Shown in pieces: positions 1 through 64,000 of a stretch of 64,000 bases of DNA. How positions within the stretch are numbered: the first letter of the stretch is position 1; each line of letters starts with the position of its first letter. This DNA is from Bifidobacterium sp. ESL0728. GTDB lineage: Bacteria > Actinomycetota > Actinomycetes > Actinomycetales > Bifidobacteriaceae. A program made the position numbers and the translations under genes. Location of the stretch: NCBI RefSeq assembly GCF_029392015.1, contig NZ_CP113925.1, positions 2,294,001 to 2,358,000 of the forward strand. Direction: 5' to 3'. Under the pieces are notes generated by a model. The model saw only the letters and a list, made by a program, of their open reading frames with translations, searched no databases and had not been told where the DNA came from.

Positions 1-102
1 AAGATGTGAGGTCGTATCTTCAAGCTGTATCCGGACGATGTGGGTATTCAACGATTATCGCGATATGCATAGAACAAGGAGCAGATCAACGAAAGGAAAT
101 CG

Positions 103-1629
103 ATGAACGACACCAACCCTCAACCGAACGAGGATTACAACAATCCCGGGAACAGCCCATACACCAATGAAGGCGCATCCGGAGCCTCAGACAATCCCGC
201 TGACACGTCGTCATCGAGTGCACCGCAGAACTTTGTTATTCCGGATATTCCCCCGCTCCCCGGCTCGGCATCGCAATACCCGGCCTCGCCGGTCAGCACG
301 CCGCAATATGAAGCCCCGCAGGCAACGCCACAGCAAACGTCACAGCACGGCGCACCGCAGGCAACGCCACAGCACGACGCCCCACAACAAACGTCACAGC
401 ACGACGCCCCACAACAAACGTCACAGTCCACGGCTCAGCAATCGGCGCCACAATACGCGACACCGCAACAAACGCCCCAGTACGAAGCGCAGCAGCCAGC
501 TCCTCAATATGACGCACAACAGGCAGCACCGCAATACAACTCCGACCAGCAGACTCCGCAATATGACAGTGCTCAACAAGCCCCGAACAACGTGCCTCCC
601 CAATATGCCGCGAACCAGCCCATGAACGGTCAAGGCGGGGCGCCTGTATACCCCGGTAACGCACCCGGCCAGCCTTACGGCAACCCGAATCCCAATAATT
701 TCGCGCCTTCAATGGCCGTTCCGCTGAACCTTCCGTATTATGGATGCCCGCCAATAGAAGCCGTCAAGCGTTTCTTCTTGAAGTACGTCAAGTTCTCCGG
801 CCGCGCCAGCCGCAGCGAATACTGGTGGGTGCAACTGTTCCTCCTCATCGTTTACTTCGTGCTCTTTTTCCTCGACGGACTGCTGTTCAAAAGAGCCGCC
901 GGCTTCATCAATTTCATCGTGGAACTTGCGTTTTTCATCCCGAGCCTCTCCATCGCAGTCCGTCGCCTGCACGATTCCAACAAGTCAGGCTGGTGGTGGC
1001 TGCTGCCCTATGGCCTGGTTATCGCGGGCGCAATGATCACGGTGATATCGGTTGTAGAAGGCATCGGCGGAATGGCCATCTCCTACTCATCCTACTCATC
1101 CAAATCACTTTTCGAGGCCGCCGGTGCCGGCATGATGATAGCGCTGATCATAGCCTTCCTTTGCATGCTGGTTGGCTTCATCTTGGAAATCGTGCTGATG
1201 GTACTTGGCCCCAAACCGGAAGGCGCTCGTTTCGATGAGGCTTTGCCTCCGGAAAGCCTTGTCAATGGCCAATACATGCCGCCGGCAAATCAGGGAAATC
1301 CGCCAGCCGCTCAATATGGCCAGTATGCCCAGCCGATGCAGCAGCAGAATGCGTTCGGCGAGCAATATCCGCAGGCTCCGAATCAGCCGACCGATGTGAG
1401 CAACCCCTACGTCCAACCGGCAAATCCGCAAAACCCCGCCGATGCTCAATACAATCAGCCGGCAAACCAGGCGACGAGCTCTGCGACCAATGCGTATACG
1501 CAAACGGAAAACCCGCAGGCATTTACGCCCGGTGAGCCGCAATCTGCACCGCAGGCCGCGGCTCCGAGCAAAGAACCGGACCAGGGCCAGGATTCCTTCG
1601 GACAGCAAAGCCCACAAGGACTGCAATGA
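103..1629 (+). CDS. DUF805 membrane protein with Gln/Pro-rich arms
   Basis: A 508-residue protein with a good ribosome site (GAAAGGAAATCG before ATG). Residues about 1-215 are disordered and rich in Gln, Pro, Ala and Tyr, with near-identical units such as QQTSQHDAP and PQYDAQQ. Residues about 220-375 form the DUF805 module: the lead segment VKRFFLKYVKFSGRASRSEYW is its hallmark (aromatic-rich FSGRASRSEYWW), followed by four hydrophobic helices and the conserved SIAVRRLHDSNKSGWWWLL segment. The C-terminal ~130 residues are again Gln/Asn/Pro-rich. DUF805 proteins are small inner-membrane proteins (YhaH type) of unknown function; the long low-complexity arms are an addition. The gene is transcribed alone and ends at a strong hairpin. 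Confidence 0.85.
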   Translation: MNDTNPQPNEDYNNPGNSPYTNEGASGASDNPADTSSSSAPQNFVIPDIPPLPGSASQYPASPVSTPQYEAPQATPQQTSQHGAPQATPQHDAPQQTSQHDAPQQTSQSTAQQSAPQYATPQQTPQYEAQQPAPQYDAQQAAPQYNSDQQTPQYDSAQQAPNNVPPQYAANQPMNGQGGAPVYPGNAPGQPYGNPNPNNFAPSMAVPLNLPYYGCPPIEAVKRFFLKYVKFSGRASRSEYWWVQLFLLIVYFVLFFLDGLLFKRAAGFINFIVELAFFIPSLSIAVRRLHDSNKSGWWWLLPYGLVIAGAMITVISVVEGIGGMAISYSSYSSKSLFEAAGAGMMIALIIAFLCMLVGFILEIVLMVLGPKPEGARFDEALPPESLVNGQYMPPANQGNPPAAQYGQYAQPMQQQNAFGEQYPQAPNQPTDVSNPYVQPANPQNPADAQYNQPANQATSSATNAYTQTENPQAFTPGEPQSAPQAAAPSKEPDQGQDSFGQQSPQGLQ

Positions 1630-1732
1630 CAACAAGGCCAGCGATCTAACGGGCCTGTCGCAAGAAAACAGCCGCAAAGGCAAAAGCAACGGTTCCGTCA
1701 GTAAAACGCGGTATCGACGCTAATGAAGTTAT

Positions 1733-1791
1733 CGCAAAGCCCTTTGTGTCCATCTGTCTCTATCCGACAGGTAAATGCAGAGGGCTTTGCG
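1733..1791 (+). terminator. Terminator after the DUF805 gene
   Basis: CGCAAAGCCCT (1733-1743) pairs with AGGGCTTTGCG (1781-1791) around a 37-nt loop. There is no long T-run. The rest of 1630-2046 shows no credible gene. Confidence 0.6.
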
Positions 1792-1951
1792 GATTTGCAG
1801 TCAAGCCGTTTCGTGGTTATCCGGTAATGACAATAAATGCATACCGATATTCCTGCGCTCGAACCTTGCCGGCTAATCGACTCGGCCTATATGATCAATG
1901 ACACGAAATTCAAAAATCTGGAACTTTCCATACGTACATCGAATACACTAC

Positions 1952-1957
1952 TATAAT
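1952..1957 (+). promoter_or_regulatory. Possible -10 box for the 66-aa protein
   Basis: A perfect TATAAT lies 89 nt before the start of the small downstream gene. No good -35 is present at 17 bp. Confidence 0.4.
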
Positions 1958-2046
1958 GAGTCATTGAAGGCAGATATGTACGTCCAGCACTTGTTGGGAG
2001 CCAAATCGGCGCACCGCGACGTGCGTGGCCGACCAGAAGGGAAAGC

Positions 2047-2247
2047 ATGATGAACACAGCTGATTCAACGAATGGCACAAAGAATACAAACCTCAAAGAG
2101 CCACCGTTCGACGCGAATACACGACCCGGCGGTGGCCATGACGGCAAGACGAAGCTGCCAGGTTCTGGCGGCGAACCGGCACAGGGATATATGGGACCCA
2201 CCGATATGAATCCCGACAGTGCAAATTCGAGCAAGAACCAAAAGTAA
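2047..2247 (+). CDS. Small hydrophilic protein of unknown function
   Basis: A 66-residue reading frame starting ATGATG after GAAGGGAAAGC, a usable ribosome site. It is rich in Asn, Gly, Pro, Lys and Asp (PPFDANTRPGGGHDGK, LPGSGGEPAQGYMG), with no hydrophobic segment and no cysteines, so it is probably disordered. It is followed 14 nt later by a strong terminator and preceded by a TATAAT box, which supports a real transcription unit. No family is recognised. The second ATG at 2050 is an equally plausible start. Confidence 0.5.
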   Translation: MMNTADSTNGTKNTNLKEPPFDANTRPGGGHDGKTKLPGSGGEPAQGYMGPTDMNPDSANSSKNQK

Positions 2248-2260
2248 TAGCACTTATATA

Positions 2261-2299
2261 AAACGTGCGCCACCGGCAACATTGCGGCGGCGCACGTTT
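2261..2299 (+). terminator. Terminator after the 66-aa gene
   Basis: AAACGTGCGCC (2261-2271) pairs perfectly with GGCGCACGTTT (2289-2299). Confidence 0.7.
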
Positions 2300-2372
2300 C
2301 GTATCTACAGGTAATATAGGCGGCCAGCACCGGCCCTATCGCCCCTTAGATTCAGAGACATTCAACAGACGG

Positions 2373-2406
2373 CGGGCATATCCTTCACAATCCGAATATG
2401 CCCGCT
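2373..2406 (-). terminator. Hairpin downstream of the 325-aa gene
   Basis: GCGGGCATAT (2373-2382) and ATATGCCCGC (2397-2406) form a 10-bp stem with a 14-nt loop. A further half-copy (TATATGCCCGCTC) follows at 2411-2423. No T-run on the minus strand, so termination is only probable. Confidence 0.4.
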
Positions 2407-2444
2407 CTATATATGCCCGCTCTGGATATATCTGCCGTAAAACC

Positions 2445-3422
2445 TTACAGCTCCACCGGCGGCTTATCCTTGTCCTCGGGAATGTCCTTGAACTTCTCGG
2501 CCAGCTTGGCCTTCTTGATTTTCTCTTCCTTTTCCTTCTCGGCCTTAGCGACCGCGACCGGATCGTAAATGACGTCGTTGTGGTGCTTCTCCCACTCGGT
2601 CTTGGCCAGCGGCGCGACGAACCTGGCCACCGCGTCCAGAGCGCCATCACCATCGCCGGAACCGGCTGCTTCACGGTATTTGACAACCAGATCCTTGAAC
2701 TGCTGACTGGTCAGATACATACGTGGAATCGACATGCGCTCGCACAATTCGTTGATATAGAGCATGATCGGAGATGCGTTGCGAGCCGCAATATCGGTGT
2801 CGCCATCACTTGAAGCATCAGCGTTGTCGACTAAACCGAACAGCCCATCGATGGCGGCCAAAACCACCGCGAGACGCTGGGCCACGCTTTCAACGTCCGG
2901 ATCGTGCGGCGTGGAATCATCATCGGAGCCCTCGCCTTGCCCGTCTTCACCCGATACGGCGCTGGCACCAGCAACCTGCTCGATCTCCTCAAGTGCCGCG
3001 GCAATGGCCTTCACGGTTTTTTCGTCCCAACCGACGTCAAGATCGCCGGCACCCGCCATCACGAGCGAGGTATCGCCGTTACGCGAGTAATCTTCCATCT
3101 GCTCGTAGGCATCGTTGACGTCGATCAGCGCGTCGACCATCGACTGCGGGCGGCCAGGAATATCGACCGCACCTTCGTATACAAACTCGGCATCGGCCAT
3201 CGGAATTTCCTGCCCGGTAATGACCTCGGCCACCGCCCTGCACACCAGAACCTGCAGGTCCTCGGCATATTTCGCATCATTGCTCAGCTCCTGTGCGGTG
3301 TCCAACGGCCAAAGCGCGATAAGAGAAACACCAGCCTGCGCCGCATCCCGCACCTCGGGCATCAAAGCCAGACGAGCCAATTCACCGTCTTTGACGATCC
3401 CGCCTTCAATATCAACCGCCAT
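2445..3422 (-). CDS. Conserved-looking cytoplasmic protein of unknown function
   Basis: A 325-residue acidic protein with a clear ribosome site (AAGGAGCGAAT before ATG). There is no signal peptide or membrane segment. Residues 1-160 are globular-looking (MAVDIEGGIVKDGELARLAL, then helical stretches). Residues about 165-185 are a Gly/Asp/Ser-rich linker (SGEDGQGEGSDDDS). The C-terminal part ends in a charged Lys/Glu run (AKAEKEKEEKIKKAKLAEKF) that looks like a helix or coiled coil. I do not recognise a family. It stands alone, upstream of a hairpin at 2373-2406. Confidence 0.75.
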   Translation of the reverse strand: MAVDIEGGIVKDGELARLALMPEVRDAAQAGVSLIALWPLDTAQELSNDAKYAEDLQVLVCRAVAEVITGQEIPMADAEFVYEGAVDIPGRPQSMVDALIDVNDAYEQMEDYSRNGDTSLVMAGAGDLDVGWDEKTVKAIAAALEEIEQVAGASAVSGEDGQGEGSDDDSTPHDPDVESVAQRLAVVLAAIDGLFGLVDNADASSDGDTDIAARNASPIMLYINELCERMSIPRMYLTSQQFKDLVVKYREAAGSGDGDGALDAVARFVAPLAKTEWEKHHNDVIYDPVAVAKAEKEKEEKIKKAKLAEKFKDIPEDKDKPPVEL

Positions 3423-3760
3423 ATTCGCTCCTTTGCCTTAACTGCCAAATTGCCGGTTTCCTCACTCTATCGTAATCCATACACGGCTATGACAACGCCG
3501 GGGCGTCCATCACAGCACGGCACAACGGCACCAGCTCTCTTTCCCAAAACCACGAATCCACTCAGCTATCAAGGCTGAATTCATATCAGCACACGCAACG
3601 GCTCGCCCATCCGGCGCGTACCGGCACAATATGTGAATACAGAATCACCGGACTCAGCACGATGCAGTGCGCATATATCAAGAAAAAGAAACATCCTTAA
3701 CACCAAACTTCAACGCCAAGCTTCGGATGCTGTTCCCTTCCTTCTCCAAGTTCTTCGTTG
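3423..3760. other. Intergenic region, nothing distinctive
   Basis: This holds the upstream region of the 325-aa gene and the region downstream of the histidine phosphatase gene. No credible gene, strong hairpin or repeat was seen. Confidence 0.6.
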
Positions 3761-4432
3761 CTACTTCACGTCCTTGGCCGGATCGACGTAGGCGATGTGC
3801 AGCATCTTGCCCGTTTTGCTGTCATAGGTAATCGAGGTAATCGAGGCGAGCGCCGTGTGCCGCAACAGCATGTTGTGCTCGGGATGACCGGTTTCCAGCA
3901 TGTGCCGATAGCTGAAGATCGGAGATTCGTGACTGACGATGATGACCTGCGCCCCGGGATGGTTGCGCACGGCCTCCTGCGCGAAATCGCTGACGCGCGC
4001 CGCGATGTGCTGGTAGCTTTCCCCCCAGCTCGGACGCCAAAGATTGCGCACCAGCTTGAGATTCTTCGGCCGCCACAGCGCGCCCTGACCATAGCCGATG
4101 CGCAAGCCGCGGAATTCGTTGCCCGCTTCGATAAGCCGTGGGTCAGTTTCAATGGAAAGTTCCGTTTCTCCCCGGGCGACACGCACCGGATTAAGCTCGG
4201 CCATAATCGCCTGCGCCGTCTCACACGTGCGATCCAGAGGTGAGGAATAGAGAGCCACGGCCTGGTTCATCTGCGCATCCGAGGCGATGTAACGTCCGCT
4301 CGCCTGGGCCATGCGCAATCCCAAGGCCGAAAGATGGAAACCGGGAAGCCGCTCGTAAAGCAGATGACCGGGGTTCTCGACCTTGCCGTGACGGACGAAA
4401 TGCAACGTGGTCTGCAACGCGATGGACGACAT
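3761..4432 (-). CDS. Histidine phosphatase family protein (phosphoglycerate mutase-like)
   Basis: A 223-residue protein of the usual length for the family, with ribosome site GAAAGGCCGTTC before ATG. The N-terminal catalytic motif is FVRHGKVENP (the RHG box, His being the phospho-acceptor). Further hallmarks are LSALGLRMAQASGRYI, the SPLDRTCETAQAI segment and the second catalytic His in VIIVSHESPI. It probably hydrolyses a phosphoester of a small metabolite in the cytoplasm. True glycolytic phosphoglycerate mutases are longer and carry other signatures, so a phosphatase is more likely. The substrate cannot be told. Confidence 0.85.
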   Translation of the reverse strand: MSSIALQTTLHFVRHGKVENPGHLLYERLPGFHLSALGLRMAQASGRYIASDAQMNQAVALYSSPLDRTCETAQAIMAELNPVRVARGETELSIETDPRLIEAGNEFRGLRIGYGQGALWRPKNLKLVRNLWRPSWGESYQHIAARVSDFAQEAVRNHPGAQVIIVSHESPIFSYRHMLETGHPEHNMLLRHTALASITSITYDSKTGKMLHIAYVDPAKDVK

Positions 4433-4629
4433 GAACGGCCTTTCGTGATTTTATGAATGACTTGTGCCGGACACCGCCGATAACGGCGCCCTTTTACCAA
4501 ATAACAGGGTACCAGCGGCCGGGCACGTAAGGCATTTCCCGCAGGTAACCGGAGGCTCGAAACGACCCGATGAATACGTTTGCAAAAGATTTACGTTTTA
4601 TTCTTCGTTTACCGCGCAATCTACCGCGT

Positions 4630-4735
4630 GTCGGGGTGCATCACCGCTAAAGTAGCGAGGCTGAGAGTAGAGAAAAAGGATACTTCTTATCCGTCTGGGG
4701 CACAAACCGACTCCCACGAACAATCCGCACGAACC
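4630..4735 (+). promoter_or_regulatory. THI-box-like leader (half of a TPP riboswitch pattern)
   Basis: In the leader of the MFS gene, CGGGGTGC (4632-4639) is followed by a small P3-like hairpin (CGCTAAAGTAGCG) and GGCTGAGA (4659-4666), in the order and spacing of the 5' half of a thiamine-pyrophosphate riboswitch. The expected 3' half (CCTGATCTGG...CCAGCGTAGGGA type) is not visible. It may be degenerate, divergent or a coincidence. Confidence 0.25.
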
Positions 4736-4816
4736 GCTCACGAACGGCCCGGTTTCCCTGCTCGCACACCAACCACAACATTCCCACAACACATCCTGAA
4801 AGGAATCCTTAAAGCC

Positions 4817-6175
4817 ATGCGCTTTATACCCGTCTCCGGCATCAAAGACGCCTCCCACCGCCTATTTGGAGGCTATGCCGAACTCTTGCGTATGCCGCAC
4901 ACCGCGCGCTTCGCCGTCGGCTCAGTCATCGCGTGCATGCCCTTCCCCATGGTCGGTATGACCATCACCATTTCCGTGCAGCATTATTACGGCAACTACA
5001 CGCTTGCGGGCGCGCTGAGCGCGGTGCAGGCCATCGCACTGGCCATCATGAGCCCGGTGCTCGGCAAGCTGGTCGACAAGTTCGGGCAGCGACAGGTCTC
5101 GATTCCCACCATCATCGTGTGGGTTGTGGCGGCCACGGCGCTGGTTTCGTGTATTACAGCTCAGGTTCCTTCGTGGATCCTGTTCATTATCGTGCCGTTC
5201 ATGTCGGCCATTCCGCCGTGGGGCGCGATGGCCCGCGGACGCTGGACGCATTTGCTGCACGGCGACCGCGTGCGCACCGACCGGGCGCTTTCGCTTTCCG
5301 GCGTTTTCGATGAGGCGATGTGGGTCATCGGCAATCCGCTGGCCTCAACTTTGGCTGTGATTTCCGGCGTACTCGCGTTTTCGGTGACCGGCATGTGCGT
5401 CATCGTCGGCGCGCTGATGTTCCTGACCGAGCTTTCCACCGAACCGCCCTCGCAGACCGACCTCGCCCGCAAAGCCGGGATCTCCCGCAAGGAATATCGC
5501 GAGCGCGAAGCGCTTAAGGCCGCCAAGTTGCGCGGACGCGCGGAAGCCGCCGAAGAGAAGGCAGGTCTGCTGAAATCGGGCCAGTCTATCTGGGGACCGG
5601 GCCTGATCGCGATGTGCGTCACGTGGTTCGGCCTCGGCGCCTTCCAGTCGGCCGCGAATATTTCCATCATCTCGTTCGCCACCGAGCAAAACATGAAGCA
5701 GTACACAGGCTTCGTTTTCGCCTGCTTCTCGCTCTCGTCGATGATCGGCGCGATTTTCTACGGCGCGAAGAACTGGACGATTCCGCTGTGGAAGCGTTTC
5801 TATTTCTGCCTGATAGTCGTCAACCTCGGCATCGCCTCGTTCATGTTCGCCCACAATATCTGGACCATCATGATCATCTACCTGATCATCGGCGTCTGCC
5901 AGGCCCCGACCTGGATCAACGGCAACCAGCTGATGCTTCACCTCGTGCCGCCGACCCGCTTCACCGAAGGCATGGCGTGGATGAGCGCGATGAACTCCAT
6001 CGGCGGCTCCGCAGGTTCGGCCATCGCCGGCGCGTTCATCGACCACATGGGTTCGCACGGCGGCTTCCTTGTCGTCACCGTCCTTGCGCTCGTCTCGCTG
6101 GCCCTCTCCTTCCTCGGTTTCAAGCAAATCAAGGAAAGCACCGAAACCCCGATGCTCACCCAGGTCGAGGTGTGA
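4817..6175 (+). CDS. Major facilitator superfamily transporter
   Basis: About 452 residues, starting at the ATG preceded by AAAGGAATCCTTAAAGCC. An in-frame extension to 4580 is possible but lacks a ribosome site and reads as non-protein. About twelve hydrophobic segments are seen. Between the two halves lies a long charged cytoplasmic loop (RKAGISRKEYREREALKAAK and on, Lys/Glu/Ala-rich). The segment GKLVDKFGQRQVSIP matches the MFS loop 2-3 motif (G-x-x-x-D-x-x-G-x-R/K). The substrate is unknown. A THI-box-like leader would suggest a vitamin B1-related role, but that leader is incomplete. It is convergent with the GtrA gene across a shared terminator. Confidence 0.85.
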   Translation: MRFIPVSGIKDASHRLFGGYAELLRMPHTARFAVGSVIACMPFPMVGMTITISVQHYYGNYTLAGALSAVQAIALAIMSPVLGKLVDKFGQRQVSIPTIIVWVVAATALVSCITAQVPSWILFIIVPFMSAIPPWGAMARGRWTHLLHGDRVRTDRALSLSGVFDEAMWVIGNPLASTLAVISGVLAFSVTGMCVIVGALMFLTELSTEPPSQTDLARKAGISRKEYREREALKAAKLRGRAEAAEEKAGLLKSGQSIWGPGLIAMCVTWFGLGAFQSAANISIISFATEQNMKQYTGFVFACFSLSSMIGAIFYGAKNWTIPLWKRFYFCLIVVNLGIASFMFAHNIWTIMIIYLIIGVCQAPTWINGNQLMLHLVPPTRFTEGMAWMSAMNSIGGSAGSAIAGAFIDHMGSHGGFLVVTVLALVSLALSFLGFKQIKESTETPMLTQVEV

Positions 6176-6232
6176 AATGAACTAAATGAATTTCGCAGCT
6201 CAACTAACGTCGGGGTGTGAAATTCGAAATAT

Positions 6233-6275
6233 GAAATGGCCTCAGCTTTCATTTGGGAAAGTCCGAGGCCATTTC
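6233..6275. terminator. Bidirectional terminator between convergent genes
   Basis: GAAATGGCCTC (6233-6243) and GAGGCCATTTC (6265-6275) form a perfect 11-bp stem between the MFS and GtrA genes. Confidence 0.7.
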
Positions 6276-6304
6276 ATAATTATCTGAAAATACTCTAAAA
6301 CCGC

Positions 6305-6844
6305 TTATTGCCAGCCCTTTGGGGTGTGGGCTATCGACCACTCACCAAGCTTTTGGGCGAAGGTCTTGCGCTTGGGATCGGAGGTCGGAGATACGGAACC
6401 TGGAGTGTTGCCGTTCTGTTTGGAATGATCGTCGAGCAGCCATTTTCGGATCACGAAATTCCAGACTGCCACGACCACGGTGGCCACGATCTTGCCGATA
6501 TTCGTGCGCAAGATATACATCGCATGCTGCGCAACAGCCGCGTTGGCAACCATTCCCAACGTGCTCATCCAAATGATCAGGTCATTGATACCGAGTCCGA
6601 CCACTGCTGCGGCAAGGAAAATCGAGCCTTCCATCCAGCGGGCCATGTCGGCGCGACGTTTGAACACGTATTTCATGCTCGCCCAGTAATTGAACGCCAG
6701 CGAGACCAGGAACGATATCGTGCTTGCGATCACGTTGTTCATGTGAAAAGCGGCGACCAAAAGATTGAGAACGCCGAAATCAATCACGGCCGCGATAACA
6801 CCTACAATGCCGAATTTCACAAGTTGTTCAATAAGCTTTTTCAC
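6305..6844 (-). CDS. GtrA-family membrane protein
   Basis: A 179-residue protein starting at GTG. It has four membrane segments, with the family lead LVKFGIVGVIAAVIDFGVLNLL and the conserved SLAFNYWASMKYVFKRR, both typical of GtrA. GtrA-like proteins are thought to move lipid-linked sugars or take part in cell-wall glycan decoration. The C-terminal ~35 residues are hydrophilic. It is near, but not in, the polysaccharide region starting at 10 kb. Confidence 0.85.
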   Translation of the reverse strand: MKKLIEQLVKFGIVGVIAAVIDFGVLNLLVAAFHMNNVIASTISFLVSLAFNYWASMKYVFKRRADMARWMEGSIFLAAAVVGLGINDLIIWMSTLGMVANAAVAQHAMYILRTNIGKIVATVVVAVWNFVIRKWLLDDHSKQNGNTPGSVSPTSDPKRKTFAQKLGEWSIAHTPKGWQ

Positions 6845-7059
6845 AAAAGACCATTTAACTACCCGCGCCTGTCAAGTATCTGCGAGAATGCATAATTACC
6901 ACTGATTTATCGCATGGAATCGCATAAACAGTCTTCACTGCAACAAAAGCGAATACCATTAATCGAACTCAACGACGAAAAGTTCCCGAAACTTCCTGTA
7001 TCGAAAATTCCGTAATACTTTTAAGCCTTTAGAGGGTAATCCAACATCGATATGAACGG

Positions 7060-8142
7060 TTACGCCTCGAAACGCACACCAGAGCCCGGACGATGCACAC
7101 TGATCTCGCAACCCGGAAGACGGTTCCGCAGCTTGTCAGCCACCTCTTCGGCATCACGACCATCGGTAAGTACCTTGACATTCGGTCCGGCATCCATCGT
7201 CGACCACGCGCCCAAGCCGGTTTCACGGATGGAAGCGACGGCGTTCAGCGCGGCCACAGTCTGCGGAAGCCAGTAGAAAACGGCGGGACGCGAGGCCATC
7301 ATGGCCGCGTGCATACCCAATGCGTTGGCTTCGGTGATTTCGCCCAAACGTTGGACGTCCCCTACTTGAATCGCAGCGAGCGCATCATCCAAATCTCTGC
7401 TGCAGGAATCAATCCAAGCATCATAAAGCGGTGAGGTGGCGATGGTGCGGCGCATCGCTTCACGGCTGGAAATCGGCTTCTTTGCACTGGTTATGAGCAC
7501 CACGATAATGGCCAGATCCATATTGCCGGAATCCACAGGCTCCGCGTATGAAGTTTCATCATCATGTCCGGCATTCCATTTCACCAGTCCACCGAAAACC
7601 GAACGGCAAGCGGAACCCGAACCCCGCCGCGCCAAGCGAGACAGGTCGCGCGGGCTCAACTCGAGTCCCGCGGCCTTGGAAGCCGCAGCCGCAAGCGCCG
7701 CAAAGGCCGATGCCGAGCTGGCCAAACCGGCTCCGAACGGTACGGTATTAGCGGAAGTTACGCGCGCAGGCAGGTCAAGCCCAGACTCATCACGCACAAT
7801 ATCAAGGAATTTCGAGACACGGGTCAATGCCGGGCCCTCTTGCATCTTGCCGTCGATGGTCAAGGAATCAGTCAAAGGCTGAGTATCGAAAGTATACGGC
7901 TCGCCAAATTCGACCGTGGTGCGCGTGGAAAGTCCATTAAGAGTCAACGAAAGGCTGGAAGCCCGCGGAATAATCAAACTCTCATCGGCTTTGCCCCAGT
8001 ACTTGATCAGCGCGATATTGGCGCTGGCAACGGCAGTGGCCTTCTTCACCGCAATCTGTTTTGCTGCTTCCCTACACGAAACGGAACGCGTCTGCTTCTG
8101 CAGCTGCTGCGTTCCTGCCATATCCGATACACTGACCTTCAC
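7060..8142 (-). CDS. mvaD: Diphosphomevalonate decarboxylase
   Basis: A 360-residue GHMP-superfamily enzyme that makes isopentenyl diphosphate from mevalonate diphosphate with ATP. Diagnostic segments are ANIALIKYWGK (substrate and ATP contacts, characteristic of this enzyme), LTLNGLSTRTTVEF, the GHMP phosphate loop FGAGLASSASAFAALA, and AWSTMDAGPNVKVLT near the end. The start is uncertain: GTG at 8142 or ATG at 8121. It lies downstream of mevalonate kinase in the same direction, but 387 bp of repeats separate them, so an operon is not assured. Phosphomevalonate kinase and the upstream pathway genes are not in this window. Confidence 0.9.
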   Translation of the reverse strand: MKVSVSDMAGTQQLQKQTRSVSCREAAKQIAVKKATAVASANIALIKYWGKADESLIIPRASSLSLTLNGLSTRTTVEFGEPYTFDTQPLTDSLTIDGKMQEGPALTRVSKFLDIVRDESGLDLPARVTSANTVPFGAGLASSASAFAALAAAASKAAGLELSPRDLSRLARRGSGSACRSVFGGLVKWNAGHDDETSYAEPVDSGNMDLAIIVVLITSAKKPISSREAMRRTIATSPLYDAWIDSCSRDLDDALAAIQVGDVQRLGEITEANALGMHAAMMASRPAVFYWLPQTVAALNAVASIRETGLGAWSTMDAGPNVKVLTDGRDAEEVADKLRNRLPGCEISVHRPGSGVRFEA

Positions 8143-8221
8143 AATTCCAAGATTCTAACGCGCCCACATATACCACATTGCGAAAACCGCTGACTATCCA
8201 CTAAACCCGCAGAATCGGCAA

Positions 8222-8450
8222 CTATTCATTGCGTTTGCGACGCAAAACCTGTCTACTGCGTCGCAACCGCAACAAAAAATTGCAGATGAGACGCAAAAAG
8301 TGCGGTTAGCGTCACAAACGCAAGGAAAGGATGCAAATGAGACGGAAAAACTGCAATCACCGTCGCAAACGCAACCAACCATTATAAATGGGACGCGACG
8401 TTGCATATGAGACGCAAAACAGACGATTAGCGTCGCAAACGCAATGAGAA
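8222..8450. repeat. Imperfect direct repeats, ~50 bp, between mvaD and mvk
   Basis: About four diverged copies of a unit built on ATGAGACGCAAAA ... GCGTCGCAAACGCAA, with unit starts near 8236, 8285, 8337 and 8406. Within each, GACGC and GCGTC can pair, so each copy may form a small hairpin. They fill most of the 387-bp gap. A Cys-rich minus-strand frame (8194-8406) is a by-product of the repeat. Confidence 0.6.
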
Positions 8451-8529
8451 GTTAATCCGTTTACGCCATTTACGACGCTAGCATCTGCGCAGAGACGCCG
8501 TTCAGCGAGATAAGACCAGCCGGATAAGA

Positions 8530-9861
8530 TCAGCGGGATAAGACCCGAGCTCGGCCACTGCCAACATGCGAATCCGCATGCGATACATTTGCAGCATGCA
8601 CGGATGACGCTGCGTCGAAACAGCCAGCATCACTTAAGTCATCAGGCAAGCCAAGACTTGATTCATCGGATGATTCAACGGCGGACAGTGAGTGAATCCA
8701 GACCTCGCGAGCGCCTTCACGCAGTAATGTGCGCTTGACGTTTTTGGCGATTTGTTCGTCGGCAGCCAGCGCAATCAGGCAACCACCCAACCCACCGCCG
8801 GTCATTTTCGCTCCGGTGGCGCCGGCCACACGCGCAGCCTCCACCAGATGGTTGACCAGAGGGTGACTGACATTGAGCTCGTTGAGCAATCCGTGCGCGC
8901 GGTTCATGCGCTCGCCCAGCATGCACACCGTGCCCAGCTCGAGATCGGTTTCGGAGGCGCGGGCCAACTCACCGAGCTCGTCCATGATGGACTTGACATG
9001 CGCGTGGTCCTGCTCGTCCTCTTTGTGGACGTTGCCGACGGCCTCACGTGTGCTTCCGGCGATACCGGAATCGGCAATCACCAGGTAAGCGGGCATATCG
9101 ACGCGCATTTTCTCGATATCTCCGGACTCGAAGGCGACCAGATCACGCGAGCACGTCGTCGCCGCGTCGAGACCGGAAGGATTGCCGTGCGTGATGACCT
9201 CGGCTTCGTTGGTAAGCTTCAAAATCTGCTGCTCGCTCGTCTTGACATCGCAGGCGTCGAGAATCGCACGAATCACCGCGCCTGCGCTGGCCGCCGACGA
9301 GCCCATGCCACGGCCCGCGGGGAAGGAACTGTCTGTGACCACGTCGAACGCGAGGCCCGGATAACCGGCGAATTCGGTGGCGACCTTCACCGCACGTTCC
9401 AGCCCACCGAATCGGCTTCCAGCATCGGAAAGCGACCCCTCGTAATTCAACGCTTTCAGCGTGCCGACCGGCGCTTGAGAAGAGACGGATTGAGAAAGCG
9501 CCAACTTAGAAGACGAAGACAAATTGTCGACAGAATGGCGGAAATCGCTGATAACGCTGTGCTGAGCCTGACCAATGGCGACGTCGACATGCTCCTGCTT
9601 GGAATCGCAGAAATTATCGATATCAGGTTGTGAAGTCCGTGAAAGTCGCGAAAGCCGTGAACCCGCGACATCCTGCTCCGAGATCTTTGCATCGCTGTAA
9701 ATGGCTTCAGCGTTATTTTGGGACGATGCAACCGGCGTGACCCAAGCCCGCATCTTCAACGAGAGCAACGGTGCAGCGACTGCAGGATACCCATAAACCA
9801 CGGAATGCTCGCCCATGAGAATGACCTTCGCCCAGGTCTCGCCGTATCCCATGTGCACCAT
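8530..9861 (-). CDS. mvk: Mevalonate kinase, with an internal insertion
   Basis: A 443-residue GHMP kinase, preceded by AAAGGTGATGG. It phosphorylates mevalonate with ATP. Seen: KVILMGEHSVVYGYPAVAAP (mevalonate kinase N-terminal signature with EHSVVYG), the ATP loop FPAGRGMGSSAASAGAV, EAEVITHGNPSGLDAAT, and the C-terminal GHMP loop ATGAKMTGGGLGGCLIALA. Most bacterial homologues have about 300-330 residues. Here roughly 80 extra polar residues lie between residues about 40 and 125 (Ser/Gln/Asp-rich), and about 45 extra residues are at the C terminus. Catalytic segments are intact, so it is probably active. Confidence 0.9.
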   Translation of the reverse strand: MVHMGYGETWAKVILMGEHSVVYGYPAVAAPLLSLKMRAWVTPVASSQNNAEAIYSDAKISEQDVAGSRLSRLSRTSQPDIDNFCDSKQEHVDVAIGQAQHSVISDFRHSVDNLSSSSKLALSQSVSSQAPVGTLKALNYEGSLSDAGSRFGGLERAVKVATEFAGYPGLAFDVVTDSSFPAGRGMGSSAASAGAVIRAILDACDVKTSEQQILKLTNEAEVITHGNPSGLDAATTCSRDLVAFESGDIEKMRVDMPAYLVIADSGIAGSTREAVGNVHKEDEQDHAHVKSIMDELGELARASETDLELGTVCMLGERMNRAHGLLNELNVSHPLVNHLVEAARVAGATGAKMTGGGLGGCLIALAADEQIAKNVKRTLLREGAREVWIHSLSAVESSDESSLGLPDDLSDAGCFDAASSVHAANVSHADSHVGSGRARVLSR

Positions 9862-10155
9862 CTGCAGCCATCACCTTTCAAAAAACTAAAATGGCCATCA
9901 ATGCTTCGACATTTTCAGACGACGATAAAACGCGTTTCAAGCCCAAAGCGGACTTGGCGATCGACAGATATAACGTATTACATACCTACGCATCGCATAT
10001 CGAGTGTCACGCATAACGTATTACGAATCAATCGACCATCACGGTTTTACCATCACCAACATCGGCATTGACTGCCTACTGATTCCCGAGTCTAGAAATC
10101 GATTTGTGAACTGTGCGCAAACGAGCGTGAAGATAATGGAAAGACGACGGCAGAA

Positions 10156-12303
10156 TTACGAAGAAAAAATCACACGCCAGGAATCAGGGCTCGCCAAATC
10201 GGCGGAACGGTAGGCTTGCGCGAGCGAATCCCAATGCCGCACCAACGATGTGGCGATTCGGTAACATTCACGCAGGTTGCGCCGATAAAGCTTGCTGTCA
10301 CGTTTCAGCCACGCGGCACCGTTGCCATCCGAGGTGGTGACCAAAGCCGAGCTGACACCGTCGAACGACGGCCAGACCGCATCTTTCGACTTCATTCCCA
10401 CTTGAGGCGCGGCATCACGGGTGCCGTCCTGCCGCGAAAGCACGGCCTTCATGACTTCCGTCGCCGCGGTTTTGGCGAGCTCACCGCCAGACAACGCCGG
10501 ACGTCGGTTGTCGAACGTTGCCACAGGGACAGGGAACGTTTCGACATCCTGAGAAACTTCGCTGTCGCTGAATCCTTCACGCGCCGCACGCACTTCCGGC
10601 AGCTTGGTCGAAAGCGTATCGACGAGATAGCCTGGCCCGCGCATCACGTCGCGCAAGGCCATGTGGTGAAGCTTCATGCCCGAATACATCAGTTTGACGC
10701 CGAGGTGGGCGTCCTCGTACATCATGCGAAACACGTAACGTTTCCCGGCGTTCGGGAAGTGAAGCAGCGCGCAAATCCAACGGTTGCGCTGAGCGTAGTA
10801 CTCCTCCCAAGTGCGCGAAATGTCCTTGTCGTGCCAGCCTTGGTGCCACACGGCCACTCCCGGAAGCCCAATCGTCGGATAGCCGTGTTCGCGGGCGCGC
10901 AAGCCATATTCCACGTCATCGTATTTGATGAACAGTGGCAGTGACAGACCAATCTCGCGGATGACCGAGTTGGGGATGAGGCACATCCACCAACCGCTGT
11001 AATCGCAATCGAAACGGGCATGCAGCTCGGGCGAATCACGTAGCGGCGAGACGGCGAAATCGTGATTATAACTGGCTCCAGCCGGAGGGCACGGTTTCAA
11101 GCTATTGCGGTCGAAACGCTCCCCCTGCACGTGCAGCATCGTGCGGTCGTCGAGATGGAACATGCCGCCGCCCACCAACACGGGGTGTTTGGCGTAGTCC
11201 TCGAACTGAATCGAGCGCAGCAATGATTCCGGCTCCATGATGGCGTCGTCGTCCAGCAGAATCGTGTAGGCACTTTTGCCCGCATCGATTGACTCGAGCA
11301 TGCCGCGCGAAAATCCGCCGGAACCGCCGATATTGGCCTGCTGGATGTAAGCAAGTTGACTGCCCAAATCCGCAGAAACCTCGTCGAATCCCTTCTGTTC
11401 GCAGACTTTATCGCTGCCCTGATCGATGCAGTAGACCGTGTCGAGCCTTTTGCGCAGTTCGCTTTCGCCCGCGACGGCCTTCAGCTGACGCAGGCAATAC
11501 GGGGTGCGGTTGTAAGTCGTGATGGCTATGGAACAAGTGGGACGATGGCGATTAGCACCGACATATGTATCACTTTCGCCATAACGATGTCCGCCGTTAT
11601 CTTCTGTGGCACCAGCCGAACCGGATTGGGCACTTTGATTATTCCCGCCGTTTACATCACGGTGCACACAATCGGCTACCGGAACCTGCCAACTCGCATT
11701 ACGAATCGTCAAAGCATCAGAGCCGACTTTGTCGCCGTCCACACTCGGATGGCAGTATGCATCGAACCAGAAATACCCGCCGTCCAGCAAGCCGGAAAGC
11801 GGAATCTCGACGGCTATCTGCGTCCAGCCGTCGCCGCAAACCTCAAGCGTCTTGACCGTCGAGAACAGACCTCGCGCAGTCGATTTGAACACGCTGATTT
11901 CACCTTCGCCACGCACTTGCATTGTGAGCCGGACGCAACGGACGTTCGTCCAACGCTGCCAATACGAGGCCGGGAAAGCATTGAAATAGGTGCAGAAAGA
12001 AATATGTGCACCGGGCTCAAGACGCGCGGAACGTCGCGAAAGCACCGTGAAATCCGAAAGTTCGTCGCGCGCGGCGCCGGCATCGGCGGTAGCCTCGCGC
12101 AACGTCCCGTCAAAACCAACCGGATTCAATGCGCCCACATCGGCACGCTGCAACTGCGAAACGCTGTCGAACACCGACTCCGGAACATGGGGACGCGTCC
12201 ATCGCACCGCATAGAGCGGCATGACGGACTCCTGATCGTCGACCGGGAACACCACCCGGTTGACCGTCTCCCATTGCGTTTGCGCAGAACTTGCTTGAGC
12301 CAT
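10156..12303 (-). CDS. GlfT2-like galactofuranosyltransferase (GT2)
   Basis: A 715-residue protein with the layout of mycobacterial GlfT2: an N-terminal beta-rich domain (residues about 1-220, HISFCTYFNAFPASYWQRWT), a GT-A domain starting TCSIAITTYNRTPYCLRQL, and an alpha-helical C-terminal part. Key elements are NIGGSGGFSRGM, the metal-binding ILLDDDAIMEPE, CDYSGWWMCLIPN, YDDVEYGLRA with its acidic catalytic pair, and GVAVWHQGWH. It should add galactofuranose from UDP-Galf to a lipid-linked glycan at the cytoplasmic membrane face. It is divergent from the ABC exporter genes, which fits polysaccharide export. No Shine-Dalgarno is seen; TATACT lies 7 nt before the ATG. Confidence 0.88.
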   Translation of the reverse strand: MAQASSAQTQWETVNRVVFPVDDQESVMPLYAVRWTRPHVPESVFDSVSQLQRADVGALNPVGFDGTLREATADAGAARDELSDFTVLSRRSARLEPGAHISFCTYFNAFPASYWQRWTNVRCVRLTMQVRGEGEISVFKSTARGLFSTVKTLEVCGDGWTQIAVEIPLSGLLDGGYFWFDAYCHPSVDGDKVGSDALTIRNASWQVPVADCVHRDVNGGNNQSAQSGSAGATEDNGGHRYGESDTYVGANRHRPTCSIAITTYNRTPYCLRQLKAVAGESELRKRLDTVYCIDQGSDKVCEQKGFDEVSADLGSQLAYIQQANIGGSGGFSRGMLESIDAGKSAYTILLDDDAIMEPESLLRSIQFEDYAKHPVLVGGGMFHLDDRTMLHVQGERFDRNSLKPCPPAGASYNHDFAVSPLRDSPELHARFDCDYSGWWMCLIPNSVIREIGLSLPLFIKYDDVEYGLRAREHGYPTIGLPGVAVWHQGWHDKDISRTWEEYYAQRNRWICALLHFPNAGKRYVFRMMYEDAHLGVKLMYSGMKLHHMALRDVMRGPGYLVDTLSTKLPEVRAAREGFSDSEVSQDVETFPVPVATFDNRRPALSGGELAKTAATEVMKAVLSRQDGTRDAAPQVGMKSKDAVWPSFDGVSSALVTTSDGNGAAWLKRDSKLYRRNLRECYRIATSLVRHWDSLAQAYRSADLASPDSWRVIFSS

Positions 12304-12310
12304 AGTCTTC

Positions 12311-12316
12311 AGTATA
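12311..12316 (-). promoter_or_regulatory. -10 box placed for a leaderless transcript of the GlfT2-like gene
   Basis: TATACT on the minus strand ends 7 nt before the ATG, so transcription would begin at or near the start codon. A clear -35 is not obvious. Confidence 0.45.
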
Positions 12317-12415
12317 ACTTCGCGGGGGCAGAATATGCGATAACTGCGTAAACCTTATGCAAAACTGCTCGTTTTCAGAGCATAATCCCATAGTCATTGC
12401 TAAACTAAGACGTTT

Positions 12416-13243
12416 GTGAAGACATTAGTGAAAAAACTCGAGAATAGATACCACTATTCGTGGGTCGTTCTCAAAGAGCTGGTCAAAACCGACTTCAAAC
12501 TGCGATACCAAGGTTCTTTCCTCGGCATCGCCTGGTCGGTCATCAAACCGCTCATGCTGTTCGGCATCATGTATATGGTCTTCGTGCGCTTCCTGCACTT
12601 CACCGACGGCACCCCCCAATATCCGGTCGTACTGCTGATGGGCAACTGCCTGTGGCAATTCTTCTCCGAGGCGACCGGCACCGGCCTACGCTCCATCGTC
12701 GATCGCGGCGACATCTTACGAAAAATCCATTTTCCCAATTACATCATCGTCGTTTCCGCAACCTGCGGGGCACTCATCAGCCTGGGAATCAACCTCGTCG
12801 TCATTTTGGTATTCGCCATCGTCAATGGCGCACATTTCACCTGGCGCGTGGTGCTTCTGCCGCTAAACCTCATCGAGCTTTATATCTTCGCACTTGGTTG
12901 CGCCCTGCTGCTCGCCACGATGTACGTTCATTTCCGCGACATACAGCATATCTGGGAAGTCGTCAGCCAGGTCGTCTTTTACGCAACGCCTATCATCTAT
13001 CCGCTTTCCATGGTCGAGCACAATTACCCGATCATCGCCAAGCTCATGCTGATGAGCCCGATAGCCCAGACTTTCCAGGACGCCCGGCACAACCTCATCG
13101 ACCCACAGAACGTGCAAATCATCTGGAGCGAAATTCACAATCCGCTTATCTGCCTGATTCCGTATATTCTTTCGTTCGTATTCCTGGTTCTCGGCGTGTA
13201 CGTCTTCCGCAAGTACAGCCGCAAATTCGCGGAAATCATGTAG
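12416..13243 (+). CDS. ABC-2 polysaccharide exporter permease (Wzm/TagG type)
   Basis: 275 residues from a GTG start; TAAACT lies 9 nt upstream and no Shine-Dalgarno is visible. Family features are LVKTDFKLRYQGSFLGIAWSVIKPL at the N terminus (interface helix of ABC-2 glycan exporters), six membrane helices, HFRDIQHIWEVVSQVVFYATPIIYPLSM and the C-terminal FRKYSRKFAEIM. With the ATPase 10 bp downstream it would form the exporter that flips a finished lipid-linked glycan out of the cell. Confidence 0.9.
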   Translation: MKTLVKKLENRYHYSWVVLKELVKTDFKLRYQGSFLGIAWSVIKPLMLFGIMYMVFVRFLHFTDGTPQYPVVLLMGNCLWQFFSEATGTGLRSIVDRGDILRKIHFPNYIIVVSATCGALISLGINLVVILVFAIVNGAHFTWRVVLLPLNLIELYIFALGCALLLATMYVHFRDIQHIWEVVSQVVFYATPIIYPLSMVEHNYPIIAKLMLMSPIAQTFQDARHNLIDPQNVQIIWSEIHNPLICLIPYILSFVFLVLGVYVFRKYSRKFAEIM

Positions 13244-13253
13244 TGAGCGAGGC

Positions 13254-14570
13254 ATGATGACTTCTTCAAAATCAATGGTTTCCAAAACCGATTCATCGGA
13301 TTCCGCCAAGAATTCGTCCCTTATCGATTCTTTGGGCAAGACCAAAGAAAGCGGCGAGGTGGTGCTTTCAGTCGACCACGTCGGCAAATACTTCAAGCTG
13401 CCCACCGAACAGGCGACGGGCCTCAAACAGGCGTTCATCAACTGGACCAAAGGCATCAAAGGCTACAAAAAGCAGCAGGTGCTCAACGACATCACCTTCG
13501 ACGTGCATCGCGGGGATTTCTTCGGCATCGTCGGCCGCAACGGGTCCGGAAAATCCACACTACTCAAAATCATCTCCGGCATCTACGTGCCCGACGGAGG
13601 CACGGTGAAAGTCAAGGGCAAACTGGTGCCGTTCATCGAACTCGGCGTCGGCTTCAACCCCGAACTGACCGGTCGCGAAAACGTCTTCCTCAACGGTGCC
13701 CTGCTCGGATTCACCCGCGAAGAAATCGAAGGCATGTATGACGACATCGTCGATTTCGCGGAACTCGGCGACTTCATGGACCAGAAACTCAAGAACTACT
13801 CCAGCGGTATGCAGGTGCGTCTGGCGTTCTCCGTGGCCATCAAGGCCCAAGGCGACATCCTCGTGCTTGACGAGGTGCTCGCCGTCGGCGACGAAGCGTT
13901 CCAGCAGAAGTGCGACGACTACTTCACCGAAGTGAAAAAAGACCCGAACAAGACGGTCATCCTGGTCACTCACTCCATGGATTCGGTCAAGAAGTATTGC
14001 AACAAGGCCATCCTCATCAAAGACGGCGACATCATCGTCAACGGCAACAAAGAGGAAGCGGCCAACCAGTACACACTTGAGAACCTTCAGGCGGAAAAGA
14101 AGGAAATCGAGCAGAAAAACGGCCAATATGCCGACGGCCTCAACAGCCGCTGCCCAGTGCTCAAGGTGAAGCCGCTTTCCGGCCAGATCTGCAAGAGTTC
14201 CGACACGTTCCGCTTTGAGGTGGAATACGATTTCAACGAGCCCGAGGACTTCTACCTCGCCATTGCGCTGCACGACCTGCGCCGCGGCGGCGTCGCATTC
14301 GATACCGGATCGGAAACGCTCAAATACACGGAACACGGGCATCGTACCGTCGAGTTCAAGATGCCACTCAATTTGTTCAACAACGGCGATTTCAGATTGG
14401 TCGCTTCGCTGCGTACGCTCTCCAAGAAGAATCCCGACACCACGGATATGGTGGCATTCACGAATGACGCCAATTCCTGCGCATTCGCCATTAGGGATTC
14501 CGAGAACAGGGATTACGCGCTGATCAACGACAGGGTCATGCAGATTACCCAGGTCGGTTCGCCGCGCTAA
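13254..14570 (+). CDS. ABC exporter ATPase (Wzt/TagH type) with C-terminal glycan-binding domain
   Basis: 438 residues. The nucleotide-binding domain spans residues about 35-285: Walker A GRNGSGKST, signature YSSGMQVRLAF, Walker B ILVLDEVLAVGDE, and H-loop VTHSMDSVKK. ELTGRENVFLNG is typical of O-antigen and teichoic acid exporters. Residues about 300-438 form a beta-sandwich like the Wzt C-terminal domain (FRFEVEYDFNEPEDFYLAIA), which in relatives reads the end of the exported polymer. The N-terminal ~35 residues are Ser-rich and extra. It sits 10 bp after the permease and the pair ends at a strong terminator. Confidence 0.9.
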   Translation: MMTSSKSMVSKTDSSDSAKNSSLIDSLGKTKESGEVVLSVDHVGKYFKLPTEQATGLKQAFINWTKGIKGYKKQQVLNDITFDVHRGDFFGIVGRNGSGKSTLLKIISGIYVPDGGTVKVKGKLVPFIELGVGFNPELTGRENVFLNGALLGFTREEIEGMYDDIVDFAELGDFMDQKLKNYSSGMQVRLAFSVAIKAQGDILVLDEVLAVGDEAFQQKCDDYFTEVKKDPNKTVILVTHSMDSVKKYCNKAILIKDGDIIVNGNKEEAANQYTLENLQAEKKEIEQKNGQYADGLNSRCPVLKVKPLSGQICKSSDTFRFEVEYDFNEPEDFYLAIALHDLRRGGVAFDTGSETLKYTEHGHRTVEFKMPLNLFNNGDFRLVASLRTLSKKNPDTTDMVAFTNDANSCAFAIRDSENRDYALINDRVMQITQVGSPR

Positions 14571-14740
14571 ATTGCCGGCAAACTACTCTGTGTCTAACCG
14601 TGCCTGCCACATCAGGAGCGATTCCACAAGCATAGTTACACACGAAATACGACCAGATGATACTGGATTCCGGCCACGACCAATTATGGACAAATAAGGC
14701 GAGTTCATAGTTCGGACATATCAATTAACTACCGAATATA

Positions 14741-14786
14741 AGAATGGTTCTGGAATCCTTGGAGATTTCAGAACCATTCTTTTTTT
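14741..14786 (+). terminator. Rho-independent terminator after the ABC exporter
   Basis: AGAATGGTTCTG (14741-14752) pairs with CAGAACCATTCT (14769-14780), followed by a run of T. Apart from this, 14571-14874 shows nothing. Confidence 0.85.
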
Positions 14787-14874
14787 AACGCCGGTAATTT
14801 CGGCCAGTATTTCAAGCCAGTAATCAACGGCTCGGCATGTTATGCCGACTTCACGTTACTACGAGAAAACGGAC

Positions 14875-15810
14875 CTACCGTTTGACAGGAACCTGCGGAT
14901 AATCGACCTGCGGGTTGAAGCCCCAAGCCTCGCGGAGCTTCTTGTAGACCCGCTTCTGCAAGGGCTTTGCCACATGCCCCCGATGCATGTTGTTCCTCAC
15001 CATCGCAACGAAGCGCGCGTATTGATAAACGCCTTCGTGGTGCAAGTGGAAAGAGCCCTCGTTGCGAGCGCCATACTCGAATTTCCAGATGTTCTTGTCA
15101 TCGATCATCGAATAGTTGACACCTTTGTTGGAGCCCATATCGTGCAGCACGACACTGTCCATCACCTGGATGCCAGGGCACGCCTTGGTGATGCGCATGG
15201 TGTATTCCGCGTCGTCGAACCAGATGAAATATTCCTTGTACGGCAGGCCATAATCCTCCATGACCCAGCGCGGGATAAGCACGGAGACGAAGGAGCAGCG
15301 ACTAACCAGCGCGATGTTGAGCCCTTGAGCCATAAGCCTACCCCAGTCCCACGTGGTAACCGGATTGTTCATCTCGGAAATCGTACCGTCAATAAACTTG
15401 ACCAATGAACACGCGAAAGGAATATCAGTACCCATTTTCTCGGAGGCCGCGTCGTAACCGTCCACCAGCTTTTCCAAAGCGTCCGGCTGCGGATAGCCGT
15501 CGTCGTCAAAAATCCACGCGAAATCGGCGCCGAGCTCGTATGAACGTCGCATACCAGCCGAAAAACCGCCGGCGCCGCCGACGTTTTCCGGCAAGGTGAC
15601 GATATCAAGCTGAATCTTGTCGCCAAGCTTGAAATCTTTCTGATACTTTTCCAGATACTTGTCAGTACCATCGGTCGCCGCATTGTTCACGATGATGAGC
15701 TGGTCGGGCAGACGGGTCTGCGTCTCCAAGCAATGAAGCACGGTCTTGAGTTTGTCGAGGCGATTGAAAGTCACTACGACCGCGGCTATTTTTCGTTTAT
15801 CTTCAGCCAT
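14875..15810 (-). CDS. GT2 glycosyltransferase, GlfT1/rhamnosyltransferase-like
   Basis: 311 residues from the ATG at 15810, just past the stop of the upstream GT4 gene (one base between), so the two are translationally close. A GT-A fold is seen: IAAVVVTFNRLDKLKTVL, LPENVGGAGGFSAGM (the same NxGGxGGF element as in the GlfT2-like protein), the metal motif WIFDDDGYPQPDAL, and YFIWFDDAEYTMRI. These point to the galactofuranosyl/rhamnosyl branch of GT2. It may prime or branch the same glycan as the GlfT2-like enzyme. Confidence 0.85.
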   Translation of the reverse strand: MAEDKRKIAAVVVTFNRLDKLKTVLHCLETQTRLPDQLIIVNNAATDGTDKYLEKYQKDFKLGDKIQLDIVTLPENVGGAGGFSAGMRRSYELGADFAWIFDDDGYPQPDALEKLVDGYDAASEKMGTDIPFACSLVKFIDGTISEMNNPVTTWDWGRLMAQGLNIALVSRCSFVSVLIPRWVMEDYGLPYKEYFIWFDDAEYTMRITKACPGIQVMDSVVLHDMGSNKGVNYSMIDDKNIWKFEYGARNEGSFHLHHEGVYQYARFVAMVRNNMHRGHVAKPLQKRVYKKLREAWGFNPQVDYPQVPVKR

Positions 15811-15811
15811 C

Positions 15812-17503
15812 TTACTTGTTCCATCCCTTAAGCATTCGTGCGAACAGGTCATCCGCCGATTCGAGCTGCGAGAACTTCTCCAGCCTGTTCTCTTCAGCCA
15901 CCCATAGCTGTTTCCGATTGTCTTCGCTGTCGGCCAGATGCGTCAACGCGGATTGGGCATCATGCACCATCTTTGATGTCATACGCCGCAAAAGCCCCTG
16001 CTTGGGGACCAGCGTCGACTGCGAACCTACATCGGCGGAAATCACAGGGATACCGGCGGAAAGCGCCTCGATGGTCGTAAGTGTTATGCCTTCGTTGATC
16101 GAAGAAACCAACAGCACGTCGGCATCCTCATAGGTCTTTGCCACAGGAGTTGCCATCGAACGCCGTTCCAGAACCTTGCCGAGATTGTAGCGTTTGATTA
16201 GGGTATCGGCGAAAATATCCATATCCCCGTTGCCCTGCATGATGAACCGAAACTTGCCAGGACGCGCTTGCTGCAAGGCATGGGCAGTAAGGATAAACGC
16301 CTCAGGGCGCTTCTGGCGCACCATGCGGCCGACGAACGCGACAGTCAGGGGCTTGCTCACATCTCTGGGCTTGAATGTCGCCTTTTCGGCATCTGCGGTC
16401 AATCCGACGAGAGGGGCCACGACGACCTTCTTGCCATCGAGATGGTGGATATCAACCAGCCAGTGCCGCAACTGCGGCGAAATCACATGGTGAAGATCGA
16501 TCCATTGGTCGCGTATGGCCGATTCGTGCGGATAACCGCCTCGGAAGAAGTACTCCACGATGTGAAGCGAATCGACAATTTTCGTTTGCGGGAAGTATTT
16601 CTTGACCCACCACGCTCTGTCATACATCCACTGGCAATGATGAATCAAAATGCCCCTGATGTCGAAATGCTCGAAAAGCGCACGCAGCAACGGGGCGTCG
16701 CCAGGACGTTCCTGCAAAGGTGCGGTAAGCGGAAGCAGCAGCGCGTCATCAAATTCCGGTCTGGTAATCCAAGGCTGGTGGCCGTCTCGGTCGGTAATGA
16801 CAATCGGGTAGAAACCGGCTTGTTTGACCAGCTTCACGGTTTCCAAGGCCCAGCGTTCCGCGCCACCTGCCTGGAACCAATGCATCGCGATGATGACGGC
16901 CTTTCTGGAACCTGCAGGAGCCTTGCCCGGTTTGATCTCCACGACCGGATGATGATGCCCGGACCAAGCGTTCTCCCTTTCCACGGTTCGAGGAATCCAT
17001 GGCTTGACAGGCTTCCTGCCAAGATATTCGCGGATGCTGCGCTTGGTATCGCGGAAGACGTCGAACTGCGTAGGGAAGGACAGCTCAAGAGCATTGTAAA
17101 GCTTGGCCCTAGGACCGTCATTCGGATGCTTGCTTTCCACATCCTTGTCAGTCGCATCATCCGGAGTCAGCAACAAATAGCGAACGCCCGTGTCAATGAC
17201 CTGCTGATCCTGATCAAAATATTGCGGAGGATATGCGGATCCGGGCTCAACGGTCGAGGTCATGGACAATTCCTCAAAAGGTTTAAGCCCCGCTTCACGG
17301 GTGAGTAGACCATTAAGTGTGGTCAGATCCGTCAGCCTAGGATACTGCCACTTCTCCCCCATATACAGCTTGAAAACAAGCGTCCTACCGGGCTGAATCA
17401 GCGCGTTGTAGTTCATCGCCCCTACGACAAGACGCCGCAATCTCTTGCTGAGCGAGTCAAGTTTGGCTTGATCGCCGGCGGAAATCCTAAAAAAATCACA
17501 CAT
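15812..17503 (-). CDS. GT4-type glycosyltransferase
   Basis: 563 residues if started at the ATG at 17503, where TATCAT lies 8 nt upstream; an in-frame ATG at 17602 would give 596. The C-terminal half is a GT-B nucleotide-sugar domain: TVAFVGRMVRQKRPEAFILTA, FRFIMQGNGDMDIF, and SSINEGITLTTIEALSAGIPVI with the E-x7-E motif of retaining GT4 enzymes. The middle part (KAVIIAMHWFQAGGAERWAL) is the N-terminal Rossmann lobe with its GGAER acceptor loop. The first ~200 residues are extra and not recognised. It is in an operon with the GlfT1-like gene. Confidence 0.85.
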   Translation of the reverse strand: MCDFFRISAGDQAKLDSLSKRLRRLVVGAMNYNALIQPGRTLVFKLYMGEKWQYPRLTDLTTLNGLLTREAGLKPFEELSMTSTVEPGSAYPPQYFDQDQQVIDTGVRYLLLTPDDATDKDVESKHPNDGPRAKLYNALELSFPTQFDVFRDTKRSIREYLGRKPVKPWIPRTVERENAWSGHHHPVVEIKPGKAPAGSRKAVIIAMHWFQAGGAERWALETVKLVKQAGFYPIVITDRDGHQPWITRPEFDDALLLPLTAPLQERPGDAPLLRALFEHFDIRGILIHHCQWMYDRAWWVKKYFPQTKIVDSLHIVEYFFRGGYPHESAIRDQWIDLHHVISPQLRHWLVDIHHLDGKKVVVAPLVGLTADAEKATFKPRDVSKPLTVAFVGRMVRQKRPEAFILTAHALQQARPGKFRFIMQGNGDMDIFADTLIKRYNLGKVLERRSMATPVAKTYEDADVLLVSSINEGITLTTIEALSAGIPVISADVGSQSTLVPKQGLLRRMTSKMVHDAQSALTHLADSEDNRKQLWVAEENRLEKFSQLESADDLFARMLKGWNK

Positions 17504-17649
17504 AATGACCAATGATACTCGAAGACGTTTAAAAACGTTCGTTCGCCGGATATAGGTACCAATACTTTGCACTATCCAGATGCAAAACGACAAAATGAGC
17601 ATTTTGCGCTATGCTGAAACCAATAAGCGAAAGAGGAATGGAAACAACG

Positions 17650-18774
17650 ATGCGTCTAGTCACCAATATGAAACAACGTCTATTGCCCCCCTCCTCGCGC
17701 TCGTTCCATGCTTTCGAAACCAGCGCCAACCGGCGAATCGACGGCCTTGAAGCGCAGGTACGCAACCTTGAAGCGCAGACGCAAAATCTTGCCAACCAAA
17801 ACGAACGGCTCATCTCTTTGGTCGAGAATTTGCAGGAGGCCTCCCAGCAGGAGCATTCCTACGAGCAGGACCGCGACATGATGCTTTACTGGCAGATGTT
17901 CCGTCGTGACGGCGAAAGCATCGAGCAAGCACAACTGCGTTTCTTCCGAGGGCTGCCCAAACCGACCGGTATCCACAAACTCTTCCAGGATGCAGAAGCG
18001 GCTCTGTTCTCGCAATTCGATGCCCTCTGCCGGCAGCACGACATCCTCTATTGGGGCAGCAGCGGCACCATTCTGGGAGCCTATCGCCATCAGGACTTCA
18101 TTCCCTGGGACGACGATATCGACGTTTACATCACCCGTGACCAATTGCGCAAGCTAGAACAGGTCACGCGCGAAGACAAGCGTTTCCGGGTCACCGTCCT
18201 CTGGGATTGGTACGTTGCCTGCAAACAGATACGTTTCCGTTCCACCGACGAGGACAACCCCTGCTTCATCGACCTCTTCACCCTTGACTGGGCCAAAGGC
18301 GACCCTCAGCAGGTCTGGGACGCAGGCACAGAGCAGAGGAAAAGCTTCGTCGCTGAGATTCGCCGGAATTTCAGCGATACCGCATGGCCACAAACCCCGT
18401 ATCTTCCGAGTTCGGACTCTCTGGCCCCCCGGCTCGAAGCGACGCTCGATGCGCAATTGGACGATCTCAAGGCGACCTGCGACATCCTACCGGAGCAGAC
18501 AGGGGCCACGTGCCTGGTCGGAGGGCCAGAAAACATCGACGACGCGCATCCGTCCGGGCCTTATCCAATCGAAAAATGGCTGCCGGCTGATCATCTGCCC
18601 TTCAGAAACCTCGAAATTCCCGTGCCGAACGGTTGGAAACAATATCTTTCGAGGCTTTACGGCGACTACATGGCCATCCCGAAGGACATCAATTCCCACG
18701 AGCACGTCGCCGACGACTATATCCAGTCGCCACAGAGCGTCGCAGCGATGCACCGGCTCATTGACGAAGCCTGA
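17650..18774 (+). CDS. LicD-family transferase with N-terminal coiled coil
   Basis: About 374 residues from ATG 17650; ATG 17638 and 17611 are in-frame alternatives. Residues about 20-75 form a heptad-like coiled coil (RRIDGLEAQVRNLEAQTQNL). The LicD core begins with LYWGSSGTILGAYRHQDFIP, then WDDDIDVYITRDQL, the acidic metal-binding motif of the nucleotidyltransferase fold; a later signature is CFIDLFTLDWAKGDP. LicD proteins transfer phosphocholine or other phospho-groups onto surface glycans, so this may decorate the exported polymer. It is divergent from the GT4 gene. Confidence 0.88.
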   Translation: MRLVTNMKQRLLPPSSRSFHAFETSANRRIDGLEAQVRNLEAQTQNLANQNERLISLVENLQEASQQEHSYEQDRDMMLYWQMFRRDGESIEQAQLRFFRGLPKPTGIHKLFQDAEAALFSQFDALCRQHDILYWGSSGTILGAYRHQDFIPWDDDIDVYITRDQLRKLEQVTREDKRFRVTVLWDWYVACKQIRFRSTDEDNPCFIDLFTLDWAKGDPQQVWDAGTEQRKSFVAEIRRNFSDTAWPQTPYLPSSDSLAPRLEATLDAQLDDLKATCDILPEQTGATCLVGGPENIDDAHPSGPYPIEKWLPADHLPFRNLEIPVPNGWKQYLSRLYGDYMAIPKDINSHEHVADDYIQSPQSVAAMHRLIDEA

Positions 18775-18859
18775 GAATGGGCGCATTTATACTTATCTCT
18801 AGATATTCTGTCAAGTATCAAATACGCAATAATGTCGGCTGATCAAGCATTGAGGAATC

Positions 18860-19978
18860 TTGGAAAAAACTAAACAGACACGCAATCTGAACGTCGAGGT
18901 GCTTCGCATTTTCGCCATGCTGCTGATTGTCGCTTGCCACGGGATGCTCCACATTACGTGGATGCTCAATGCAGACCATCAATCCATCTACAAACCAGGA
19001 TGGAAATCCTCCTTGTTTTATCTGGTTGTGCAATATGGGCAGGTAGGCGTGTCCATTTTTTTCATCATCTCTGGGTTTTTCCTTGTCAATAAGAAATTCA
19101 ATTGGACAAGAATATTCAAAACATGGTTCCAGATGTTCATCTATGGTGTATTGGTTCTCGCAGGGGTTGTCGCCGCTTCTTTTGCGGTTGACCTCCCTGC
19201 GGACATCAGTACTTCGTTCCATGGCGAGGATTTGATTCGCACTGTGTGCGCTACAATAGTCCCGTTTTTCTATGGAACCTATTGGTTTATCACGGCCTAT
19301 ATTTGCATGCTATTGCTTCTGCCATTCCTCAATACCCTATTTGAAAACCTTTCGGAATGTTATATAAATGCTTTCATCGGGATTCTCGCTGTCTTCGGAA
19401 TCTGGGTCATTTTCTTTGGACGCGCCGGAGCATGGAACGATGTCACATACGCCGTACTTGGTTATATGGTGGGCGGCTGGATACGTAAATATGCCCCTTC
19501 ACATGGACAATTGCTGAAGACCCGATACCTTTGGATAGCCATTATTGCTACTACGGTTTTCTTGGTTCTGTTTAATCATGTACTTATGAGCGATTCCCAA
19601 GTAGTAACGTTGCTTGGCTGGCGTAATCAGGCACGACCAGGAATTCAGTTTCTGCCTATGATTATCGGCGCAGCGATTTTCATTCTGGTCAATAAAGTTG
19701 ACATGACCCATGTTCCGCACCCATTAGCAATCTTTACGCTCAAACTCGCTGCTTCTACATTCGGCGTTTACCTCCTGCATGAGAATATGTTCCTTTATCA
19801 CCTCATTTGGCCTGCCGTGACAGGCATATTTCCAGTGCCGCATTCCAATCTGTCGAAGATTTTAATCTTTGCCGCAAGCGTGCTAATCGTCTACGCTGTA
19901 GCATCCTTGGTCACATTTGTGCTCGACACGCTTATCGTCCATCCGTTGGAACGCAAAATCCTTGCCTTGAAACACTAA
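18860..19978 (+). CDS. Acyltransferase family 3 membrane protein
   Basis: 372 residues from a TTG start with a TGAGGA ribosome site. About ten membrane helices. The N terminus has NLNVEVLRIFAMLLIVACHG, the acyltransferase-3 signature with its active-site-region His, and later FFIISGFFLVNKKF and FGVYLLHENMFLYHLIW. Such proteins O-acetylate sugars of cell-surface polymers using acyl-CoA. It lacks the SGNH domain of bimodular members. It is convergent with a second acyltransferase. Confidence 0.85.
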   Translation: MEKTKQTRNLNVEVLRIFAMLLIVACHGMLHITWMLNADHQSIYKPGWKSSLFYLVVQYGQVGVSIFFIISGFFLVNKKFNWTRIFKTWFQMFIYGVLVLAGVVAASFAVDLPADISTSFHGEDLIRTVCATIVPFFYGTYWFITAYICMLLLLPFLNTLFENLSECYINAFIGILAVFGIWVIFFGRAGAWNDVTYAVLGYMVGGWIRKYAPSHGQLLKTRYLWIAIIATTVFLVLFNHVLMSDSQVVTLLGWRNQARPGIQFLPMIIGAAIFILVNKVDMTHVPHPLAIFTLKLAASTFGVYLLHENMFLYHLIWPAVTGIFPVPHSNLSKILIFAASVLIVYAVASLVTFVLDTLIVHPLERKILALKH

Positions 19979-20079
19979 GTCGAACATTCTGCAATCTACA
20001 TCGCCGGCAGTTTTACGGATTGGGGCAAAGACACATGAATCATGTCTTAACCGGAATCACAGAAGGACGAAGCCCACTA

Positions 20080-21228
20080 TTACTTGAAGGTGAATAATCT
20101 GCCAACCACCGGAATTTTTGCGCCCCAATGTGAAACGAAGACGCAAACCACATAAATCAGCAAAACCAGCACCACATTCCAGAACGGCATCAGCCAGCCC
20201 GGAAGCACGTTGCCCATCATAAAACCATGATGCTGAAGCTTGCCGATAATCACCAATATCGGCACATGCAGCATATAGACGCCGAATGTGCTGGAACCCA
20301 GTATGGTGACGAGTCTTTGGCTCCAATGTGGCACCTGCACGGGTAGCAGGAGTGCAAAAACAAGCAACGCGGCAATGCAGGTGGTCAGCATCAGATAACC
20401 ATTGGGGTATCCCAAAGCCTCGTATTGTGTGCCTTTGACAGAACGGCCAAATCTATTAATGCCATAATCCAGGCCGAAGCATACCAGAAGCGTCACAACC
20501 GCCACAGGAACTATCAGACGGTTCCCCATACGTCCTTTGACATGTTCCAGCTTCTGCTTTGTCGATTGATTCGAGAACATGCCTCCAACCATAAAATAGA
20601 AAAGTGTGTACCCATATTTGCCGAAAATGTTGTAGTCATCAATCCCGCTGAATAGTGAGCTGACATCATGATTTGTCATTACGGTCAATATGTTTAACAA
20701 ATAGGCAAGCGACGGAACGATGATATAGAAGAGCCCGAGAACCACAGTCACCCATTTAAAAGCCGAACCGTAAGAAGAATCATATGCACGTTTTATGAGA
20801 GGGTATACCAAATAAACAGCAATCAACGCATTGATAAACCAGAAATGCCCAGTAGGATTGGTGCCTAAGGTTCCACCAAGCATATAGCCCACGAATTCTT
20901 TGGCCGTAAACGGGTGCGGACGACTTGCCCATACAAAGAACAAAGCGACCAGCAGCTTCCACAATTCCATGATCACCACCATAACGACCAGCTTGTGGAC
21001 ATGCTTTTTCATATTCAACGGTCTCGGCAGCAGCAATGCACCATTCACCGCAAAAAACAGAGGAATACAGATGCCATCAGGAGCGAGGAGTAAGTCTCCG
21101 GCAGCATTATTCGGCCATTCATATGTATAGAAAGAAAGGTGCAAAAGGATGACAAGAATCATTGACAGCGCTTTGGCCAGATCATATCCTGCTATACGTT
21201 GTTTGCGTTTCAAAATGTTTCTTCCCAC
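20080..21228 (-). CDS. Acyltransferase family 3 membrane protein (second copy type)
   Basis: 382 residues from GTG 21228; TTG 21213, with GGTGGGAAG ahead of it, is an alternative. It shows AGYDLAKALSMILVILLHLS, LFFAVNGALLLPRPL and FGVYMLHVPILVII, the same family marks as its convergent neighbour, but the two are only distantly similar. About ten membrane segments. It probably acetylates or otherwise acylates a surface glycan. Confidence 0.82.
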   Translation of the reverse strand: MGRNILKRKQRIAGYDLAKALSMILVILLHLSFYTYEWPNNAAGDLLLAPDGICIPLFFAVNGALLLPRPLNMKKHVHKLVVMVVIMELWKLLVALFFVWASRPHPFTAKEFVGYMLGGTLGTNPTGHFWFINALIAVYLVYPLIKRAYDSSYGSAFKWVTVVLGLFYIIVPSLAYLLNILTVMTNHDVSSLFSGIDDYNIFGKYGYTLFYFMVGGMFSNQSTKQKLEHVKGRMGNRLIVPVAVVTLLVCFGLDYGINRFGRSVKGTQYEALGYPNGYLMLTTCIAALLVFALLLPVQVPHWSQRLVTILGSSTFGVYMLHVPILVIIGKLQHHGFMMGNVLPGWLMPFWNVVLVLLIYVVCVFVSHWGAKIPVVGRLFTFK

Positions 21229-21350
21229 CTTGGTTGAAGACCTTCTGAATGCTCATATTCTATATAATCGCCGATACAGTTTGATGATGGCATCCGCATT
21301 CGCCGATAAACCGGTCTATTATTTCTATCCCGATTACCCCTTCTGCCGAA

Positions 21351-23429
21351 CTATTGGTCCGGTCGGCTCTCACCGATATCTTCCATATCTTTCGCCATTT
21401 CAGTCGTCTCTGTCGACTGATCCGAACACAAAAAGGGTATCGCCATGGTCAGGAATACTGTGAACAGCAACCCAAGCGTATAGCGATTCTGGTACGCAGG
21501 TACCATAACTTGAACCAAAACTTGCATAAGAACGGGAGCAAAGTACATCAGCGACTTCCAACGCTTACGGACGACGACCAGCGCCAAGGCCAACAACGGA
21601 ACCCAGACTACATAAAGCACCTCTGCTCCAAGAAGAGAAAACGGTGGGATGCGATTCATGACATTGACGAAAGGCTTGCCGAGATGCTCCTGCTGTTTAG
21701 AAAGCGTGCAGGTCTTGAACTCAGGCAGCACCTTCACATTGTTCGTTCCGGCTCCGTCCCATCCGCATTTGACAGGTCCGGTCTGATAATATGTTTCACC
21801 TAGAACGAAGGGATTACGGACGTACGATATCGCATTGATATAAGAACCGGGATATCGAAACGCCAAAGCAACCCACAATTTGTTGAATGCCGACCTGTCC
21901 ACTTTGCTCGATGAAGGCTTATAGCCATAATGCTTGGCAAAATCGGCGCTCAACGGGTTCCAATTTTTCTTTGCTTCCTTGATATCGAGAACCTTCGATA
22001 TGGTATGTAAATCTTTCCGGGAAAGTTGGTCCTGATGATCAATCAGCACCTTGGTGACTTGCTGAATTGGCATAGACAACGATTCCTGAGGACCACCAGG
22101 TGCAATATGCAGCGCTGGGAACAATAAGCCTGGAATCAACACCAAGCATATTCCTGCCGGCACCAGCGTAGCGACCAAAGTCTTGAGACGACCACTCATG
22201 AAAATCAGCACGATAAACGTGGCACCGGTGGTGATGTAAATCGACGGTTTCTTGCTCAGCCCGGCAAAAATAGCCAAGACTACAAACAGGGTGATGAATT
22301 TCCAGCTTACCGGTTTTTCCGACTGCTTACGGTAGATGAATTCCGCAAAGGCGATCGCCCACAAAAGGAAGAGAGGAGCCCAAGTGCTGTCTTTGACGAT
22401 GACGGTGGAAACCGTGGAGAACGTGGGGACGAGAATAACGAACGCAACACCGCAAACCTGAACCAACGCAGGTATGTTCTTCACTCGGCTGAAGCACCAG
22501 GCGAGGCTCAGCACAACTGCAAAGGCCGTAATAATGGCTTGCAAAACGATGAGAATCTGCAAACCCACGACTTCATGGCCCAAAAGCAGCCCCAAGCGAT
22601 CAAAACCAACATAAATCAGAGTATCGAAAACGGGGTGATGATCCTGAAGTACGTAGCCGTCCAGCCACTGCATCGTCATCGGGTCCCAAATCCTCGAACC
22701 TTTGCCTTGGATAAGCTGAAGCACCGTATCGATATTCACGATTACCGGGCCATTTATATATAGAATCGGCAACCAGCAGATCGTCACCAACACGGTGTAA
22801 ATCGCGACACTGCGTGCATTCAGCCTCAGAGAAGGCACATATCGCTTCAACGTTTTGATGAAGCCTGAAGCTTTGCTCTCTTGATTTTCGTTGGAATACT
22901 GAAGTGCATTAATCCCATTGCTGCGCCTATGTTCAAGCGCATCGGTAATCAATGCCCATGCCATCAGCAGTAATGAGCCGACGGCAATCAGCCGAATAAC
23001 AAAGAAGAACGAAAACGAAGGTCTGTCGAATGGATACGTCCCGCTGGAATACCAAGGAAAACCTGTATGCTCCCCATCCAATGTGGCCCAAGTTCCTGTG
23101 AAGCAGACCGTGGCCGATAACAGCAACGCAACTACGGTAAATATGCAACTTTCCCGCAACGAACGTCGCGATATCGCTTGCGAACCTTTCCAATAGAGCA
23201 TAAAGAAGACAAGCCAGGCCGCAAATGAAGCAAGGGCACCTGCAGATGCAACACCGTTGATGGCGTTGTTCAATATGGCGTGCAAACCTACAGCCTGTTC
23301 TACTTCTCCAAGTCCAGGAACTACAAAAATCAGTACCAGCGTTGCCATTAATAAAGATATGACAATACCTAGCAACCCAAAACCCTTACTGTCTCTCCTA
23401 GGATGTTCATTGGCTGCTGTCTGCTCCAT
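21351..23429 (-). CDS. Large polytopic membrane protein, DUF6020-like
   Basis: About 692 residues from the ATG at 23429 (GAGG 5 nt upstream); an in-frame TTG at 23459 is possible. At least twelve hydrophobic segments, in the style of GT-C glycosyltransferases. A large extracellular loop includes YINGPVIVNIDTVLQLIQGK, IWDPMTMQWLDGYVLQDHHP and WYSSGTYPFDRPSF. The LQDHHPVFDT motif is reminiscent of the DUF6020 family seen in Gram-positive polysaccharide loci. A role in lipid-linked sugar transfer is inferred from context. Confidence 0.7.
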   Translation of the reverse strand: MEQTAANEHPRRDSKGFGLLGIVISLLMATLVLIFVVPGLGEVEQAVGLHAILNNAINGVASAGALASFAAWLVFFMLYWKGSQAISRRSLRESCIFTVVALLLSATVCFTGTWATLDGEHTGFPWYSSGTYPFDRPSFSFFFVIRLIAVGSLLLMAWALITDALEHRRSNGINALQYSNENQESKASGFIKTLKRYVPSLRLNARSVAIYTVLVTICWLPILYINGPVIVNIDTVLQLIQGKGSRIWDPMTMQWLDGYVLQDHHPVFDTLIYVGFDRLGLLLGHEVVGLQILIVLQAIITAFAVVLSLAWCFSRVKNIPALVQVCGVAFVILVPTFSTVSTVIVKDSTWAPLFLLWAIAFAEFIYRKQSEKPVSWKFITLFVVLAIFAGLSKKPSIYITTGATFIVLIFMSGRLKTLVATLVPAGICLVLIPGLLFPALHIAPGGPQESLSMPIQQVTKVLIDHQDQLSRKDLHTISKVLDIKEAKKNWNPLSADFAKHYGYKPSSSKVDRSAFNKLWVALAFRYPGSYINAISYVRNPFVLGETYYQTGPVKCGWDGAGTNNVKVLPEFKTCTLSKQQEHLGKPFVNVMNRIPPFSLLGAEVLYVVWVPLLALALVVVRKRWKSLMYFAPVLMQVLVQVMVPAYQNRYTLGLLFTVFLTMAIPFLCSDQSTETTEMAKDMEDIGESRPDQ

Positions 23430-23551
23430 AACGGCCTCATTATCAAACATAAAATACAAAACTGTTTTTAAAGGTTTATCGTTGAAAACCCATCATCCTG
23501 TAAAACTAGCATAAAACATAGAATTCCCATGTCCTCGGGATACCTATTCAG

Positions 23552-23557
23552 TATAGT
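23552..23557 (+). promoter_or_regulatory. -10 box placed for a leaderless GT2 transcript
   Basis: TATAGT ends 7 nt before the ATG at 23565; there is no Shine-Dalgarno. Confidence 0.4.
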
Positions 23558-23564
23558 GGTTACT

Positions 23565-24515
23565 ATGCTGAATACTCCTCAGACTATCGCCGTGCTACTG
23601 CCTTGCTATAACGAGGAAGTCACCATCGGAAAAGTCGTACATGACTTCAAAGAGTCGTTACCTAACGCCGACATCTATGTTTACGACAATAATTCCACTG
23701 ATAAAACCGCTGAAATCGCCAAAACAGCCGGAGCAATTGTCCGTAAGGAACCGCGGCAAGGCAAAGGCAATGTCATTCGTGCGATGTTTGAAGACATCGA
23801 TGCCGACATTTACGTGATGGCTGATGGGGACGATACATATCCTGCAGAAGCCGCGCCAGATATGATTTCCAAAATCTCCGAGGGCTACGACATGGTCATT
23901 GGTGACCGACTGAGTTCCACATATTTCGAGGAAAACAAGCGTCCTTTCCACAATTTCGGCAATCGACTAGTAAGGGGCTCAATCAATTTTCTCTTTGGTG
24001 CATATGTCCATGACATCATGACCGGGTATCGAGCGTTTTCCTTCACCTTTGTAAAAACCTATCCAGTGCTTTCATGCGGTTTCGAAATCGAAACCGAGAT
24101 GACGATTCACAGTCTTAATAACAACTTACGTATTTACGAGATGCCGATTCAGTATCGCGATCGACCCGAAGGCTCCGTCAGCAAGCTCGACACAGTCGGC
24201 GACGGTATCAAAGTTCTTAACACCATATTCCAGATGATTCGGGAGTACAAGCCACTGCCATTTTTCGGAGGCCTCGGTAGTGTGGTCACACTTGTGGGTT
24301 TGGGATTCATGTTGAGCGTGATGTTTGACTTCTGGAGGACAGGAATGGTCGCTCGCTTCCCAACGCTTATCGGCGCAGTCATGCTAGTCATTGCGGGGCT
24401 GCTATTAATCATCACTGGCATCATTCTTGATGTCATCGCCAAAAACGAGCGAAAGACCTCTATCCTGGATTCCAACAAATTCTCGATGCTTCACCGTATG
24501 AGCAAGAGACTTTAA
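23565..24515 (+). CDS. Membrane-anchored GT2 (dolichol-phosphate mannosyltransferase-like)
   Basis: 316 residues from ATG 23565; an in-frame ATG at 23529 adds 12 residues. GT-A domain: IAVLLPCYNEEVTIGKVVHD, YVYDNNSTDKTAEIA, and YVMADGDDTYPAEAAPDM with the metal-binding acidic run, then MTGYRAFSFTFVKTYPVLSC. Two C-terminal membrane helices (residues about 235-300) are as in GtrB/DPM1-like enzymes. Members load a sugar onto undecaprenyl phosphate, which GtrA-type flippases then move. It is well placed to feed the polysaccharide region; the GtrA gene at 6.3 kb could be a partner. Confidence 0.88.
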   Translation: MLNTPQTIAVLLPCYNEEVTIGKVVHDFKESLPNADIYVYDNNSTDKTAEIAKTAGAIVRKEPRQGKGNVIRAMFEDIDADIYVMADGDDTYPAEAAPDMISKISEGYDMVIGDRLSSTYFEENKRPFHNFGNRLVRGSINFLFGAYVHDIMTGYRAFSFTFVKTYPVLSCGFEIETEMTIHSLNNNLRIYEMPIQYRDRPEGSVSKLDTVGDGIKVLNTIFQMIREYKPLPFFGGLGSVVTLVGLGFMLSVMFDFWRTGMVARFPTLIGAVMLVIAGLLLIITGIILDVIAKNERKTSILDSNKFSMLHRMSKRL

Positions 24516-24593
24516 AAATCGGCTTATCAACAAAATCCTATGGACTTGGTAAGTTCACACAAAAGTCTGATATATGAATGCTTAAGAATGTAA

Positions 24594-24633
24594 CGTTCTG
24601 GCTTCCTGAATTTTATTTCAGGAAGCCAGAACG
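24594..24633. terminator. Bidirectional terminator, 17-bp stem
   Basis: CGTTCTGGCTTCCTGAA (24594-24610) is followed by its exact complement, ending at 24633, with a 6-nt loop. It serves the GT2 gene and the convergent GH25 gene. Confidence 0.85.
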
Positions 24634-24695
24634 ATTTACCCATCGATTCTGTGCAGTGGGCATTCACTCATCAGTCGGTTCAAGATAGGTGACAA

Positions 24696-27512
24696 TCACT
24701 GCAATGCATACCAACGTTGCGCATAAGTATCGTTACTGTAATAAAGCTGTACAACCGCACCGTTGGCTGTAGAACCTCCATTCACATCAAGGACCAGATT
24801 CGTATCAATGGCCGAAACGAATTTATAAGCGTTGCCGTCTCGAACAGCAATCCACTTCTGCGCACGAGTATGATTAGATTGGTATTGCTGCAGACCGACA
24901 CCTGCCTGATCCGCTCCTCCAGGAACGTCCAAAACTTTCCCGGACTGAGTGTTAGTCAGTGTCACATATCCGGTGGAGTCGTGGCTTATCCGCCAACTCT
25001 GAGCACCCGTCCAGTTACGACCATATAGCTGTACACGAGCAGAGTTGCCAAGCGATCCGCCGGAAACGTCAAGCACCTGGGACGATTTGTTTTTCGAACC
25101 AAAGCTGTAGACCCCGTCTGAAATTTCCGAACGATGCGCGGCAGCAAGATCATCTGTATACTGCCAGCTCGTCTTTACCGGAGTTAGCCACCACTTCTGA
25201 GCAGCAGTGCCGTTACCGTCGTAAATTTGCAAAGCTGCACCGTTTTTGGCCCAACCTCCAGGAACGTCAATTGCCTTGTCTGCAGCACATCCCGAATAGA
25301 ACGAATACCGTCCAACACCTTGCTGACGAACAAGCCAATGCTGCGAACAAGAATTATTCCGGGAGTACTGCTGGATTGCAGTACCATTGTTTGTAGAACC
25401 CCAAGTCAAGTCAACAGCTTTACCCGAATGGGCATTGATGATTTCATAGACGGCATTACCGACCTGACGGAACGTAAACTTTTGCGCATCAGTATCGTTC
25501 GACGTATAGGTCTGTATATGTGCACCGTCGGCTTGAGATCCCCACGGAACATCCATCACCATGCTGCCATTGGCGGTAGAAGTGATACGCACATATCCGC
25601 TTGGCAAATCAACAACAGTGCTGAACAGAAATTGCTGAGCTCGGGTGAAATTCGGCTCCCATAGCTGCAACCGAGTACCATTCCACGTTTGAGCAGAAGG
25701 AAGATCTAGTACAAAGTTCCCTAGCTTCGATTGAATATACATGCCACCCTGACCTGTATTGCGTAGATACCATCGCTGCGCATTACTATCATTTGAATCA
25801 TATTGCTGAACCGGGGCACCAGGGTATGCATTCCCATTAGGAATATCCAATACTTTACCTGAATCAACATTCCGGATTTCATACGTGCCATCATCGCCAT
25901 GGCGAGTCAGCTTATACTGCTGCGCCGCTGACTGGTTTGCATCGTACAACTGAATCTTGGCACCAGCATTGTTCGAGCCACCCGGGATATCGAGACCTGC
26001 CGAGTCCCTGAGCGATGAGCTGATAAAATATGTATCGTTGGGAAGCGATGAAGCCTGATACGCAGCAATGTTGGGCGCACTGGATACATAATTCAGGTTG
26101 CCGAAGGCATTGTGGTCGACGTTGCCGATGCCGTCAATCCAACCGTCGTCGGAATACTGCCAACCGCGATCATTAGAGGAAAAGCCAAAGCCAGTGCGAG
26201 CTCCGTAACTCGCCACCCAACGCGTATTAGAGCGTACATCAGGTGTGTTCAAAGCCGTATTCAGATAATACGTATAGGAATAAACTGACAGGTTGTTATA
26301 ACCGCCCTGCAGCAAGGCGTTCCACCACGTCTTTACAATGCCGTCGTATACCCAAGGATTGGTGGGCGGCGTGTGACCTGTCCAAGACCACTTCTCAAGG
26401 TCGTAGAAGACGGGATAGCTCAAATCGCCGGGATTCACCCCCGCTGCACGAAGCTTGTTGACCGTATCATTGCCTTCAGCCTGAGCCGAATTATTATCAT
26501 ATGCATATGAATATAGGTAAATGCCAAAGGGAATGCCTAAACGCTTGCACTCGCTGATGTTGCGCAAAGCCTGGTAATCGTAACGATTGTTCCAGCCGTA
26601 AGCGATACGGATGATGGCGCCTTCGACACCCGCATTTTTAGCTGCTTGCCAGTCAATCGTGCCCTGATGTTCGGAAACATCGACTACTCCCTTGGCCTGT
26701 TGGGCAAAGAGATTGCCTCCCCGCTCGAAGAATGCCGGAGTGTTGTTGTACCAACCCCAATAGGCACCGTATTGGTTGTTCTGCAAAGCAACGTTGCGCA
26801 CATTGCCGCCTGTCGTGTGCTTCCCGGTCTTGACGCCCGAGGCGACGCTGGACGTCTGCTTGTTGGTTTCGACGTCTACGGCACCACGCACCTTGGCGGA
26901 CGCCGAAGAGGAATCGGCGCTATTGCTACCGTTGCTGCTGTTACTGCTACTATTACTTTCGTTGTTAGTGTTACTGCCGCTATTACTGCCATTCGTCGCG
27001 TCTGCATCGCCGCCGTTCTTTTCAACGGCTTTCTTGACTTTATTGGCCTCGACCGGAATAAACCGCTTGCCGTCGGTCTTGGCCAGCGGATCAGGCTGCT
27101 GATCCGCAGTACCTACCAGCTTCGGGTCCGTCACGGGCTTGCCGGTCTCAACGTTTTTGACCTGGCCATCTGTGGTCACGGCCAGATTCTTGGAAACCAC
27201 CGTCGCATCGTCCGGCACGGCAGCGCTGACCTTGTCCGGCAGCTTCTGGCTCGGGTTGTCTGGCATCACGTCTTTCGGCGCATTGGCAGCTGGAGAGACC
27301 TTTTGATTGCCAATGGTCTGGGTGCTAAATCCACTCTGCTGCCCACCGTTGAGCGTGCTAGACGCCGCCGAACCGATACCGGCCTGGTCGAAACCGCTCA
27401 GGTTCGTATCGCTCGCCGCCTGCGCCGGAACCGCAGTCAACGCCAGCCCCAACGCTGGAGCCGCCAACACGGCCGCCAGCTTGGTAGCCGTCTCCACTAA
27501 CCTGTTCTTCAT
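24696..27512 (-). CDS. Secreted GH25 muramidase with nine ricin-B-like repeats
   Basis: 938 residues from the ATG at 27512, which has GAAGGA upstream and begins directly with a signal peptide (KLAAVLAAPALGLALTAVPA, cut near AQA-AS). An in-frame ATG at 27635 would add 41 residues without a ribosome site. After a Ser/Asn-rich linker comes the lysozyme domain (about residues 270-465): VVDVSEHQGTIDWQAAK with catalytic Asp, and SYPVFYDLEKWSW with the catalytic Glu. The rest is nine QxW-type units (AQRWYL, AQKWWL, AQSWRI and others), three ricin-B trefoils that bind sugars. No sortase motif, so it is likely released or held by sugar binding. It cuts peptidoglycan. Confidence 0.88.
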   Translation of the reverse strand: MKNRLVETATKLAAVLAAPALGLALTAVPAQAASDTNLSGFDQAGIGSAASSTLNGGQQSGFSTQTIGNQKVSPAANAPKDVMPDNPSQKLPDKVSAAVPDDATVVSKNLAVTTDGQVKNVETGKPVTDPKLVGTADQQPDPLAKTDGKRFIPVEANKVKKAVEKNGGDADATNGSNSGSNTNNESNSSSNSSNGSNSADSSSASAKVRGAVDVETNKQTSSVASGVKTGKHTTGGNVRNVALQNNQYGAYWGWYNNTPAFFERGGNLFAQQAKGVVDVSEHQGTIDWQAAKNAGVEGAIIRIAYGWNNRYDYQALRNISECKRLGIPFGIYLYSYAYDNNSAQAEGNDTVNKLRAAGVNPGDLSYPVFYDLEKWSWTGHTPPTNPWVYDGIVKTWWNALLQGGYNNLSVYSYTYYLNTALNTPDVRSNTRWVASYGARTGFGFSSNDRGWQYSDDGWIDGIGNVDHNAFGNLNYVSSAPNIAAYQASSLPNDTYFISSSLRDSAGLDIPGGSNNAGAKIQLYDANQSAAQQYKLTRHGDDGTYEIRNVDSGKVLDIPNGNAYPGAPVQQYDSNDSNAQRWYLRNTGQGGMYIQSKLGNFVLDLPSAQTWNGTRLQLWEPNFTRAQQFLFSTVVDLPSGYVRITSTANGSMVMDVPWGSQADGAHIQTYTSNDTDAQKFTFRQVGNAVYEIINAHSGKAVDLTWGSTNNGTAIQQYSRNNSCSQHWLVRQQGVGRYSFYSGCAADKAIDVPGGWAKNGAALQIYDGNGTAAQKWWLTPVKTSWQYTDDLAAAHRSEISDGVYSFGSKNKSSQVLDVSGGSLGNSARVQLYGRNWTGAQSWRISHDSTGYVTLTNTQSGKVLDVPGGADQAGVGLQQYQSNHTRAQKWIAVRDGNAYKFVSAIDTNLVLDVNGGSTANGAVVQLYYSNDTYAQRWYALQ

Positions 27513-28157
27513 CTTCCCGTCCTTCGAATAGGTCGACGTCAATCGAGAATCCAACTTGCCCGCACCTGCTTCACTTGCATCACGCAACGACTCCCGGCTT
27601 GACATATTTGCCATCTTTTTTGCTTTCGCTTTCATTCTTTACTCGGCGGAAGAGATGCTGTTCTTCATAGCAAGAACAGACTCATCCAACATAATGTAAT
27701 AGTAATGCTAATTGCGAAAAACCCAGACATACGAACGAAATATTAGCGAAATCATAACAGTTAATCACACTTGATCGAAAATCATCAGAGTGTATTCCAT
27801 CCCTTTCACTAAATATATTTGACAAATACGTTTGGTCGGCCATATTTTCCACATATTTCTGCCTTATAAATTTAAAACGAACATTTTAAATGTTACCTTC
27901 AACACATTTATTCAACGTTAACCCATCAATCAGTTATATTTTGTCGGAATTGAAGCAAATAAGCACAATCGCGACAGATTCCACAAAACTCAGAACCTCG
28001 GGCCAATAGTCATGTGCTACACTAAGTGAGTCGGCACACCAAAGTGTCGGAAGGATTCGAACGAGTTGTTCTTGCGAAAGGGATGTTCACTGTAACATTC
28101 ATCGAACAAAATAGCCCGTCGTCTATTGGCGAGAAAGCCGATAGGAAGGAGTGCATC
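27513..28157. other. AT-rich intergenic region upstream of the GH25 gene
   Basis: The region is much richer in A and T than the genes around it. A TTGACA at 27829 with CATATT 17 bp later is a weak plus-strand promoter candidate. Nearer the plus-strand gene, TACACT occurs at 28018. No credible gene beyond the possible N-terminal extension of GH25. Confidence 0.5.
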
Positions 28158-28559
28158 ATGGCAGATGACAAAACCATCGTCGTTGATCCGGCGCTGTATG
28201 GCGAGACCGCAGCCGAAAAGACCGCAGAGGCCAACAAGGTAGCCCGGAAATTCGGTATCGGAGACGACGCCCTTGCCAAAGTTGAGGATTTCAAGAAGGA
28301 ACTGACCGACCATAACGCTTGGGACTTGCCGTTTATGGGCTATATTGACGAGGACGGCTACGGCTACGCCTACGTCCCCGACAAGGCCATCGCGCCACCG
28401 AACTGGGATGCGCACGCGGCCTTCAAGTCTCTGCCCTACGATGCACAGACCGCCTTCGCGATCCGCATGCTCTTCACCCACCGCGACGTCGACCGTTATG
28501 GCGCCACGATGTTCCTGCACTATGAACGCAACTTCGACATCAAGTTCAAGGAAGACTGA
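28158..28559 (+). CDS. Small conserved-looking cytoplasmic protein of unknown function
   Basis: 133 residues from the ATG preceded by AGGAAGGAGTGCATC, a very strong ribosome site. Acidic, with no signal or membrane segment. Features: ADDKTIVVDPALYGETAAEK, a helical middle (KVEDFKKELTDHNAWDLPFM), and a Tyr/Asp-rich YIDEDGYGYAYVPDKAIAPP. The strong ribosome site and following terminator suggest a well-expressed gene. I do not recognise the family. Confidence 0.75.
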   Translation: MADDKTIVVDPALYGETAAEKTAEANKVARKFGIGDDALAKVEDFKKELTDHNAWDLPFMGYIDEDGYGYAYVPDKAIAPPNWDAHAAFKSLPYDAQTAFAIRMLFTHRDVDRYGATMFLHYERNFDIKFKED

Positions 28560-28577
28560 AAACAGTTAATCTTTACG

Positions 28578-28654
28578 AACGCAAAGTAACGCCATGTTCG
28601 CTGGCACTCCTTACCATTGGAGAGTTTCAGCGAACATGGCGTTATTTTGCGTTC
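28578..28654 (+). terminator. Long hairpin terminator
   Basis: AACGCCATGTTCGCTG (28589-28604) pairs perfectly with its complement (28628-28643); outer arms GAACGCAAA and TTTTGCGTTC extend it. Confidence 0.8.
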
Positions 28655-28739
28655 ATCAACCAATCAAGAAATCACAGAATGAGTGGTTGCACCCCTGAAC
28701 TTGCACTTTGTTGACGCCAATGCCAAAAGACGCAGTTAA

Positions 28740-28870
28740 CACCATTCATAAGGCACTTTTCGCGCATTAACGTCAGAAAAGCGCACGCTGCATTCCACAA
28801 AACGCACTTCCCACACACCACCGTCAAAAAAGTACACGTTGCGTTCCACAAAACGCACTTTTTTGACGCT
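28740..28870. repeat. Copy of a dispersed intergenic repeat (CGTCAAAAAAGT family)
   Basis: ACCGTCAAAAAAGTACAC and repeated ACAAAACGCACTT blocks. CGTCAAAAAAGT (28822-28833) and ACTTTTTTGACG (28857-28868) make a 12-bp stem. Related copies lie at 48005-48110 and 56755-56830. No gene in 28655-29003. Confidence 0.65.
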
Positions 28871-29003
28871 GGCCCGCAATATCATCGAACCGCCACGCCG
28901 ACACGAAATTGCTTGCGAAGCTCGGGGGCTCATGGTATCTTATTTAAGTTGTGTGTTGTGAGGTTTGCTTGCAAAAGTTTGCAGACCCGGCAATGTGCAT
29001 GCT

Positions 29004-29091
29004 GGAGAATTCGCCTAGTGGTCTATGGCGCACGCTTGGAAAGCGTGTTGGTGTAACAGCCTCACGAGTTCGAATCTCGTATTCTCCGCCA
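29004..29091 (+). tRNA. tRNA-Ser (anticodon GGA)
   Basis: Acceptor GGAGAAT pairs with ATTCTCC; anticodon loop TTGGAAA in the stem CACGC/GCGTG reads UCC. A long variable arm, as serine tRNAs have, T-arm with GTTCGAATC, and an encoded CCA at 29089-29091. Confidence 0.95.
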
Positions 29092-29178
29092 GTAGCTTGA
29101 AAGAGTTGTGGTTCAGCGCATTCAAGCCGTTTACAGTGTTCATCTTCATGATGTATCAGTGTTTGGGAGGCAGCTTTT

Positions 29179-29895
29179 ATGTCTCTTACCCTTATTGCCA
29201 AGAGTGACCAAGACCAAGAATTACACCTCAGAAAATCGACTCAAGGTCCTGAAATCAGCTTAGTCAAAGGATTCATTCATTCGCTGGAACTTCAGGATGC
29301 CAGGAAAAAGCCAAAATTGGCAAAGTTTGTTTTTTTGGAACCGGAAATCGATTCTGGATACCCCGATATCGTTGAGATCCAGATCAATACTGACTTCATC
29401 AACAACTGGGTACCCGATCGCAATAAGCTAAGAACCCAGGATTTCAGAATACTTTCCTTCCTTATTCGGTATCCGGGACGAGATGTTGGAGAAATCCACG
29501 ATTCGCTTGGTTTTAAAAGAACCGACATCATCAATAGTCTGGATTTATTGGAAACTTGCCATATGGCTTACTTGCGTAGCAAAGTCTGGAGAACAGAAAA
29601 TCTCCATTCCTTCTTCGGAATCCGCAAGCTCATCGCTATTGAAGCCAAGATGAGCGACAATCGAACTGCCATTCATCAGGCATTTCGCAATACACGGTTT
29701 GCCTCGCAATCTTACGTTTTACTTGGCGCGAACTCCCCATCGCCCAAAACGGTTGCGAATTCAGAACGCTTTGGGATAGGAATAATAGCCGGCGATCATT
29801 TCAAAAAGATAACTGTAGCACAAAAACGTCCCATTCCCGGCAATTACGTGACTCTTCAATTCAACGAATGGATCGGGCGTAAGATTATAGGATAA
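29179..29895 (+). CDS. PD-(D/E)xK nuclease-like protein with internal winged helix
   Basis: 238 residues, first gene of a three-gene cassette beginning 88 nt after tRNA-Ser. GGGAGGCAGCTTTT precedes the ATG. Read by eye it fits a restriction-endonuclease fold: EPEIDSGYPDIVEIQ with P62-D63, then an inserted winged-helix segment (residues about 85-137, FRILSFLIRYPGRDVGEIHD), then LIAIEAKMSDNRTAIHQAFR with E155-x-K157 and Q167, the usual later Gln, then FASQSYVLLG. Known ExK proteins of this style act on DNA, but activity here is inference. A purely DNA-binding role is the alternative. Its base composition is AT-richer than the flanks. Confidence 0.6.
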   Translation: MSLTLIAKSDQDQELHLRKSTQGPEISLVKGFIHSLELQDARKKPKLAKFVFLEPEIDSGYPDIVEIQINTDFINNWVPDRNKLRTQDFRILSFLIRYPGRDVGEIHDSLGFKRTDIINSLDLLETCHMAYLRSKVWRTENLHSFFGIRKLIAIEAKMSDNRTAIHQAFRNTRFASQSYVLLGANSPSPKTVANSERFGIGIIAGDHFKKITVAQKRPIPGNYVTLQFNEWIGRKIIG

Positions 29896-29925
29896 TTATT
29901 ACCCACGGCACAAAGGAGCGTTACA

Positions 29926-30774
29926 ATGACTTCCACAGAGATGACACTAAAAGAATTCAAAGCACTTTTCGACTCCTTTGATGAGGTTCCGTTTACTCGC
30001 GGTGGCCAAAAAGAAGTCTACGGTGCCATTCATCCCAAATATGGCAACGTCGTAGTCAAAGTAGTTTTCCAAAGTGATGCCCGTTCGAAACGGGAAATTC
30101 AAATACTGCAGCAACACCATTTTGTCAACGTCCCCAAACTATACGATGTCGCAACGCTCAATATCGAAGGCAAAGACACGACAGTGCTCGTCGAACAGCG
30201 AATTGCAGGAAAGACATTGTTCGAAATTATCCAGTCCGGGAAACGCTACAACCTGAATGAGGCAACCGATTTTTTGGAGCAATCGCTACATTTTATAGAT
30301 GAAATTGCAGCCCAAGGCATTGTCCATCGCGATATCAAACCTGCCAACATCATGCTCATTCCCTCCGGAACATACTATTTTCTCGATTTCGGTATCGCTC
30401 GTCTTGCTTCGTCAGCCTCGATAACTCCAGAAAGCCGGACAAGCCCTTTGACGCCAGGCTATTGCGCTCCGGAACAATTTATGGGAGGCCCGCACCACAC
30501 AGATACCCGTGCGGATCTGTTCTCCATTGCCGTCGTTACCTACGAACTGGTCAGCGGTAAGAATCCTTTCCGAAGCGACGATGACAACGATTTCAGCGTT
30601 CTTATGAATACTGCAACCTTAACCCCAACGGACTTTCGAATCCCCGGTGACACACAATCGCAATTCATGGGGCTGCTTTCATCCATGATGAGCAAATCCG
30701 TAATCCAAAGACCACGCAACGCCCAAGAGGCACTGGATTGGTTGCATAGTGCAGAAACGACATTCGGAAAGTAG
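29926..30774 (+). CDS. Soluble Ser/Thr protein kinase
   Basis: 282 residues with a perfect AAGGAG ribosome site, 30 bp after the nuclease-like gene. A complete Hanks-type kinase: a glycine-loop variant RGGQKEVYG (residues 25-33), K45 in VVVKVVF, E57 of helix C, catalytic loop IVHRDIKPANIM (D136, N141), DFG at 154-156, and GYCAPEQF as the APE motif. It ends just after the kinase fold: no membrane helix, no PASTA or other sensor, unlike the housekeeping PknB-type kinases of this phylum. Such bare kinases with the GGQK loop occur beside effector genes. Its partner and target are presumably the flanking proteins. Confidence 0.9.
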   Translation: MTSTEMTLKEFKALFDSFDEVPFTRGGQKEVYGAIHPKYGNVVVKVVFQSDARSKREIQILQQHHFVNVPKLYDVATLNIEGKDTTVLVEQRIAGKTLFEIIQSGKRYNLNEATDFLEQSLHFIDEIAAQGIVHRDIKPANIMLIPSGTYYFLDFGIARLASSASITPESRTSPLTPGYCAPEQFMGGPHHTDTRADLFSIAVVTYELVSGKNPFRSDDDNDFSVLMNTATLTPTDFRIPGDTQSQFMGLLSSMMSKSVIQRPRNAQEALDWLHSAETTFGK

Positions 30775-30780
30775 GCTCTT

Positions 30781-32043
30781 ATGAAATTCGGTATACAGAT
30801 GGGCCACAACATGAAGTCTGTTACTTCGGATTTATTCGATGCAATCGGTCCAAAACCGGTCATTCTCAGCCCTAGAAACGTTCGTGTCCCCGCTGGTCAC
30901 CAAAACGCAGAAGACTATTTGGCACGCGACGCTTCACAATTACGCTACCACAGAAAAGGCTCCGAAAAGACAAATGATATCTATATTGATCCACAATTAT
31001 TTTCTGTATCACGGCCATCCAAACAAATAGCAAGATTCAAATATTGGAATACCAATAATGAAGATTTAGCAACAAATTACGAAGATACGGTTGAACACTT
31101 AATAACACTGAATCAGATGTGCGGTACCTCAGGAATCATTTTGCCTGGATCAACCACAGCGCAAATCAATCAGGATTGGATGAATTTAGAACATAGAATC
31201 ATTGACACAGCGCACAATAAGTCGAACAAGGAAAATCTTCAGCCCGAGAAGCCTTTATTCGCCACTGTTGCTTTGAAGGCTGACGTGATCAAAGATGCGA
31301 ACGCTATAGACAATATGGTCAACGCTATTGAAGGATGGGACGTAAAAGGCATCTACCTGGTGTGTGAACATCCGAATAACGCCTATCTCACCGACCAGCC
31401 ATTATGGCTGCTAAATCTGATGAATCTCGTCGCAGGTATCAAACGTGCTCATAAAACCGTATTCGTCGGTTACGCAAGCCACCAAATGCTCATTCTGGCA
31501 TTGGCGAAATGCGATTACCTTTTCGCAGGAAATTTTTTGAACGTCCGCCGTTTTGATACTTCCACTTTCGAAGACAAGGATAACGATAAGCCCAGTAGGC
31601 GTTCCACATGGTATTACGCCCCTCAAACACTTTCAGAATTCAAGGTCATTACCTTGGATTTGGTTCGTCAAAGCAGTAATGCCGACAGCTTGCTTTCGTT
31701 ACTTGATTCTCCTTATCCCGAAGACACTTTTATTCGCGAATTATTTGGCAAAGCAATGCCATCCGACACCGCTTATAACGAGTCAAGCTCTTTCAAACAT
31801 TACCTACTTTGCCTATCCAAGCAATGCGAGGAAATGACATTAGGATCCTATAATCAAACATTCGACAGTTATAATTTGCGACTAAAAACAGCGGAAAGCG
31901 CCATATCTGGGTTAAGGGAATACGGTATCTACGATCCAGATCGGAATTATGCGTATTCATTACCTGCTACATACCAAGCTTTAGCTGCGTTCGACAAAGG
32001 AATGGGCGAAGCCATGCGATTCAGCTGGAATACCATTCACTAA
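30781..32043 (+). CDS. Unknown protein, possible TIM-barrel, kinase-linked
   Basis: 420 residues, starting 6 bp after the kinase stop, hence translationally coupled. No signal peptide or membrane segment. The central part alternates strand and helix in TIM-barrel fashion: FATVALKADVIKDANAIDNM, GWDVKGIYLVCEHPNN, NLVAGIKRAHKTVFVGYASH, LALAKCDYLFAGNFLNVRRF. The early segment LITLNQMCGTSGIILPGSTT would be a preceding unit. The C-terminal ~110 residues are helical. No family is recognised and no catalytic site can be assigned. AT-rich relative to the flanks, like its two partners. Confidence 0.75.
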   Translation: MKFGIQMGHNMKSVTSDLFDAIGPKPVILSPRNVRVPAGHQNAEDYLARDASQLRYHRKGSEKTNDIYIDPQLFSVSRPSKQIARFKYWNTNNEDLATNYEDTVEHLITLNQMCGTSGIILPGSTTAQINQDWMNLEHRIIDTAHNKSNKENLQPEKPLFATVALKADVIKDANAIDNMVNAIEGWDVKGIYLVCEHPNNAYLTDQPLWLLNLMNLVAGIKRAHKTVFVGYASHQMLILALAKCDYLFAGNFLNVRRFDTSTFEDKDNDKPSRRSTWYYAPQTLSEFKVITLDLVRQSSNADSLLSLLDSPYPEDTFIRELFGKAMPSDTAYNESSSFKHYLLCLSKQCEEMTLGSYNQTFDSYNLRLKTAESAISGLREYGIYDPDRNYAYSLPATYQALAAFDKGMGEAMRFSWNTIH

Positions 32044-32075
32044 TTGGGTGAATAATCTGCCGTTAAGAAAATGCC

Positions 32076-33431
32076 CTAATAGAGAATGTCCTGCGGATTT
32101 GCCTCGAGTGGGTGACGACGAAAATGGTTTGGGGCAACATCAAAACGGCGATGATGAGCCGGGACGAAGTTGCGGCGCGAAAGTTTGACGGCGATGAGGC
32201 CGACGACGAGGACGACTAGGGCGACGAGAATGGCGATGAGCATGGGATCTCCTTTTGCATTGTTTGGATTGGGAATCGGGTGGGGAATGGACTGGCGGGT
32301 GCCGGTGATGATGAGACGCTGGGTGTTGATGGCGTAGGGGGTGCAGGTCATGAGCGTCACCAGGTCGCGCCCGGGCACCACGCGGTAAAGGTGGGTGTCT
32401 TGTGGGTCGATGACATGAATTGCGCTGACGCGGTAACCCATCGTGCGGCCGAGCGTCTGCACGTAGAAGATGTCGCCGCGTTTGAGCTCATCGAGGCGCG
32501 TAAACAACAAGGCGCTACTTAGGCCGCGATGACCGCTTAAAACTGCGTTCGTGGATGGGCCGCCGACCGGCAGGCTCGTGCCGTAAAGGTGGCCGGCACC
32601 GTGAAGCAGCGCGTCGTCGGAAGTGCCGTGGTAAATCGGCATGTTGACCGAAATCTTGGGAATGCGGATGTTGCCCATCACGCCGTCACCAACGTTCAGA
32701 AGGTTTTGGTATTCGCGGTCATTCTCGCTTTGCGTTTGCGGCTTGGTAGGCAAAGAAGCAAATGAGCCTGATAATCCAGACCGATTGGACGAACCAGACT
32801 GACCGGACAAGCCGGATCGACCGAACGCATCGGACGAACCAGGCGAACCAAATCGATTGGACAAGCCAGATTGATCAGACGAACCAGACTGACCGGACAA
32901 GCCGGATCGACCGAACGCATCGGACGAACCAGGCGAACCAGACCGATTGGACGATCCAGACTGATCAGACGAACCAGATCGACCGGACAAGCCGGATCGA
33001 CCGAACGCATCGGACGAACCAGAATGATTGGACAAGCCGGATTGACCGGACAAACCAGACGAACCAGACTGACCGGACTTGTCGGATGAACCGCCGGGTC
33101 CACCAGCCGCAAACGGATCTACGAACTCCCCCAATGCCTTCTGGCCGGAAGCTGCTATACGTCGGTTATATGCCTGGGCACGATGGTATTCGTTGACAAC
33201 CTTGCCCTGCGGCCAACGCTCGACACGACTCACGGAATCATCAACAAGTTTGTTCTGCCGATACGTCTGAATCGTCCAGACCGTCGGGAACCACGCGATG
33301 GCAATAACCAACGAAACGGCACAGAAAACCAGCAACACGTCGACAATGCGTATGACAATTTTGCGAAAGCGATTCGGTGGGGGTATTTCGCCACGCACAA
33401 TCGCATCGAACTCGAACAATCGCAAAGTCAA
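32076..33431 (-). CDS. Class C sortase with a Ser/Gly repeat insertion
   Basis: 451 residues; TTG start at 33431 or 33425, close to a GGGGG. Class C marks: N-terminal membrane helix (residues about 24-50), catalytic His in VLSGHRGLSS, catalytic Cys in LVTLMTCTPYAINTQRL with the Arg after it, and a second C-terminal membrane helix. It polymerises pilin subunits by cutting LPXTG motifs. Between helix and catalytic domain, residues about 110-225 are SGxSG repeats, an addition not usual in the family (typical length 280-400). The two other genes of the pilus locus lie upstream on the same strand. Confidence 0.9.
   Translation of the reverse strand: MTLRLFEFDAIVRGEIPPPNRFRKIVIRIVDVLLVFCAVSLVIAIAWFPTVWTIQTYRQNKLVDDSVSRVERWPQGKVVNEYHRAQAYNRRIAASGQKALGEFVDPFAAGGPGGSSDKSGQSGSSGLSGQSGLSNHSGSSDAFGRSGLSGRSGSSDQSGSSNRSGSPGSSDAFGRSGLSGQSGSSDQSGLSNRFGSPGSSDAFGRSGLSGQSGSSNRSGLSGSFASLPTKPQTQSENDREYQNLLNVGDGVMGNIRIPKISVNMPIYHGTSDDALLHGAGHLYGTSLPVGGPSTNAVLSGHRGLSSALLFTRLDELKRGDIFYVQTLGRTMGYRVSAIHVIDPQDTHLYRVVPGRDLVTLMTCTPYAINTQRLIITGTRQSIPHPIPNPNNAKGDPMLIAILVALVVLVVGLIAVKLSRRNFVPAHHRRFDVAPNHFRRHPLEANPQDILY
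32801..33070 (-). repeat. 90-bp tandem repeat inside the sortase gene
   Basis: A near-identical block starting GACCGGACAAGCCGGATCGA recurs at 32801, 32891 and 32981, i.e. exactly every 90 bp (30 codons), embedded in shorter 15-bp SGxSx units. Being in-frame, copy changes would alter linker length without a frameshift. Confidence 0.8.
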
Positions 33432-33786
33432 CCCCCAATCGCTGGTTTCGTTATGGGTGAATAGCCAAAAATAATCGACATGAAAAATCGGGAATGGAGG
33501 GTTATAGGCCAGAATGTGGTGCTTAAGATCGGGGTTTGGCCTTGTGGGAGTAAGCGTTTCATGCTGCTATTTTTTTAGCGAGGAAAAGCCAGCGGTAATC
33601 TGACCTCTTCGAAAAGATTCAAAAATGAGCATGAAAGCCAAAACTGGACGCACCGAATACCGAAAAATCGCAGAGAATCAGCATTCCTGCCTTTTCGACG
33701 ATTACGACAATAAGAAGTTGGTATTCAGCACCTAAAGGCCATGGGCAAAAATATCAATTCAAAAACACCACGAAATGGCCTATAAC

Positions 33787-33890
33787 CCAAAATGGACTGG
33801 CGGGTGCCGAAGACAATGAGGCATTGAGTATTGATGGCGCAAGGAATGGAGGTTATCCGTGCCACCGGGTCGCGGCCGTAAGCATTACGA
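33787..33890 (-). pseudogene. Decayed sortase fragment
   Basis: The minus strand reads GRDPVARITSIPCAINTQ then CLIVFGTRQSI, matching GRDLVTLMTCTPYAINTQ then RLIITGTRQSI of the intact sortase; the catalytic Cys position is Ser and the Arg is Cys. At DNA level AATGGACTGGCGGGTGCC is identical to 32286-32303. Only the catalytic-end segment is left; it is a remnant of a second sortase or of a duplication. The remainder of 33432-34055 shows no gene. Confidence 0.75.
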
Positions 33891-34055
33891 CAATTATTCC
33901 CGATAATCAAAAATTTTGCACTCGAAACGCAGCACTCAACGCACATTGACGACATTTTCGCGTTCTGTGCTGTCGATAGAAAATCGGCAGCTTTAAGAGA
34001 CGTTGGAATTCCGCCAATCAAACGATGGCCGAATCGGCGAAAAAGACGAGTGCAC

Positions 34056-34096
34056 AGCACGGAAGCAGCATTTTGTCATTGATATCGTTCCGTGCT
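34056..34096 (-). terminator. Probable terminator of the pilin gene
   Basis: AGCACGGAA (34056-34064) pairs with TTCCGTGCT (34088-34096). On the minus strand a TCTTTTTC stretch follows after ~11 nt. Confidence 0.45.
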
Positions 34097-34171
34097 GCGC
34101 TCTTGCATTTATGCCAATATCGCAAGCCAGAAAATCATCGGAACACGATGATTTCGGCTCAATATCAGGTT

Positions 34172-36316
34172 TTACTCCTCGCGCAAGCGACGACGGACGA
34201 AGATCAGCATGGCTGTGGCCACCATCAGCAGCACGATGACGAGCAGCACGAGGATGATGCCCGCACCACCGGTCATCGGGAGCTGCGAGATTGAGGTGAT
34301 AGCCAAAACAACGATTGGAGTTTCGCTCGAAACCGCCTGGGTGTGTGCCGAGACCAACTGCCAAGCATCACTTTCGTTGGTATAGGCCGACTTCGCGGCA
34401 TCGGTGGCGTCAGCCTCAACGTGCACCTTGAAGCTGGGCATGAAGGTGTCGGAATAGCCCGCCGGACGGTTGATTTCCTTGACCGCGTAATCACCCTCGC
34501 CCAGGCCGTCGAAGGTGAGCATGCCGTCGGCCCCGACCTCGAGATCCGAAACGAAGGCGGCATTGGTGGCGCTCTGCGCGGCGACCAACTTGTAGTGGCC
34601 GTCGCCCAGTTTGATGAACTTAAGCGCACGGTCAGCCGAAGCATCGCGAGTTGAGACACCATCGGAGGCAGACACCTCGCCGGACTTCACCCCAGTGGAC
34701 CCAGCTTCGGCGGTCGCGCCAACGGCACCGGACTTGGCTTCGGAAGAAGCGGCGGAAGTACCGGCCGCAAACAGCTGATATTTCACGCCCTGCAAGCCGG
34801 CGACAGCGTCCCGCTCCTTCTCGCTTTTGGCAGCGTCCCATGCCAGCTTGGACTTGGTGATCACCGAGAACTTGCGGAAGCTCGCCACTGAAGCGGGGTT
34901 CTGCGGGCTGGTGGCGTTGGAGGCGAGAGAGCCGTTGCCTGCGCTGCCGGAGCCGCCGGAACCGCTGCCCGTGCCGTCGGAAATCACGTTGCCGGTGGCG
35001 GGGTCGATGGCGGCGACGGTCGGATCGGTCGGATTCGCAGCGCTCGGTTGTTTGTTGACATCGCTCGAATAGTTGAGCGTTGCGCCATTCTGAAGTTGGC
35101 CGCCGTCAGCGTCATCCGTGATCGACATCGTGTAGGTGATGACGATCGAGTCCCGGTAATGGAACTTCAGGATGCTCGGCGAAAGGTCGAAGACCACGTA
35201 ATCGGTGGAATCGTCACCGGCAATGTCCTGGAACCGACCAGCGGGGGCGGCATGGGAAGTCACCTTGTAGTCGCCGTTTGCAGCGCTGAGCTGGGTGGCG
35301 CCAATCGTCACCTTTTCGGAACCGGCCATATAATGCAGACCGAGCTGCGCGGGGCGATCGACCATAGTGTAGATGTAACGGCGGAAACCGGTGGTCAGCG
35401 GGACGCTACCGGTCAGTTTATAATGCAGTTTGCCGCCGATGGAGACGTTGTTGCTGTAGTTGTTGGACGAATCCAGTTCCTTGCTGACCGTCGGTGCGTC
35501 GTTCTTCATATCGACCAGGCCGAGCGTCTCGCCCGTAGAGCCGATCTTGTTGTAGACCACACCGGCCGAGGTGATGCCGGTGCTCACGAGCATCGGAATG
35601 GAGTTGCCGGCGGCCTTCGGGGCTTGTGCACCCGACTTTCCGGACGCACCCGCTTCACCGGTGACGTCATCGACCATGTAGATACCCGGCAGCAGGCCGG
35701 AAATGCTCAAGGTCGTCTTGTCGCCGGAGTCGGCGTCGGCGGAAACAGCGGACTTCACCTCGGCGGCGTTCACCAAGCTCGTGAATTTGTCGGTGTAGAA
35801 AACGTTGCTGACGAACTGACGCAGCTTGCCATCCCAAGCGTTCACGGCACTGCCGCTGTTGGAAGTGGCGTCCTCGTTGGGCGTATCGCCGTTCGCCTGC
35901 GCCGGGTAGCCGAGCCATTTGGCCGCGACTTCGCCGACGGGGTTGCCTTGATATTCCGAATCTTCGGCAGATCCGCCTTTGACCGTTCGCAGCGCGTTCG
36001 AGGTCTCGTTGAGCAGTTGCGGGTCGGTGCCGACGGATACGGCGTTCAGCAATCCGGTCGTGCCGTCCCCGTTCGCGGTGCCCTTGGCGTTCACATATGT
36101 ACCGATGCGTACGGCCTTGAACCGGTGGCCTTCGAGCATTGATTTGTCGCCTTGGATGGTGATGGTCTCGCCTGCGTACGAGCCCGAGACGGCGGTCGGA
36201 ACGGAGATGTCGCCGTCCCCTGTTGCGTTCGCGGCACCCATCGGGGCCACTGCCAGCAGCGTGGCGGCGGCGAGCGCAGCCCCGGCCAGCTTGCGTATGG
36301 TGGTTTTGAAACTCAT
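34172..36316 (-). CDS. Major pilin subunit, LPMTG-anchored
   Basis: 714 residues. Signal peptide (LAGAALAAATLLAVAPMGAA, cut near NAT). The C terminus is a sorting signal: LPMTGGAGIILVLLVIVLL and an Arg-rich tail. Residues about 475-660 carry a SpaA-type prealbumin-like domain ending FDGLGEGDYAVKEINRPAGY, with the conserved Glu of the E-box (KE) used for isopeptide bonds. The middle (residues about 280-430) resembles the D2-type isopeptide domain of fimbrial shafts. It would be polymerised by the class C sortase downstream. GGAAAG-type ribosome site upstream of ATG. Confidence 0.88.
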   Translation of the reverse strand: MSFKTTIRKLAGAALAAATLLAVAPMGAANATGDGDISVPTAVSGSYAGETITIQGDKSMLEGHRFKAVRIGTYVNAKGTANGDGTTGLLNAVSVGTDPQLLNETSNALRTVKGGSAEDSEYQGNPVGEVAAKWLGYPAQANGDTPNEDATSNSGSAVNAWDGKLRQFVSNVFYTDKFTSLVNAAEVKSAVSADADSGDKTTLSISGLLPGIYMVDDVTGEAGASGKSGAQAPKAAGNSIPMLVSTGITSAGVVYNKIGSTGETLGLVDMKNDAPTVSKELDSSNNYSNNVSIGGKLHYKLTGSVPLTTGFRRYIYTMVDRPAQLGLHYMAGSEKVTIGATQLSAANGDYKVTSHAAPAGRFQDIAGDDSTDYVVFDLSPSILKFHYRDSIVITYTMSITDDADGGQLQNGATLNYSSDVNKQPSAANPTDPTVAAIDPATGNVISDGTGSGSGGSGSAGNGSLASNATSPQNPASVASFRKFSVITKSKLAWDAAKSEKERDAVAGLQGVKYQLFAAGTSAASSEAKSGAVGATAEAGSTGVKSGEVSASDGVSTRDASADRALKFIKLGDGHYKLVAAQSATNAAFVSDLEVGADGMLTFDGLGEGDYAVKEINRPAGYSDTFMPSFKVHVEADATDAAKSAYTNESDAWQLVSAHTQAVSSETPIVVLAITSISQLPMTGGAGIILVLLVIVLLMVATAMLIFVRRRLREE

Positions 36317-36629
36317 ATACCCTGTCTTTCTTTCCTCACTTGGTACGGATATTGGTTATCGGCCCTTTTCGCCTTTGTTTTCAAAGGTTTCGTCAGGTCA
36401 AATCTTTAAATTTTGTATTACATTGGTTTGTGGATTGGCACATACGGTTTGCGCAAGAGCAAGCAAGCATTCCGACCCATCACGGCACTCAAACGGATGT
36501 TTCCGTGAAACAGAAGCCCGTTCATACGAAACCGACGACGAGACAGTGAACGCGTCGCTGGATCCGCATGAGTATTCCTGCCAAAAACACGGAATCCATC
36601 CACCCGGAACCGACAATGAAGCCGCGAAC
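36317..36629. other. Gap between tip adhesin and pilin genes
   Basis: 313 bp. No gene or strong hairpin seen. It must hold the leader of the pilin gene, whose own promoter is not obvious; co-transcription from the adhesin gene is possible. Confidence 0.5.
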
Positions 36630-39600
36630 TCACCGTCTGACATGCGCCCCGTGGCGCCCTCCAACGTGCGCCCCAACCCTTTTCCTGAATCGGGTCAGGT
36701 AGACATACCCCGCAGCACCGGCGAGCGCCGCCACGGCCGTGACAACCAGCAGCCACCACTGCCGCCAACCGGTGAACGGCAGCGCGGAAACGGGTTCCGG
36801 CCCATCCAGCGAAGCGGTAACGGCATCCGACTGGTTGCCCGGCTCGTTGCCGGAAATCTCGGCGAGCGTGTTGATGTTGTAGACGAAGTCCAGCGTTCCG
36901 GCGCGATCCATCGAAGCGACGGTCAAGCGACCTGGCGGCATGAATGTCGGAACGTCGATATGCCATTTCGCGTCCTTGTCGGTGGTGGTGCTGGTTTCGC
37001 TGCCGTCCGGCCATGTCACGGTGACATGGTTGCCTTCCATTCCCTTAAGCTGGCTGACCGGCGACGGATCAAGGCCGGAGTGGGCGGTGTCGGTCACAGT
37101 CCCGTCGATACCGCTCTTACGGCTGACCGACGTGACCTGGACGGCCGTCGGGTAGGTATCGATCAGCTGGTTGAAAACCCGGCCGAACGAAAGGACGTGG
37201 GTGTCCGAGTTATCGAGCACGGCGATGATGGTGTAAAGGATTTTCTTGTCGTATATGCCCTTTCGGAATGTCGAAACCGGGAAGCTGTACGACCAATCGC
37301 CAAGCAGGAAATCGCCTTCCTGATGCAGCGAGCTGCTTAGCGAGCTGAGCGGCTCAGGGCCCTGCAACCGGCATGCATCGTCCAAACCGTTGGGACTGTC
37401 TGGGCTATCGCAAGAGCCCTTGGGAGCTTCGCCTTCGCCGACCGGGCCGGACTGCGGCACCACGTAGAGCGACATGGTGTCGCTTTCGTGCAACGCCTCA
37501 ACGGAGCCCTTGATGCTCACCTTCGCATCCGCCGGCATCTCGCTTTTACCGGCCTTGTTGCGCACGGCGTGCGGCACCTTGAGCTGCTTGATTTCGGGGT
37601 TCTTGTTCGTTTCAAGCAGGAAATTGCCCTGAACGACGTTCGAGAAGAGCGAAGAGATATTGAAGTCGCTGCGCTCGGTTTGCCAGGCATGGTAGCGGAT
37701 GGAGTGCTGCACGTTGGTGTCGATCTTGCGATTGTCCTGAATGGACCACTCGCCCTTGGCGTTCACGGGCACGGAACCGATTCTGATGCCGCGGGTCGCA
37801 GGATCATTGGGCTTGTTGAGGTCGATGATGTGCGACTGGTCCTCGGCGAAAACCGTGACGGTATCGCCGGGGATGCCCGTGCCCGTAATGGTGCGCGAGC
37901 TGGTCGGCACATAGCCGTCGAACGGATTGATGGTCGGGCGAGCCGGACGCGGGATGCTGTAGTCGGCAAACGCGGTGTCGATGGTCCAGCCGGTGGACAT
38001 CAGCCTGTTGGTCTCTTCCTGCGACATGCCCTCCCTGACGGTCAGCGGATGGGCGGGATCGGCATTGTTGTAAAGCGGGTTGTAGGCGTCGTGGACGCTC
38101 AGCGTCTGCCCGCCGGTCGGCGTGTTCTGCACCACGCAGCCCGCGTAGGCCGCGGCGCTGTTCTGATTGCCGACCCCGGGATTGGTAGTGATCGGCCAGG
38201 TCACGAGCTTGAAGTAACCGTCAAGTTTGTCAGTCTTTTTGATGGCTCCAAAATCGATATCGCCTTTGGCGTCCTGCGCAATCTTGGGGTTTGTTCCCGC
38301 ACCCGGCACCATCAGATGGTTGGGGTTGGAGTTGTGCCAGGCGTTATTCGGGCTGTTCAGTGCCGCATAGCTGTCGTTGCCGCCGTAATCGGTATAGGCC
38401 TGCTGCCCGTCGACGCGCACCGCGGTAGGGGTCAGCGACTTCACCGGCACCCAATCCTTGCCGTCCCTGAGGCCGAACCATTGGTAATAGAACGACGTAT
38501 TACGAGAGCAAGGGTAAGCCGAGTTCCAGCGGGCGGCGATGTTGTACCAGAAGACGAAGAACGAGTTGGCCGGGGCCACGCCCGCGCCAGTGCCTTGGCT
38601 CGGGAAGCCGTAGTCGGTCACCAAGCCCCAGTTGGCCTGGCCGCCGCTCCAAAGGGTTGGGTGCGCGTCGAAGCCGATATGGGAGGTAGGACCGTTGCAC
38701 TGCTGCACCTTTTGCGCCGCCGTGCCCGTCCCCCAATTGCACTGGTTGGCGTACATATACGCGGGCACGCCTTCGCTGATATTGGTGACATATCGCGAAT
38801 CGAGAGACGAATAGTAATACGTTCTGTAGTTATTGACCGGCGTCTTGCCGCTCATCTGCCGGCCTGGCGCGGCCACCGCGTAGACGTACTGGTCGTATTC
38901 GGTGCCACCGACGTTGGTCGCGTCCAATGTCTTACCGGTATAGGAGAGGTCGCCCTCGATTGAAATGGTGAGGTAGTCGTAATCGCCGGAGACAAGGACG
39001 TTGTGGATGGTGTAGAACTCACCCTGGTTGCTCGCCCAGTTGACGGCGGCCTGCTGCGCATCCGCATCCGCCGTACGGTCGCTGTCGCCGGCGTAGGTGT
39101 TGAGATACGGGAAACTGGTCAGCTGCGTGTAGGGATTGGTTCCGGGCGCGCCGGATTGCGAGACCAGCATCTGCATGCCGCAGTCGACGTTCGGGTTCTC
39201 CCCACTGGCATATTTCGTCTTGCTCTGGCCGTTGCCGCCGTAATCGGAGGCGTTTTTGACCGCTACACAGTTGGGGTTCACCATTCCGTGCGGCATGCGC
39301 AGCACGAAGTCGATGCGCAGTTCGTCATCGACGCCGTCGCCCTGCATCTTGTTGTTGTTGGCGAGGAACTTGTAAAGCTTCGGCTTGCAGTCCACGCGCT
39401 TGTCCGCTGGAACCGCGCTGGTGGTGTCCTGAACGCACAGAGCCGGATAATCGTCGATGGTCACGTCTTCCCCGGCATCGGGAGCCTCGTTGTTGCCCGA
39501 GGCGAGATTCGCCGCTTCGTCCTGCGTTGCGGCGACGTTCTGGTTTGCCGTTGCGTCCTGCGCCGAAACGTTCTGAGTTACCGTTGCATCCTGCATTGCG

Positions 39601-39842
39601 ACGTTCTGAGTTGTCGTTGCGTCTTGCGTTGCGACGTTCTGCGCGAAAGCGTTGATATTTCCGGAAACGGCGGCGGCGATATTCGGGTTCAGGGCGCTGC
39701 TTCCCACCAAAAGGGACACCACGATGATTACTGCCGCAAACAGGCGGCCACAGCGTGGGATCGCCAGCCGCCTTCTGGATATTTTTGTATTTATAAAATC
39801 GTTCGACTTCGTCGTCATCACCTCCCCAACATCAGATGACAT
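36630..39842 (-). CDS. Large surface adhesin, probable pilus tip, LPFTG-anchored
   Basis: 1070 residues; ATG at 39815 (ninth codon after the first ATG at 39842) is an alternative start. Signal anchor RLFAAVIIVVSLLVGSSALN, then a short repeat zone of QNVAxQDATxT units (residues about 65-110). Long beta-rich central region. Near residues 660-750 an Ig-like adhesion module (RTITGTGIPGDTVTVFAEDQ, GEWSIQDNRKI), and a second near 940-1010 (VTVTWPDGSETSTT). C terminus LPFTGWRQWWLLVV with basic tail. As first gene of adhesin-pilin-sortase it is likely the tip or minor pilin that binds host or matrix. Confidence 0.82.
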   Translation of the reverse strand: MSSDVGEVMTTKSNDFINTKISRRRLAIPRCGRLFAAVIIVVSLLVGSSALNPNIAAAVSGNINAFAQNVATQDATTTQNVAMQDATVTQNVSAQDATANQNVAATQDEAANLASGNNEAPDAGEDVTIDDYPALCVQDTTSAVPADKRVDCKPKLYKFLANNNKMQGDGVDDELRIDFVLRMPHGMVNPNCVAVKNASDYGGNGQSKTKYASGENPNVDCGMQMLVSQSGAPGTNPYTQLTSFPYLNTYAGDSDRTADADAQQAAVNWASNQGEFYTIHNVLVSGDYDYLTISIEGDLSYTGKTLDATNVGGTEYDQYVYAVAAPGRQMSGKTPVNNYRTYYYSSLDSRYVTNISEGVPAYMYANQCNWGTGTAAQKVQQCNGPTSHIGFDAHPTLWSGGQANWGLVTDYGFPSQGTGAGVAPANSFFVFWYNIAARWNSAYPCSRNTSFYYQWFGLRDGKDWVPVKSLTPTAVRVDGQQAYTDYGGNDSYAALNSPNNAWHNSNPNHLMVPGAGTNPKIAQDAKGDIDFGAIKKTDKLDGYFKLVTWPITTNPGVGNQNSAAAYAGCVVQNTPTGGQTLSVHDAYNPLYNNADPAHPLTVREGMSQEETNRLMSTGWTIDTAFADYSIPRPARPTINPFDGYVPTSSRTITGTGIPGDTVTVFAEDQSHIIDLNKPNDPATRGIRIGSVPVNAKGEWSIQDNRKIDTNVQHSIRYHAWQTERSDFNISSLFSNVVQGNFLLETNKNPEIKQLKVPHAVRNKAGKSEMPADAKVSIKGSVEALHESDTMSLYVVPQSGPVGEGEAPKGSCDSPDSPNGLDDACRLQGPEPLSSLSSSLHQEGDFLLGDWSYSFPVSTFRKGIYDKKILYTIIAVLDNSDTHVLSFGRVFNQLIDTYPTAVQVTSVSRKSGIDGTVTDTAHSGLDPSPVSQLKGMEGNHVTVTWPDGSETSTTTDKDAKWHIDVPTFMPPGRLTVASMDRAGTLDFVYNINTLAEISGNEPGNQSDAVTASLDGPEPVSALPFTGWRQWWLLVVTAVAALAGAAGYVYLTRFRKRVGAHVGGRHGAHVRR

Positions 39843-40315
39843 CGAAATTTAAGTTTTCATATTTATTCGCTTATGCGTATAAATATCATTCTTTTCAAGT
39901 TCTATCCATCAAATTGTCGTTCCAGGCAATACGTGCGTTTACCAAATAAGTACCTCACGAAGGAAATTGACGCGTACTAGTGTGAGGGTTCCATAAGACA
40001 GGCAAGTTCAGGAAAAATTAGACATATTTATACATTGATATGATATTTGTCTCATTTATAAAAAGCAGTGAACAGCAATACAATTTATACAGAAATGTTT
40101 ATTTTGTAGGTGATTTTCGATATTCTACAATCAGTATTTATACTGAATAAAATATCAATGAAACAAAAAATGTTCTGTTCTGTGCCATTTAAAATGTGAT
40201 ATTGCCGATAAAAGCATCAAACGTTTTATAGCTCTCAGAGATAAACAAACAGATGTCCGTTTCCATCCCGATTGTCCAGCTAATGTTCAAATTCCGCTCA
40301 AAGCATCCAGAACGA
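39843..40315. other. AT-rich intergenic region upstream of the pilus locus
   Basis: About 470 bp much richer in A/T than the genes. It must contain the pilus promoter (minus strand) and possibly that of the AlbA_2 gene. I see no clear -35/-10 pair, and no gene. Confidence 0.5.
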
Positions 40316-40443
40316 TGTCCGGAAAATGTCCGGAATGTCCGCAAACTGTCCGGCTTTCACCCGAAATGTCCGGAAAATGTCCGGAATGTCCGCAAACTGT
40401 CCGGCTTTCACCCAAAATGTCCGGAAAATGTCCGGAATGTCCG
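40316..40443. repeat. Eleven phased TGTCCG repeats upstream of the AlbA_2/HTH gene
   Basis: TGTCCG starts at 40316, 40327, 40336, 40347, 40367, 40378, 40387, 40398, 40418, 40429 and 40438. Steps are 11, 9, 11 and 20 bp, repeated, summing to a 51-bp unit, so sites face the same side of the helix. Many extend to the palindromic TCCGGA. They end 45 bp before the gene start, a position suited to an operator or iteron array. Short frames across it (17-residue repeats) look incidental. Confidence 0.7.
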
Positions 40444-40488
40444 GAATAATATTGATACAACAATGTCATATTGAAGCGAAGGCACAAT

Positions 40489-42057
40489 ATGGAAACTAGA
40501 GAATTTGAAAACGTGCTGTCAATCGGAGAGACTTCGACGGTTGAATTCAAAAGATGTTCCACCAAACCCAAAAACGATACATACGAAACGGTATGTTCCT
40601 TCGCCAACCATATGGGTGGCTCCATCTACTTAGGCGTTGACGATGACGGCTCGGTACCGGGGATCACCTCGCCCGATGCGGCACTCGATATCGAACGAAA
40701 CATAGCCAACGCGACGCAGAACCCGCAACTGTTTTCGCCTGCGACCTTAGTGGAAACCGAGCGGTTCAATTATCACGGGAAAACCGTGATTCGCATCTGG
40801 GTTCCAGCGAGTTCTGCTGTTTGCCGCTATAAAGGACAGGTTTACGATCGCTTGGCGGATGCGGATGTCAGAATCAACGGGGATATGCAAATCGCACAGA
40901 TGTATTTGCGCAAACAAAATATCTATACCGAGCAGCGCATCTACAAAGGTGTCAGTATGGATGATCTTGATGCCGATTTGCTTGCCCGCGTCCGAACGAT
41001 GGCCGCGAACCGCAGACCAGGACACCCATGGCAGAAACTCGACAACAAGGAACTGTTACGAAGCGCCAGACTCTATATGAACGACCGTGGCACCGGAGAG
41101 AAAGGTATTACGCTCGCAGGAGTATTGCTGCTGGGTAAAGACGATGTTATAGCCGACGTGCTGCCCACATATAAAACCGATGCCGTGGTGAGGCGTGTAG
41201 ATAAACGACGATTCGACGACCGTCTGGTGTGCCGTACCAATCTGGTCGATGCCTATACCGAGCTATCGGAATTCCTGCGGCGCGCTCTCCCCGATAATTT
41301 CGCCCTCAACGGCGACTATGCGGTAAGTCCGCGAGACATCATCATCAGAGAGCTGGTGTCTAATTCTTTGATCCACCGTGAATATCTGAGCCCAATCACC
41401 GCGCAGATTACCGTGACCGAAAAAGGCATCGAAACCAGCAATGCCAGCCGCCCAGTATTCGAAGGCCCCATCAATCTGAAAAACTTCACACCGATTCCCA
41501 AGAACCCGATCATCGCCGATTTTTTCGCTCAAATCGGGCTGGCAGACGAACTGGGCAGCGGGGTCCACAATCTCGTGCACTATACGAAGATATATTCCGG
41601 CGGCACACCAAGCCTGCAAGACGGCCTGATTTTCAAGGCTTTCGTACCGCTCGTACGCAATAACGAGAGGCGAGGCAACGGGGAACCAGACGAATCCAGT
41701 GAATCTGAGACCCCATCAGCTAATGGAAACTTCAACCAACCGGCGCAGGCAAAGCAAAACAAGAAAAATCAGGAATTAAAAGCGACAAGAAAAATTGAAA
41801 CGAAAAGTCTGGCTTTCTCCAGCGTTGAGGATGCAGCACAATTCTTGTTGCAAAAGCAAGGTTGGGCAAATAGCACAGAGGTCGCGGAACTTGCCGGCGT
41901 AAACGCTCGTACAGCTCGGCGCTACTTTGCCAAGCAAATCGCCAACGGCACCCTTAAAGCCGAAGGCAAGAGCCGAGGCCGTCGATATGTGAAAACTGAC
42001 CCCACTGAATACGTGGGTAGCGTGCAGGACGTAAAAGACATGATTGATGCCTTGTAA
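40489..42057 (+). CDS. AlbA_2/HATPase_c_4 transcriptional regulator-like protein
   Basis: 522 residues from ATG 40489 (GAAGG upstream; an upstream TTG at 40471 is possible). N-terminal AlbA_2 (Schlafen-like) domain: ESTVEFK-type start TSTVEFKRCSTKPKNDTYET, GGSIYLGVDDDGSVPGI. Middle: IIRELVSNSLIHREY (HATPase_c_4 signature) and GLADELGSGVHNLVHY. C-terminal winged helix around STEVAELAGVNARTARRYFA (residues about 475-505). Family members are called RecG-like or transcriptional regulators, with unclear biology and frequent presence in variable regions. The phased repeats just upstream are a good candidate for its own operator. Confidence 0.85.
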   Translation: METREFENVLSIGETSTVEFKRCSTKPKNDTYETVCSFANHMGGSIYLGVDDDGSVPGITSPDAALDIERNIANATQNPQLFSPATLVETERFNYHGKTVIRIWVPASSAVCRYKGQVYDRLADADVRINGDMQIAQMYLRKQNIYTEQRIYKGVSMDDLDADLLARVRTMAANRRPGHPWQKLDNKELLRSARLYMNDRGTGEKGITLAGVLLLGKDDVIADVLPTYKTDAVVRRVDKRRFDDRLVCRTNLVDAYTELSEFLRRALPDNFALNGDYAVSPRDIIIRELVSNSLIHREYLSPITAQITVTEKGIETSNASRPVFEGPINLKNFTPIPKNPIIADFFAQIGLADELGSGVHNLVHYTKIYSGGTPSLQDGLIFKAFVPLVRNNERRGNGEPDESSESETPSANGNFNQPAQAKQNKKNQELKATRKIETKSLAFSSVEDAAQFLLQKQGWANSTEVAELAGVNARTARRYFAKQIANGTLKAEGKSRGRRYVKTDPTEYVGSVQDVKDMIDAL

Positions 42058-42071
42058 CTTCGAAGTCAGCT

Positions 42072-42116
42072 AAAAGTTGGTTAGCCTGGTGTCCTGCATC
42101 AGGCTAACCAACTTTT
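42072..42116. terminator. Bidirectional terminator
   Basis: AAAAGTTGGTTAGCCTG (42072-42088) pairs with its complement ending at 42116; T-run on both strands. It lies between the convergent AlbA_2 and glnK genes. Confidence 0.88.
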
Positions 42117-42130
42117 GTAATTAGATCGTG

Positions 42131-43764
<1,634 letters not shown>

Positions 43765-43974
43765 TTCGCGTTTCCCCTCTCCGGCCTGTCTCACGCGACG
43801 GGGTCCGCCGCGTCTTGAACCGTATGCGCCTATGAAACACGGAAAACGTAAGGAGAAGTTTTACGCGAGATTACGGCGATGTAAAACTCGCGTCCTTATC
43901 GAAACATGATGGTTACTTGCACCTAGAAATAGTTCAGTCGTTGCAACTGGCCCCTTCGCCATTTCTGCAGCATT

Positions 43975-44180
43975 TAAGCACAAAATCACAAAATACCGGC
44001 AGAACCGTGATTAACTCCGCAACCCCCAATGCCACATACAGAGATAATCACGAAACAACGTCCAAAAACGTGATTAACCTTGCAACCCCACACCACTTAC
44101 AGAGATAATCACGAAATTCCGGCAAAAACGTGATTAACTCTGCATCCCCAACTCTTTTACAGAGAAAATCACACAAAACC
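43975..44180. repeat. Tandem ~60-bp repeats with CGTGATTA/TAATCACG hairpins
   Basis: CGTGATTAA starts at 44006, 44069 and 44129, each followed ~40 nt later by ACAGAGATAATCACG (the last copy ACAGAGAAAATCAC); a partial copy precedes at ~43975. Each unit can fold back on itself. It fills much of the 43765-44296 gap between amt and ftsY. No gene here. Confidence 0.7.
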
Positions 44181-44296
44181 AGACCCACAAATCTGCTTAA
44201 CGACGCGTGAGACGACCGCGCGGATACGCAAGCAGCCGCACACCAACCCGTTTGGGATGATTTGCGGCCGCTGCACACTAACGATAAATCCGAGAC

Positions 44297-45547
44297 TCAG
44301 GCGAGGATGCCGTCGACGAAACCTTCCGGGTCGAAGGGGGCGAGGTCGTCGGGGCCTTCGCCGAGGCCGACCAGCTTCACGGGCACGCCCAGCTCCTGCT
44401 GCACAGAGATGACGATACCGCCCTTGGCCGAGCCGTCGAGCTTGGAGAGCACGACGCCGGTGATGCCGATGGCCTGCGCGAAGACCTTGGCCTGCGCCAT
44501 GCCGTTCTGGCCGGTGACCGCATCGAGCACGAGCAGCACCTCGTCAACTGGCAGGTTCTTCTCGGTGACACGGCGGATCTTGCCGAGCTCGTCCATCAGG
44601 TTCGCCTTGTTCTGCAGACGGCCGGCGGTGTCGATGATTAGCACGTCGACACCCTGTTCCTTGGCCTGCTTTGAAGCGTCGAACGCGACGGAAGCGGGGT
44701 CGCCGCCTTCCTTTTCGCTGCGCACGACGGGCACGCCGACCTTCTGCCCCCAGGTCTCGAGCTGGTCGGCGGCGGCCGCGCGGAAGGTGTCGGCAGCGGC
44801 GAGCATCACGCTCTTGCCCTCGGAGACAAAGAGGCGCGCGAGCTTGCCGGCGGTCGTGGTCTTGCCGGTGCCGTTGACACCGACCATGATGATGACGCTC
44901 GGCTTCTTGGCATCGGGCTTGTCCGCGTTGAGTGCACGGTCGGGCTGGGAATTGACCATGTCGATGAGCTTGGATCGCAATGCCTCGCGCACGGCCTTCG
45001 GGTCGGAGGTGCCGGTGATGCGGGCGTCGTTGCGCAGCTCGCCCACCAGCTTTTCGCTGGCCTCGCTGCCGACATCGGCCAGAAGCAAGGTGTCTTCGAC
45101 GTCGTCCCAATCGGAATCGGAAAGCTGGTCCTTGGCGAGAATGTTGAAGAGCGCCTTACCGAACGGATTCGACGACTTGCTGAGCTTCTCCTTGAGACGA
45201 ACGCTGCGGGAGGCCTTGGTTTCCGGAACTTCGACCTTCGACTCGGGTTCCGACTTCGGCTTGGACCCGGAGTCGGACTTGGACTCAGACTTCGATTTGG
45301 AGTCGGCCTCTGACTTAGACTTGGACTTCGCAGAAGTTTCTTCACCGGACGGACCTGGCTTGGCCTCGGCCTTCTTCTGCGTTTTGTCAGGTTCGGCATT
45401 TTTCGCATCTTCGGAAACGTTGGCATTCTGCGCGTTTGCGGCATTTTTCTTGTGCGAATGTGACACCAGAACGGCCACAGCAATGAGGATGACGGCGACA
45501 ACCACGAGCGCCACCACAATAAGCATCGGATTCATAGTAAGACTCAT
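44297..45547 (-). CDS. ftsY: Signal recognition particle receptor
   Basis: 416 residues. A membrane helix at the N terminus (PMLIVVALVVVAVILIAVAV), then a Lys/Ser/Glu/Asp-rich linker (residues about 35-130), then the NG GTPase domain: GVNGTGKTTTAGKLA (P-loop), DTFRAAAADQLETW, LIIDTAGRLQNKANLMDEL, LSKLDGSAKGG, GLGEGPDDLAPFD. It docks SRP-ribosome complexes at the membrane. TAATCT lies 6 nt before the ATG with no Shine-Dalgarno, pointing to a leaderless message. It is divergent from a TetR gene across a large inverted repeat. Confidence 0.95.
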   Translation of the reverse strand: MSLTMNPMLIVVALVVVAVILIAVAVLVSHSHKKNAANAQNANVSEDAKNAEPDKTQKKAEAKPGPSGEETSAKSKSKSEADSKSKSESKSDSGSKPKSEPESKVEVPETKASRSVRLKEKLSKSSNPFGKALFNILAKDQLSDSDWDDVEDTLLLADVGSEASEKLVGELRNDARITGTSDPKAVREALRSKLIDMVNSQPDRALNADKPDAKKPSVIIMVGVNGTGKTTTAGKLARLFVSEGKSVMLAAADTFRAAAADQLETWGQKVGVPVVRSEKEGGDPASVAFDASKQAKEQGVDVLIIDTAGRLQNKANLMDELGKIRRVTEKNLPVDEVLLVLDAVTGQNGMAQAKVFAQAIGITGVVLSKLDGSAKGGIVISVQQELGVPVKLVGLGEGPDDLAPFDPEGFVDGILA

Positions 45548-45593
45548 AGTTCAAGATTATTGGCGAGACCAGACGCAGGATGTTCGGCACACG

Positions 45594-45671
45594 CTCACAC
45601 TAAGTCATGGTTACCAAAAGAAACCATGGAAATTCGTACAGTATCTTTTGGTAACCATGGGTTAGTGTGAG
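45594..45671. repeat. 28-bp near-perfect inverted repeat between ftsY and tetR
   Basis: Left arm 45594-45621 (CTCACACTAAGTCATGG, then TTACCAAAAGA) matches the complement of the right arm 45644-45671 at 26 of 28 positions, with a 22-nt loop. Each arm contains the smaller palindrome GGTTACC / GGTAACC. It may be a regulator site, a hairpin or a small mobile relic. Confidence 0.8.
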
Positions 45672-45774
45672 TCACGACGCAGAAAGTCGCACACCCGAAC
45701 CGGGACGTTTAAAATCACTTCCGCGCAATTAAGCCAATCCCATTTTCAACACCCCACTTTGGGTGTGCGTCACT

Positions 45775-45780
45775 TACAAT
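45775..45780 (+). promoter_or_regulatory. -10 box placed for a leaderless TetR transcript
   Basis: TACAAT ends 6 nt before the ATG at 45787; no Shine-Dalgarno. Confidence 0.4.
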
Positions 45781-45786
45781 ATAACT

Positions 45787-46719
45787 ATGTCGAATGCTTC
45801 AAGAATGACTTCGTACCAGCGCCGCGAACAGCTCATCGCCATCGGGCGCGGGCTCTTCGCCGTCAAAGGTTACGAAGCGGTGAGCGTGGAGGAGATCGCC
45901 GCCGCCGCGAAGGTATCGAAGCCAATCGTCTACGAGCATTTCGGGGGTAAGGAAGGGCTTTACGCCGTCATCGTCGATCGAGAAATGCAGAAACTGACGA
46001 GCACGCTTATCGACGCACTTTCGGCCGGCGACACCCATCCGCGCCAGATTGTGGAACGCACCGCGCTGGCGCTACTGACGTATATCGAAGAGAACTCCGA
46101 GGGTTTCAACGTGCTCGTGCGCGACTCCCCCACCACCGACCCGGCCGGCTCATTCAGCTCGTTGCTCGGCGATGTGAGCCTGCGCGTGGAGGAAATCCTC
46201 ACCAAAGCCTTCAAACAGCACAAGCTGCCGGCGAAGGGTGTTCCATATTACGCGCAGATGCTCGTCGGCATGACCGTTTTCACCGGCCAGTACTGGGCCG
46301 CGCACCAGAAGAAAATCAGCAAGGAGCAGCTCGCCGCGCACATCGTCAATCTCGCCTGGTACGGCCTCTCGCGCCTCGAAGCCAAGCCGAAGCTGCGGTT
46401 TGAAAACGACCTGAGCACCGAGGATGACAGCAAAGCCGACGACGGGAAAGCCGACGGCAGGAAAACACAAGAGAATAGCAAGCGAACGGATACCCGAGAT
46501 GGCGATGCCATCAACAGGAAATCGGACGACGGAGACGTCGCTAACAGGAAATCGGACGATAGCGGCAACAGCAGCGAAGACACCGACCATACCGTTAACG
46601 CAGATACCGATACTCGAAACATCGACGCCAAAAGTAACCCGCGGATACCGGCAACGCCTTCAACACCGAGACAAAAGCCCCCAAAAGCCACAAAATCACC
46701 AGCAGTGAACAAATTATAA
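45787..46719 (+). CDS. TetR-family regulator with long hydrophilic tail
   Basis: 310 residues from ATG 45787. DNA-binding domain: YQRREQLIAIGRGLFAVKGY, VSVEEIAAAAKVSKPIVYEH, FGGKEGLYAVIVDREM, the standard TetR helix-turn-helix. The ligand domain runs to residue ~210. The last ~95 residues are a polar, likely disordered tail with repeated NRKSDDGDVANRKSDDS units, not usual for TetR proteins (about 200 residues). Divergent from ftsY; the inverted repeat between them may be its site. Confidence 0.88.
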   Translation: MSNASRMTSYQRREQLIAIGRGLFAVKGYEAVSVEEIAAAAKVSKPIVYEHFGGKEGLYAVIVDREMQKLTSTLIDALSAGDTHPRQIVERTALALLTYIEENSEGFNVLVRDSPTTDPAGSFSSLLGDVSLRVEEILTKAFKQHKLPAKGVPYYAQMLVGMTVFTGQYWAAHQKKISKEQLAAHIVNLAWYGLSRLEAKPKLRFENDLSTEDDSKADDGKADGRKTQENSKRTDTRDGDAINRKSDDGDVANRKSDDSGNSSEDTDHTVNADTDTRNIDAKSNPRIPATPSTPRQKPPKATKSPAVNKL

Positions 46720-46872
46720 TAAAAACAATCCAATAATGTTTTCGCGCATTTCCGCGCATTTTTATGACGGGAAAATCACAACTCGTGCGGACACCCCCGT
46801 CATTCTCGGGATTGCATGGTAAATTAGGCTTGTTCGGCGCACCAACGCGGCGAATTGCCATAATGAGGGAAC

Positions 46873-47910
46873 ATGCCGCAAACTAGCTTGAAAACGCTGA
46901 CTTTCGTGGTGCCGGCGTTCAATATGGACACCTACCTTGAACGTTGCGTTTCGTCGTTGACGGCCAATCGGGACAGCGATGACATCGAAGTGCTGATCGT
47001 CGACGACGGTTCCTCCGACGGCACCCCGGAACTTGCGGATCGTCTTGCGGCCGACAAACCCGGCATCATTCACGTCATTCACCAGAAAAACAAAGGTCAC
47101 GGTGGCGCGGTCAACACCGGCATCGCCAATGCGGAGGGCATGTATTTGAAGGTCGTCGACGCCGATGACTGGGTGGGCGCAGAATCGCTCAATGCACTGA
47201 TGAATGTAATGCGCCGACAGCGCAGCGCCAGCGAGCCGATCGACATGTTCGTAACCGATTACGTCTACGACAAGGTTGGTAAAAAACGCAAGCACGTCGT
47301 CAAATTCGACAACGTAATGGACACGGACAAACGTTTGGGTTGGAACGATCTGCGGCACTTCGGCATCGCACAATATATGATCATGCACGCGCTCATTTTC
47401 CGCACGGAAGTGCTGCGCGCGGCCCAGACCCAGCTGCCCGAGCACACCTTCTACGTCGATTTCATCTACGCCTACCAGCCGTTCCCGTGGGTCAAATCGC
47501 TGATGTATATCAGCACCCCGTTCTACCACTACTTCATCGGCCGCGACGGCCAGAGCGTGCAGACCGACGTGATGATCCGGCGCGTGGACCAGCTCGTGCG
47601 CGTCAACCGCACGATGGTCGCCGCCACCCCTGAACGCAAGAACGTCTCGCCCGGCCTCTACCGCTATATGATCCATTTCCTTTCCATCGAGAGCGTAGTG
47701 GCGAGCGTTTTCCTCATCCTTTCGCGCAAGTCTGCGAACTATCAGATCAAGCAGGAACTCTGGGAAAACCAGCGGGCCGTTTCGCCGAGGATCGCCCGCG
47801 ACGTGCGCCGTCAACTGCCTTCCCGTGCCATCAATCTGCCTGGTTCCGTCGGCCGCTGGATTATCCGCATGGGTTATTACGTAGCCGAAAATATTATCGG
47901 ATTCAATTAA
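46873..47910 (+). CDS. GT2 glycosyltransferase
   Basis: 345 residues, GAGGGAAC before ATG. GT-A fold: LTFVVPAFNMDTYLERCVSS, VLIVDDGSSDGTPELADRLA, NKGHGGAVNTGIANAEGMYL, and KVVDADDWVGAESL with the DxD metal motif. The remaining part (YDKVGKKRKHVVKFDNVMDT and on) is of the type in wall-glycan or teichoic acid GT2 enzymes. No membrane helix. It is a single gene, separate from the main polysaccharide region; its acceptor is unknown. Confidence 0.85.
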   Translation: MPQTSLKTLTFVVPAFNMDTYLERCVSSLTANRDSDDIEVLIVDDGSSDGTPELADRLAADKPGIIHVIHQKNKGHGGAVNTGIANAEGMYLKVVDADDWVGAESLNALMNVMRRQRSASEPIDMFVTDYVYDKVGKKRKHVVKFDNVMDTDKRLGWNDLRHFGIAQYMIMHALIFRTEVLRAAQTQLPEHTFYVDFIYAYQPFPWVKSLMYISTPFYHYFIGRDGQSVQTDVMIRRVDQLVRVNRTMVAATPERKNVSPGLYRYMIHFLSIESVVASVFLILSRKSANYQIKQELWENQRAVSPRIARDVRRQLPSRAINLPGSVGRWIIRMGYYVAENIIGFN

Positions 47911-48004
47911 ATCCCCAAGCAATCCAACTTGCCACGGGAAGTTCACGATGCCGCCATCGCACGCCTTGCCTTCCCGAGCATATCAACGCACGGAAACGGA
48001 CTTT

Positions 48005-48110
48005 TACCGTCGCCAAAGTGCATTTTTCTGACGTCACCGTCAAAAAAGAGACCCCTACCAACGCCAAAATGCACTTTCCCGACACCACCGTCAAAAAAGT
48101 GACTTTTAGC
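48005..48110. repeat. Copy of the dispersed intergenic repeat
   Basis: Two adjoining units, each CAAAGTGCATTTTTCTGACG then CACCGTCAAAAAAGAGAC (second unit with small changes). TTTTTCTGACG and CGTCAAAAAAG pair. Closest to 56755-56830. No gene in 47911-48340. Confidence 0.7.
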
Positions 48111-48340
48111 TGCGGCTGCGCACCGTTTACCGGCAGCAACGATAATCGCGCCGGGAACCATCCCTGAAACGCATTCAGATACCGCTTACCGACAGTATCG
48201 CCAGAGACTGTAAAAACGAAACATCATACGGCCTTTCGCTATTCCCCGACATCCATCATTCGATTTTCGTAGTACATACTTTACACTAAAATTTGCATAG
48301 ACATCAATATGAAAATTGATGGAGGGAAGCGATATTTTTG

Positions 48341-51300
48341 ATGACTTCGAATAATAAAAAGATGGCTTCATTACTCGCTGGAATCATCGCGCTGGCTATG
48401 TTGGCGGCGCCCGCTGCGAACGCCGATGAAGTTGCGGCGCAGCAAAACAATTCCGCAAGCAGCAGTTCCGTTTCGACGTCGGCTCAGACGAACCCCGGCA
48501 GCGAGGGAAGCAAGGCTTCGAGGGCCGATACGGCGAAGCCGAATGACGCCAGCGACGGCAACGATCTGAAAGTCCACGAGAGTACTCAAAGCCAGGGCCC
48601 ACGATCCAGCGCACCGGCACAGCAATCCGCCGGCACATCCATCAACCCTGCCACCGCGAGCATCCCCGCCAACCATCCATCCGACGGCATCGCCCCGCAA
48701 AGCAGCGCACCGGCACTGACACCGAAATCCCCCCCCCAGCTGACCAGAGACGATGTCGTCAAAGACCGGCCTGAGGCGGCTGGAGACGCAACGATAAGCA
48801 GCTTCACGTTGGACGAGTTGAAGGATGGCGGGTTCATAAAAGCCCTGGATTCCGACGATGCAACCGGCCATGATTCCTCAGCTACGAACCACAAGGTGCG
48901 CAGCCACGATGAAGTCTTTTACAACTTCGGCTATTCCACCCAAGCAAGTCAGCCAGCGACCTACTACCGCCACGCGCGAGTGGGCTTCCGCATGACCATG
49001 CCAAAGGATGTGGACGTGGACGCGGACCCCACACGCACCAACTGGATGGACAAAGACGAGGGATTCACCCCCACCGACACGGTCTCCGGCAATGTCAGAA
49101 CATGGACTGCCTATAGAACGCTGACTCCGACGGAATCCTTGCAGACCGTGGTGCCGGGGACGTCCAGCCTTTACGTGTATCTGAAGCTGGACAGTGACGC
49201 CGCAAACAAGAACGGTTTTGCGTTCCATCCCAAGGCAAGCATCTGGGTGGAGCCTTCCGGACCGGATTCCGCGGCACCGGCAGTAAAAAGCATCACGAAT
49301 ATTCCCGACGTCACCGTAACAGCCGCTCCAACTGTGAAGGCAGACGTGAAGAAAACCCAAGTCGGCAGTAACGTTTCGAGCCGTTTCGAACAAGACGCCA
49401 TCACGCTTTCCGTCGGAGCGGAAGGCGGAGTGGGCAGCGAGCCCCTGGCCAGTCCGATGTCATTCGACCTCGACCTGCATGCCTCGCTCACTGCTGAGGC
49501 TCCCACAAGGGAGAACCCACTCAATCTTTATCATTTGTTAACCACCCCCATTCCCGCAAGAGGCGGCCCAACGGTGACAGAAACCCAAGACGGCGCACAC
49601 GACACAGTCCACATCGCCAATTACACGCCCGGCCAGCAAATCGTCATCACCGTCCGATCCGACATTCCGCCTTCTGCGTACGACACAGTCAACAACACTT
49701 GGCACATCAAGGGCAACATCACCAACATCGTCGCTCGGGGTATTGATGGCACCGTGGCTACGCCGACCAGCCTTCCCCAAATCAACGACAAAGACGGCTT
49801 CGCCAAGGACATCACCTTTGGGGAAAATTTCTGCTATCCGGTCGACAAGGACCTGGCCATCGGTGAAACGGTGAAGGAACCCATGCGCACCGACGGATAC
49901 GACTTGTTCGTCGAGCAATATGGAGGGGCCTCCTACCCGGCATATCTGGCGACATTCATCCGTTTCGACGGTGGCATCATGAAGGCTGCCCCCGACCACA
50001 CCGACACCGACCACGCAAACACTCAGATGTTCTGGGCCGTGAAACCCGACGGGCAGGATTGGACCGACACGGCCGAACGCGCCAATGCTGATATCTCAAA
50101 CGTCGTTCTATACAAGACGGAGGCGGAAGCGGCTTCGCACGGCGTCATCGTCGGCGCAGTCAGCGTCCGCAACGGCAACGGCCAAGCTATGAACATGCCA
50201 CACATGGACCTGTCTCTGACCACAAAGGCAACCCCCGGCACCGAATACACCTTCGATTCGACGGCCTACGCCTGGACGCAAAAAGACGTGGTCAACAATC
50301 ATTTCAGCAGCCCACCGGCGCTCGGTAATAGCTGGTCAGCATGGTTCCAAGACACCGATTTCAGAACTATCATCGCGTTCACCGCTGTGCCCAATCACGC
50401 CCACACAACGGGATGCCATCCGCACCTCAAAGCCATGGCCGGCACCATCACCACAACGGTGAAGGCAGATCATGAGAAGATCGATACCGACAACAACGAC
50501 CGAACCGTCACCTATCTGCTTGCTACCACTCCCAAGTCCGACAAGCTTCCCAACGCGCAGCTCAACGCCGACATCATCGCGACTCTTTCGGGAATTACCC
50601 AAACGTATTACGTTCCGGGTTCCGCGACCCTACTCAGCAACTCTCAGGACTGGACCCAGGGCACAGATTGGCAAACCGCAACAGGCACAGCGCTGACGCC
50701 ATCCGTCGACGAGGCGAACCACAGTTACGCGTGGCACAACATGGCGATGAAGACCGGCAAAACCGTATTCATCCGATTCGCGGTCAAGATGGGCGATGAA
50801 ATCGACCCCAACCTCGATGTACACGCCAGCGACTCCATATCGTTGAACGCCGATACCTCAGAAGTAACCGGTTGGGTTCACACCAAGGGAGCAGCCAACA
50901 TCGGCGTCACCAAGCTTTACCAGTCCACCATCGGCCTGCGAGCGCACGGCGTCTTCGATCACGGCAACAACGTTCCGATTCAGCTCATGTACGGCAACTT
51001 CACCGGAACGGCCAATACCACGACCGGCATCATGACGATCCCGGCGAATCTTGTTTCCGATATCGTTTCCCTCAGCTTGAATGCGGGCAGTGCTGGCACA
51101 CCAGTCGTACGTTACAGCACCGATCCCCAATACGCCGACAAGACATCCGACAAAATCTCAATGACCGAAGTGGATTCGTGGACTCAGCTCACCGTTGACG
51201 GCAACGGCAACATCGCGTTGCCGAGAGCGGTGTTCGCTCCGACGGCAATCGCCTTCATCAGCAGCAGCATGCCCTCGAACAGCTTCGTGAAACTCAATCT

Positions 51301-52465
51301 GACACTGAAAAGCGCCGCGACGGCAAGCGCCTCATCCACCATTCACTGGGGCGATAGGAACAACAACGTCGTGGCCCCGCTGCTTTTCGTCAACAGAGTC
51401 GTCTCCGGCAGCGTCTGGTACGACCGAAACCACAACGGCGTCCATGATTCCTCAGAACGCGGAGCCAAGGGCGTGAAGGTCTGGGTCGAGGACTCAGGCG
51501 GGGCAAAACTCGCCAGCACCGTCGACGGAACCACAACCGCCACGACGGATGCCAACGGCTCGTGGTCGCTGAACAACCTGCCCAGCGACAGCAACGTCCA
51601 CGTGGTCATCCAGACCTCGAACACCCAGGAGCCCAAGGCGGGCGGGCTCGCGGAGACCGTTGCGGGGACCGACTTCGACCCCACGCTTGGCGAGTTCAAC
51701 GCCGCAGGCGACTACATCGGCACCACGTTCGATCTGCCCGCGAGCGCCTTACTCACCGACCCGTTGTGGACGTTGACAAGGAACCTCGGCATCCATCGCA
51801 AGAGCACGACGGGCTCTCCCATGCCCAGCCGGCCTGTCGATTCCTCGCATATCGGCACACCCACCTACAGGACCGTCCATATCATCTTCGACTCGAAGGG
51901 CGGCAGCAAGGTGCCGGCGCAAACCCGCACATGGCAGCCGGGCAAGCCCGCAAAGGCCACACAACCCGAGAACCCGACCCGGGAAGGGTATACGTTCCAG
52001 GAATGGGACCTCGACGGGCAGAAGTATGCGTTCGACTCCCCGGTGCTTCACGACATCACGCTGACCGCGGTATGGACGAAGAACCCGGCAGGAACCGGCG
52101 AATCTTCGCAGATTCCCGGCGGTCCCTCAGGCGGTTCTTCAAACAACCCTGCAAACGGTTCTTCAAACAACCCCTCGAACAGCCCTTCATCCGCTCCCGG
52201 TCTTTCGACTCCGGGTCAGAACCATACCGGCTCGTCGCCGGCCGAAGGCGCTCCAAACACAGCTGCGGCTGCGGGCTCCGCATCGACCGTGCAGAACGCG
52301 GGCAAACCCAGCTCCCAACAGGCCGCTACGACGAATCACGGAAATCATACAAACGCCGACTCCAAGCTCGCCGCAACGGGTTCAACCATTTTGCCGATGG
52401 CCATACTGGCCGTCGCGCTTTCGCTCGCGGCGCTTTGCCTCTTGCCGGCACGCAAGCGCGACTGA
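48341..52465 (+). CDS. Giant cell-wall-anchored protein with SdrD-B-like and InlB-type domains
   Basis: About 1374 residues; GGAGGG lies 15 nt before ATG 48341, TTG 48338 is an alternative. Signal peptide (LLAGIIALAMLAAPAANA). A Ser/Ala/Pro-rich stretch follows to residue ~150, holding a C9 tract (48729-48737). A long beta-rich region with Thr/Asp-rich adhesin-like sequence follows. Residues about 1018-1135 are an SdrD B-like domain (SGSVWYDRNHNGVHDSSERG); about 1176-1245 an InlB-type repeat (FDSKGGSKVP, GYTFQEWDLDGQKYAF). Pro/Ser/Asn-rich wall spacer, then LAATG, hydrophobic stretch and RKRD: a sortase signal of LAxTG type. Confidence 0.85.
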   Translation: MTSNNKKMASLLAGIIALAMLAAPAANADEVAAQQNNSASSSSVSTSAQTNPGSEGSKASRADTAKPNDASDGNDLKVHESTQSQGPRSSAPAQQSAGTSINPATASIPANHPSDGIAPQSSAPALTPKSPPQLTRDDVVKDRPEAAGDATISSFTLDELKDGGFIKALDSDDATGHDSSATNHKVRSHDEVFYNFGYSTQASQPATYYRHARVGFRMTMPKDVDVDADPTRTNWMDKDEGFTPTDTVSGNVRTWTAYRTLTPTESLQTVVPGTSSLYVYLKLDSDAANKNGFAFHPKASIWVEPSGPDSAAPAVKSITNIPDVTVTAAPTVKADVKKTQVGSNVSSRFEQDAITLSVGAEGGVGSEPLASPMSFDLDLHASLTAEAPTRENPLNLYHLLTTPIPARGGPTVTETQDGAHDTVHIANYTPGQQIVITVRSDIPPSAYDTVNNTWHIKGNITNIVARGIDGTVATPTSLPQINDKDGFAKDITFGENFCYPVDKDLAIGETVKEPMRTDGYDLFVEQYGGASYPAYLATFIRFDGGIMKAAPDHTDTDHANTQMFWAVKPDGQDWTDTAERANADISNVVLYKTEAEAASHGVIVGAVSVRNGNGQAMNMPHMDLSLTTKATPGTEYTFDSTAYAWTQKDVVNNHFSSPPALGNSWSAWFQDTDFRTIIAFTAVPNHAHTTGCHPHLKAMAGTITTTVKADHEKIDTDNNDRTVTYLLATTPKSDKLPNAQLNADIIATLSGITQTYYVPGSATLLSNSQDWTQGTDWQTATGTALTPSVDEANHSYAWHNMAMKTGKTVFIRFAVKMGDEIDPNLDVHASDSISLNADTSEVTGWVHTKGAANIGVTKLYQSTIGLRAHGVFDHGNNVPIQLMYGNFTGTANTTTGIMTIPANLVSDIVSLSLNAGSAGTPVVRYSTDPQYADKTSDKISMTEVDSWTQLTVDGNGNIALPRAVFAPTAIAFISSSMPSNSFVKLNLTLKSAATASASSTIHWGDRNNNVVAPLLFVNRVVSGSVWYDRNHNGVHDSSERGAKGVKVWVEDSGGAKLASTVDGTTTATTDANGSWSLNNLPSDSNVHVVIQTSNTQEPKAGGLAETVAGTDFDPTLGEFNAAGDYIGTTFDLPASALLTDPLWTLTRNLGIHRKSTTGSPMPSRPVDSSHIGTPTYRTVHIIFDSKGGSKVPAQTRTWQPGKPAKATQPENPTREGYTFQEWDLDGQKYAFDSPVLHDITLTAVWTKNPAGTGESSQIPGGPSGGSSNNPANGSSNNPSNSPSSAPGLSTPGQNHTGSSPAEGAPNTAAAAGSASTVQNAGKPSSQQAATTNHGNHTNADSKLAATGSTILPMAILAVALSLAALCLLPARKRD

Positions 52466-52504
52466 TACCAACCGGTAACGTCAATCCCGCTACCGGTTGG
52501 TATC
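52464..52504 (+). terminator. First of two tandem terminators after the giant wall protein
   Basis: GATACCAACCGGTA and TACCGGTTGGTATC form a perfect 14-bp stem. Confidence 0.8.
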
Positions 52505-52528
52505 AACGCTGCCAGCAAGACAGTGCAT

Positions 52529-52570
52529 AAACGCATGTTCCCCGGCCATCTGGTCTGGGAACATGCGTTT
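52529..52570 (+). terminator. Second tandem hairpin
   Basis: AAACGCATGTTCCC (52529-52542) pairs with GGGAACATGCGTTT (52557-52570). Confidence 0.7.
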
Positions 52571-52710
52571 CGGGGTAATTGCCAAACGCGGGTTATAGGC
52601 CAAAGTACGGATTCGAGTATTCAAGACAAAAAGATTATCAAACCAATAGTTCGGCCTGTTTGCTCGGGCTTGCCCCACCTTTTCAGAAAGGCGCGAAAGC
52701 AGAATTTGCC

Positions 52711-52772
52711 TTGAAAGGTTTACGCGCGTAGAATAGCCAATTGCAAACATTCATATCAACTCAGATATGAAT
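52711..52772 (+). promoter_or_regulatory. Promoter/operator region of the MHS transporter operon
   Basis: TTGAAA (52711) as -35; a CG-centred palindrome TACGCGCGTA (52721-52730) lies in the spacer, as LacI-type operators often do; TAGAAT or TAGCCA are weak -10 candidates. ATTCATAT (52749-52756) and ATATGAAT (52765-52772) form a perfect inverted repeat in the leader. Confidence 0.4.
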
Positions 52773-52821
52773 TTTACGATGGCCAAGGCAGGCCATCAGG
52801 CTTCAAAGCCAAGGAGAGAAA

Positions 52822-54201
52822 ATGAGCAATGAACAACACGGGGCTCAGCCAAACGAGGCCTCGCCGCAAGTCAGCGATCTGAACTTCCGCACCAAAGAAG
52901 GCCGCAAAAGCTTCTGGACCAACATCGTCTCGGTATGGCTCGGAACGACCATGGAATACGTCGATTTCGCCCTCTACGGCCTCGCTTCCGGCCTGGTCTT
53001 CGGCGAACTGTTCTTCCCGAAGCAGACGCCGGTCATCGCGTTGCTTTCCTCGTTCGCGGCCTATGCCGTGGGCTTCATCGCCCGCCCGATTGGCGCCTTT
53101 GTACTCGGTCGCGTCGGCGACAAGCGCGGGCGTAAATTCGTCATGGTCTTCACCGTGATGCTGATGGGCATCGCCACCACGGCCCTCGGCCTGCTGCCCA
53201 CCTACTCGCAAATCGGCATCTGGGCGCCAATCCTTCTTGTGCTTTGCCGCATCCTGCAAGGCTTCGGCGCAGGCGCGGAACTTTCCGGCGGCGCTGTGAT
53301 GCTGGCGGAATATGCACCGGTCAAACACCGCGGACTCGTCTCCTCGCTGATCGGCGTAGGCTCGAGCACCGGCACGCTGCTGGCTTCCGTGGTCTGGCTG
53401 TTGGTACTCATGCTGCCTCACGACAAGCTCATCGCCTGGGGCTGGCGTATCCCCTTCATCCTCTCCGTGCTCATCGCGCTGTTCGCCGTCTATCTGCGTC
53501 AGGCCATGCAGGAGACCCCAGCCTTCCGCTCGTATCAGGAAAAGCGCAAGCAGGAAGAGGCCATCCTCGCCAAGTCTGGCAAGAAGCCGGAAGAACGCAA
53601 GGGCGGCTGGAAGGCGTTCTTCGTCATGCTCGGCCTGCGTATCGGCGAGAACGGCCCGTCCTATATCGCGCAGAGCTTCCTTGTCGGCTATGTCGTGACG
53701 CTGGGCGTCTCCAAATCCGTGCCGACCACAGCCGTGATGATCGCCTCAATCCTGGGCTTCGCCGTCATCCCGTTCTCCGGCTGGCTTTCCGATAAATTCG
53801 GCCGCCGCATCACCTACCGCGCGTTCTGCGCCTTGCTCGCCATCTACGCCTTCCCGGCGTTCTGGGCATTGCAGAGCAAGAACACCCTGGTGGTCAGCAT
53901 CGTCATCATCGTCGGCATGTGCCTCGGTTCGCTGGGCATCTTCGGCGTGCAGGCCGCATACGGCGTGGAGCTTTTCGGCATCCAGCACCGTTATTCGATG
54001 ATGGCCATCGCCAAGGAACTCGGCTCGATTCTTTCCGGCGGCACGGCCCCCATGATCGCTTCCGCGCTGCTCGCGGCAACGAAATCCTGGGTTCCGCTGG
54101 CAGTATACTTCTGCGTTATGGCGCTTATCGGTTTCTTCACCACTTTCGTCGCCCCGGAGACACGTGGCCGCGATCTGACACTAATCGAAGACGCCATCTG
54201 A
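52822..54201 (+). CDS. MHS-type MFS transporter
   Basis: 459 residues with AAGGAGAGAAA before ATG. Twelve membrane segments. Metabolite:H+ symporter family marks: IVSVWLGTTMEYVDFALYGL, GFIARPIGAFVLGRVGDKRG, LQGFGAGAELSGGAVMLAEY, and GWRIPFILSVLIALFAVYLR. Relatives carry proline/betaine, citrate, shikimate and similar. A regulator and a nucleoside hydrolase follow within 110 bp, so the cargo may be a nucleoside or related compound (inference). Confidence 0.88.
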   Translation: MSNEQHGAQPNEASPQVSDLNFRTKEGRKSFWTNIVSVWLGTTMEYVDFALYGLASGLVFGELFFPKQTPVIALLSSFAAYAVGFIARPIGAFVLGRVGDKRGRKFVMVFTVMLMGIATTALGLLPTYSQIGIWAPILLVLCRILQGFGAGAELSGGAVMLAEYAPVKHRGLVSSLIGVGSSTGTLLASVVWLLVLMLPHDKLIAWGWRIPFILSVLIALFAVYLRQAMQETPAFRSYQEKRKQEEAILAKSGKKPEERKGGWKAFFVMLGLRIGENGPSYIAQSFLVGYVVTLGVSKSVPTTAVMIASILGFAVIPFSGWLSDKFGRRITYRAFCALLAIYAFPAFWALQSKNTLVVSIVIIVGMCLGSLGIFGVQAAYGVELFGIQHRYSMMAIAKELGSILSGGTAPMIASALLAATKSWVPLAVYFCVMALIGFFTTFVAPETRGRDLTLIEDAI

Positions 54202-54235
54202 TGCTGAACCTTATATGAAGTAAAAGAGCGATTGT

Positions 54236-55270
54236 ATGACAAGACAGGGCAGGCGTCCGACCCGCGATGACGTGGCCAGGAAAGCCGGCACATCTACGGC
54301 CGTTGTCAGCTATGTCATCAACAACGGCCCCCGCCCTGTCTCAAAAGCCACGCGAGAGAAGGTGCTGCGGGCGATTCGGGAAACCGGCTATCGCCCCAAC
54401 ACCGTCGCGCAATCATTGGCAAGCGGCGACAGCGACATGTTCGCTTTGCTCGTTCCCGATATGACCAATCCTTTTTTGGCGCAATTTGCCAGAGCGCTCG
54501 GCCACGAATGCCTGCTTAACGGCAAGACTTTGCTATTGGGGGACGCGGAAGACAACGCACAGCATGAAGTGGAGCTGCTTGAGGCCTTCCAGCGTCAGCA
54601 AGTGGCCGGATTGGTCTGGTACGGGGTCGACCAGCCCTTGCCGCTCAAGGCAATACAGCATTTTCCAAGAACCGCTATATTGCTCAACCAGCCGGAAACC
54701 GCAGACCCGGCTCCCACGCAAGACGGACCGAGAATCCGGGTCACCATCGACGAATACCAGCAGGCCTATATGGCCACTGAACATCTCGCAGGCCATCACC
54801 GGCACAATATCGCCATCGTGACAGGCCCCACCACCCGTCTCAATTCACGCGAGCGCCTGCGTGGCTGGAAAGACGCGCTGAGCAAGGCAGACCTTGAGCC
54901 GGGGCAGGAAATCGTGACGCCATATTCGCGCGAAGGCGGGTTCAAGGCGGCGTCCCTGCTGGACGACGACATGGATGCCGTGTTCACTACAAACGCATTA
55001 CAGGCAATCGGACTTCTTGCCGGCCTCACCGAGCTGGGGCGAACGGTGCCGGACGACATCGCCGTGGCCACCATGAACGCCACCGATGAGGCACGATACC
55101 TTGTCCCCTCGCTGACTTCGGTCCAGCTCCCCTCCACTATGTTGGCGATGAAGATCATCCAGGAGCTGCTCGGCCAAAAAACCAGCGCCGGCAACACCAT
55201 CCCGGTCACTCCTCTGCTGGTACGACGCCATAGCTGCGGCTGCGAACAGCCCGGCCCCGTCAATCATTAA
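54236..55270 (+). CDS. LacI-family regulator (nucleoside operon)
   Basis: 344 residues, 34 bp after the transporter. N-terminal helix-turn-helix PTRDDVARKAGTSTAVVSYV with hinge GYRPNTVAQSLASGDSDMFA, then a periplasmic-binding-like ligand domain (LLVPDMTNPFLAQFARALGH, VAVATMNATDEARYLVPSL-type end region). Probably the local regulator of its own operon. Central-CG palindrome TACGCGCGTA upstream of the transporter gene is the likely site. Confidence 0.9.
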   Translation: MTRQGRRPTRDDVARKAGTSTAVVSYVINNGPRPVSKATREKVLRAIRETGYRPNTVAQSLASGDSDMFALLVPDMTNPFLAQFARALGHECLLNGKTLLLGDAEDNAQHEVELLEAFQRQQVAGLVWYGVDQPLPLKAIQHFPRTAILLNQPETADPAPTQDGPRIRVTIDEYQQAYMATEHLAGHHRHNIAIVTGPTTRLNSRERLRGWKDALSKADLEPGQEIVTPYSREGGFKAASLLDDDMDAVFTTNALQAIGLLAGLTELGRTVPDDIAVATMNATDEARYLVPSLTSVQLPSTMLAMKIIQELLGQKTSAGNTIPVTPLLVRRHSCGCEQPGPVNH

Positions 55271-55308
55271 AATCGAAATTTATTAATCGAAATCTATTAG
55301 GAATGTAT

Positions 55309-56433
55309 ATGAACAAGCAACAAGCCATCATCATCGACTGCGATCCGGGCAACGGCGTACCGGGTGCGAACGTTGACGATGCGATTGCCATTGCGTTTGC
55401 GGCCAAATCCAAAAGCCTTGACTTGCACGCAATCTGGACAGTTTTCGGCAATATCCCCTCACCGATGGGCTACGCGAGCGCGAAAGCACTTTTGCAAAGC
55501 CTGCGGGAACCGGCAATCATCGTTCGTCAAGGCAGCGACGCGCCTCTCAACGGTGAACGGCAGCGCTGGATCGAAAACCGCGAGCACATGGCCAACGACC
55601 CCCACGCTCCCGCACAATGGCTGGAAACCGGGACGCCGGGCGCATCAGAAAAGACTACAGGCCAAGCTCCCGTTGCCGCCGCCGCTGGTGCTGCTGCTTC
55701 TGTTCCCGTTCCGGCTGCCGCCGCCGCTGGTGCTGCCGCTTCCGCTGCTACTTCCGTTCCTGCTCCCGCTGCCGCCACAACGCACGATTTGGCTGCTGAT
55801 ATTTTAAGCGCCCGGAAACCTATCAATCTCATTGCCATCGGCCCACTGACCAACGTGGCACGGGTGATCCGCGAAGAGCCGGAAGCGGCCTCGCAGATTG
55901 CGCATATCTACGCGATGGGGGGCGCACTGGGCTTCGATGACCTGGTCGACACGAATTTCGCGGTCGATCCGCAGGCCGCACGCATCGTTCTTGAAGCGGG
56001 GATTCCGTTGACGCTGGCGCCGTTGGACGTCACGCGCACCACGCACCTTTCTCAGGCGCGATTCGACGAGATCATGGCCGAAACCGACCCTCGGCAGGCT
56101 CCATGGAAATCCGACATCCGCAACTGGCTTGGGCCTTGGCTCGAATTCAGCGACGCCACCCGTCCGGTGAACGGCATGTGGATTCACGATCTTGTGGCCG
56201 TGGCCGCGCTTTCGAATCCCGAGATTGTCACCTCACAGCAGACGCAAGTGCGCATCGCCGGAAACGGGAAACTTTTGCTCGCCAAGAATGCGAAGGATTA
56301 CGCCGGCAAGCAGGACGACAGTGCCAATCTCTCCGCTCCCGTCACCATTGACCTGTGCGAGCGCGTCAACAACGATGCCCTCATCGACTTGTGGGCCCGC
56401 ACCGTTTTGCACGTCGAATCGTCAGGCCGCTGA
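55309..56433 (+). CDS. Inosine-uridine-type nucleoside hydrolase with Ala/Pro insertion
   Basis: 374 residues from ATG 55309 (AGGA 6 nt upstream). Ca-binding signature IIIDCDPGNGVPGANVDDAI: compared with the usual DxDPGxDDA a few residues separate the DPG from the DD. Later INLIAIGPLTNVARVI, the IAHIYAMGGALGF segment and PVNGMWIHDLVAVAAL with catalytic-region His. Enzyme splits nucleosides into base and ribose. Between residues about 105 and 160 a low-complexity Ala/Pro/Val stretch (imperfect DNA repeats) interrupts the domain, not common in the family (about 310 residues). Confidence 0.85.
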   Translation: MNKQQAIIIDCDPGNGVPGANVDDAIAIAFAAKSKSLDLHAIWTVFGNIPSPMGYASAKALLQSLREPAIIVRQGSDAPLNGERQRWIENREHMANDPHAPAQWLETGTPGASEKTTGQAPVAAAAGAAASVPVPAAAAAGAAASAATSVPAPAAATTHDLAADILSARKPINLIAIGPLTNVARVIREEPEAASQIAHIYAMGGALGFDDLVDTNFAVDPQAARIVLEAGIPLTLAPLDVTRTTHLSQARFDEIMAETDPRQAPWKSDIRNWLGPWLEFSDATRPVNGMWIHDLVAVAALSNPEIVTSQQTQVRIAGNGKLLLAKNAKDYAGKQDDSANLSAPVTIDLCERVNNDALIDLWARTVLHVESSGR

Positions 56434-56545
56434 TTTTTCAGATCATCGAGGGTTATGGGTCTGCATCTGCACCGGCAATCATCCGCTCGGCACAGCTACC
56501 AAGACAAAACGAAAAAGGCATCGCCGAACGACGATACCTTGCTCG

Positions 56546-56618
56546 TGCCCCCCGTGGGACTCGAACCCACAACCCACGACTTAAAAGGACGCTGCTCTAA
56601 CCATTGAGCCAGAGGGGC
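56546..56618 (-). tRNA. tRNA-Lys (anticodon UUU)
   Basis: 73 nt on the minus strand: acceptor GCCCCTC/GGGGGGC, D-arm GCTC/GAGC, anticodon loop CTTTTAA giving UUU, T-arm GTGGG/CCCAC. The anticodon stem GCGTC/GTCGT contains a U-U mismatch and a G-U pair. CCA is not encoded. Confidence 0.9.
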
Positions 56619-56754
56619 AACAAAACTTCATTATACAGTTACTTCTCGATTTGCGTATCAGGTTTTGCGTGTCGCCGATACAGCTTCGCATTCAGCACAA
56701 AGCACTTTCTATCCGTTCCGCCTGGTTCTAGTGTCGGAAAGGCACTCTTAGAAA

Positions 56755-56830
56755 TGCCAAAGTGCACTTTCTCAACGCTACCGTCAAAAAAGAGACTCCT
56801 GCCAGCACTAAAACGCACTTTTCGGACATC
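56755..56830. repeat. Copy of the dispersed intergenic repeat
   Basis: CAAAGTGCACTTTCTCAACG, then CTACCGTCAAAAAAGAGACT; matches 48005-48110 closely and 28740-28870 loosely. It lies in the 56619-56926 gap, which otherwise shows nothing. Confidence 0.7.
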
Positions 56831-56926
56831 AATGGGGGGCTGCCTGTGCACGGAGATGACGAGCAAAACGCGCTGCGACCGCCCAACCCAATCAATTAAC
56901 GTTTTGTTGCGTCAACAGTCACTTTC

Positions 56927-57301
56927 TCACCGCGTCACCGGTTGCTTTCCGCGATGCTTACCGCGCGCGAGCCACAGGCCGAGCACGAAAACGGCGATGC
57001 CGAAAAGCAGCGGCATCCAGAGCGTCTGCAACGGGGCGGCACCGTGAAGTCGATGCACGAACGCGACTTCGCACATGCCGATAAGCCCAATCGCCGCAAC
57101 GATTTTGACGATGGCCATCGGCCAATTCGCGCGCCAAGCGTGCGGAATCGTGGGGACTGCGCTCACAATGAGCACGATATAGCAGACGCGCGCCACGGTA
57201 GCCCAAGTTTCGACCATATTCTGCGGCCCGAGCACGCCGATGGTCATCGCGACCATCGCCACCACCGCCGAAATAATATGCAACCAACGCCAAACACGCA
57301 T
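56927..57301 (-). CDS. DUF1516-like small membrane protein (paralogue 1)
   Basis: 124 residues, GGAGAAGAATC before ATG. Four membrane helices. WATVARVCYIVLIVSAVPTI is the family's most conserved stretch (compare ARVCYILIILSG in the paralogue 240 bp upstream). The C-terminal tail is basic (KHRGKQPVTR). Resembles the YisL/DUF1516 family; function unknown. Confidence 0.75.
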   Translation of the reverse strand: MRVWRWLHIISAVVAMVAMTIGVLGPQNMVETWATVARVCYIVLIVSAVPTIPHAWRANWPMAIVKIVAAIGLIGMCEVAFVHRLHGAAPLQTLWMPLLFGIAVFVLGLWLARGKHRGKQPVTR

Positions 57302-57449
57302 GATTCTTCTCCCGTTTCTCCGAAACCTTCCGGCAACCGCTTCGTAGCGATTCCTTCACTAGATTAGACGAGAAAACGTGCCACTATGATGATTTTTGAA
57401 TGGATTTTCACCAAATCCGTCGCAAAACTTGGTATAAAACAACAACAGA

Positions 57450-57484
57450 AAAGGCGAAACGCCAACCAGTGACGTTTCGCCTTT
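57450..57484. terminator. Terminator between the DUF1516 paralogues
   Basis: AAAGGCGAAACG (57450-57461) and CGTTTCGCCTTT (57473-57484), a perfect 12-bp stem with 11-nt loop. It lies downstream of the gene ending at 57545. Confidence 0.8.
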
Positions 57485-57544
57485 ACAAAATTCATCCGAA
57501 TTTTCCGGAATTTATCCGGTCATTGCTGTCGGAATTCCTACTTA

Positions 57545-57904
57545 CTACAGCAGAACGAGCGGGAAGCCGTGGGAGACCACGAGGCCGACCACCATGACCA
57601 CGATGACCAGCACGATCGGCAGCCAAATGGCCATGGCCGACGCGGTATCCTTGCTTTTCTTGGCGAAGCCGATTTCCGCGAGCGCAATCAGCGCAATCGC
57701 AAGGATGATCTTGACCACCAGCAGCACGGTGATATGCGGCCAGGCGTGCACGATCAGAAAAACGCCGCTCAGAATAATGAGGATGTAGCAAACGCGGGCA
57801 ATCATCGCCCAGATCTTCGTCATCCTCGCCGGCCCGAGCAGCCCCACGGCCACCGCGACGATCAGCACCACTCCGACAACCAGATGCATCCAAGACCAAA
57901 CCAT
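57545..57904 (-). CDS. DUF1516-like small membrane protein (paralogue 2)
   Basis: 119 residues from ATG 57904 (GGGGAG then TCGAT); five upstream in-frame residues are less likely. Four membrane helices, same order as paralogue 1, with WAMIARVCYILIILSGVFLI matching the YisL-type consensus well, and ALAEIGFAKKS. Function unknown. Each paralogue has its own leader, and a terminator lies between them. Confidence 0.8.
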   Translation of the reverse strand: MVWSWMHLVVGVVLIVAVAVGLLGPARMTKIWAMIARVCYILIILSGVFLIVHAWPHITVLLVVKIILAIALIALAEIGFAKKSKDTASAMAIWLPIVLVIVVMVVGLVVSHGFPLVLL

Positions 57905-58058
57905 ATCGACTCCCCACAATCAAGAAAAACTATCAATAACGCTATAACCTAATATATCGAACCCGCCCCGCACTATCAACATTGCTCATTCAAGGCGTAT
58001 TGAATCGAAGCGGCATGGTTGCTAAACAAATCATAAAAGCCTAATTACGTTCACAAAA

Positions 58059-58100
58059 AGCGGGCGGCGAGGCGCTCGTTAGAACACCTCGCCGCCCGCT
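58059..58100 (-). terminator. Terminator of the alcohol dehydrogenase gene
   Basis: AGCGGGCGGCGAGG and CCTCGCCGCCCGCT, a perfect 14-bp GC-rich stem, followed on the minus strand by TTTTTG. Confidence 0.9.
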
Positions 58101-58121
58101 TAGCGACGATAGAACTACCGC

Positions 58122-59171
58122 TCACTCACCCATGTGAGGGACTACCACGGCGCGCTTGGAGAGCTTGCCGTCGACCAGCTTGTGGTAGGCGTCGAGCGCG
58201 TTGTCCATCGAGTAGGTCTCCACCTCGGGGGTGATCAGGCCCTCGCGATAGAGCGCGGCGACCTCGTGCAGCTCGGGCATGGAGCCCCAGTAGACGCTGG
58301 TGAGCTCCTGCTGCCACGGGTTGGTGTACCAGTCATAGGAAGCCTTGCCGCCGGCGATGCCGACGATGGTCACGCGCGAATCGATGGCGGAAGCGGCCTG
58401 CGCGGCAGCGATGGTCGGCGCGATGCCCACGAAATCGAAGGCTGCGTCAACGCCGCGGCCACCAGTGATCTTGCGAATGTTCTCGACCTCATGCTCATCG
58501 CCCTTGACGACGATGGCGCCCTTCTCCTTGGCCTTGGCCATGGCTTCGGGCTTCATATCGGTGGCGATGATGGTGGCGCCGGTGATGGCCTTCAGGATCT
58601 GGATGGCGATCTGGCCCAGGCCGCCGAGGCCGATGACGAGCGCGTACTTGCCGCCACCCTGAAGATGCGGCATGGCGGCCTTGATGGCGTGGTACGGGGT
58701 CAGCGCGGCGTCGGCAAGCGGGGCTGCGGCGATCGGATCAGCGTCGCCCAGCGGCACGAGGTTGCGCGCGGGGACGGCCAAATACTCGGCCATGCCGCCG
58801 TCACGGCCAAGGCCGATGGCCAGCGAGGTGTTGGTGGCCATGTTCTCGCAATAGTTCTCTTCGCCGGCGACGCAGCGCTTGCAGTGGCCGCAGCCGGTGG
58901 GGCCGTAAACCAGGTAGGCATCGCCCTTGTTGAAACCGGTGACGCCGGGGCCGACCTCTTCGACCCAGCCGGAGGTCTCATGGCCGAGAATGAACGGCGG
59001 CTTGGTCTGGCTGCCGGTCTCGGGGTCGTAATCGCGGAATACGGAAACGTCGGAATGGCAGCAGCCAGCGCCGGCAACCTTGAGCAGTACCTCACCCGGG
59101 CCAGGGGTAGGCTTGTCGACCTCCCTCAACGCTGGGAATGTCTTGTACGCTTCGAACATAACGGCTTTCAT
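58122..59171 (-). CDS. Zinc-dependent NAD(P) alcohol dehydrogenase
   Basis: 349 residues from ATG 59171 (AAAGGAACAGCT upstream). Medium-chain fold: catalytic-zinc ligands C38 (GAGCCHSD) and H64-E65 (GHETSG); structural zinc from C94, C97, C100 and C108 (CGHCKRCVAGEENYC); Rossmann motif VIGLGGLGQIAIQ. It oxidises alcohols or reduces aldehydes; the real substrate is unclear. Single gene with its own promoter and terminator. Confidence 0.9.
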   Translation of the reverse strand: MKAVMFEAYKTFPALREVDKPTPGPGEVLLKVAGAGCCHSDVSVFRDYDPETGSQTKPPFILGHETSGWVEEVGPGVTGFNKGDAYLVYGPTGCGHCKRCVAGEENYCENMATNTSLAIGLGRDGGMAEYLAVPARNLVPLGDADPIAAAPLADAALTPYHAIKAAMPHLQGGGKYALVIGLGGLGQIAIQILKAITGATIIATDMKPEAMAKAKEKGAIVVKGDEHEVENIRKITGGRGVDAAFDFVGIAPTIAAAQAASAIDSRVTIVGIAGGKASYDWYTNPWQQELTSVYWGSMPELHEVAALYREGLITPEVETYSMDNALDAYHKLVDGKLSKRAVVVPHMGE

Positions 59172-59305
59172 AGCTGTTCCTTTCTTATTGATGAGATGGC
59201 GTAGGCACAAACAATCAATCGCTCGCAAAAGCATTGAAGCAAATTGCCCGAACATCGCTATCTTATCGTTTCTGCCCCAACACTGGAACCGAATTGACGT
59301 AAGAA

Positions 59306-59360
59306 ATTATACAGTTGTAAAACAGGTTTAGCAAACGTTTAAATCGTTGATATATCAACG
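59306..59360 (-). promoter_or_regulatory. Promoter and palindromes upstream of the alcohol dehydrogenase
   Basis: Minus-strand -10 TATAAT (59306-59311) and -35 TTGCTA (59329-59334), 17-bp spacing. AAACGTTT (59333-59340) overlaps the -35, and the perfect 16-bp palindrome CGTTGATATATCAACG (59345-59360) lies just upstream. The leader would be about 128 nt. The region from here to 59572 is AT-rich with no gene. Confidence 0.6.
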
Positions 59361-59572
59361 TTTTTTGAAGATGTATATAATCTCACATAAAGAATTGACA
59401 GCGTAATATTGCTACATAAATAGATTATTTATACAATATTACTTTAAACCTTTTACGTTCTGGTTAATATTGCCGACAATCAGCTCCGACTTTCCAACCC
59501 CCGTCACTCGCAGCCGTCAGCCGTCGACCGTCATTCGCACAGCCGCCAGCCGTCACCCACAGCTGTCGACCG

Positions 59573-60601
59573 TCACTCGCAGCCGACTCCGTCATGGTCG
59601 CGATCCAAAGCGGCACGATAGCCAGGCTGGCCGGCATAGATCGGGGCCTTGCCGGCGGCGCGGACGGCAGCACAGTTTTGGTAGTAGACATCGCCGCCAC
59701 CTTGCGGAACGGCAGGTGCGGCAGGAGCAGGGGCGGGAACAGGTTGGGGCGAACCGACGTTACCGGCATTCCCGTTATTCGACTGACCTGAATTTCCCGA
59801 GCCTTCGGCAGCTCCGCTAGCTGGCGCGCTACTTTGAACCCCTGCTCCATTCTGAGCAAACGGCCCGTCGTCGGCCGGCACGGTCTGCGCCGGGCAGGAA
59901 GTCAGCACGCGCTGCATCGCGGCCTTTTCAGCCTTGGTGACCCACAGATCGTACTTGGCCTTCACTCCGATCTGCCGCGAAACGTAGGAGCAGCGATACG
60001 ACTTGTTCTTCGGCAGCCACGTGGCGGCATCGCCGTCGCTTTTCTGTTGGTTCGCCTTTCCGTCAACGGCCAGCAGGTTGTACGGATCGTTCGCCATCTG
60101 TTCGCGCCGCTCGGCGCTGAGCTTCTGCGCCCCGGTCTGCCAGGCGTTGGAAAGCGCGACGACGTGGTCGATCTGCACCTTCTGCGACGTTTTCTTGCCT
60201 TGCTTGAAGTAAATGGTATTACCCGTATACGGGTCATCGAGCGTGCCGGACATCACCTTGCAATCGCGGGTGCGCGGTCTGAATTTCTTGTCTTTCAAGT
60301 CGCGCCCCAAAATGTCGTTGCGGGTGTCGCAGCCGTTGCGGTCCACGTCGGCCCAGGCACGCCCGAATTGTGCACGCTTGTACCCGGTTTTCGGTGCGCG
60401 CCCCTTGAGCGGCAAGGTGTCGAGCACACTGGAAGCATTCTGATCGCCGTTTTCGCCGCTGGCGACGGGAACAACCTTACCTGCGTCCGCAGTATTCGCG
60501 ATTGCCCAATCCGGCGTAAACGTGGTCGAGAGTATAGGAACGAGTAACAACGCCACCAAAGTGACGACAATGATTTTCAGAGTTTTTACAGTTTTTTGCA
60601 T
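59573..60601 (-). CDS. Secreted HNH nuclease with C-terminal excalibur domain
   Basis: 342 residues from ATG 60601; an in-frame ATG at 60637 is possible. Signal peptide (TLKIIVVTLVALLLVPILS). Core: WADVDRNGCDTRNDILGRDL, VQIDHVVALSNAWQTGAQKL (metal-binding DH of the HNH/DUF1524 motif), NDPYNLLAVDGKANQQKSD, and TWLPKNKSYRCSYVSRQI. After a Ser/Ala/Pro linker the last ~35 residues are an excalibur calcium-binding module (LDRDHDGVGCE). It should degrade nucleic acid outside the cell, for nutrition or competition. Confidence 0.9.
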   Translation of the reverse strand: MQKTVKTLKIIVVTLVALLLVPILSTTFTPDWAIANTADAGKVVPVASGENGDQNASSVLDTLPLKGRAPKTGYKRAQFGRAWADVDRNGCDTRNDILGRDLKDKKFRPRTRDCKVMSGTLDDPYTGNTIYFKQGKKTSQKVQIDHVVALSNAWQTGAQKLSAERREQMANDPYNLLAVDGKANQQKSDGDAATWLPKNKSYRCSYVSRQIGVKAKYDLWVTKAEKAAMQRVLTSCPAQTVPADDGPFAQNGAGVQSSAPASGAAEGSGNSGQSNNGNAGNVGSPQPVPAPAPAAPAVPQGGGDVYYQNCAAVRAAGKAPIYAGQPGYRAALDRDHDGVGCE

Positions 60602-60824
60602 CTTTTTATTCGAGTTAATTTTCCATATTATCAACATTCATCTTTTTTCATCATATATCCATGACGCCTTTGCAAAAAGTCCGACAACAGTCATTGCACA
60701 ATCCCTGCGCGATTTGACCATTATCAGCAAAATCCTCAATGCACGATTCGCATTCATCACCAATCACTCGGCAGCGGTGAAAAAGTCCACTGCCGAATCA
60801 CGGGCGGCAGTTATTATACAAATC

Positions 60825-61874
60825 ATGACCACAATCAAAGAGGTAGCCAAGAAGGCCGGGGCGTCGGTGACCGCCGTCTCGATGGCGCTGAATCATCGCG
60901 AGGACGGGCACGTCAAGAAGGAACTTGCCGAACATATCCGCGAAACCGCCAGGAAAATGGGCTACCGACCCAATCCCCTCGCCCGCTCGCTGCGTACCAG
61001 CCGCACGCACACCATCGGTTTCATCAGCGAGGAAATCGCCACCACCCCCTACGCCGGTGAGATGATTTTGGGCGCACAGGACGCCGCCAGCGAGCTGGGT
61101 TACATGATGCTTCTGGTCAACACCGACGGCAACGGCAACGAAGCCAGTGAAATCGCCGCGCTCAAGCGATACGGCGTGGACGGCTACCTCTATGCCAAGA
61201 TGTATGACAGAATTTCGGATATCCCCTCGTCGCTATCCGACGAGCACACCGTCCTCATCGACGCCACATCCACCGACAGCAGCGTTCCCTACATCGTCCC
61301 GGACGAAGTGGCCATGGGTTATGACGCCACCACTTATCTCATCAAATCCGGCGCCAAGCGCATCGCCTACGTCGGCTGCAGCGAAAACCTCCTCGCCGAA
61401 CCCCTACGCATGCGCGGCTACGAAAAGGCGCTGAAAAACGCCGGCCGACCCATCGACCCCGAGCTCAACGTCGGCATCGACAAAAACGAAGGCGGCCTCA
61501 AGGCCGTCTCAGAGCTTTTCGACAAAAAGCACCCCGACGCCTTCTTCTGCTTCAACGACGCCCGCACCTGGTACGTCTACCAATGCGCCGCCCAGCGCGG
61601 CCTTGAGGTCGGCCGCGACATTTCCGTGGTCGGCATCGACAACAACCGCATCATCAAGGAAACGTTCGAGCCACAGCCGACCACCATCGCGCTGCCCCAT
61701 TACGAAATGGGCTATTGGGGCGCTCGCAAGCTGATTTCGATGATCGAAGGCCAAAACTTGGGCCCGGGCAAAAGCAAGAAAACCGTCGCCGCAATCCCGC
61801 CGCTCGACGCGCCGAGCCCTGTACGCATTCGCTGCACGCTGCTCGAGCGCGGTTCGGTAGTCGGCAAGCACTGA
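60825..61874 (+). CDS. LacI-family regulator of the sucrose locus
   Basis: 349 residues from ATG 60825; TATTAT lies 7 nt upstream and no Shine-Dalgarno is seen, so a leaderless message is likely. Helix-turn-helix TIKEVAKKAGASVTAVSMAL, hinge GYRPNPLARSLRTSRTHTIG, then the ligand domain (LKRYGVDGYLYAKMYDRISD, FCFNDARTWYVYQCAAQRGL). The next genes are a sucrose-type permease and a CscA-like enzyme, so it probably controls them. Confidence 0.9.
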   Translation: MTTIKEVAKKAGASVTAVSMALNHREDGHVKKELAEHIRETARKMGYRPNPLARSLRTSRTHTIGFISEEIATTPYAGEMILGAQDAASELGYMMLLVNTDGNGNEASEIAALKRYGVDGYLYAKMYDRISDIPSSLSDEHTVLIDATSTDSSVPYIVPDEVAMGYDATTYLIKSGAKRIAYVGCSENLLAEPLRMRGYEKALKNAGRPIDPELNVGIDKNEGGLKAVSELFDKKHPDAFFCFNDARTWYVYQCAAQRGLEVGRDISVVGIDNNRIIKETFEPQPTTIALPHYEMGYWGARKLISMIEGQNLGPGKSKKTVAAIPPLDAPSPVRIRCTLLERGSVVGKH

Positions 61875-62250
61875 AAAGTACTCCCGTATCCACTTCGCAA
61901 CGCGGAAATGCATGGTTAGAGTCATCCACGCATCGATAGGTCACGCGTAAACAACCCGTCGGCCTGCGCAGACGAGCCTGTCCAAGCACGCAAAAGGCAA
62001 GTTCGCGCTCGTTTTTGCATTCAGGCTTACACCCGTCCTGCTCCTATGAGCACGTCGGCAAACCGACAATCGGAAACCGGTCCGGCCGCTTTCCGACAAA
62101 AAGCATCATGCAAACCACCAGACAGATTGCGCATACCTCATTCCCCAAGACTATTGGGCATACGCCGACGTCCGACTTTTACATCCGATATATGGCAATA
62201 TAGGACGTTCATAGCAAAAATATCTAAACAGATAAATTTTATCTATCTGA
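61875..62250. other. Gap between LacI and permease genes, no gene seen
   Basis: Few structures. Near the end, AGATAAATTTTATCT (62230-62244) is an imperfect AT palindrome. No terminator after the LacI gene is obvious. Confidence 0.5.
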
Positions 62251-62259
62251 AAACGCCGG

Positions 62260-62302
62260 AAACGTTTTACAGTTTGACGTGAATCGATTCTCGTCATATA
62301 TT
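62260..62302 (+). promoter_or_regulatory. Promoter with candidate LacI operators for the sucrose permease
   Basis: TTGACG (62274-62279), 17-bp spacer, TATATT (62297-62302). GAATCGATTC, a perfect CG-centred palindrome, fills the spacer (62281-62290), and AAACGTTTT (62260-62268) lies just upstream. Both have the central CG typical of LacI-family sites. The leader to 62403 would be about 94 nt. Confidence 0.7.
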
Positions 62303-62402
62303 TTTCGTATGTTTCTTGCTTATGGCAATGCCGCAGAAATCGGCAAGAACGGAAGTAAGAAGGGTATCGCGCGGCAGCGATGCCGAAAAGAAAGGTGACG
62401 AA

Positions 62403-63761
62403 ATGGCAATCAAAGGCGCCAAGACGTACCGGAACCCCTCGTATCTCGAGAGCTCAACCGGTATCTTTATGTTCTTCTGCGCGTGGGGCATCTGGTGGTC
62501 CTTCTTCTCCAGGTGGCTTACCGACCCGACCAAGGGCCTAGGGATGACCGCCCAGCAACAAGGCACTATCTACTCCATCAACTCGGCGGTAACGCTGGTC
62601 ATCATGTTCGTCTACGGCGTTCTGCAAGACAACCTCGGCATCAAGCGCCGCCTGGTCGTCGTAGTCTCCTGCATCGCGGCCTGCGTCGGCCCGTTCGCCC
62701 AGTTCATCTACACTCCTATGCTCAAGGCCGGCGGCACCACACGCATGATCGGCGTTTTCATCGGTTCCGTCGTTCTCTCCGCAGGCTTCATGGCCGGCTG
62801 CTCCCTCTTCGAAGCGCTGACCGAACGCTATAGCCGCCACTTCGGCTTCGAATACGGCCAGTCCCGCGCCTGGGGCTCCTTCGGCTACGCGGTCGTCGCC
62901 CTCATTGCCGGCCCGCTTTTCAACATCGACATGCGCCTGAACTTCTGGCTCGGCTCGCTCTTCGGCCTCGGCATGATCTGCATCTACGCCTTCTGGCGCC
63001 CGGCAGAACAGAAGGAAGAGCTCAAGAAAGAAGCCGATCCGAACGCACCGCGCACCAACCCGACCGTCAAGGAAATGGTCTCCGTGCTCGGCATGGGCTC
63101 GCTGTGGGCACTGATCGTCTTCATGTTCTTCACCAACACTTTCTACACGGTCTTCGACCAGCAGATGTTCCCGAACTACTACACCAGCCTCTTCCACACC
63201 ACCGCCGAAGGCAACAACTGGTACTCCGTCCTGAACGCGGCAGAAGTGTTCTGCGAATCCGCAATGATGGGCGTCGTCCCGGTGATCATGGACCATATCG
63301 GCGTGCGCAACTCCCTGCTGCTCGGGGCTGTGGTGATGTTCCTGCGTATCGGCTTGTGCGGCGTCTTCCATGACCCGGTGATGATCTCCGTGGTCAAGAT
63401 GTTCCACGCCATCGAGACCCCGCTCTTCAGCCTTCCGGCCTTCCGTTACTTCACGTTGCATTACGATACGAAACTATCGGCGACACTATATATGGTCGGC
63501 TTCCAGATTGCCTCCCAGCTGGGCCAGGTCATCATGTCGAACCCGCTCGGCCTGCTTCGCGACCGCCTCGGCGCCCGTCCGACCTTCTTCGTCATCTCCG
63601 GCATCGTCCTTCTTGCTTTGATTTACGGATTCTTCGTGATTAAGAGGGATGACCAACAGGTGGGCGGCGACCCGTTCATCCGCATCAAGGACCGCAAGAA
63701 GGCCGAAGCGCAAGGCGAGGCCATCCAGGCTGAAGCCGCCAACGACCAGCTCCCGGCCTGA
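62403..63761 (+). CDS. cscB: LacY-type oligosaccharide:H+ symporter, probably sucrose
   Basis: 452 residues from ATG 62403 (AAAGGTGACGAA upstream). Twelve membrane segments. LacY/CscB-like: FMFFCAWGIWWSFFSRWLTD, LQDNLGIKRRLVVVVSCIAA, EYGQSRAWGSFGYAVVALIA (the RxWGSxG family motif), and FNIDMRLNFWLGSLFGLGMI. Upstream of a CscA-like beta-fructofuranosidase and next to a LacI regulator, a sucrose or fructo-oligosaccharide substrate is likely. Confidence 0.88.
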   Translation: MAIKGAKTYRNPSYLESSTGIFMFFCAWGIWWSFFSRWLTDPTKGLGMTAQQQGTIYSINSAVTLVIMFVYGVLQDNLGIKRRLVVVVSCIAACVGPFAQFIYTPMLKAGGTTRMIGVFIGSVVLSAGFMAGCSLFEALTERYSRHFGFEYGQSRAWGSFGYAVVALIAGPLFNIDMRLNFWLGSLFGLGMICIYAFWRPAEQKEELKKEADPNAPRTNPTVKEMVSVLGMGSLWALIVFMFFTNTFYTVFDQQMFPNYYTSLFHTTAEGNNWYSVLNAAEVFCESAMMGVVPVIMDHIGVRNSLLLGAVVMFLRIGLCGVFHDPVMISVVKMFHAIETPLFSLPAFRYFTLHYDTKLSATLYMVGFQIASQLGQVIMSNPLGLLRDRLGARPTFFVISGIVLLALIYGFFVIKRDDQQVGGDPFIRIKDRKKAEAQGEAIQAEAANDQLPA

Positions 63762-63772
63762 TTGCCAAATCG

Positions 63773-63805
63773 GCGCCGTGCCCATTTACCTCCGCACGGC
63801 GCTTT
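63773..63805 (+). terminator. Terminator after the sucrose permease
   Basis: GCGCCGTGC (63773-63781) and GCACGGCGC (63794-63802) then TTT; partial read-through to the next gene is possible. Confidence 0.65.
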
Positions 63806-63825
63806 CCTTGAAAATTCCATAACGT

Positions 63826-63869
63826 CATAAGGCCTCCGCACCCATCAATTCAGGCGTGGGGGCCTTATG
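63826..63869 (+). other. Hairpin in the leader of the CscA-like gene
   Basis: CATAAGGCC (63826-63834) pairs with GGCCTTATG (63861-63869), with inner GCAC/GTG pairs; no T-run. It sits 46 nt before the start codon. Confidence 0.6.
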
Positions 63870-63914
63870 CGAATAAAGAACAATCACTATATGATAGTTA
63901 CGAGAAAGGCATCA

Positions 63915-64000
63915 ATGATGACTACTGAATCTCCCGTTTACACCCCGATTCGCGACCACGACGAGGAACTCGCCAAGGCCGAAGCCGGCGTCGAAACGCT
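63915..64000 (+). CDS. cscA: Beta-fructofuranosidase (CscA-like), N-terminal fragment
   Basis: Only 28 codons are in the window; start ATG 63915 or 63918 after GAGAAAGGC. The visible sequence VYTPIRDHDEELAKAEAGVE matches the N terminus I recall for bifidobacterial GH32 sucrose hydrolases (TPIRDHAAELAKAEAGV). The catalytic part lies beyond the edge. It follows the permease with 153 bp between. Confidence 0.7.
   Translation, partial: MMTTESPVYTPIRDHDEELAKAEAGVET

Follow-up and report, generated by a model that had tools for sequence, protein, structure and literature searches.

Eleven copies of the hexamer TGTCCG, phased to the DNA helix, lie upstream of a gene for a Schlafen-type (AlbA_2) protein that ends in a predicted winged helix, and this array is probably an autoregulatory operator read by the protein's own C-terminal winged helix, an arrangement that would likewise hold, with private motifs, in many of its relatives. 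On comparison of these genes, each protein would seem to recognize a DNA address of its own and to control itself through it. Two observations go beyond the initial annotation of this DNA: motif and winged helix vary in concert between genes, and an array can sit inside the gene itself. The window referred to below is the whole stretch of 64,000 nucleotides that was analyzed (Bifidobacterium sp. ESL0728, NZ_CP113925.1, positions 2,294,001 to 2,358,000).

A Helix-Phased TGTCCG Array Precedes a Schlafen-Type Gene

The initial annotation had described eleven helix-phased TGTCCG sites at 40316-40443 in front of an AlbA_2/HTH gene. All positions were recovered, on a single (forward) strand, with starts at 40316, 40327, 40336, 40347, 40367, 40378, 40387, 40398, 40418, 40429, and 40438. 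The steps between them (11, 9, 11, 20, 11, 9, 11, 20, 11, and 9 bp) confirm the further claim that steps of 11, 9, 11, and 20 bp recur as a 51-bp repeat, as does TRF, which returned a 51-bp unit (sites at 0, 11, 20, and 31) in 2.5 copies with 98% matches; a single base differs between the two full units. Phase coherence reached R 0.96 at 10.2 bp, with 0.86 at 10 bp, 0.73 at 10.5 bp and no coherence at 9.5, 11, or 12 bp, the independent evidence for phase being the offsets within one 51-bp unit, while the remaining sites represent duplication. The region 40001-40600 contained 12 copies of TGTCCG, whereas 2000 dinucleotide shuffles averaged 0.20 and never exceeded 2. Over the full window the hexamer was not in excess (33 copies vs a shuffle mean of 39.85), so it is the clustering, rather than TGTCCG as such, that is unusual. 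In the genome, which is one contig of 2,590,841 bases, the pattern TGTCCGGA-N0-4-TGTCCG occurred at a single place, the window array, and seven of the nine genome-wide copies of ATGTCCGGAA fell within it; a 26-base piece of the array had no exact match among viral contigs. An outlying TGTCCG at 40254-40259 (+), 62 bp or about six turns 5′ of the array, may be a weak site. An AT-rich stretch at 40019-40153 (+) carries four weak sigma-70-like promoter matches, a number not above chance (shuffle mean 3.3). Two other repeats were seen in the window: a 60-bp tandem repeat of 3.1 copies with ATCACG...CGTGAT inverted pairs at 43984-44172, between amtB-like and ftsY-like ORFs (by eye), and a long 18/45/90-bp tandem repeat (CCAGACTGA...), possibly coding, at 32776-33079.

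The array ends 45 bp before the gene, which encodes a protein of 522 aa with an AlbA_2 (Schlafen), GHKL-like and winged-helix layout (40489-42057, +). Translation starts at TTG 40471 or, more likely, at ATG 40489, and a ribosome-site-like GCGAAGG was noted by eye at 40476-40482. The AlbA_2 domain (aa 14-128; 40528-40872, +) scored 65.2 bits against PF04326 (cut-off 25.3), and the AlbA_2 body matched the folds of Schlafen and SAMD9 nuclease domains with Z 9.1-11.5. Residues E14 and E19 are invariant across 29 aligned sequences, and their spacing of 5 is that of E205 and E210, which together with D248 are the RNase site acids given for rSLFN13 (PMC5862951); the third acid, D51/D52 by position, is absent from the 90% conservation list. 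A GHKL-like (histidine-kinase ATPase-like) region at aa 227-391 (41167-41661, +) matched the CA domain of VanSC (Z 8.3, 109 aligned) and histidine-kinase CA domains at Z about 8, and HATPase_c_4 gave 19.8 bits, below its cut-off of 26. AlphaFold2, run on 29 aligned sequences, gave a model (mean pLDDT 83.7) in which the body is ordered to about residue 390. It is followed by a linker at aa 391-440 (41659-41808, +) that is predicted to be disordered (pLDDT under 50) and whose DNA holds no array, unlike that of some relatives. The winged helix that had been assigned to the C-terminus is present in the model at aa 445-505 (41821-42003, +), with pLDDT mostly over 90 and wHTH fold matches up to Z 8.8 (AntR); all Pfam HTH hits were below cut-off. 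The AlbA_2 match, the folds and the E14/E19 spacing place the protein among the bacterial Schlafens that PMC12839542 reports in BREX loci. Large cell-surface or pilus-like proteins adjoin on the minus strand (36630-39842 and 34172-36316, by eye), and no BREX locus was found around the gene when its neighbors were inspected by eye.

Phased Arrays of Other Motifs Precede Related Genes

Matches to the window protein at E 1e-40 or better were present in 26 of the 112 genomes of the genus, the window's own counted, and 84 of the 112 carried a PF04326 gene of any kind. The expectation that the same motif would stand upstream of orthologs held in part: several of them have phased arrays at the same upstream place, but these are mostly not built from TGTCCG. 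An CGGTCGAATCG array with 11-bp steps lies upstream of L016 and L018, and the array words are CGGTCGAAAG in L017, ATGTCCGATAGA in L024, and ATGTCCGGTAAA in L044. In L034 GGACATTCGA stands seven times with 10-bp steps and corresponds to ATGTCC read from the opposite strand, and L031 has a degenerate ATGTCSGATAAA array, while other orthologs, for example L026-L030, have no array upstream. TGTCCG itself recurs upstream of two orthologs, L024 and L044, and in degenerate form upstream of L031; it also precedes L269, a distant AlbA_2 gene. The array is thus not missing before all orthologs, and the resemblance to a multi-site operator proposed in the initial annotation is supported by this sequence comparison.

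TGTCCG triple arrays, defined as three copies with 3-5 bases between them, were found at 17 distinct places in 15 of the 112 genomes. AlbA_2 genes follow three of the 17 (the window array, L052, which is the locus of L269, and L054), indicating that the build of the array and not the hexamer is the common feature; most of the remaining ones resemble coding or chance repeats by eye. At L051 and L064 (around base 1501) TGTCCG recurs at 10-bp and 11-bp steps before TetR-like and histidine-kinase-like ORFs (by eye), so that phased TGTCCG arrays are not confined to AlbA_2 genes.

The wider survey drew on at least 150 PF04326 places, leaving out three of the 150 together with L038-L040, three further places from the ortholog search that lacked a locus or matched only in part, and the duplicates L087, L096, and L097. 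From 157 PF04326 genes parsed, removal of L082, L100, and L121, in which the start was misplaced or broken, and of upstream regions that were shorter than 250 bases or rich in N gave 153, and removal of near-identical ones gave 137 upstream regions from 63 genomes, among which the remaining relatives are not independent. Controls were 107 intergenic upstream regions from twenty 20-kb stretches of the same genus. Under a strict rule (an exact 8-mer in at least three copies with steps of 9-24 bp), arrays were present in 35 of the 137 AlbA_2 upstream regions and in none of the 107 controls (p 2e-10). Their steps followed the helix, 78 of 88 being 9-12 or 20-22 bp and only one 13-17 bp, and in 32 of the 35 genes the last copy lay 7-101 bp 5′ of the start codon. 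When one mismatch and steps of 8-24 bp were allowed, at least four copies were found in 33/137 against 6/107 controls, and at least three in 88/137 against 27/107; four or more copies were seen in 7 of 471 dinucleotide shuffles and in 2 of 157 coding starts of the same genes. Distances under this lax rule peaked over controls at 10-12 and 20-22 bp and more weakly at 31-33 and 40-42 bp. The motifs vary between AlbA_2 subfamilies, the words noted by eye in others being GATAAGATA, AGCAGAAAAGT, TTCTTACATGTAAGAA, CTGAATTCAG, TATTTGACGG, GGTAAGTTAAGT, and ACTTAGGAACCTAGGA.

Arrays Also Lie Inside the Genes

For arrays inside the coding region, genes under about 383 aa were removed from the 137, leaving 134. 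The strict rule found in-gene arrays in 17 of these against 3 of 179 control ORFs, and all 17 fell between aa 370 and 460, within the linker that leads to the winged helix, a stretch predicted to be disordered in the model of the window protein. No gene had both a strict upstream and a strict in-gene array (0/134, p 0.004), the 35 and the 17 being disjoint. The lax rule gave no enrichment (25/134 genes vs 29/179 control ORFs), and the in-gene claim therefore rests on the strict rule, the position and the reading frame; 20 of the 25 lax arrays lay at aa 370-455, and L095 and L111 had both kinds. By the strict rule an array of either kind was found in just 52 of the 134 genes. Cluster 4, with 12 genes, had one upstream array and no in-gene array, and the six of its tails that were inspected resemble winged helices.

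Five of the 17 strict in-gene arrays (L080, L085, L089, L091, and L101) have 11-bp steps, which carry one DNA word through changing frames and so point to selection on the DNA; a peptide function does not explain a word that is kept across frames. In L080 five copies of AGTGCCGGATC at 11-bp steps run through three reading frames (SAGSVPDQCRISAGSVPD); the structure model of this cluster 5 protein was poor (mean pLDDT 46) and was excluded from the evidence. The steps in L091 are 11, 11, and 20 bp in a 42-bp unit, resembling the 11, 9, 11, and 20 of the window array. Laxer rules added 11-bp in-gene steps in L036, L111, L221, and the prophage gene L271. Arrays with 12-bp and 21-bp in-frame steps can be explained either as DNA or as peptide. 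Three further features of such linkers were seen: in L271, a Mycoplasma prophage gene, the array and winged helix are tandemly duplicated within one ORF (1501-3237); L111 and L119 both end inside the in-gene array, without a winged helix; and L267 has five copies of a 13-bp linker repeat at aa 401-419 that is out of frame yet not helical.

A same-strand ORF of at least 100 aa lay within 80 bp upstream in 13 of 20 genes with in-gene arrays against 10 of the 35 compared with them (p 0.012), a comparison that uses the lax lists and in which some upstream ORFs may be chance. Six upstream ORFs were searched: those of L124, L086, and L091 matched pglX, that of L088 matched a CBASS cyclase, and those of L083 and L080 had no match. 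All four downstream ORFs searched (L086, L083, L101, and L091) matched pglZ in PADLOC, the match of L083 being weak there and absent in NCBIfam. Of the six cluster 5 relatives whose neighbors were searched, four (L083, L086, L091, and L101) adjoin pglX and/or pglZ.

Beyond the genus, PF04326 was present in 58 of 198 genomes of a phylum sample, the window's own included. Part of the genes at the 48 loci read there had arrays, such as L228 (ATCGCGCC, mostly 9 and 11 bp), L250, and L221, and many loci had none. The linker of L013, an Enterocloster relative matching at 43%, carries CACCCAATCC three times with 12-bp steps. Seven of eight named loci outside the genus were read, L276 being left out for having no annotation, and the lax in-gene copies numbered seven in L271, five in L272, four in L270 and L273, three in L275 and L277, and two in L274. 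Among five relatives on viral contigs, three (L278, L279, and L281) have strict in-gene arrays with 12- and 21-bp in-frame steps, and none of the five has an upstream array.

The Motif Changes Together With the Winged Helix

Members of the window protein's cluster are 44-67% identical to it in the body (38-39% in the two most distant members, which this range leaves out) and 17-38% identical in the winged helix. The winged helix of L016-L018 had appeared to be unrelated, the local match ending near residue 391, and this was rejected on full alignment, which gave 31-38% identity. Motif similarity was measured without register over 93 genes with arrays, lax ones included. With the body held constant, motif and winged helix were associated at 0.136 over all pairs (0/1000 permutations as high), at 0.069 for pairs from different clusters (2/1000), and at 0.206 within the same cluster (0/1000); within clusters the motif tracked the body too (0.258, 0/1000 permutations). 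An earlier, blunter comparison in fixed register gave a partial value of 0.10 (1/500 permutations). Where the winged helices of two genes from different clusters were similar, motif words were shared (cosine above 0.2) in 7 of 18 pairs (39%), whereas about 1% of the other cross-cluster pairs shared them; the 18 pairs are drawn from few genes and are not independent.

From its sequence, L124 is the clearest apparent case of a domain swap, with a body of the window cluster and a winged helix and array word of cluster 5: the body is 77% identical to L032, the winged helix is 46-56% identical to the eight cluster 5 proteins that top its list, and the array word is GTGCGGGATACT, as in L083, L088, and L102. 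The association has exceptions. L269 has a TGTCCG array, yet its winged helix is not closely similar to the one in the window protein, and L037 and L281 have ACYACCCAAG in common with winged helices that differ by eye, which suggests that some 12-bp in-frame repeats may be protein features.

Alternative Explanations

The array might instead be the operator of another cellular DNA-binding protein, with the Schlafen-type gene merely its target. Such a reading would accommodate the TGTCCG triple arrays of the genus that stand elsewhere than before an AlbA_2 gene (14 of the 17 distinct places), the two of them that precede TetR-like and histidine-kinase-like ORFs, and the fact that the sequence of the window array is not conserved in most orthologs. 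We consider it unlikely, given that the motif varies by gene and tracks the winged helix of the same gene even across a domain swap, that a shared regulator would have few other targets when the array is unique by pattern in its genome, and that the five AlbA_2 genes of this genome all have different upstream sequences. The initial annotation had also likened the array to an iteron, and phased direct repeats are indeed found in iterons, while the winged helix matches the centromere-binding protein AspA (Z 7.9, 62 aligned). A replication origin or centromere-like partition site is nevertheless hardly credible here: the genome is a single 2.59-Mb contig, the adjoining gene is AlbA_2, no replication initiator, replication or ParA gene was recognized by eye among the ORFs at 34000-47000, and similar arrays lie within the coding region of relatives.

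In type III toxin-antitoxin pairs a repeat RNA restrains an RNase. We give very little credence to such a role for the window repeats as RNA, whether as a restraint of this type or as mRNA structure. They do lie directly 5′ of a predicted RNase gene and fold with a z-score of -1.92 (10 of 200 shuffles fold equally well or better), but no Rfam family was found at gathering score in 39000-45700, the steps track the DNA helix, ATGTCC stands in reverse orientation in L034, arrays also occur inside the ORF, and the motif tracks the winged helix. It is also very doubtful that the arrays are functionless slipped-strand duplications in a spacer or an unconstrained linker, or that the in-gene repeats are selected as peptide. 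Although the 51-bp unit is plainly duplicated, the linker is predicted to be disordered, the repeats with 12-bp and 21-bp steps, being in frame, may have been kept as peptide (peptides of TTQ type are found beside dissimilar winged helices), and the lax in-gene counts are not above controls, several results speak against such accounts: the absence of strict arrays from control upstream regions, the near lack of upstream steps of 13-17 bp (1 of 88), the frame shifts of the 11-bp in-gene arrays, and the mutual exclusion of upstream and in-gene arrays under the strict rule.

Proposed Mechanism and Its Meaning

If the window array is an operator for its own gene product, one copy of the protein would dock on each TGTCCG through the C-terminal winged helix, and the bound copies would be aligned along one face of the DNA and held by cooperativity. 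Whether upstream or within the gene, an array is placed where RNA polymerase has to initiate or read through, and the gene product carries a DNA reader. We therefore favor cooperative binding in a row on one face of the DNA, of the sort known for BldC (PMC5859096) and Apl (PMC7498355). The array-bound protein would control its own gene, probably by repression or as a transcription roadblock, though the sign could instead be activation of the window's promoter. The predicted RNase would be kept low until released by a signal, sensed by the GHKL-like domain and perhaps being ATP or a phage product. Related genes would follow the same scheme with their own motif, and in other relatives, several of them beside pglX or pglZ of BREX operons, the array would act from the linker coding DNA before the winged helix.

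A more tentative proposal, which is possible but which we would not favor over its contrary, is that operator and winged-helix reader form an exchangeable cassette whose two parts evolve and move together, that the array parks the RNase on its own gene until infection, and that the copies are mutually insulated. The array would then stand at the promoter or within the linker-coding DNA of its gene, where translation could run across it in whichever frame, and would serve as a self-tether or roadblock, and a private word would insulate each of the five AlbA_2 genes here.

The Schlafen nucleases of humans are antiviral, and these arrays may bear on how defence RNases are silenced. If the operator reading is true, the DNA targets of many uncharacterized wHTH proteins could be read from their own genes, and nature would supply recognition domains already paired with their operators in large number. 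An operator that crosses reading frames before its reader domain would place an unusual double selection on one stretch of DNA, and would provide a specific candidate for the type of cis element that the BrxR gene is suspected of containing (PMC9122589).

Relation to Known Systems

Among the papers listed in our searches of open-licence PubMed Central, none described these arrays in its title or the start of its abstract. One of the closest known systems is a BREX-linked protein in which a Schlafen RNase of bacteria is joined to a minimal histidine kinase and a wHTH (PMC12839542, which also refers to a preprint about bacterial Schlafens in phage defence). Its domain order is the one predicted for the window protein, and the main text of that paper, in the form available, contains neither 'tandem repeat' nor 'autoregul' nor 'operator'. 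For the whole body the best fold match (Z 20.7, 334 residues) is with DIP2311 of Corynebacterium diphtheriae (PDB 3lmm), in which an rmsd of 14.9 indicates a domain placement different from that in the window protein.

Transcription regulators of defence systems are known in CapW for CBASS (PMC9122588) and BrxR for BREX (PMC9122589). These are separate regulators with a WYL domain, whereas in the window protein regulation would fall to the tail of the effector itself. CapW binds a palindrome and BrxR a site upstream of its start, and the available text of these two papers describes no phased array inside either gene, although the BrxR coding sequence is suspected of a cis regulatory function (PMC9122589).

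Direct repeats about one helical turn apart, the trait of operators of the BldC and recombination directionality factor type, are present in the window array. BldC of Streptomyces binds cooperatively head-to-tail to direct repeats of varying length, and it is a MerR-like protein of 68 residues with a regulon (PMC5859096), whereas the window array looks private to one gene; given a MerR score of 13.8 bits against a cut-off of 28.2, the window protein may work in a BldC-like manner, yet it is not classed as BldC. Apl of phage 186 and other recombination directionality factors likewise occupy direct repeats one turn apart, spread cooperatively and repress. Apl is an excisionase and a regulator of the lysis-lysogeny decision (PMC7498355), whereas here the DNA reader would be the tail of a predicted RNase.
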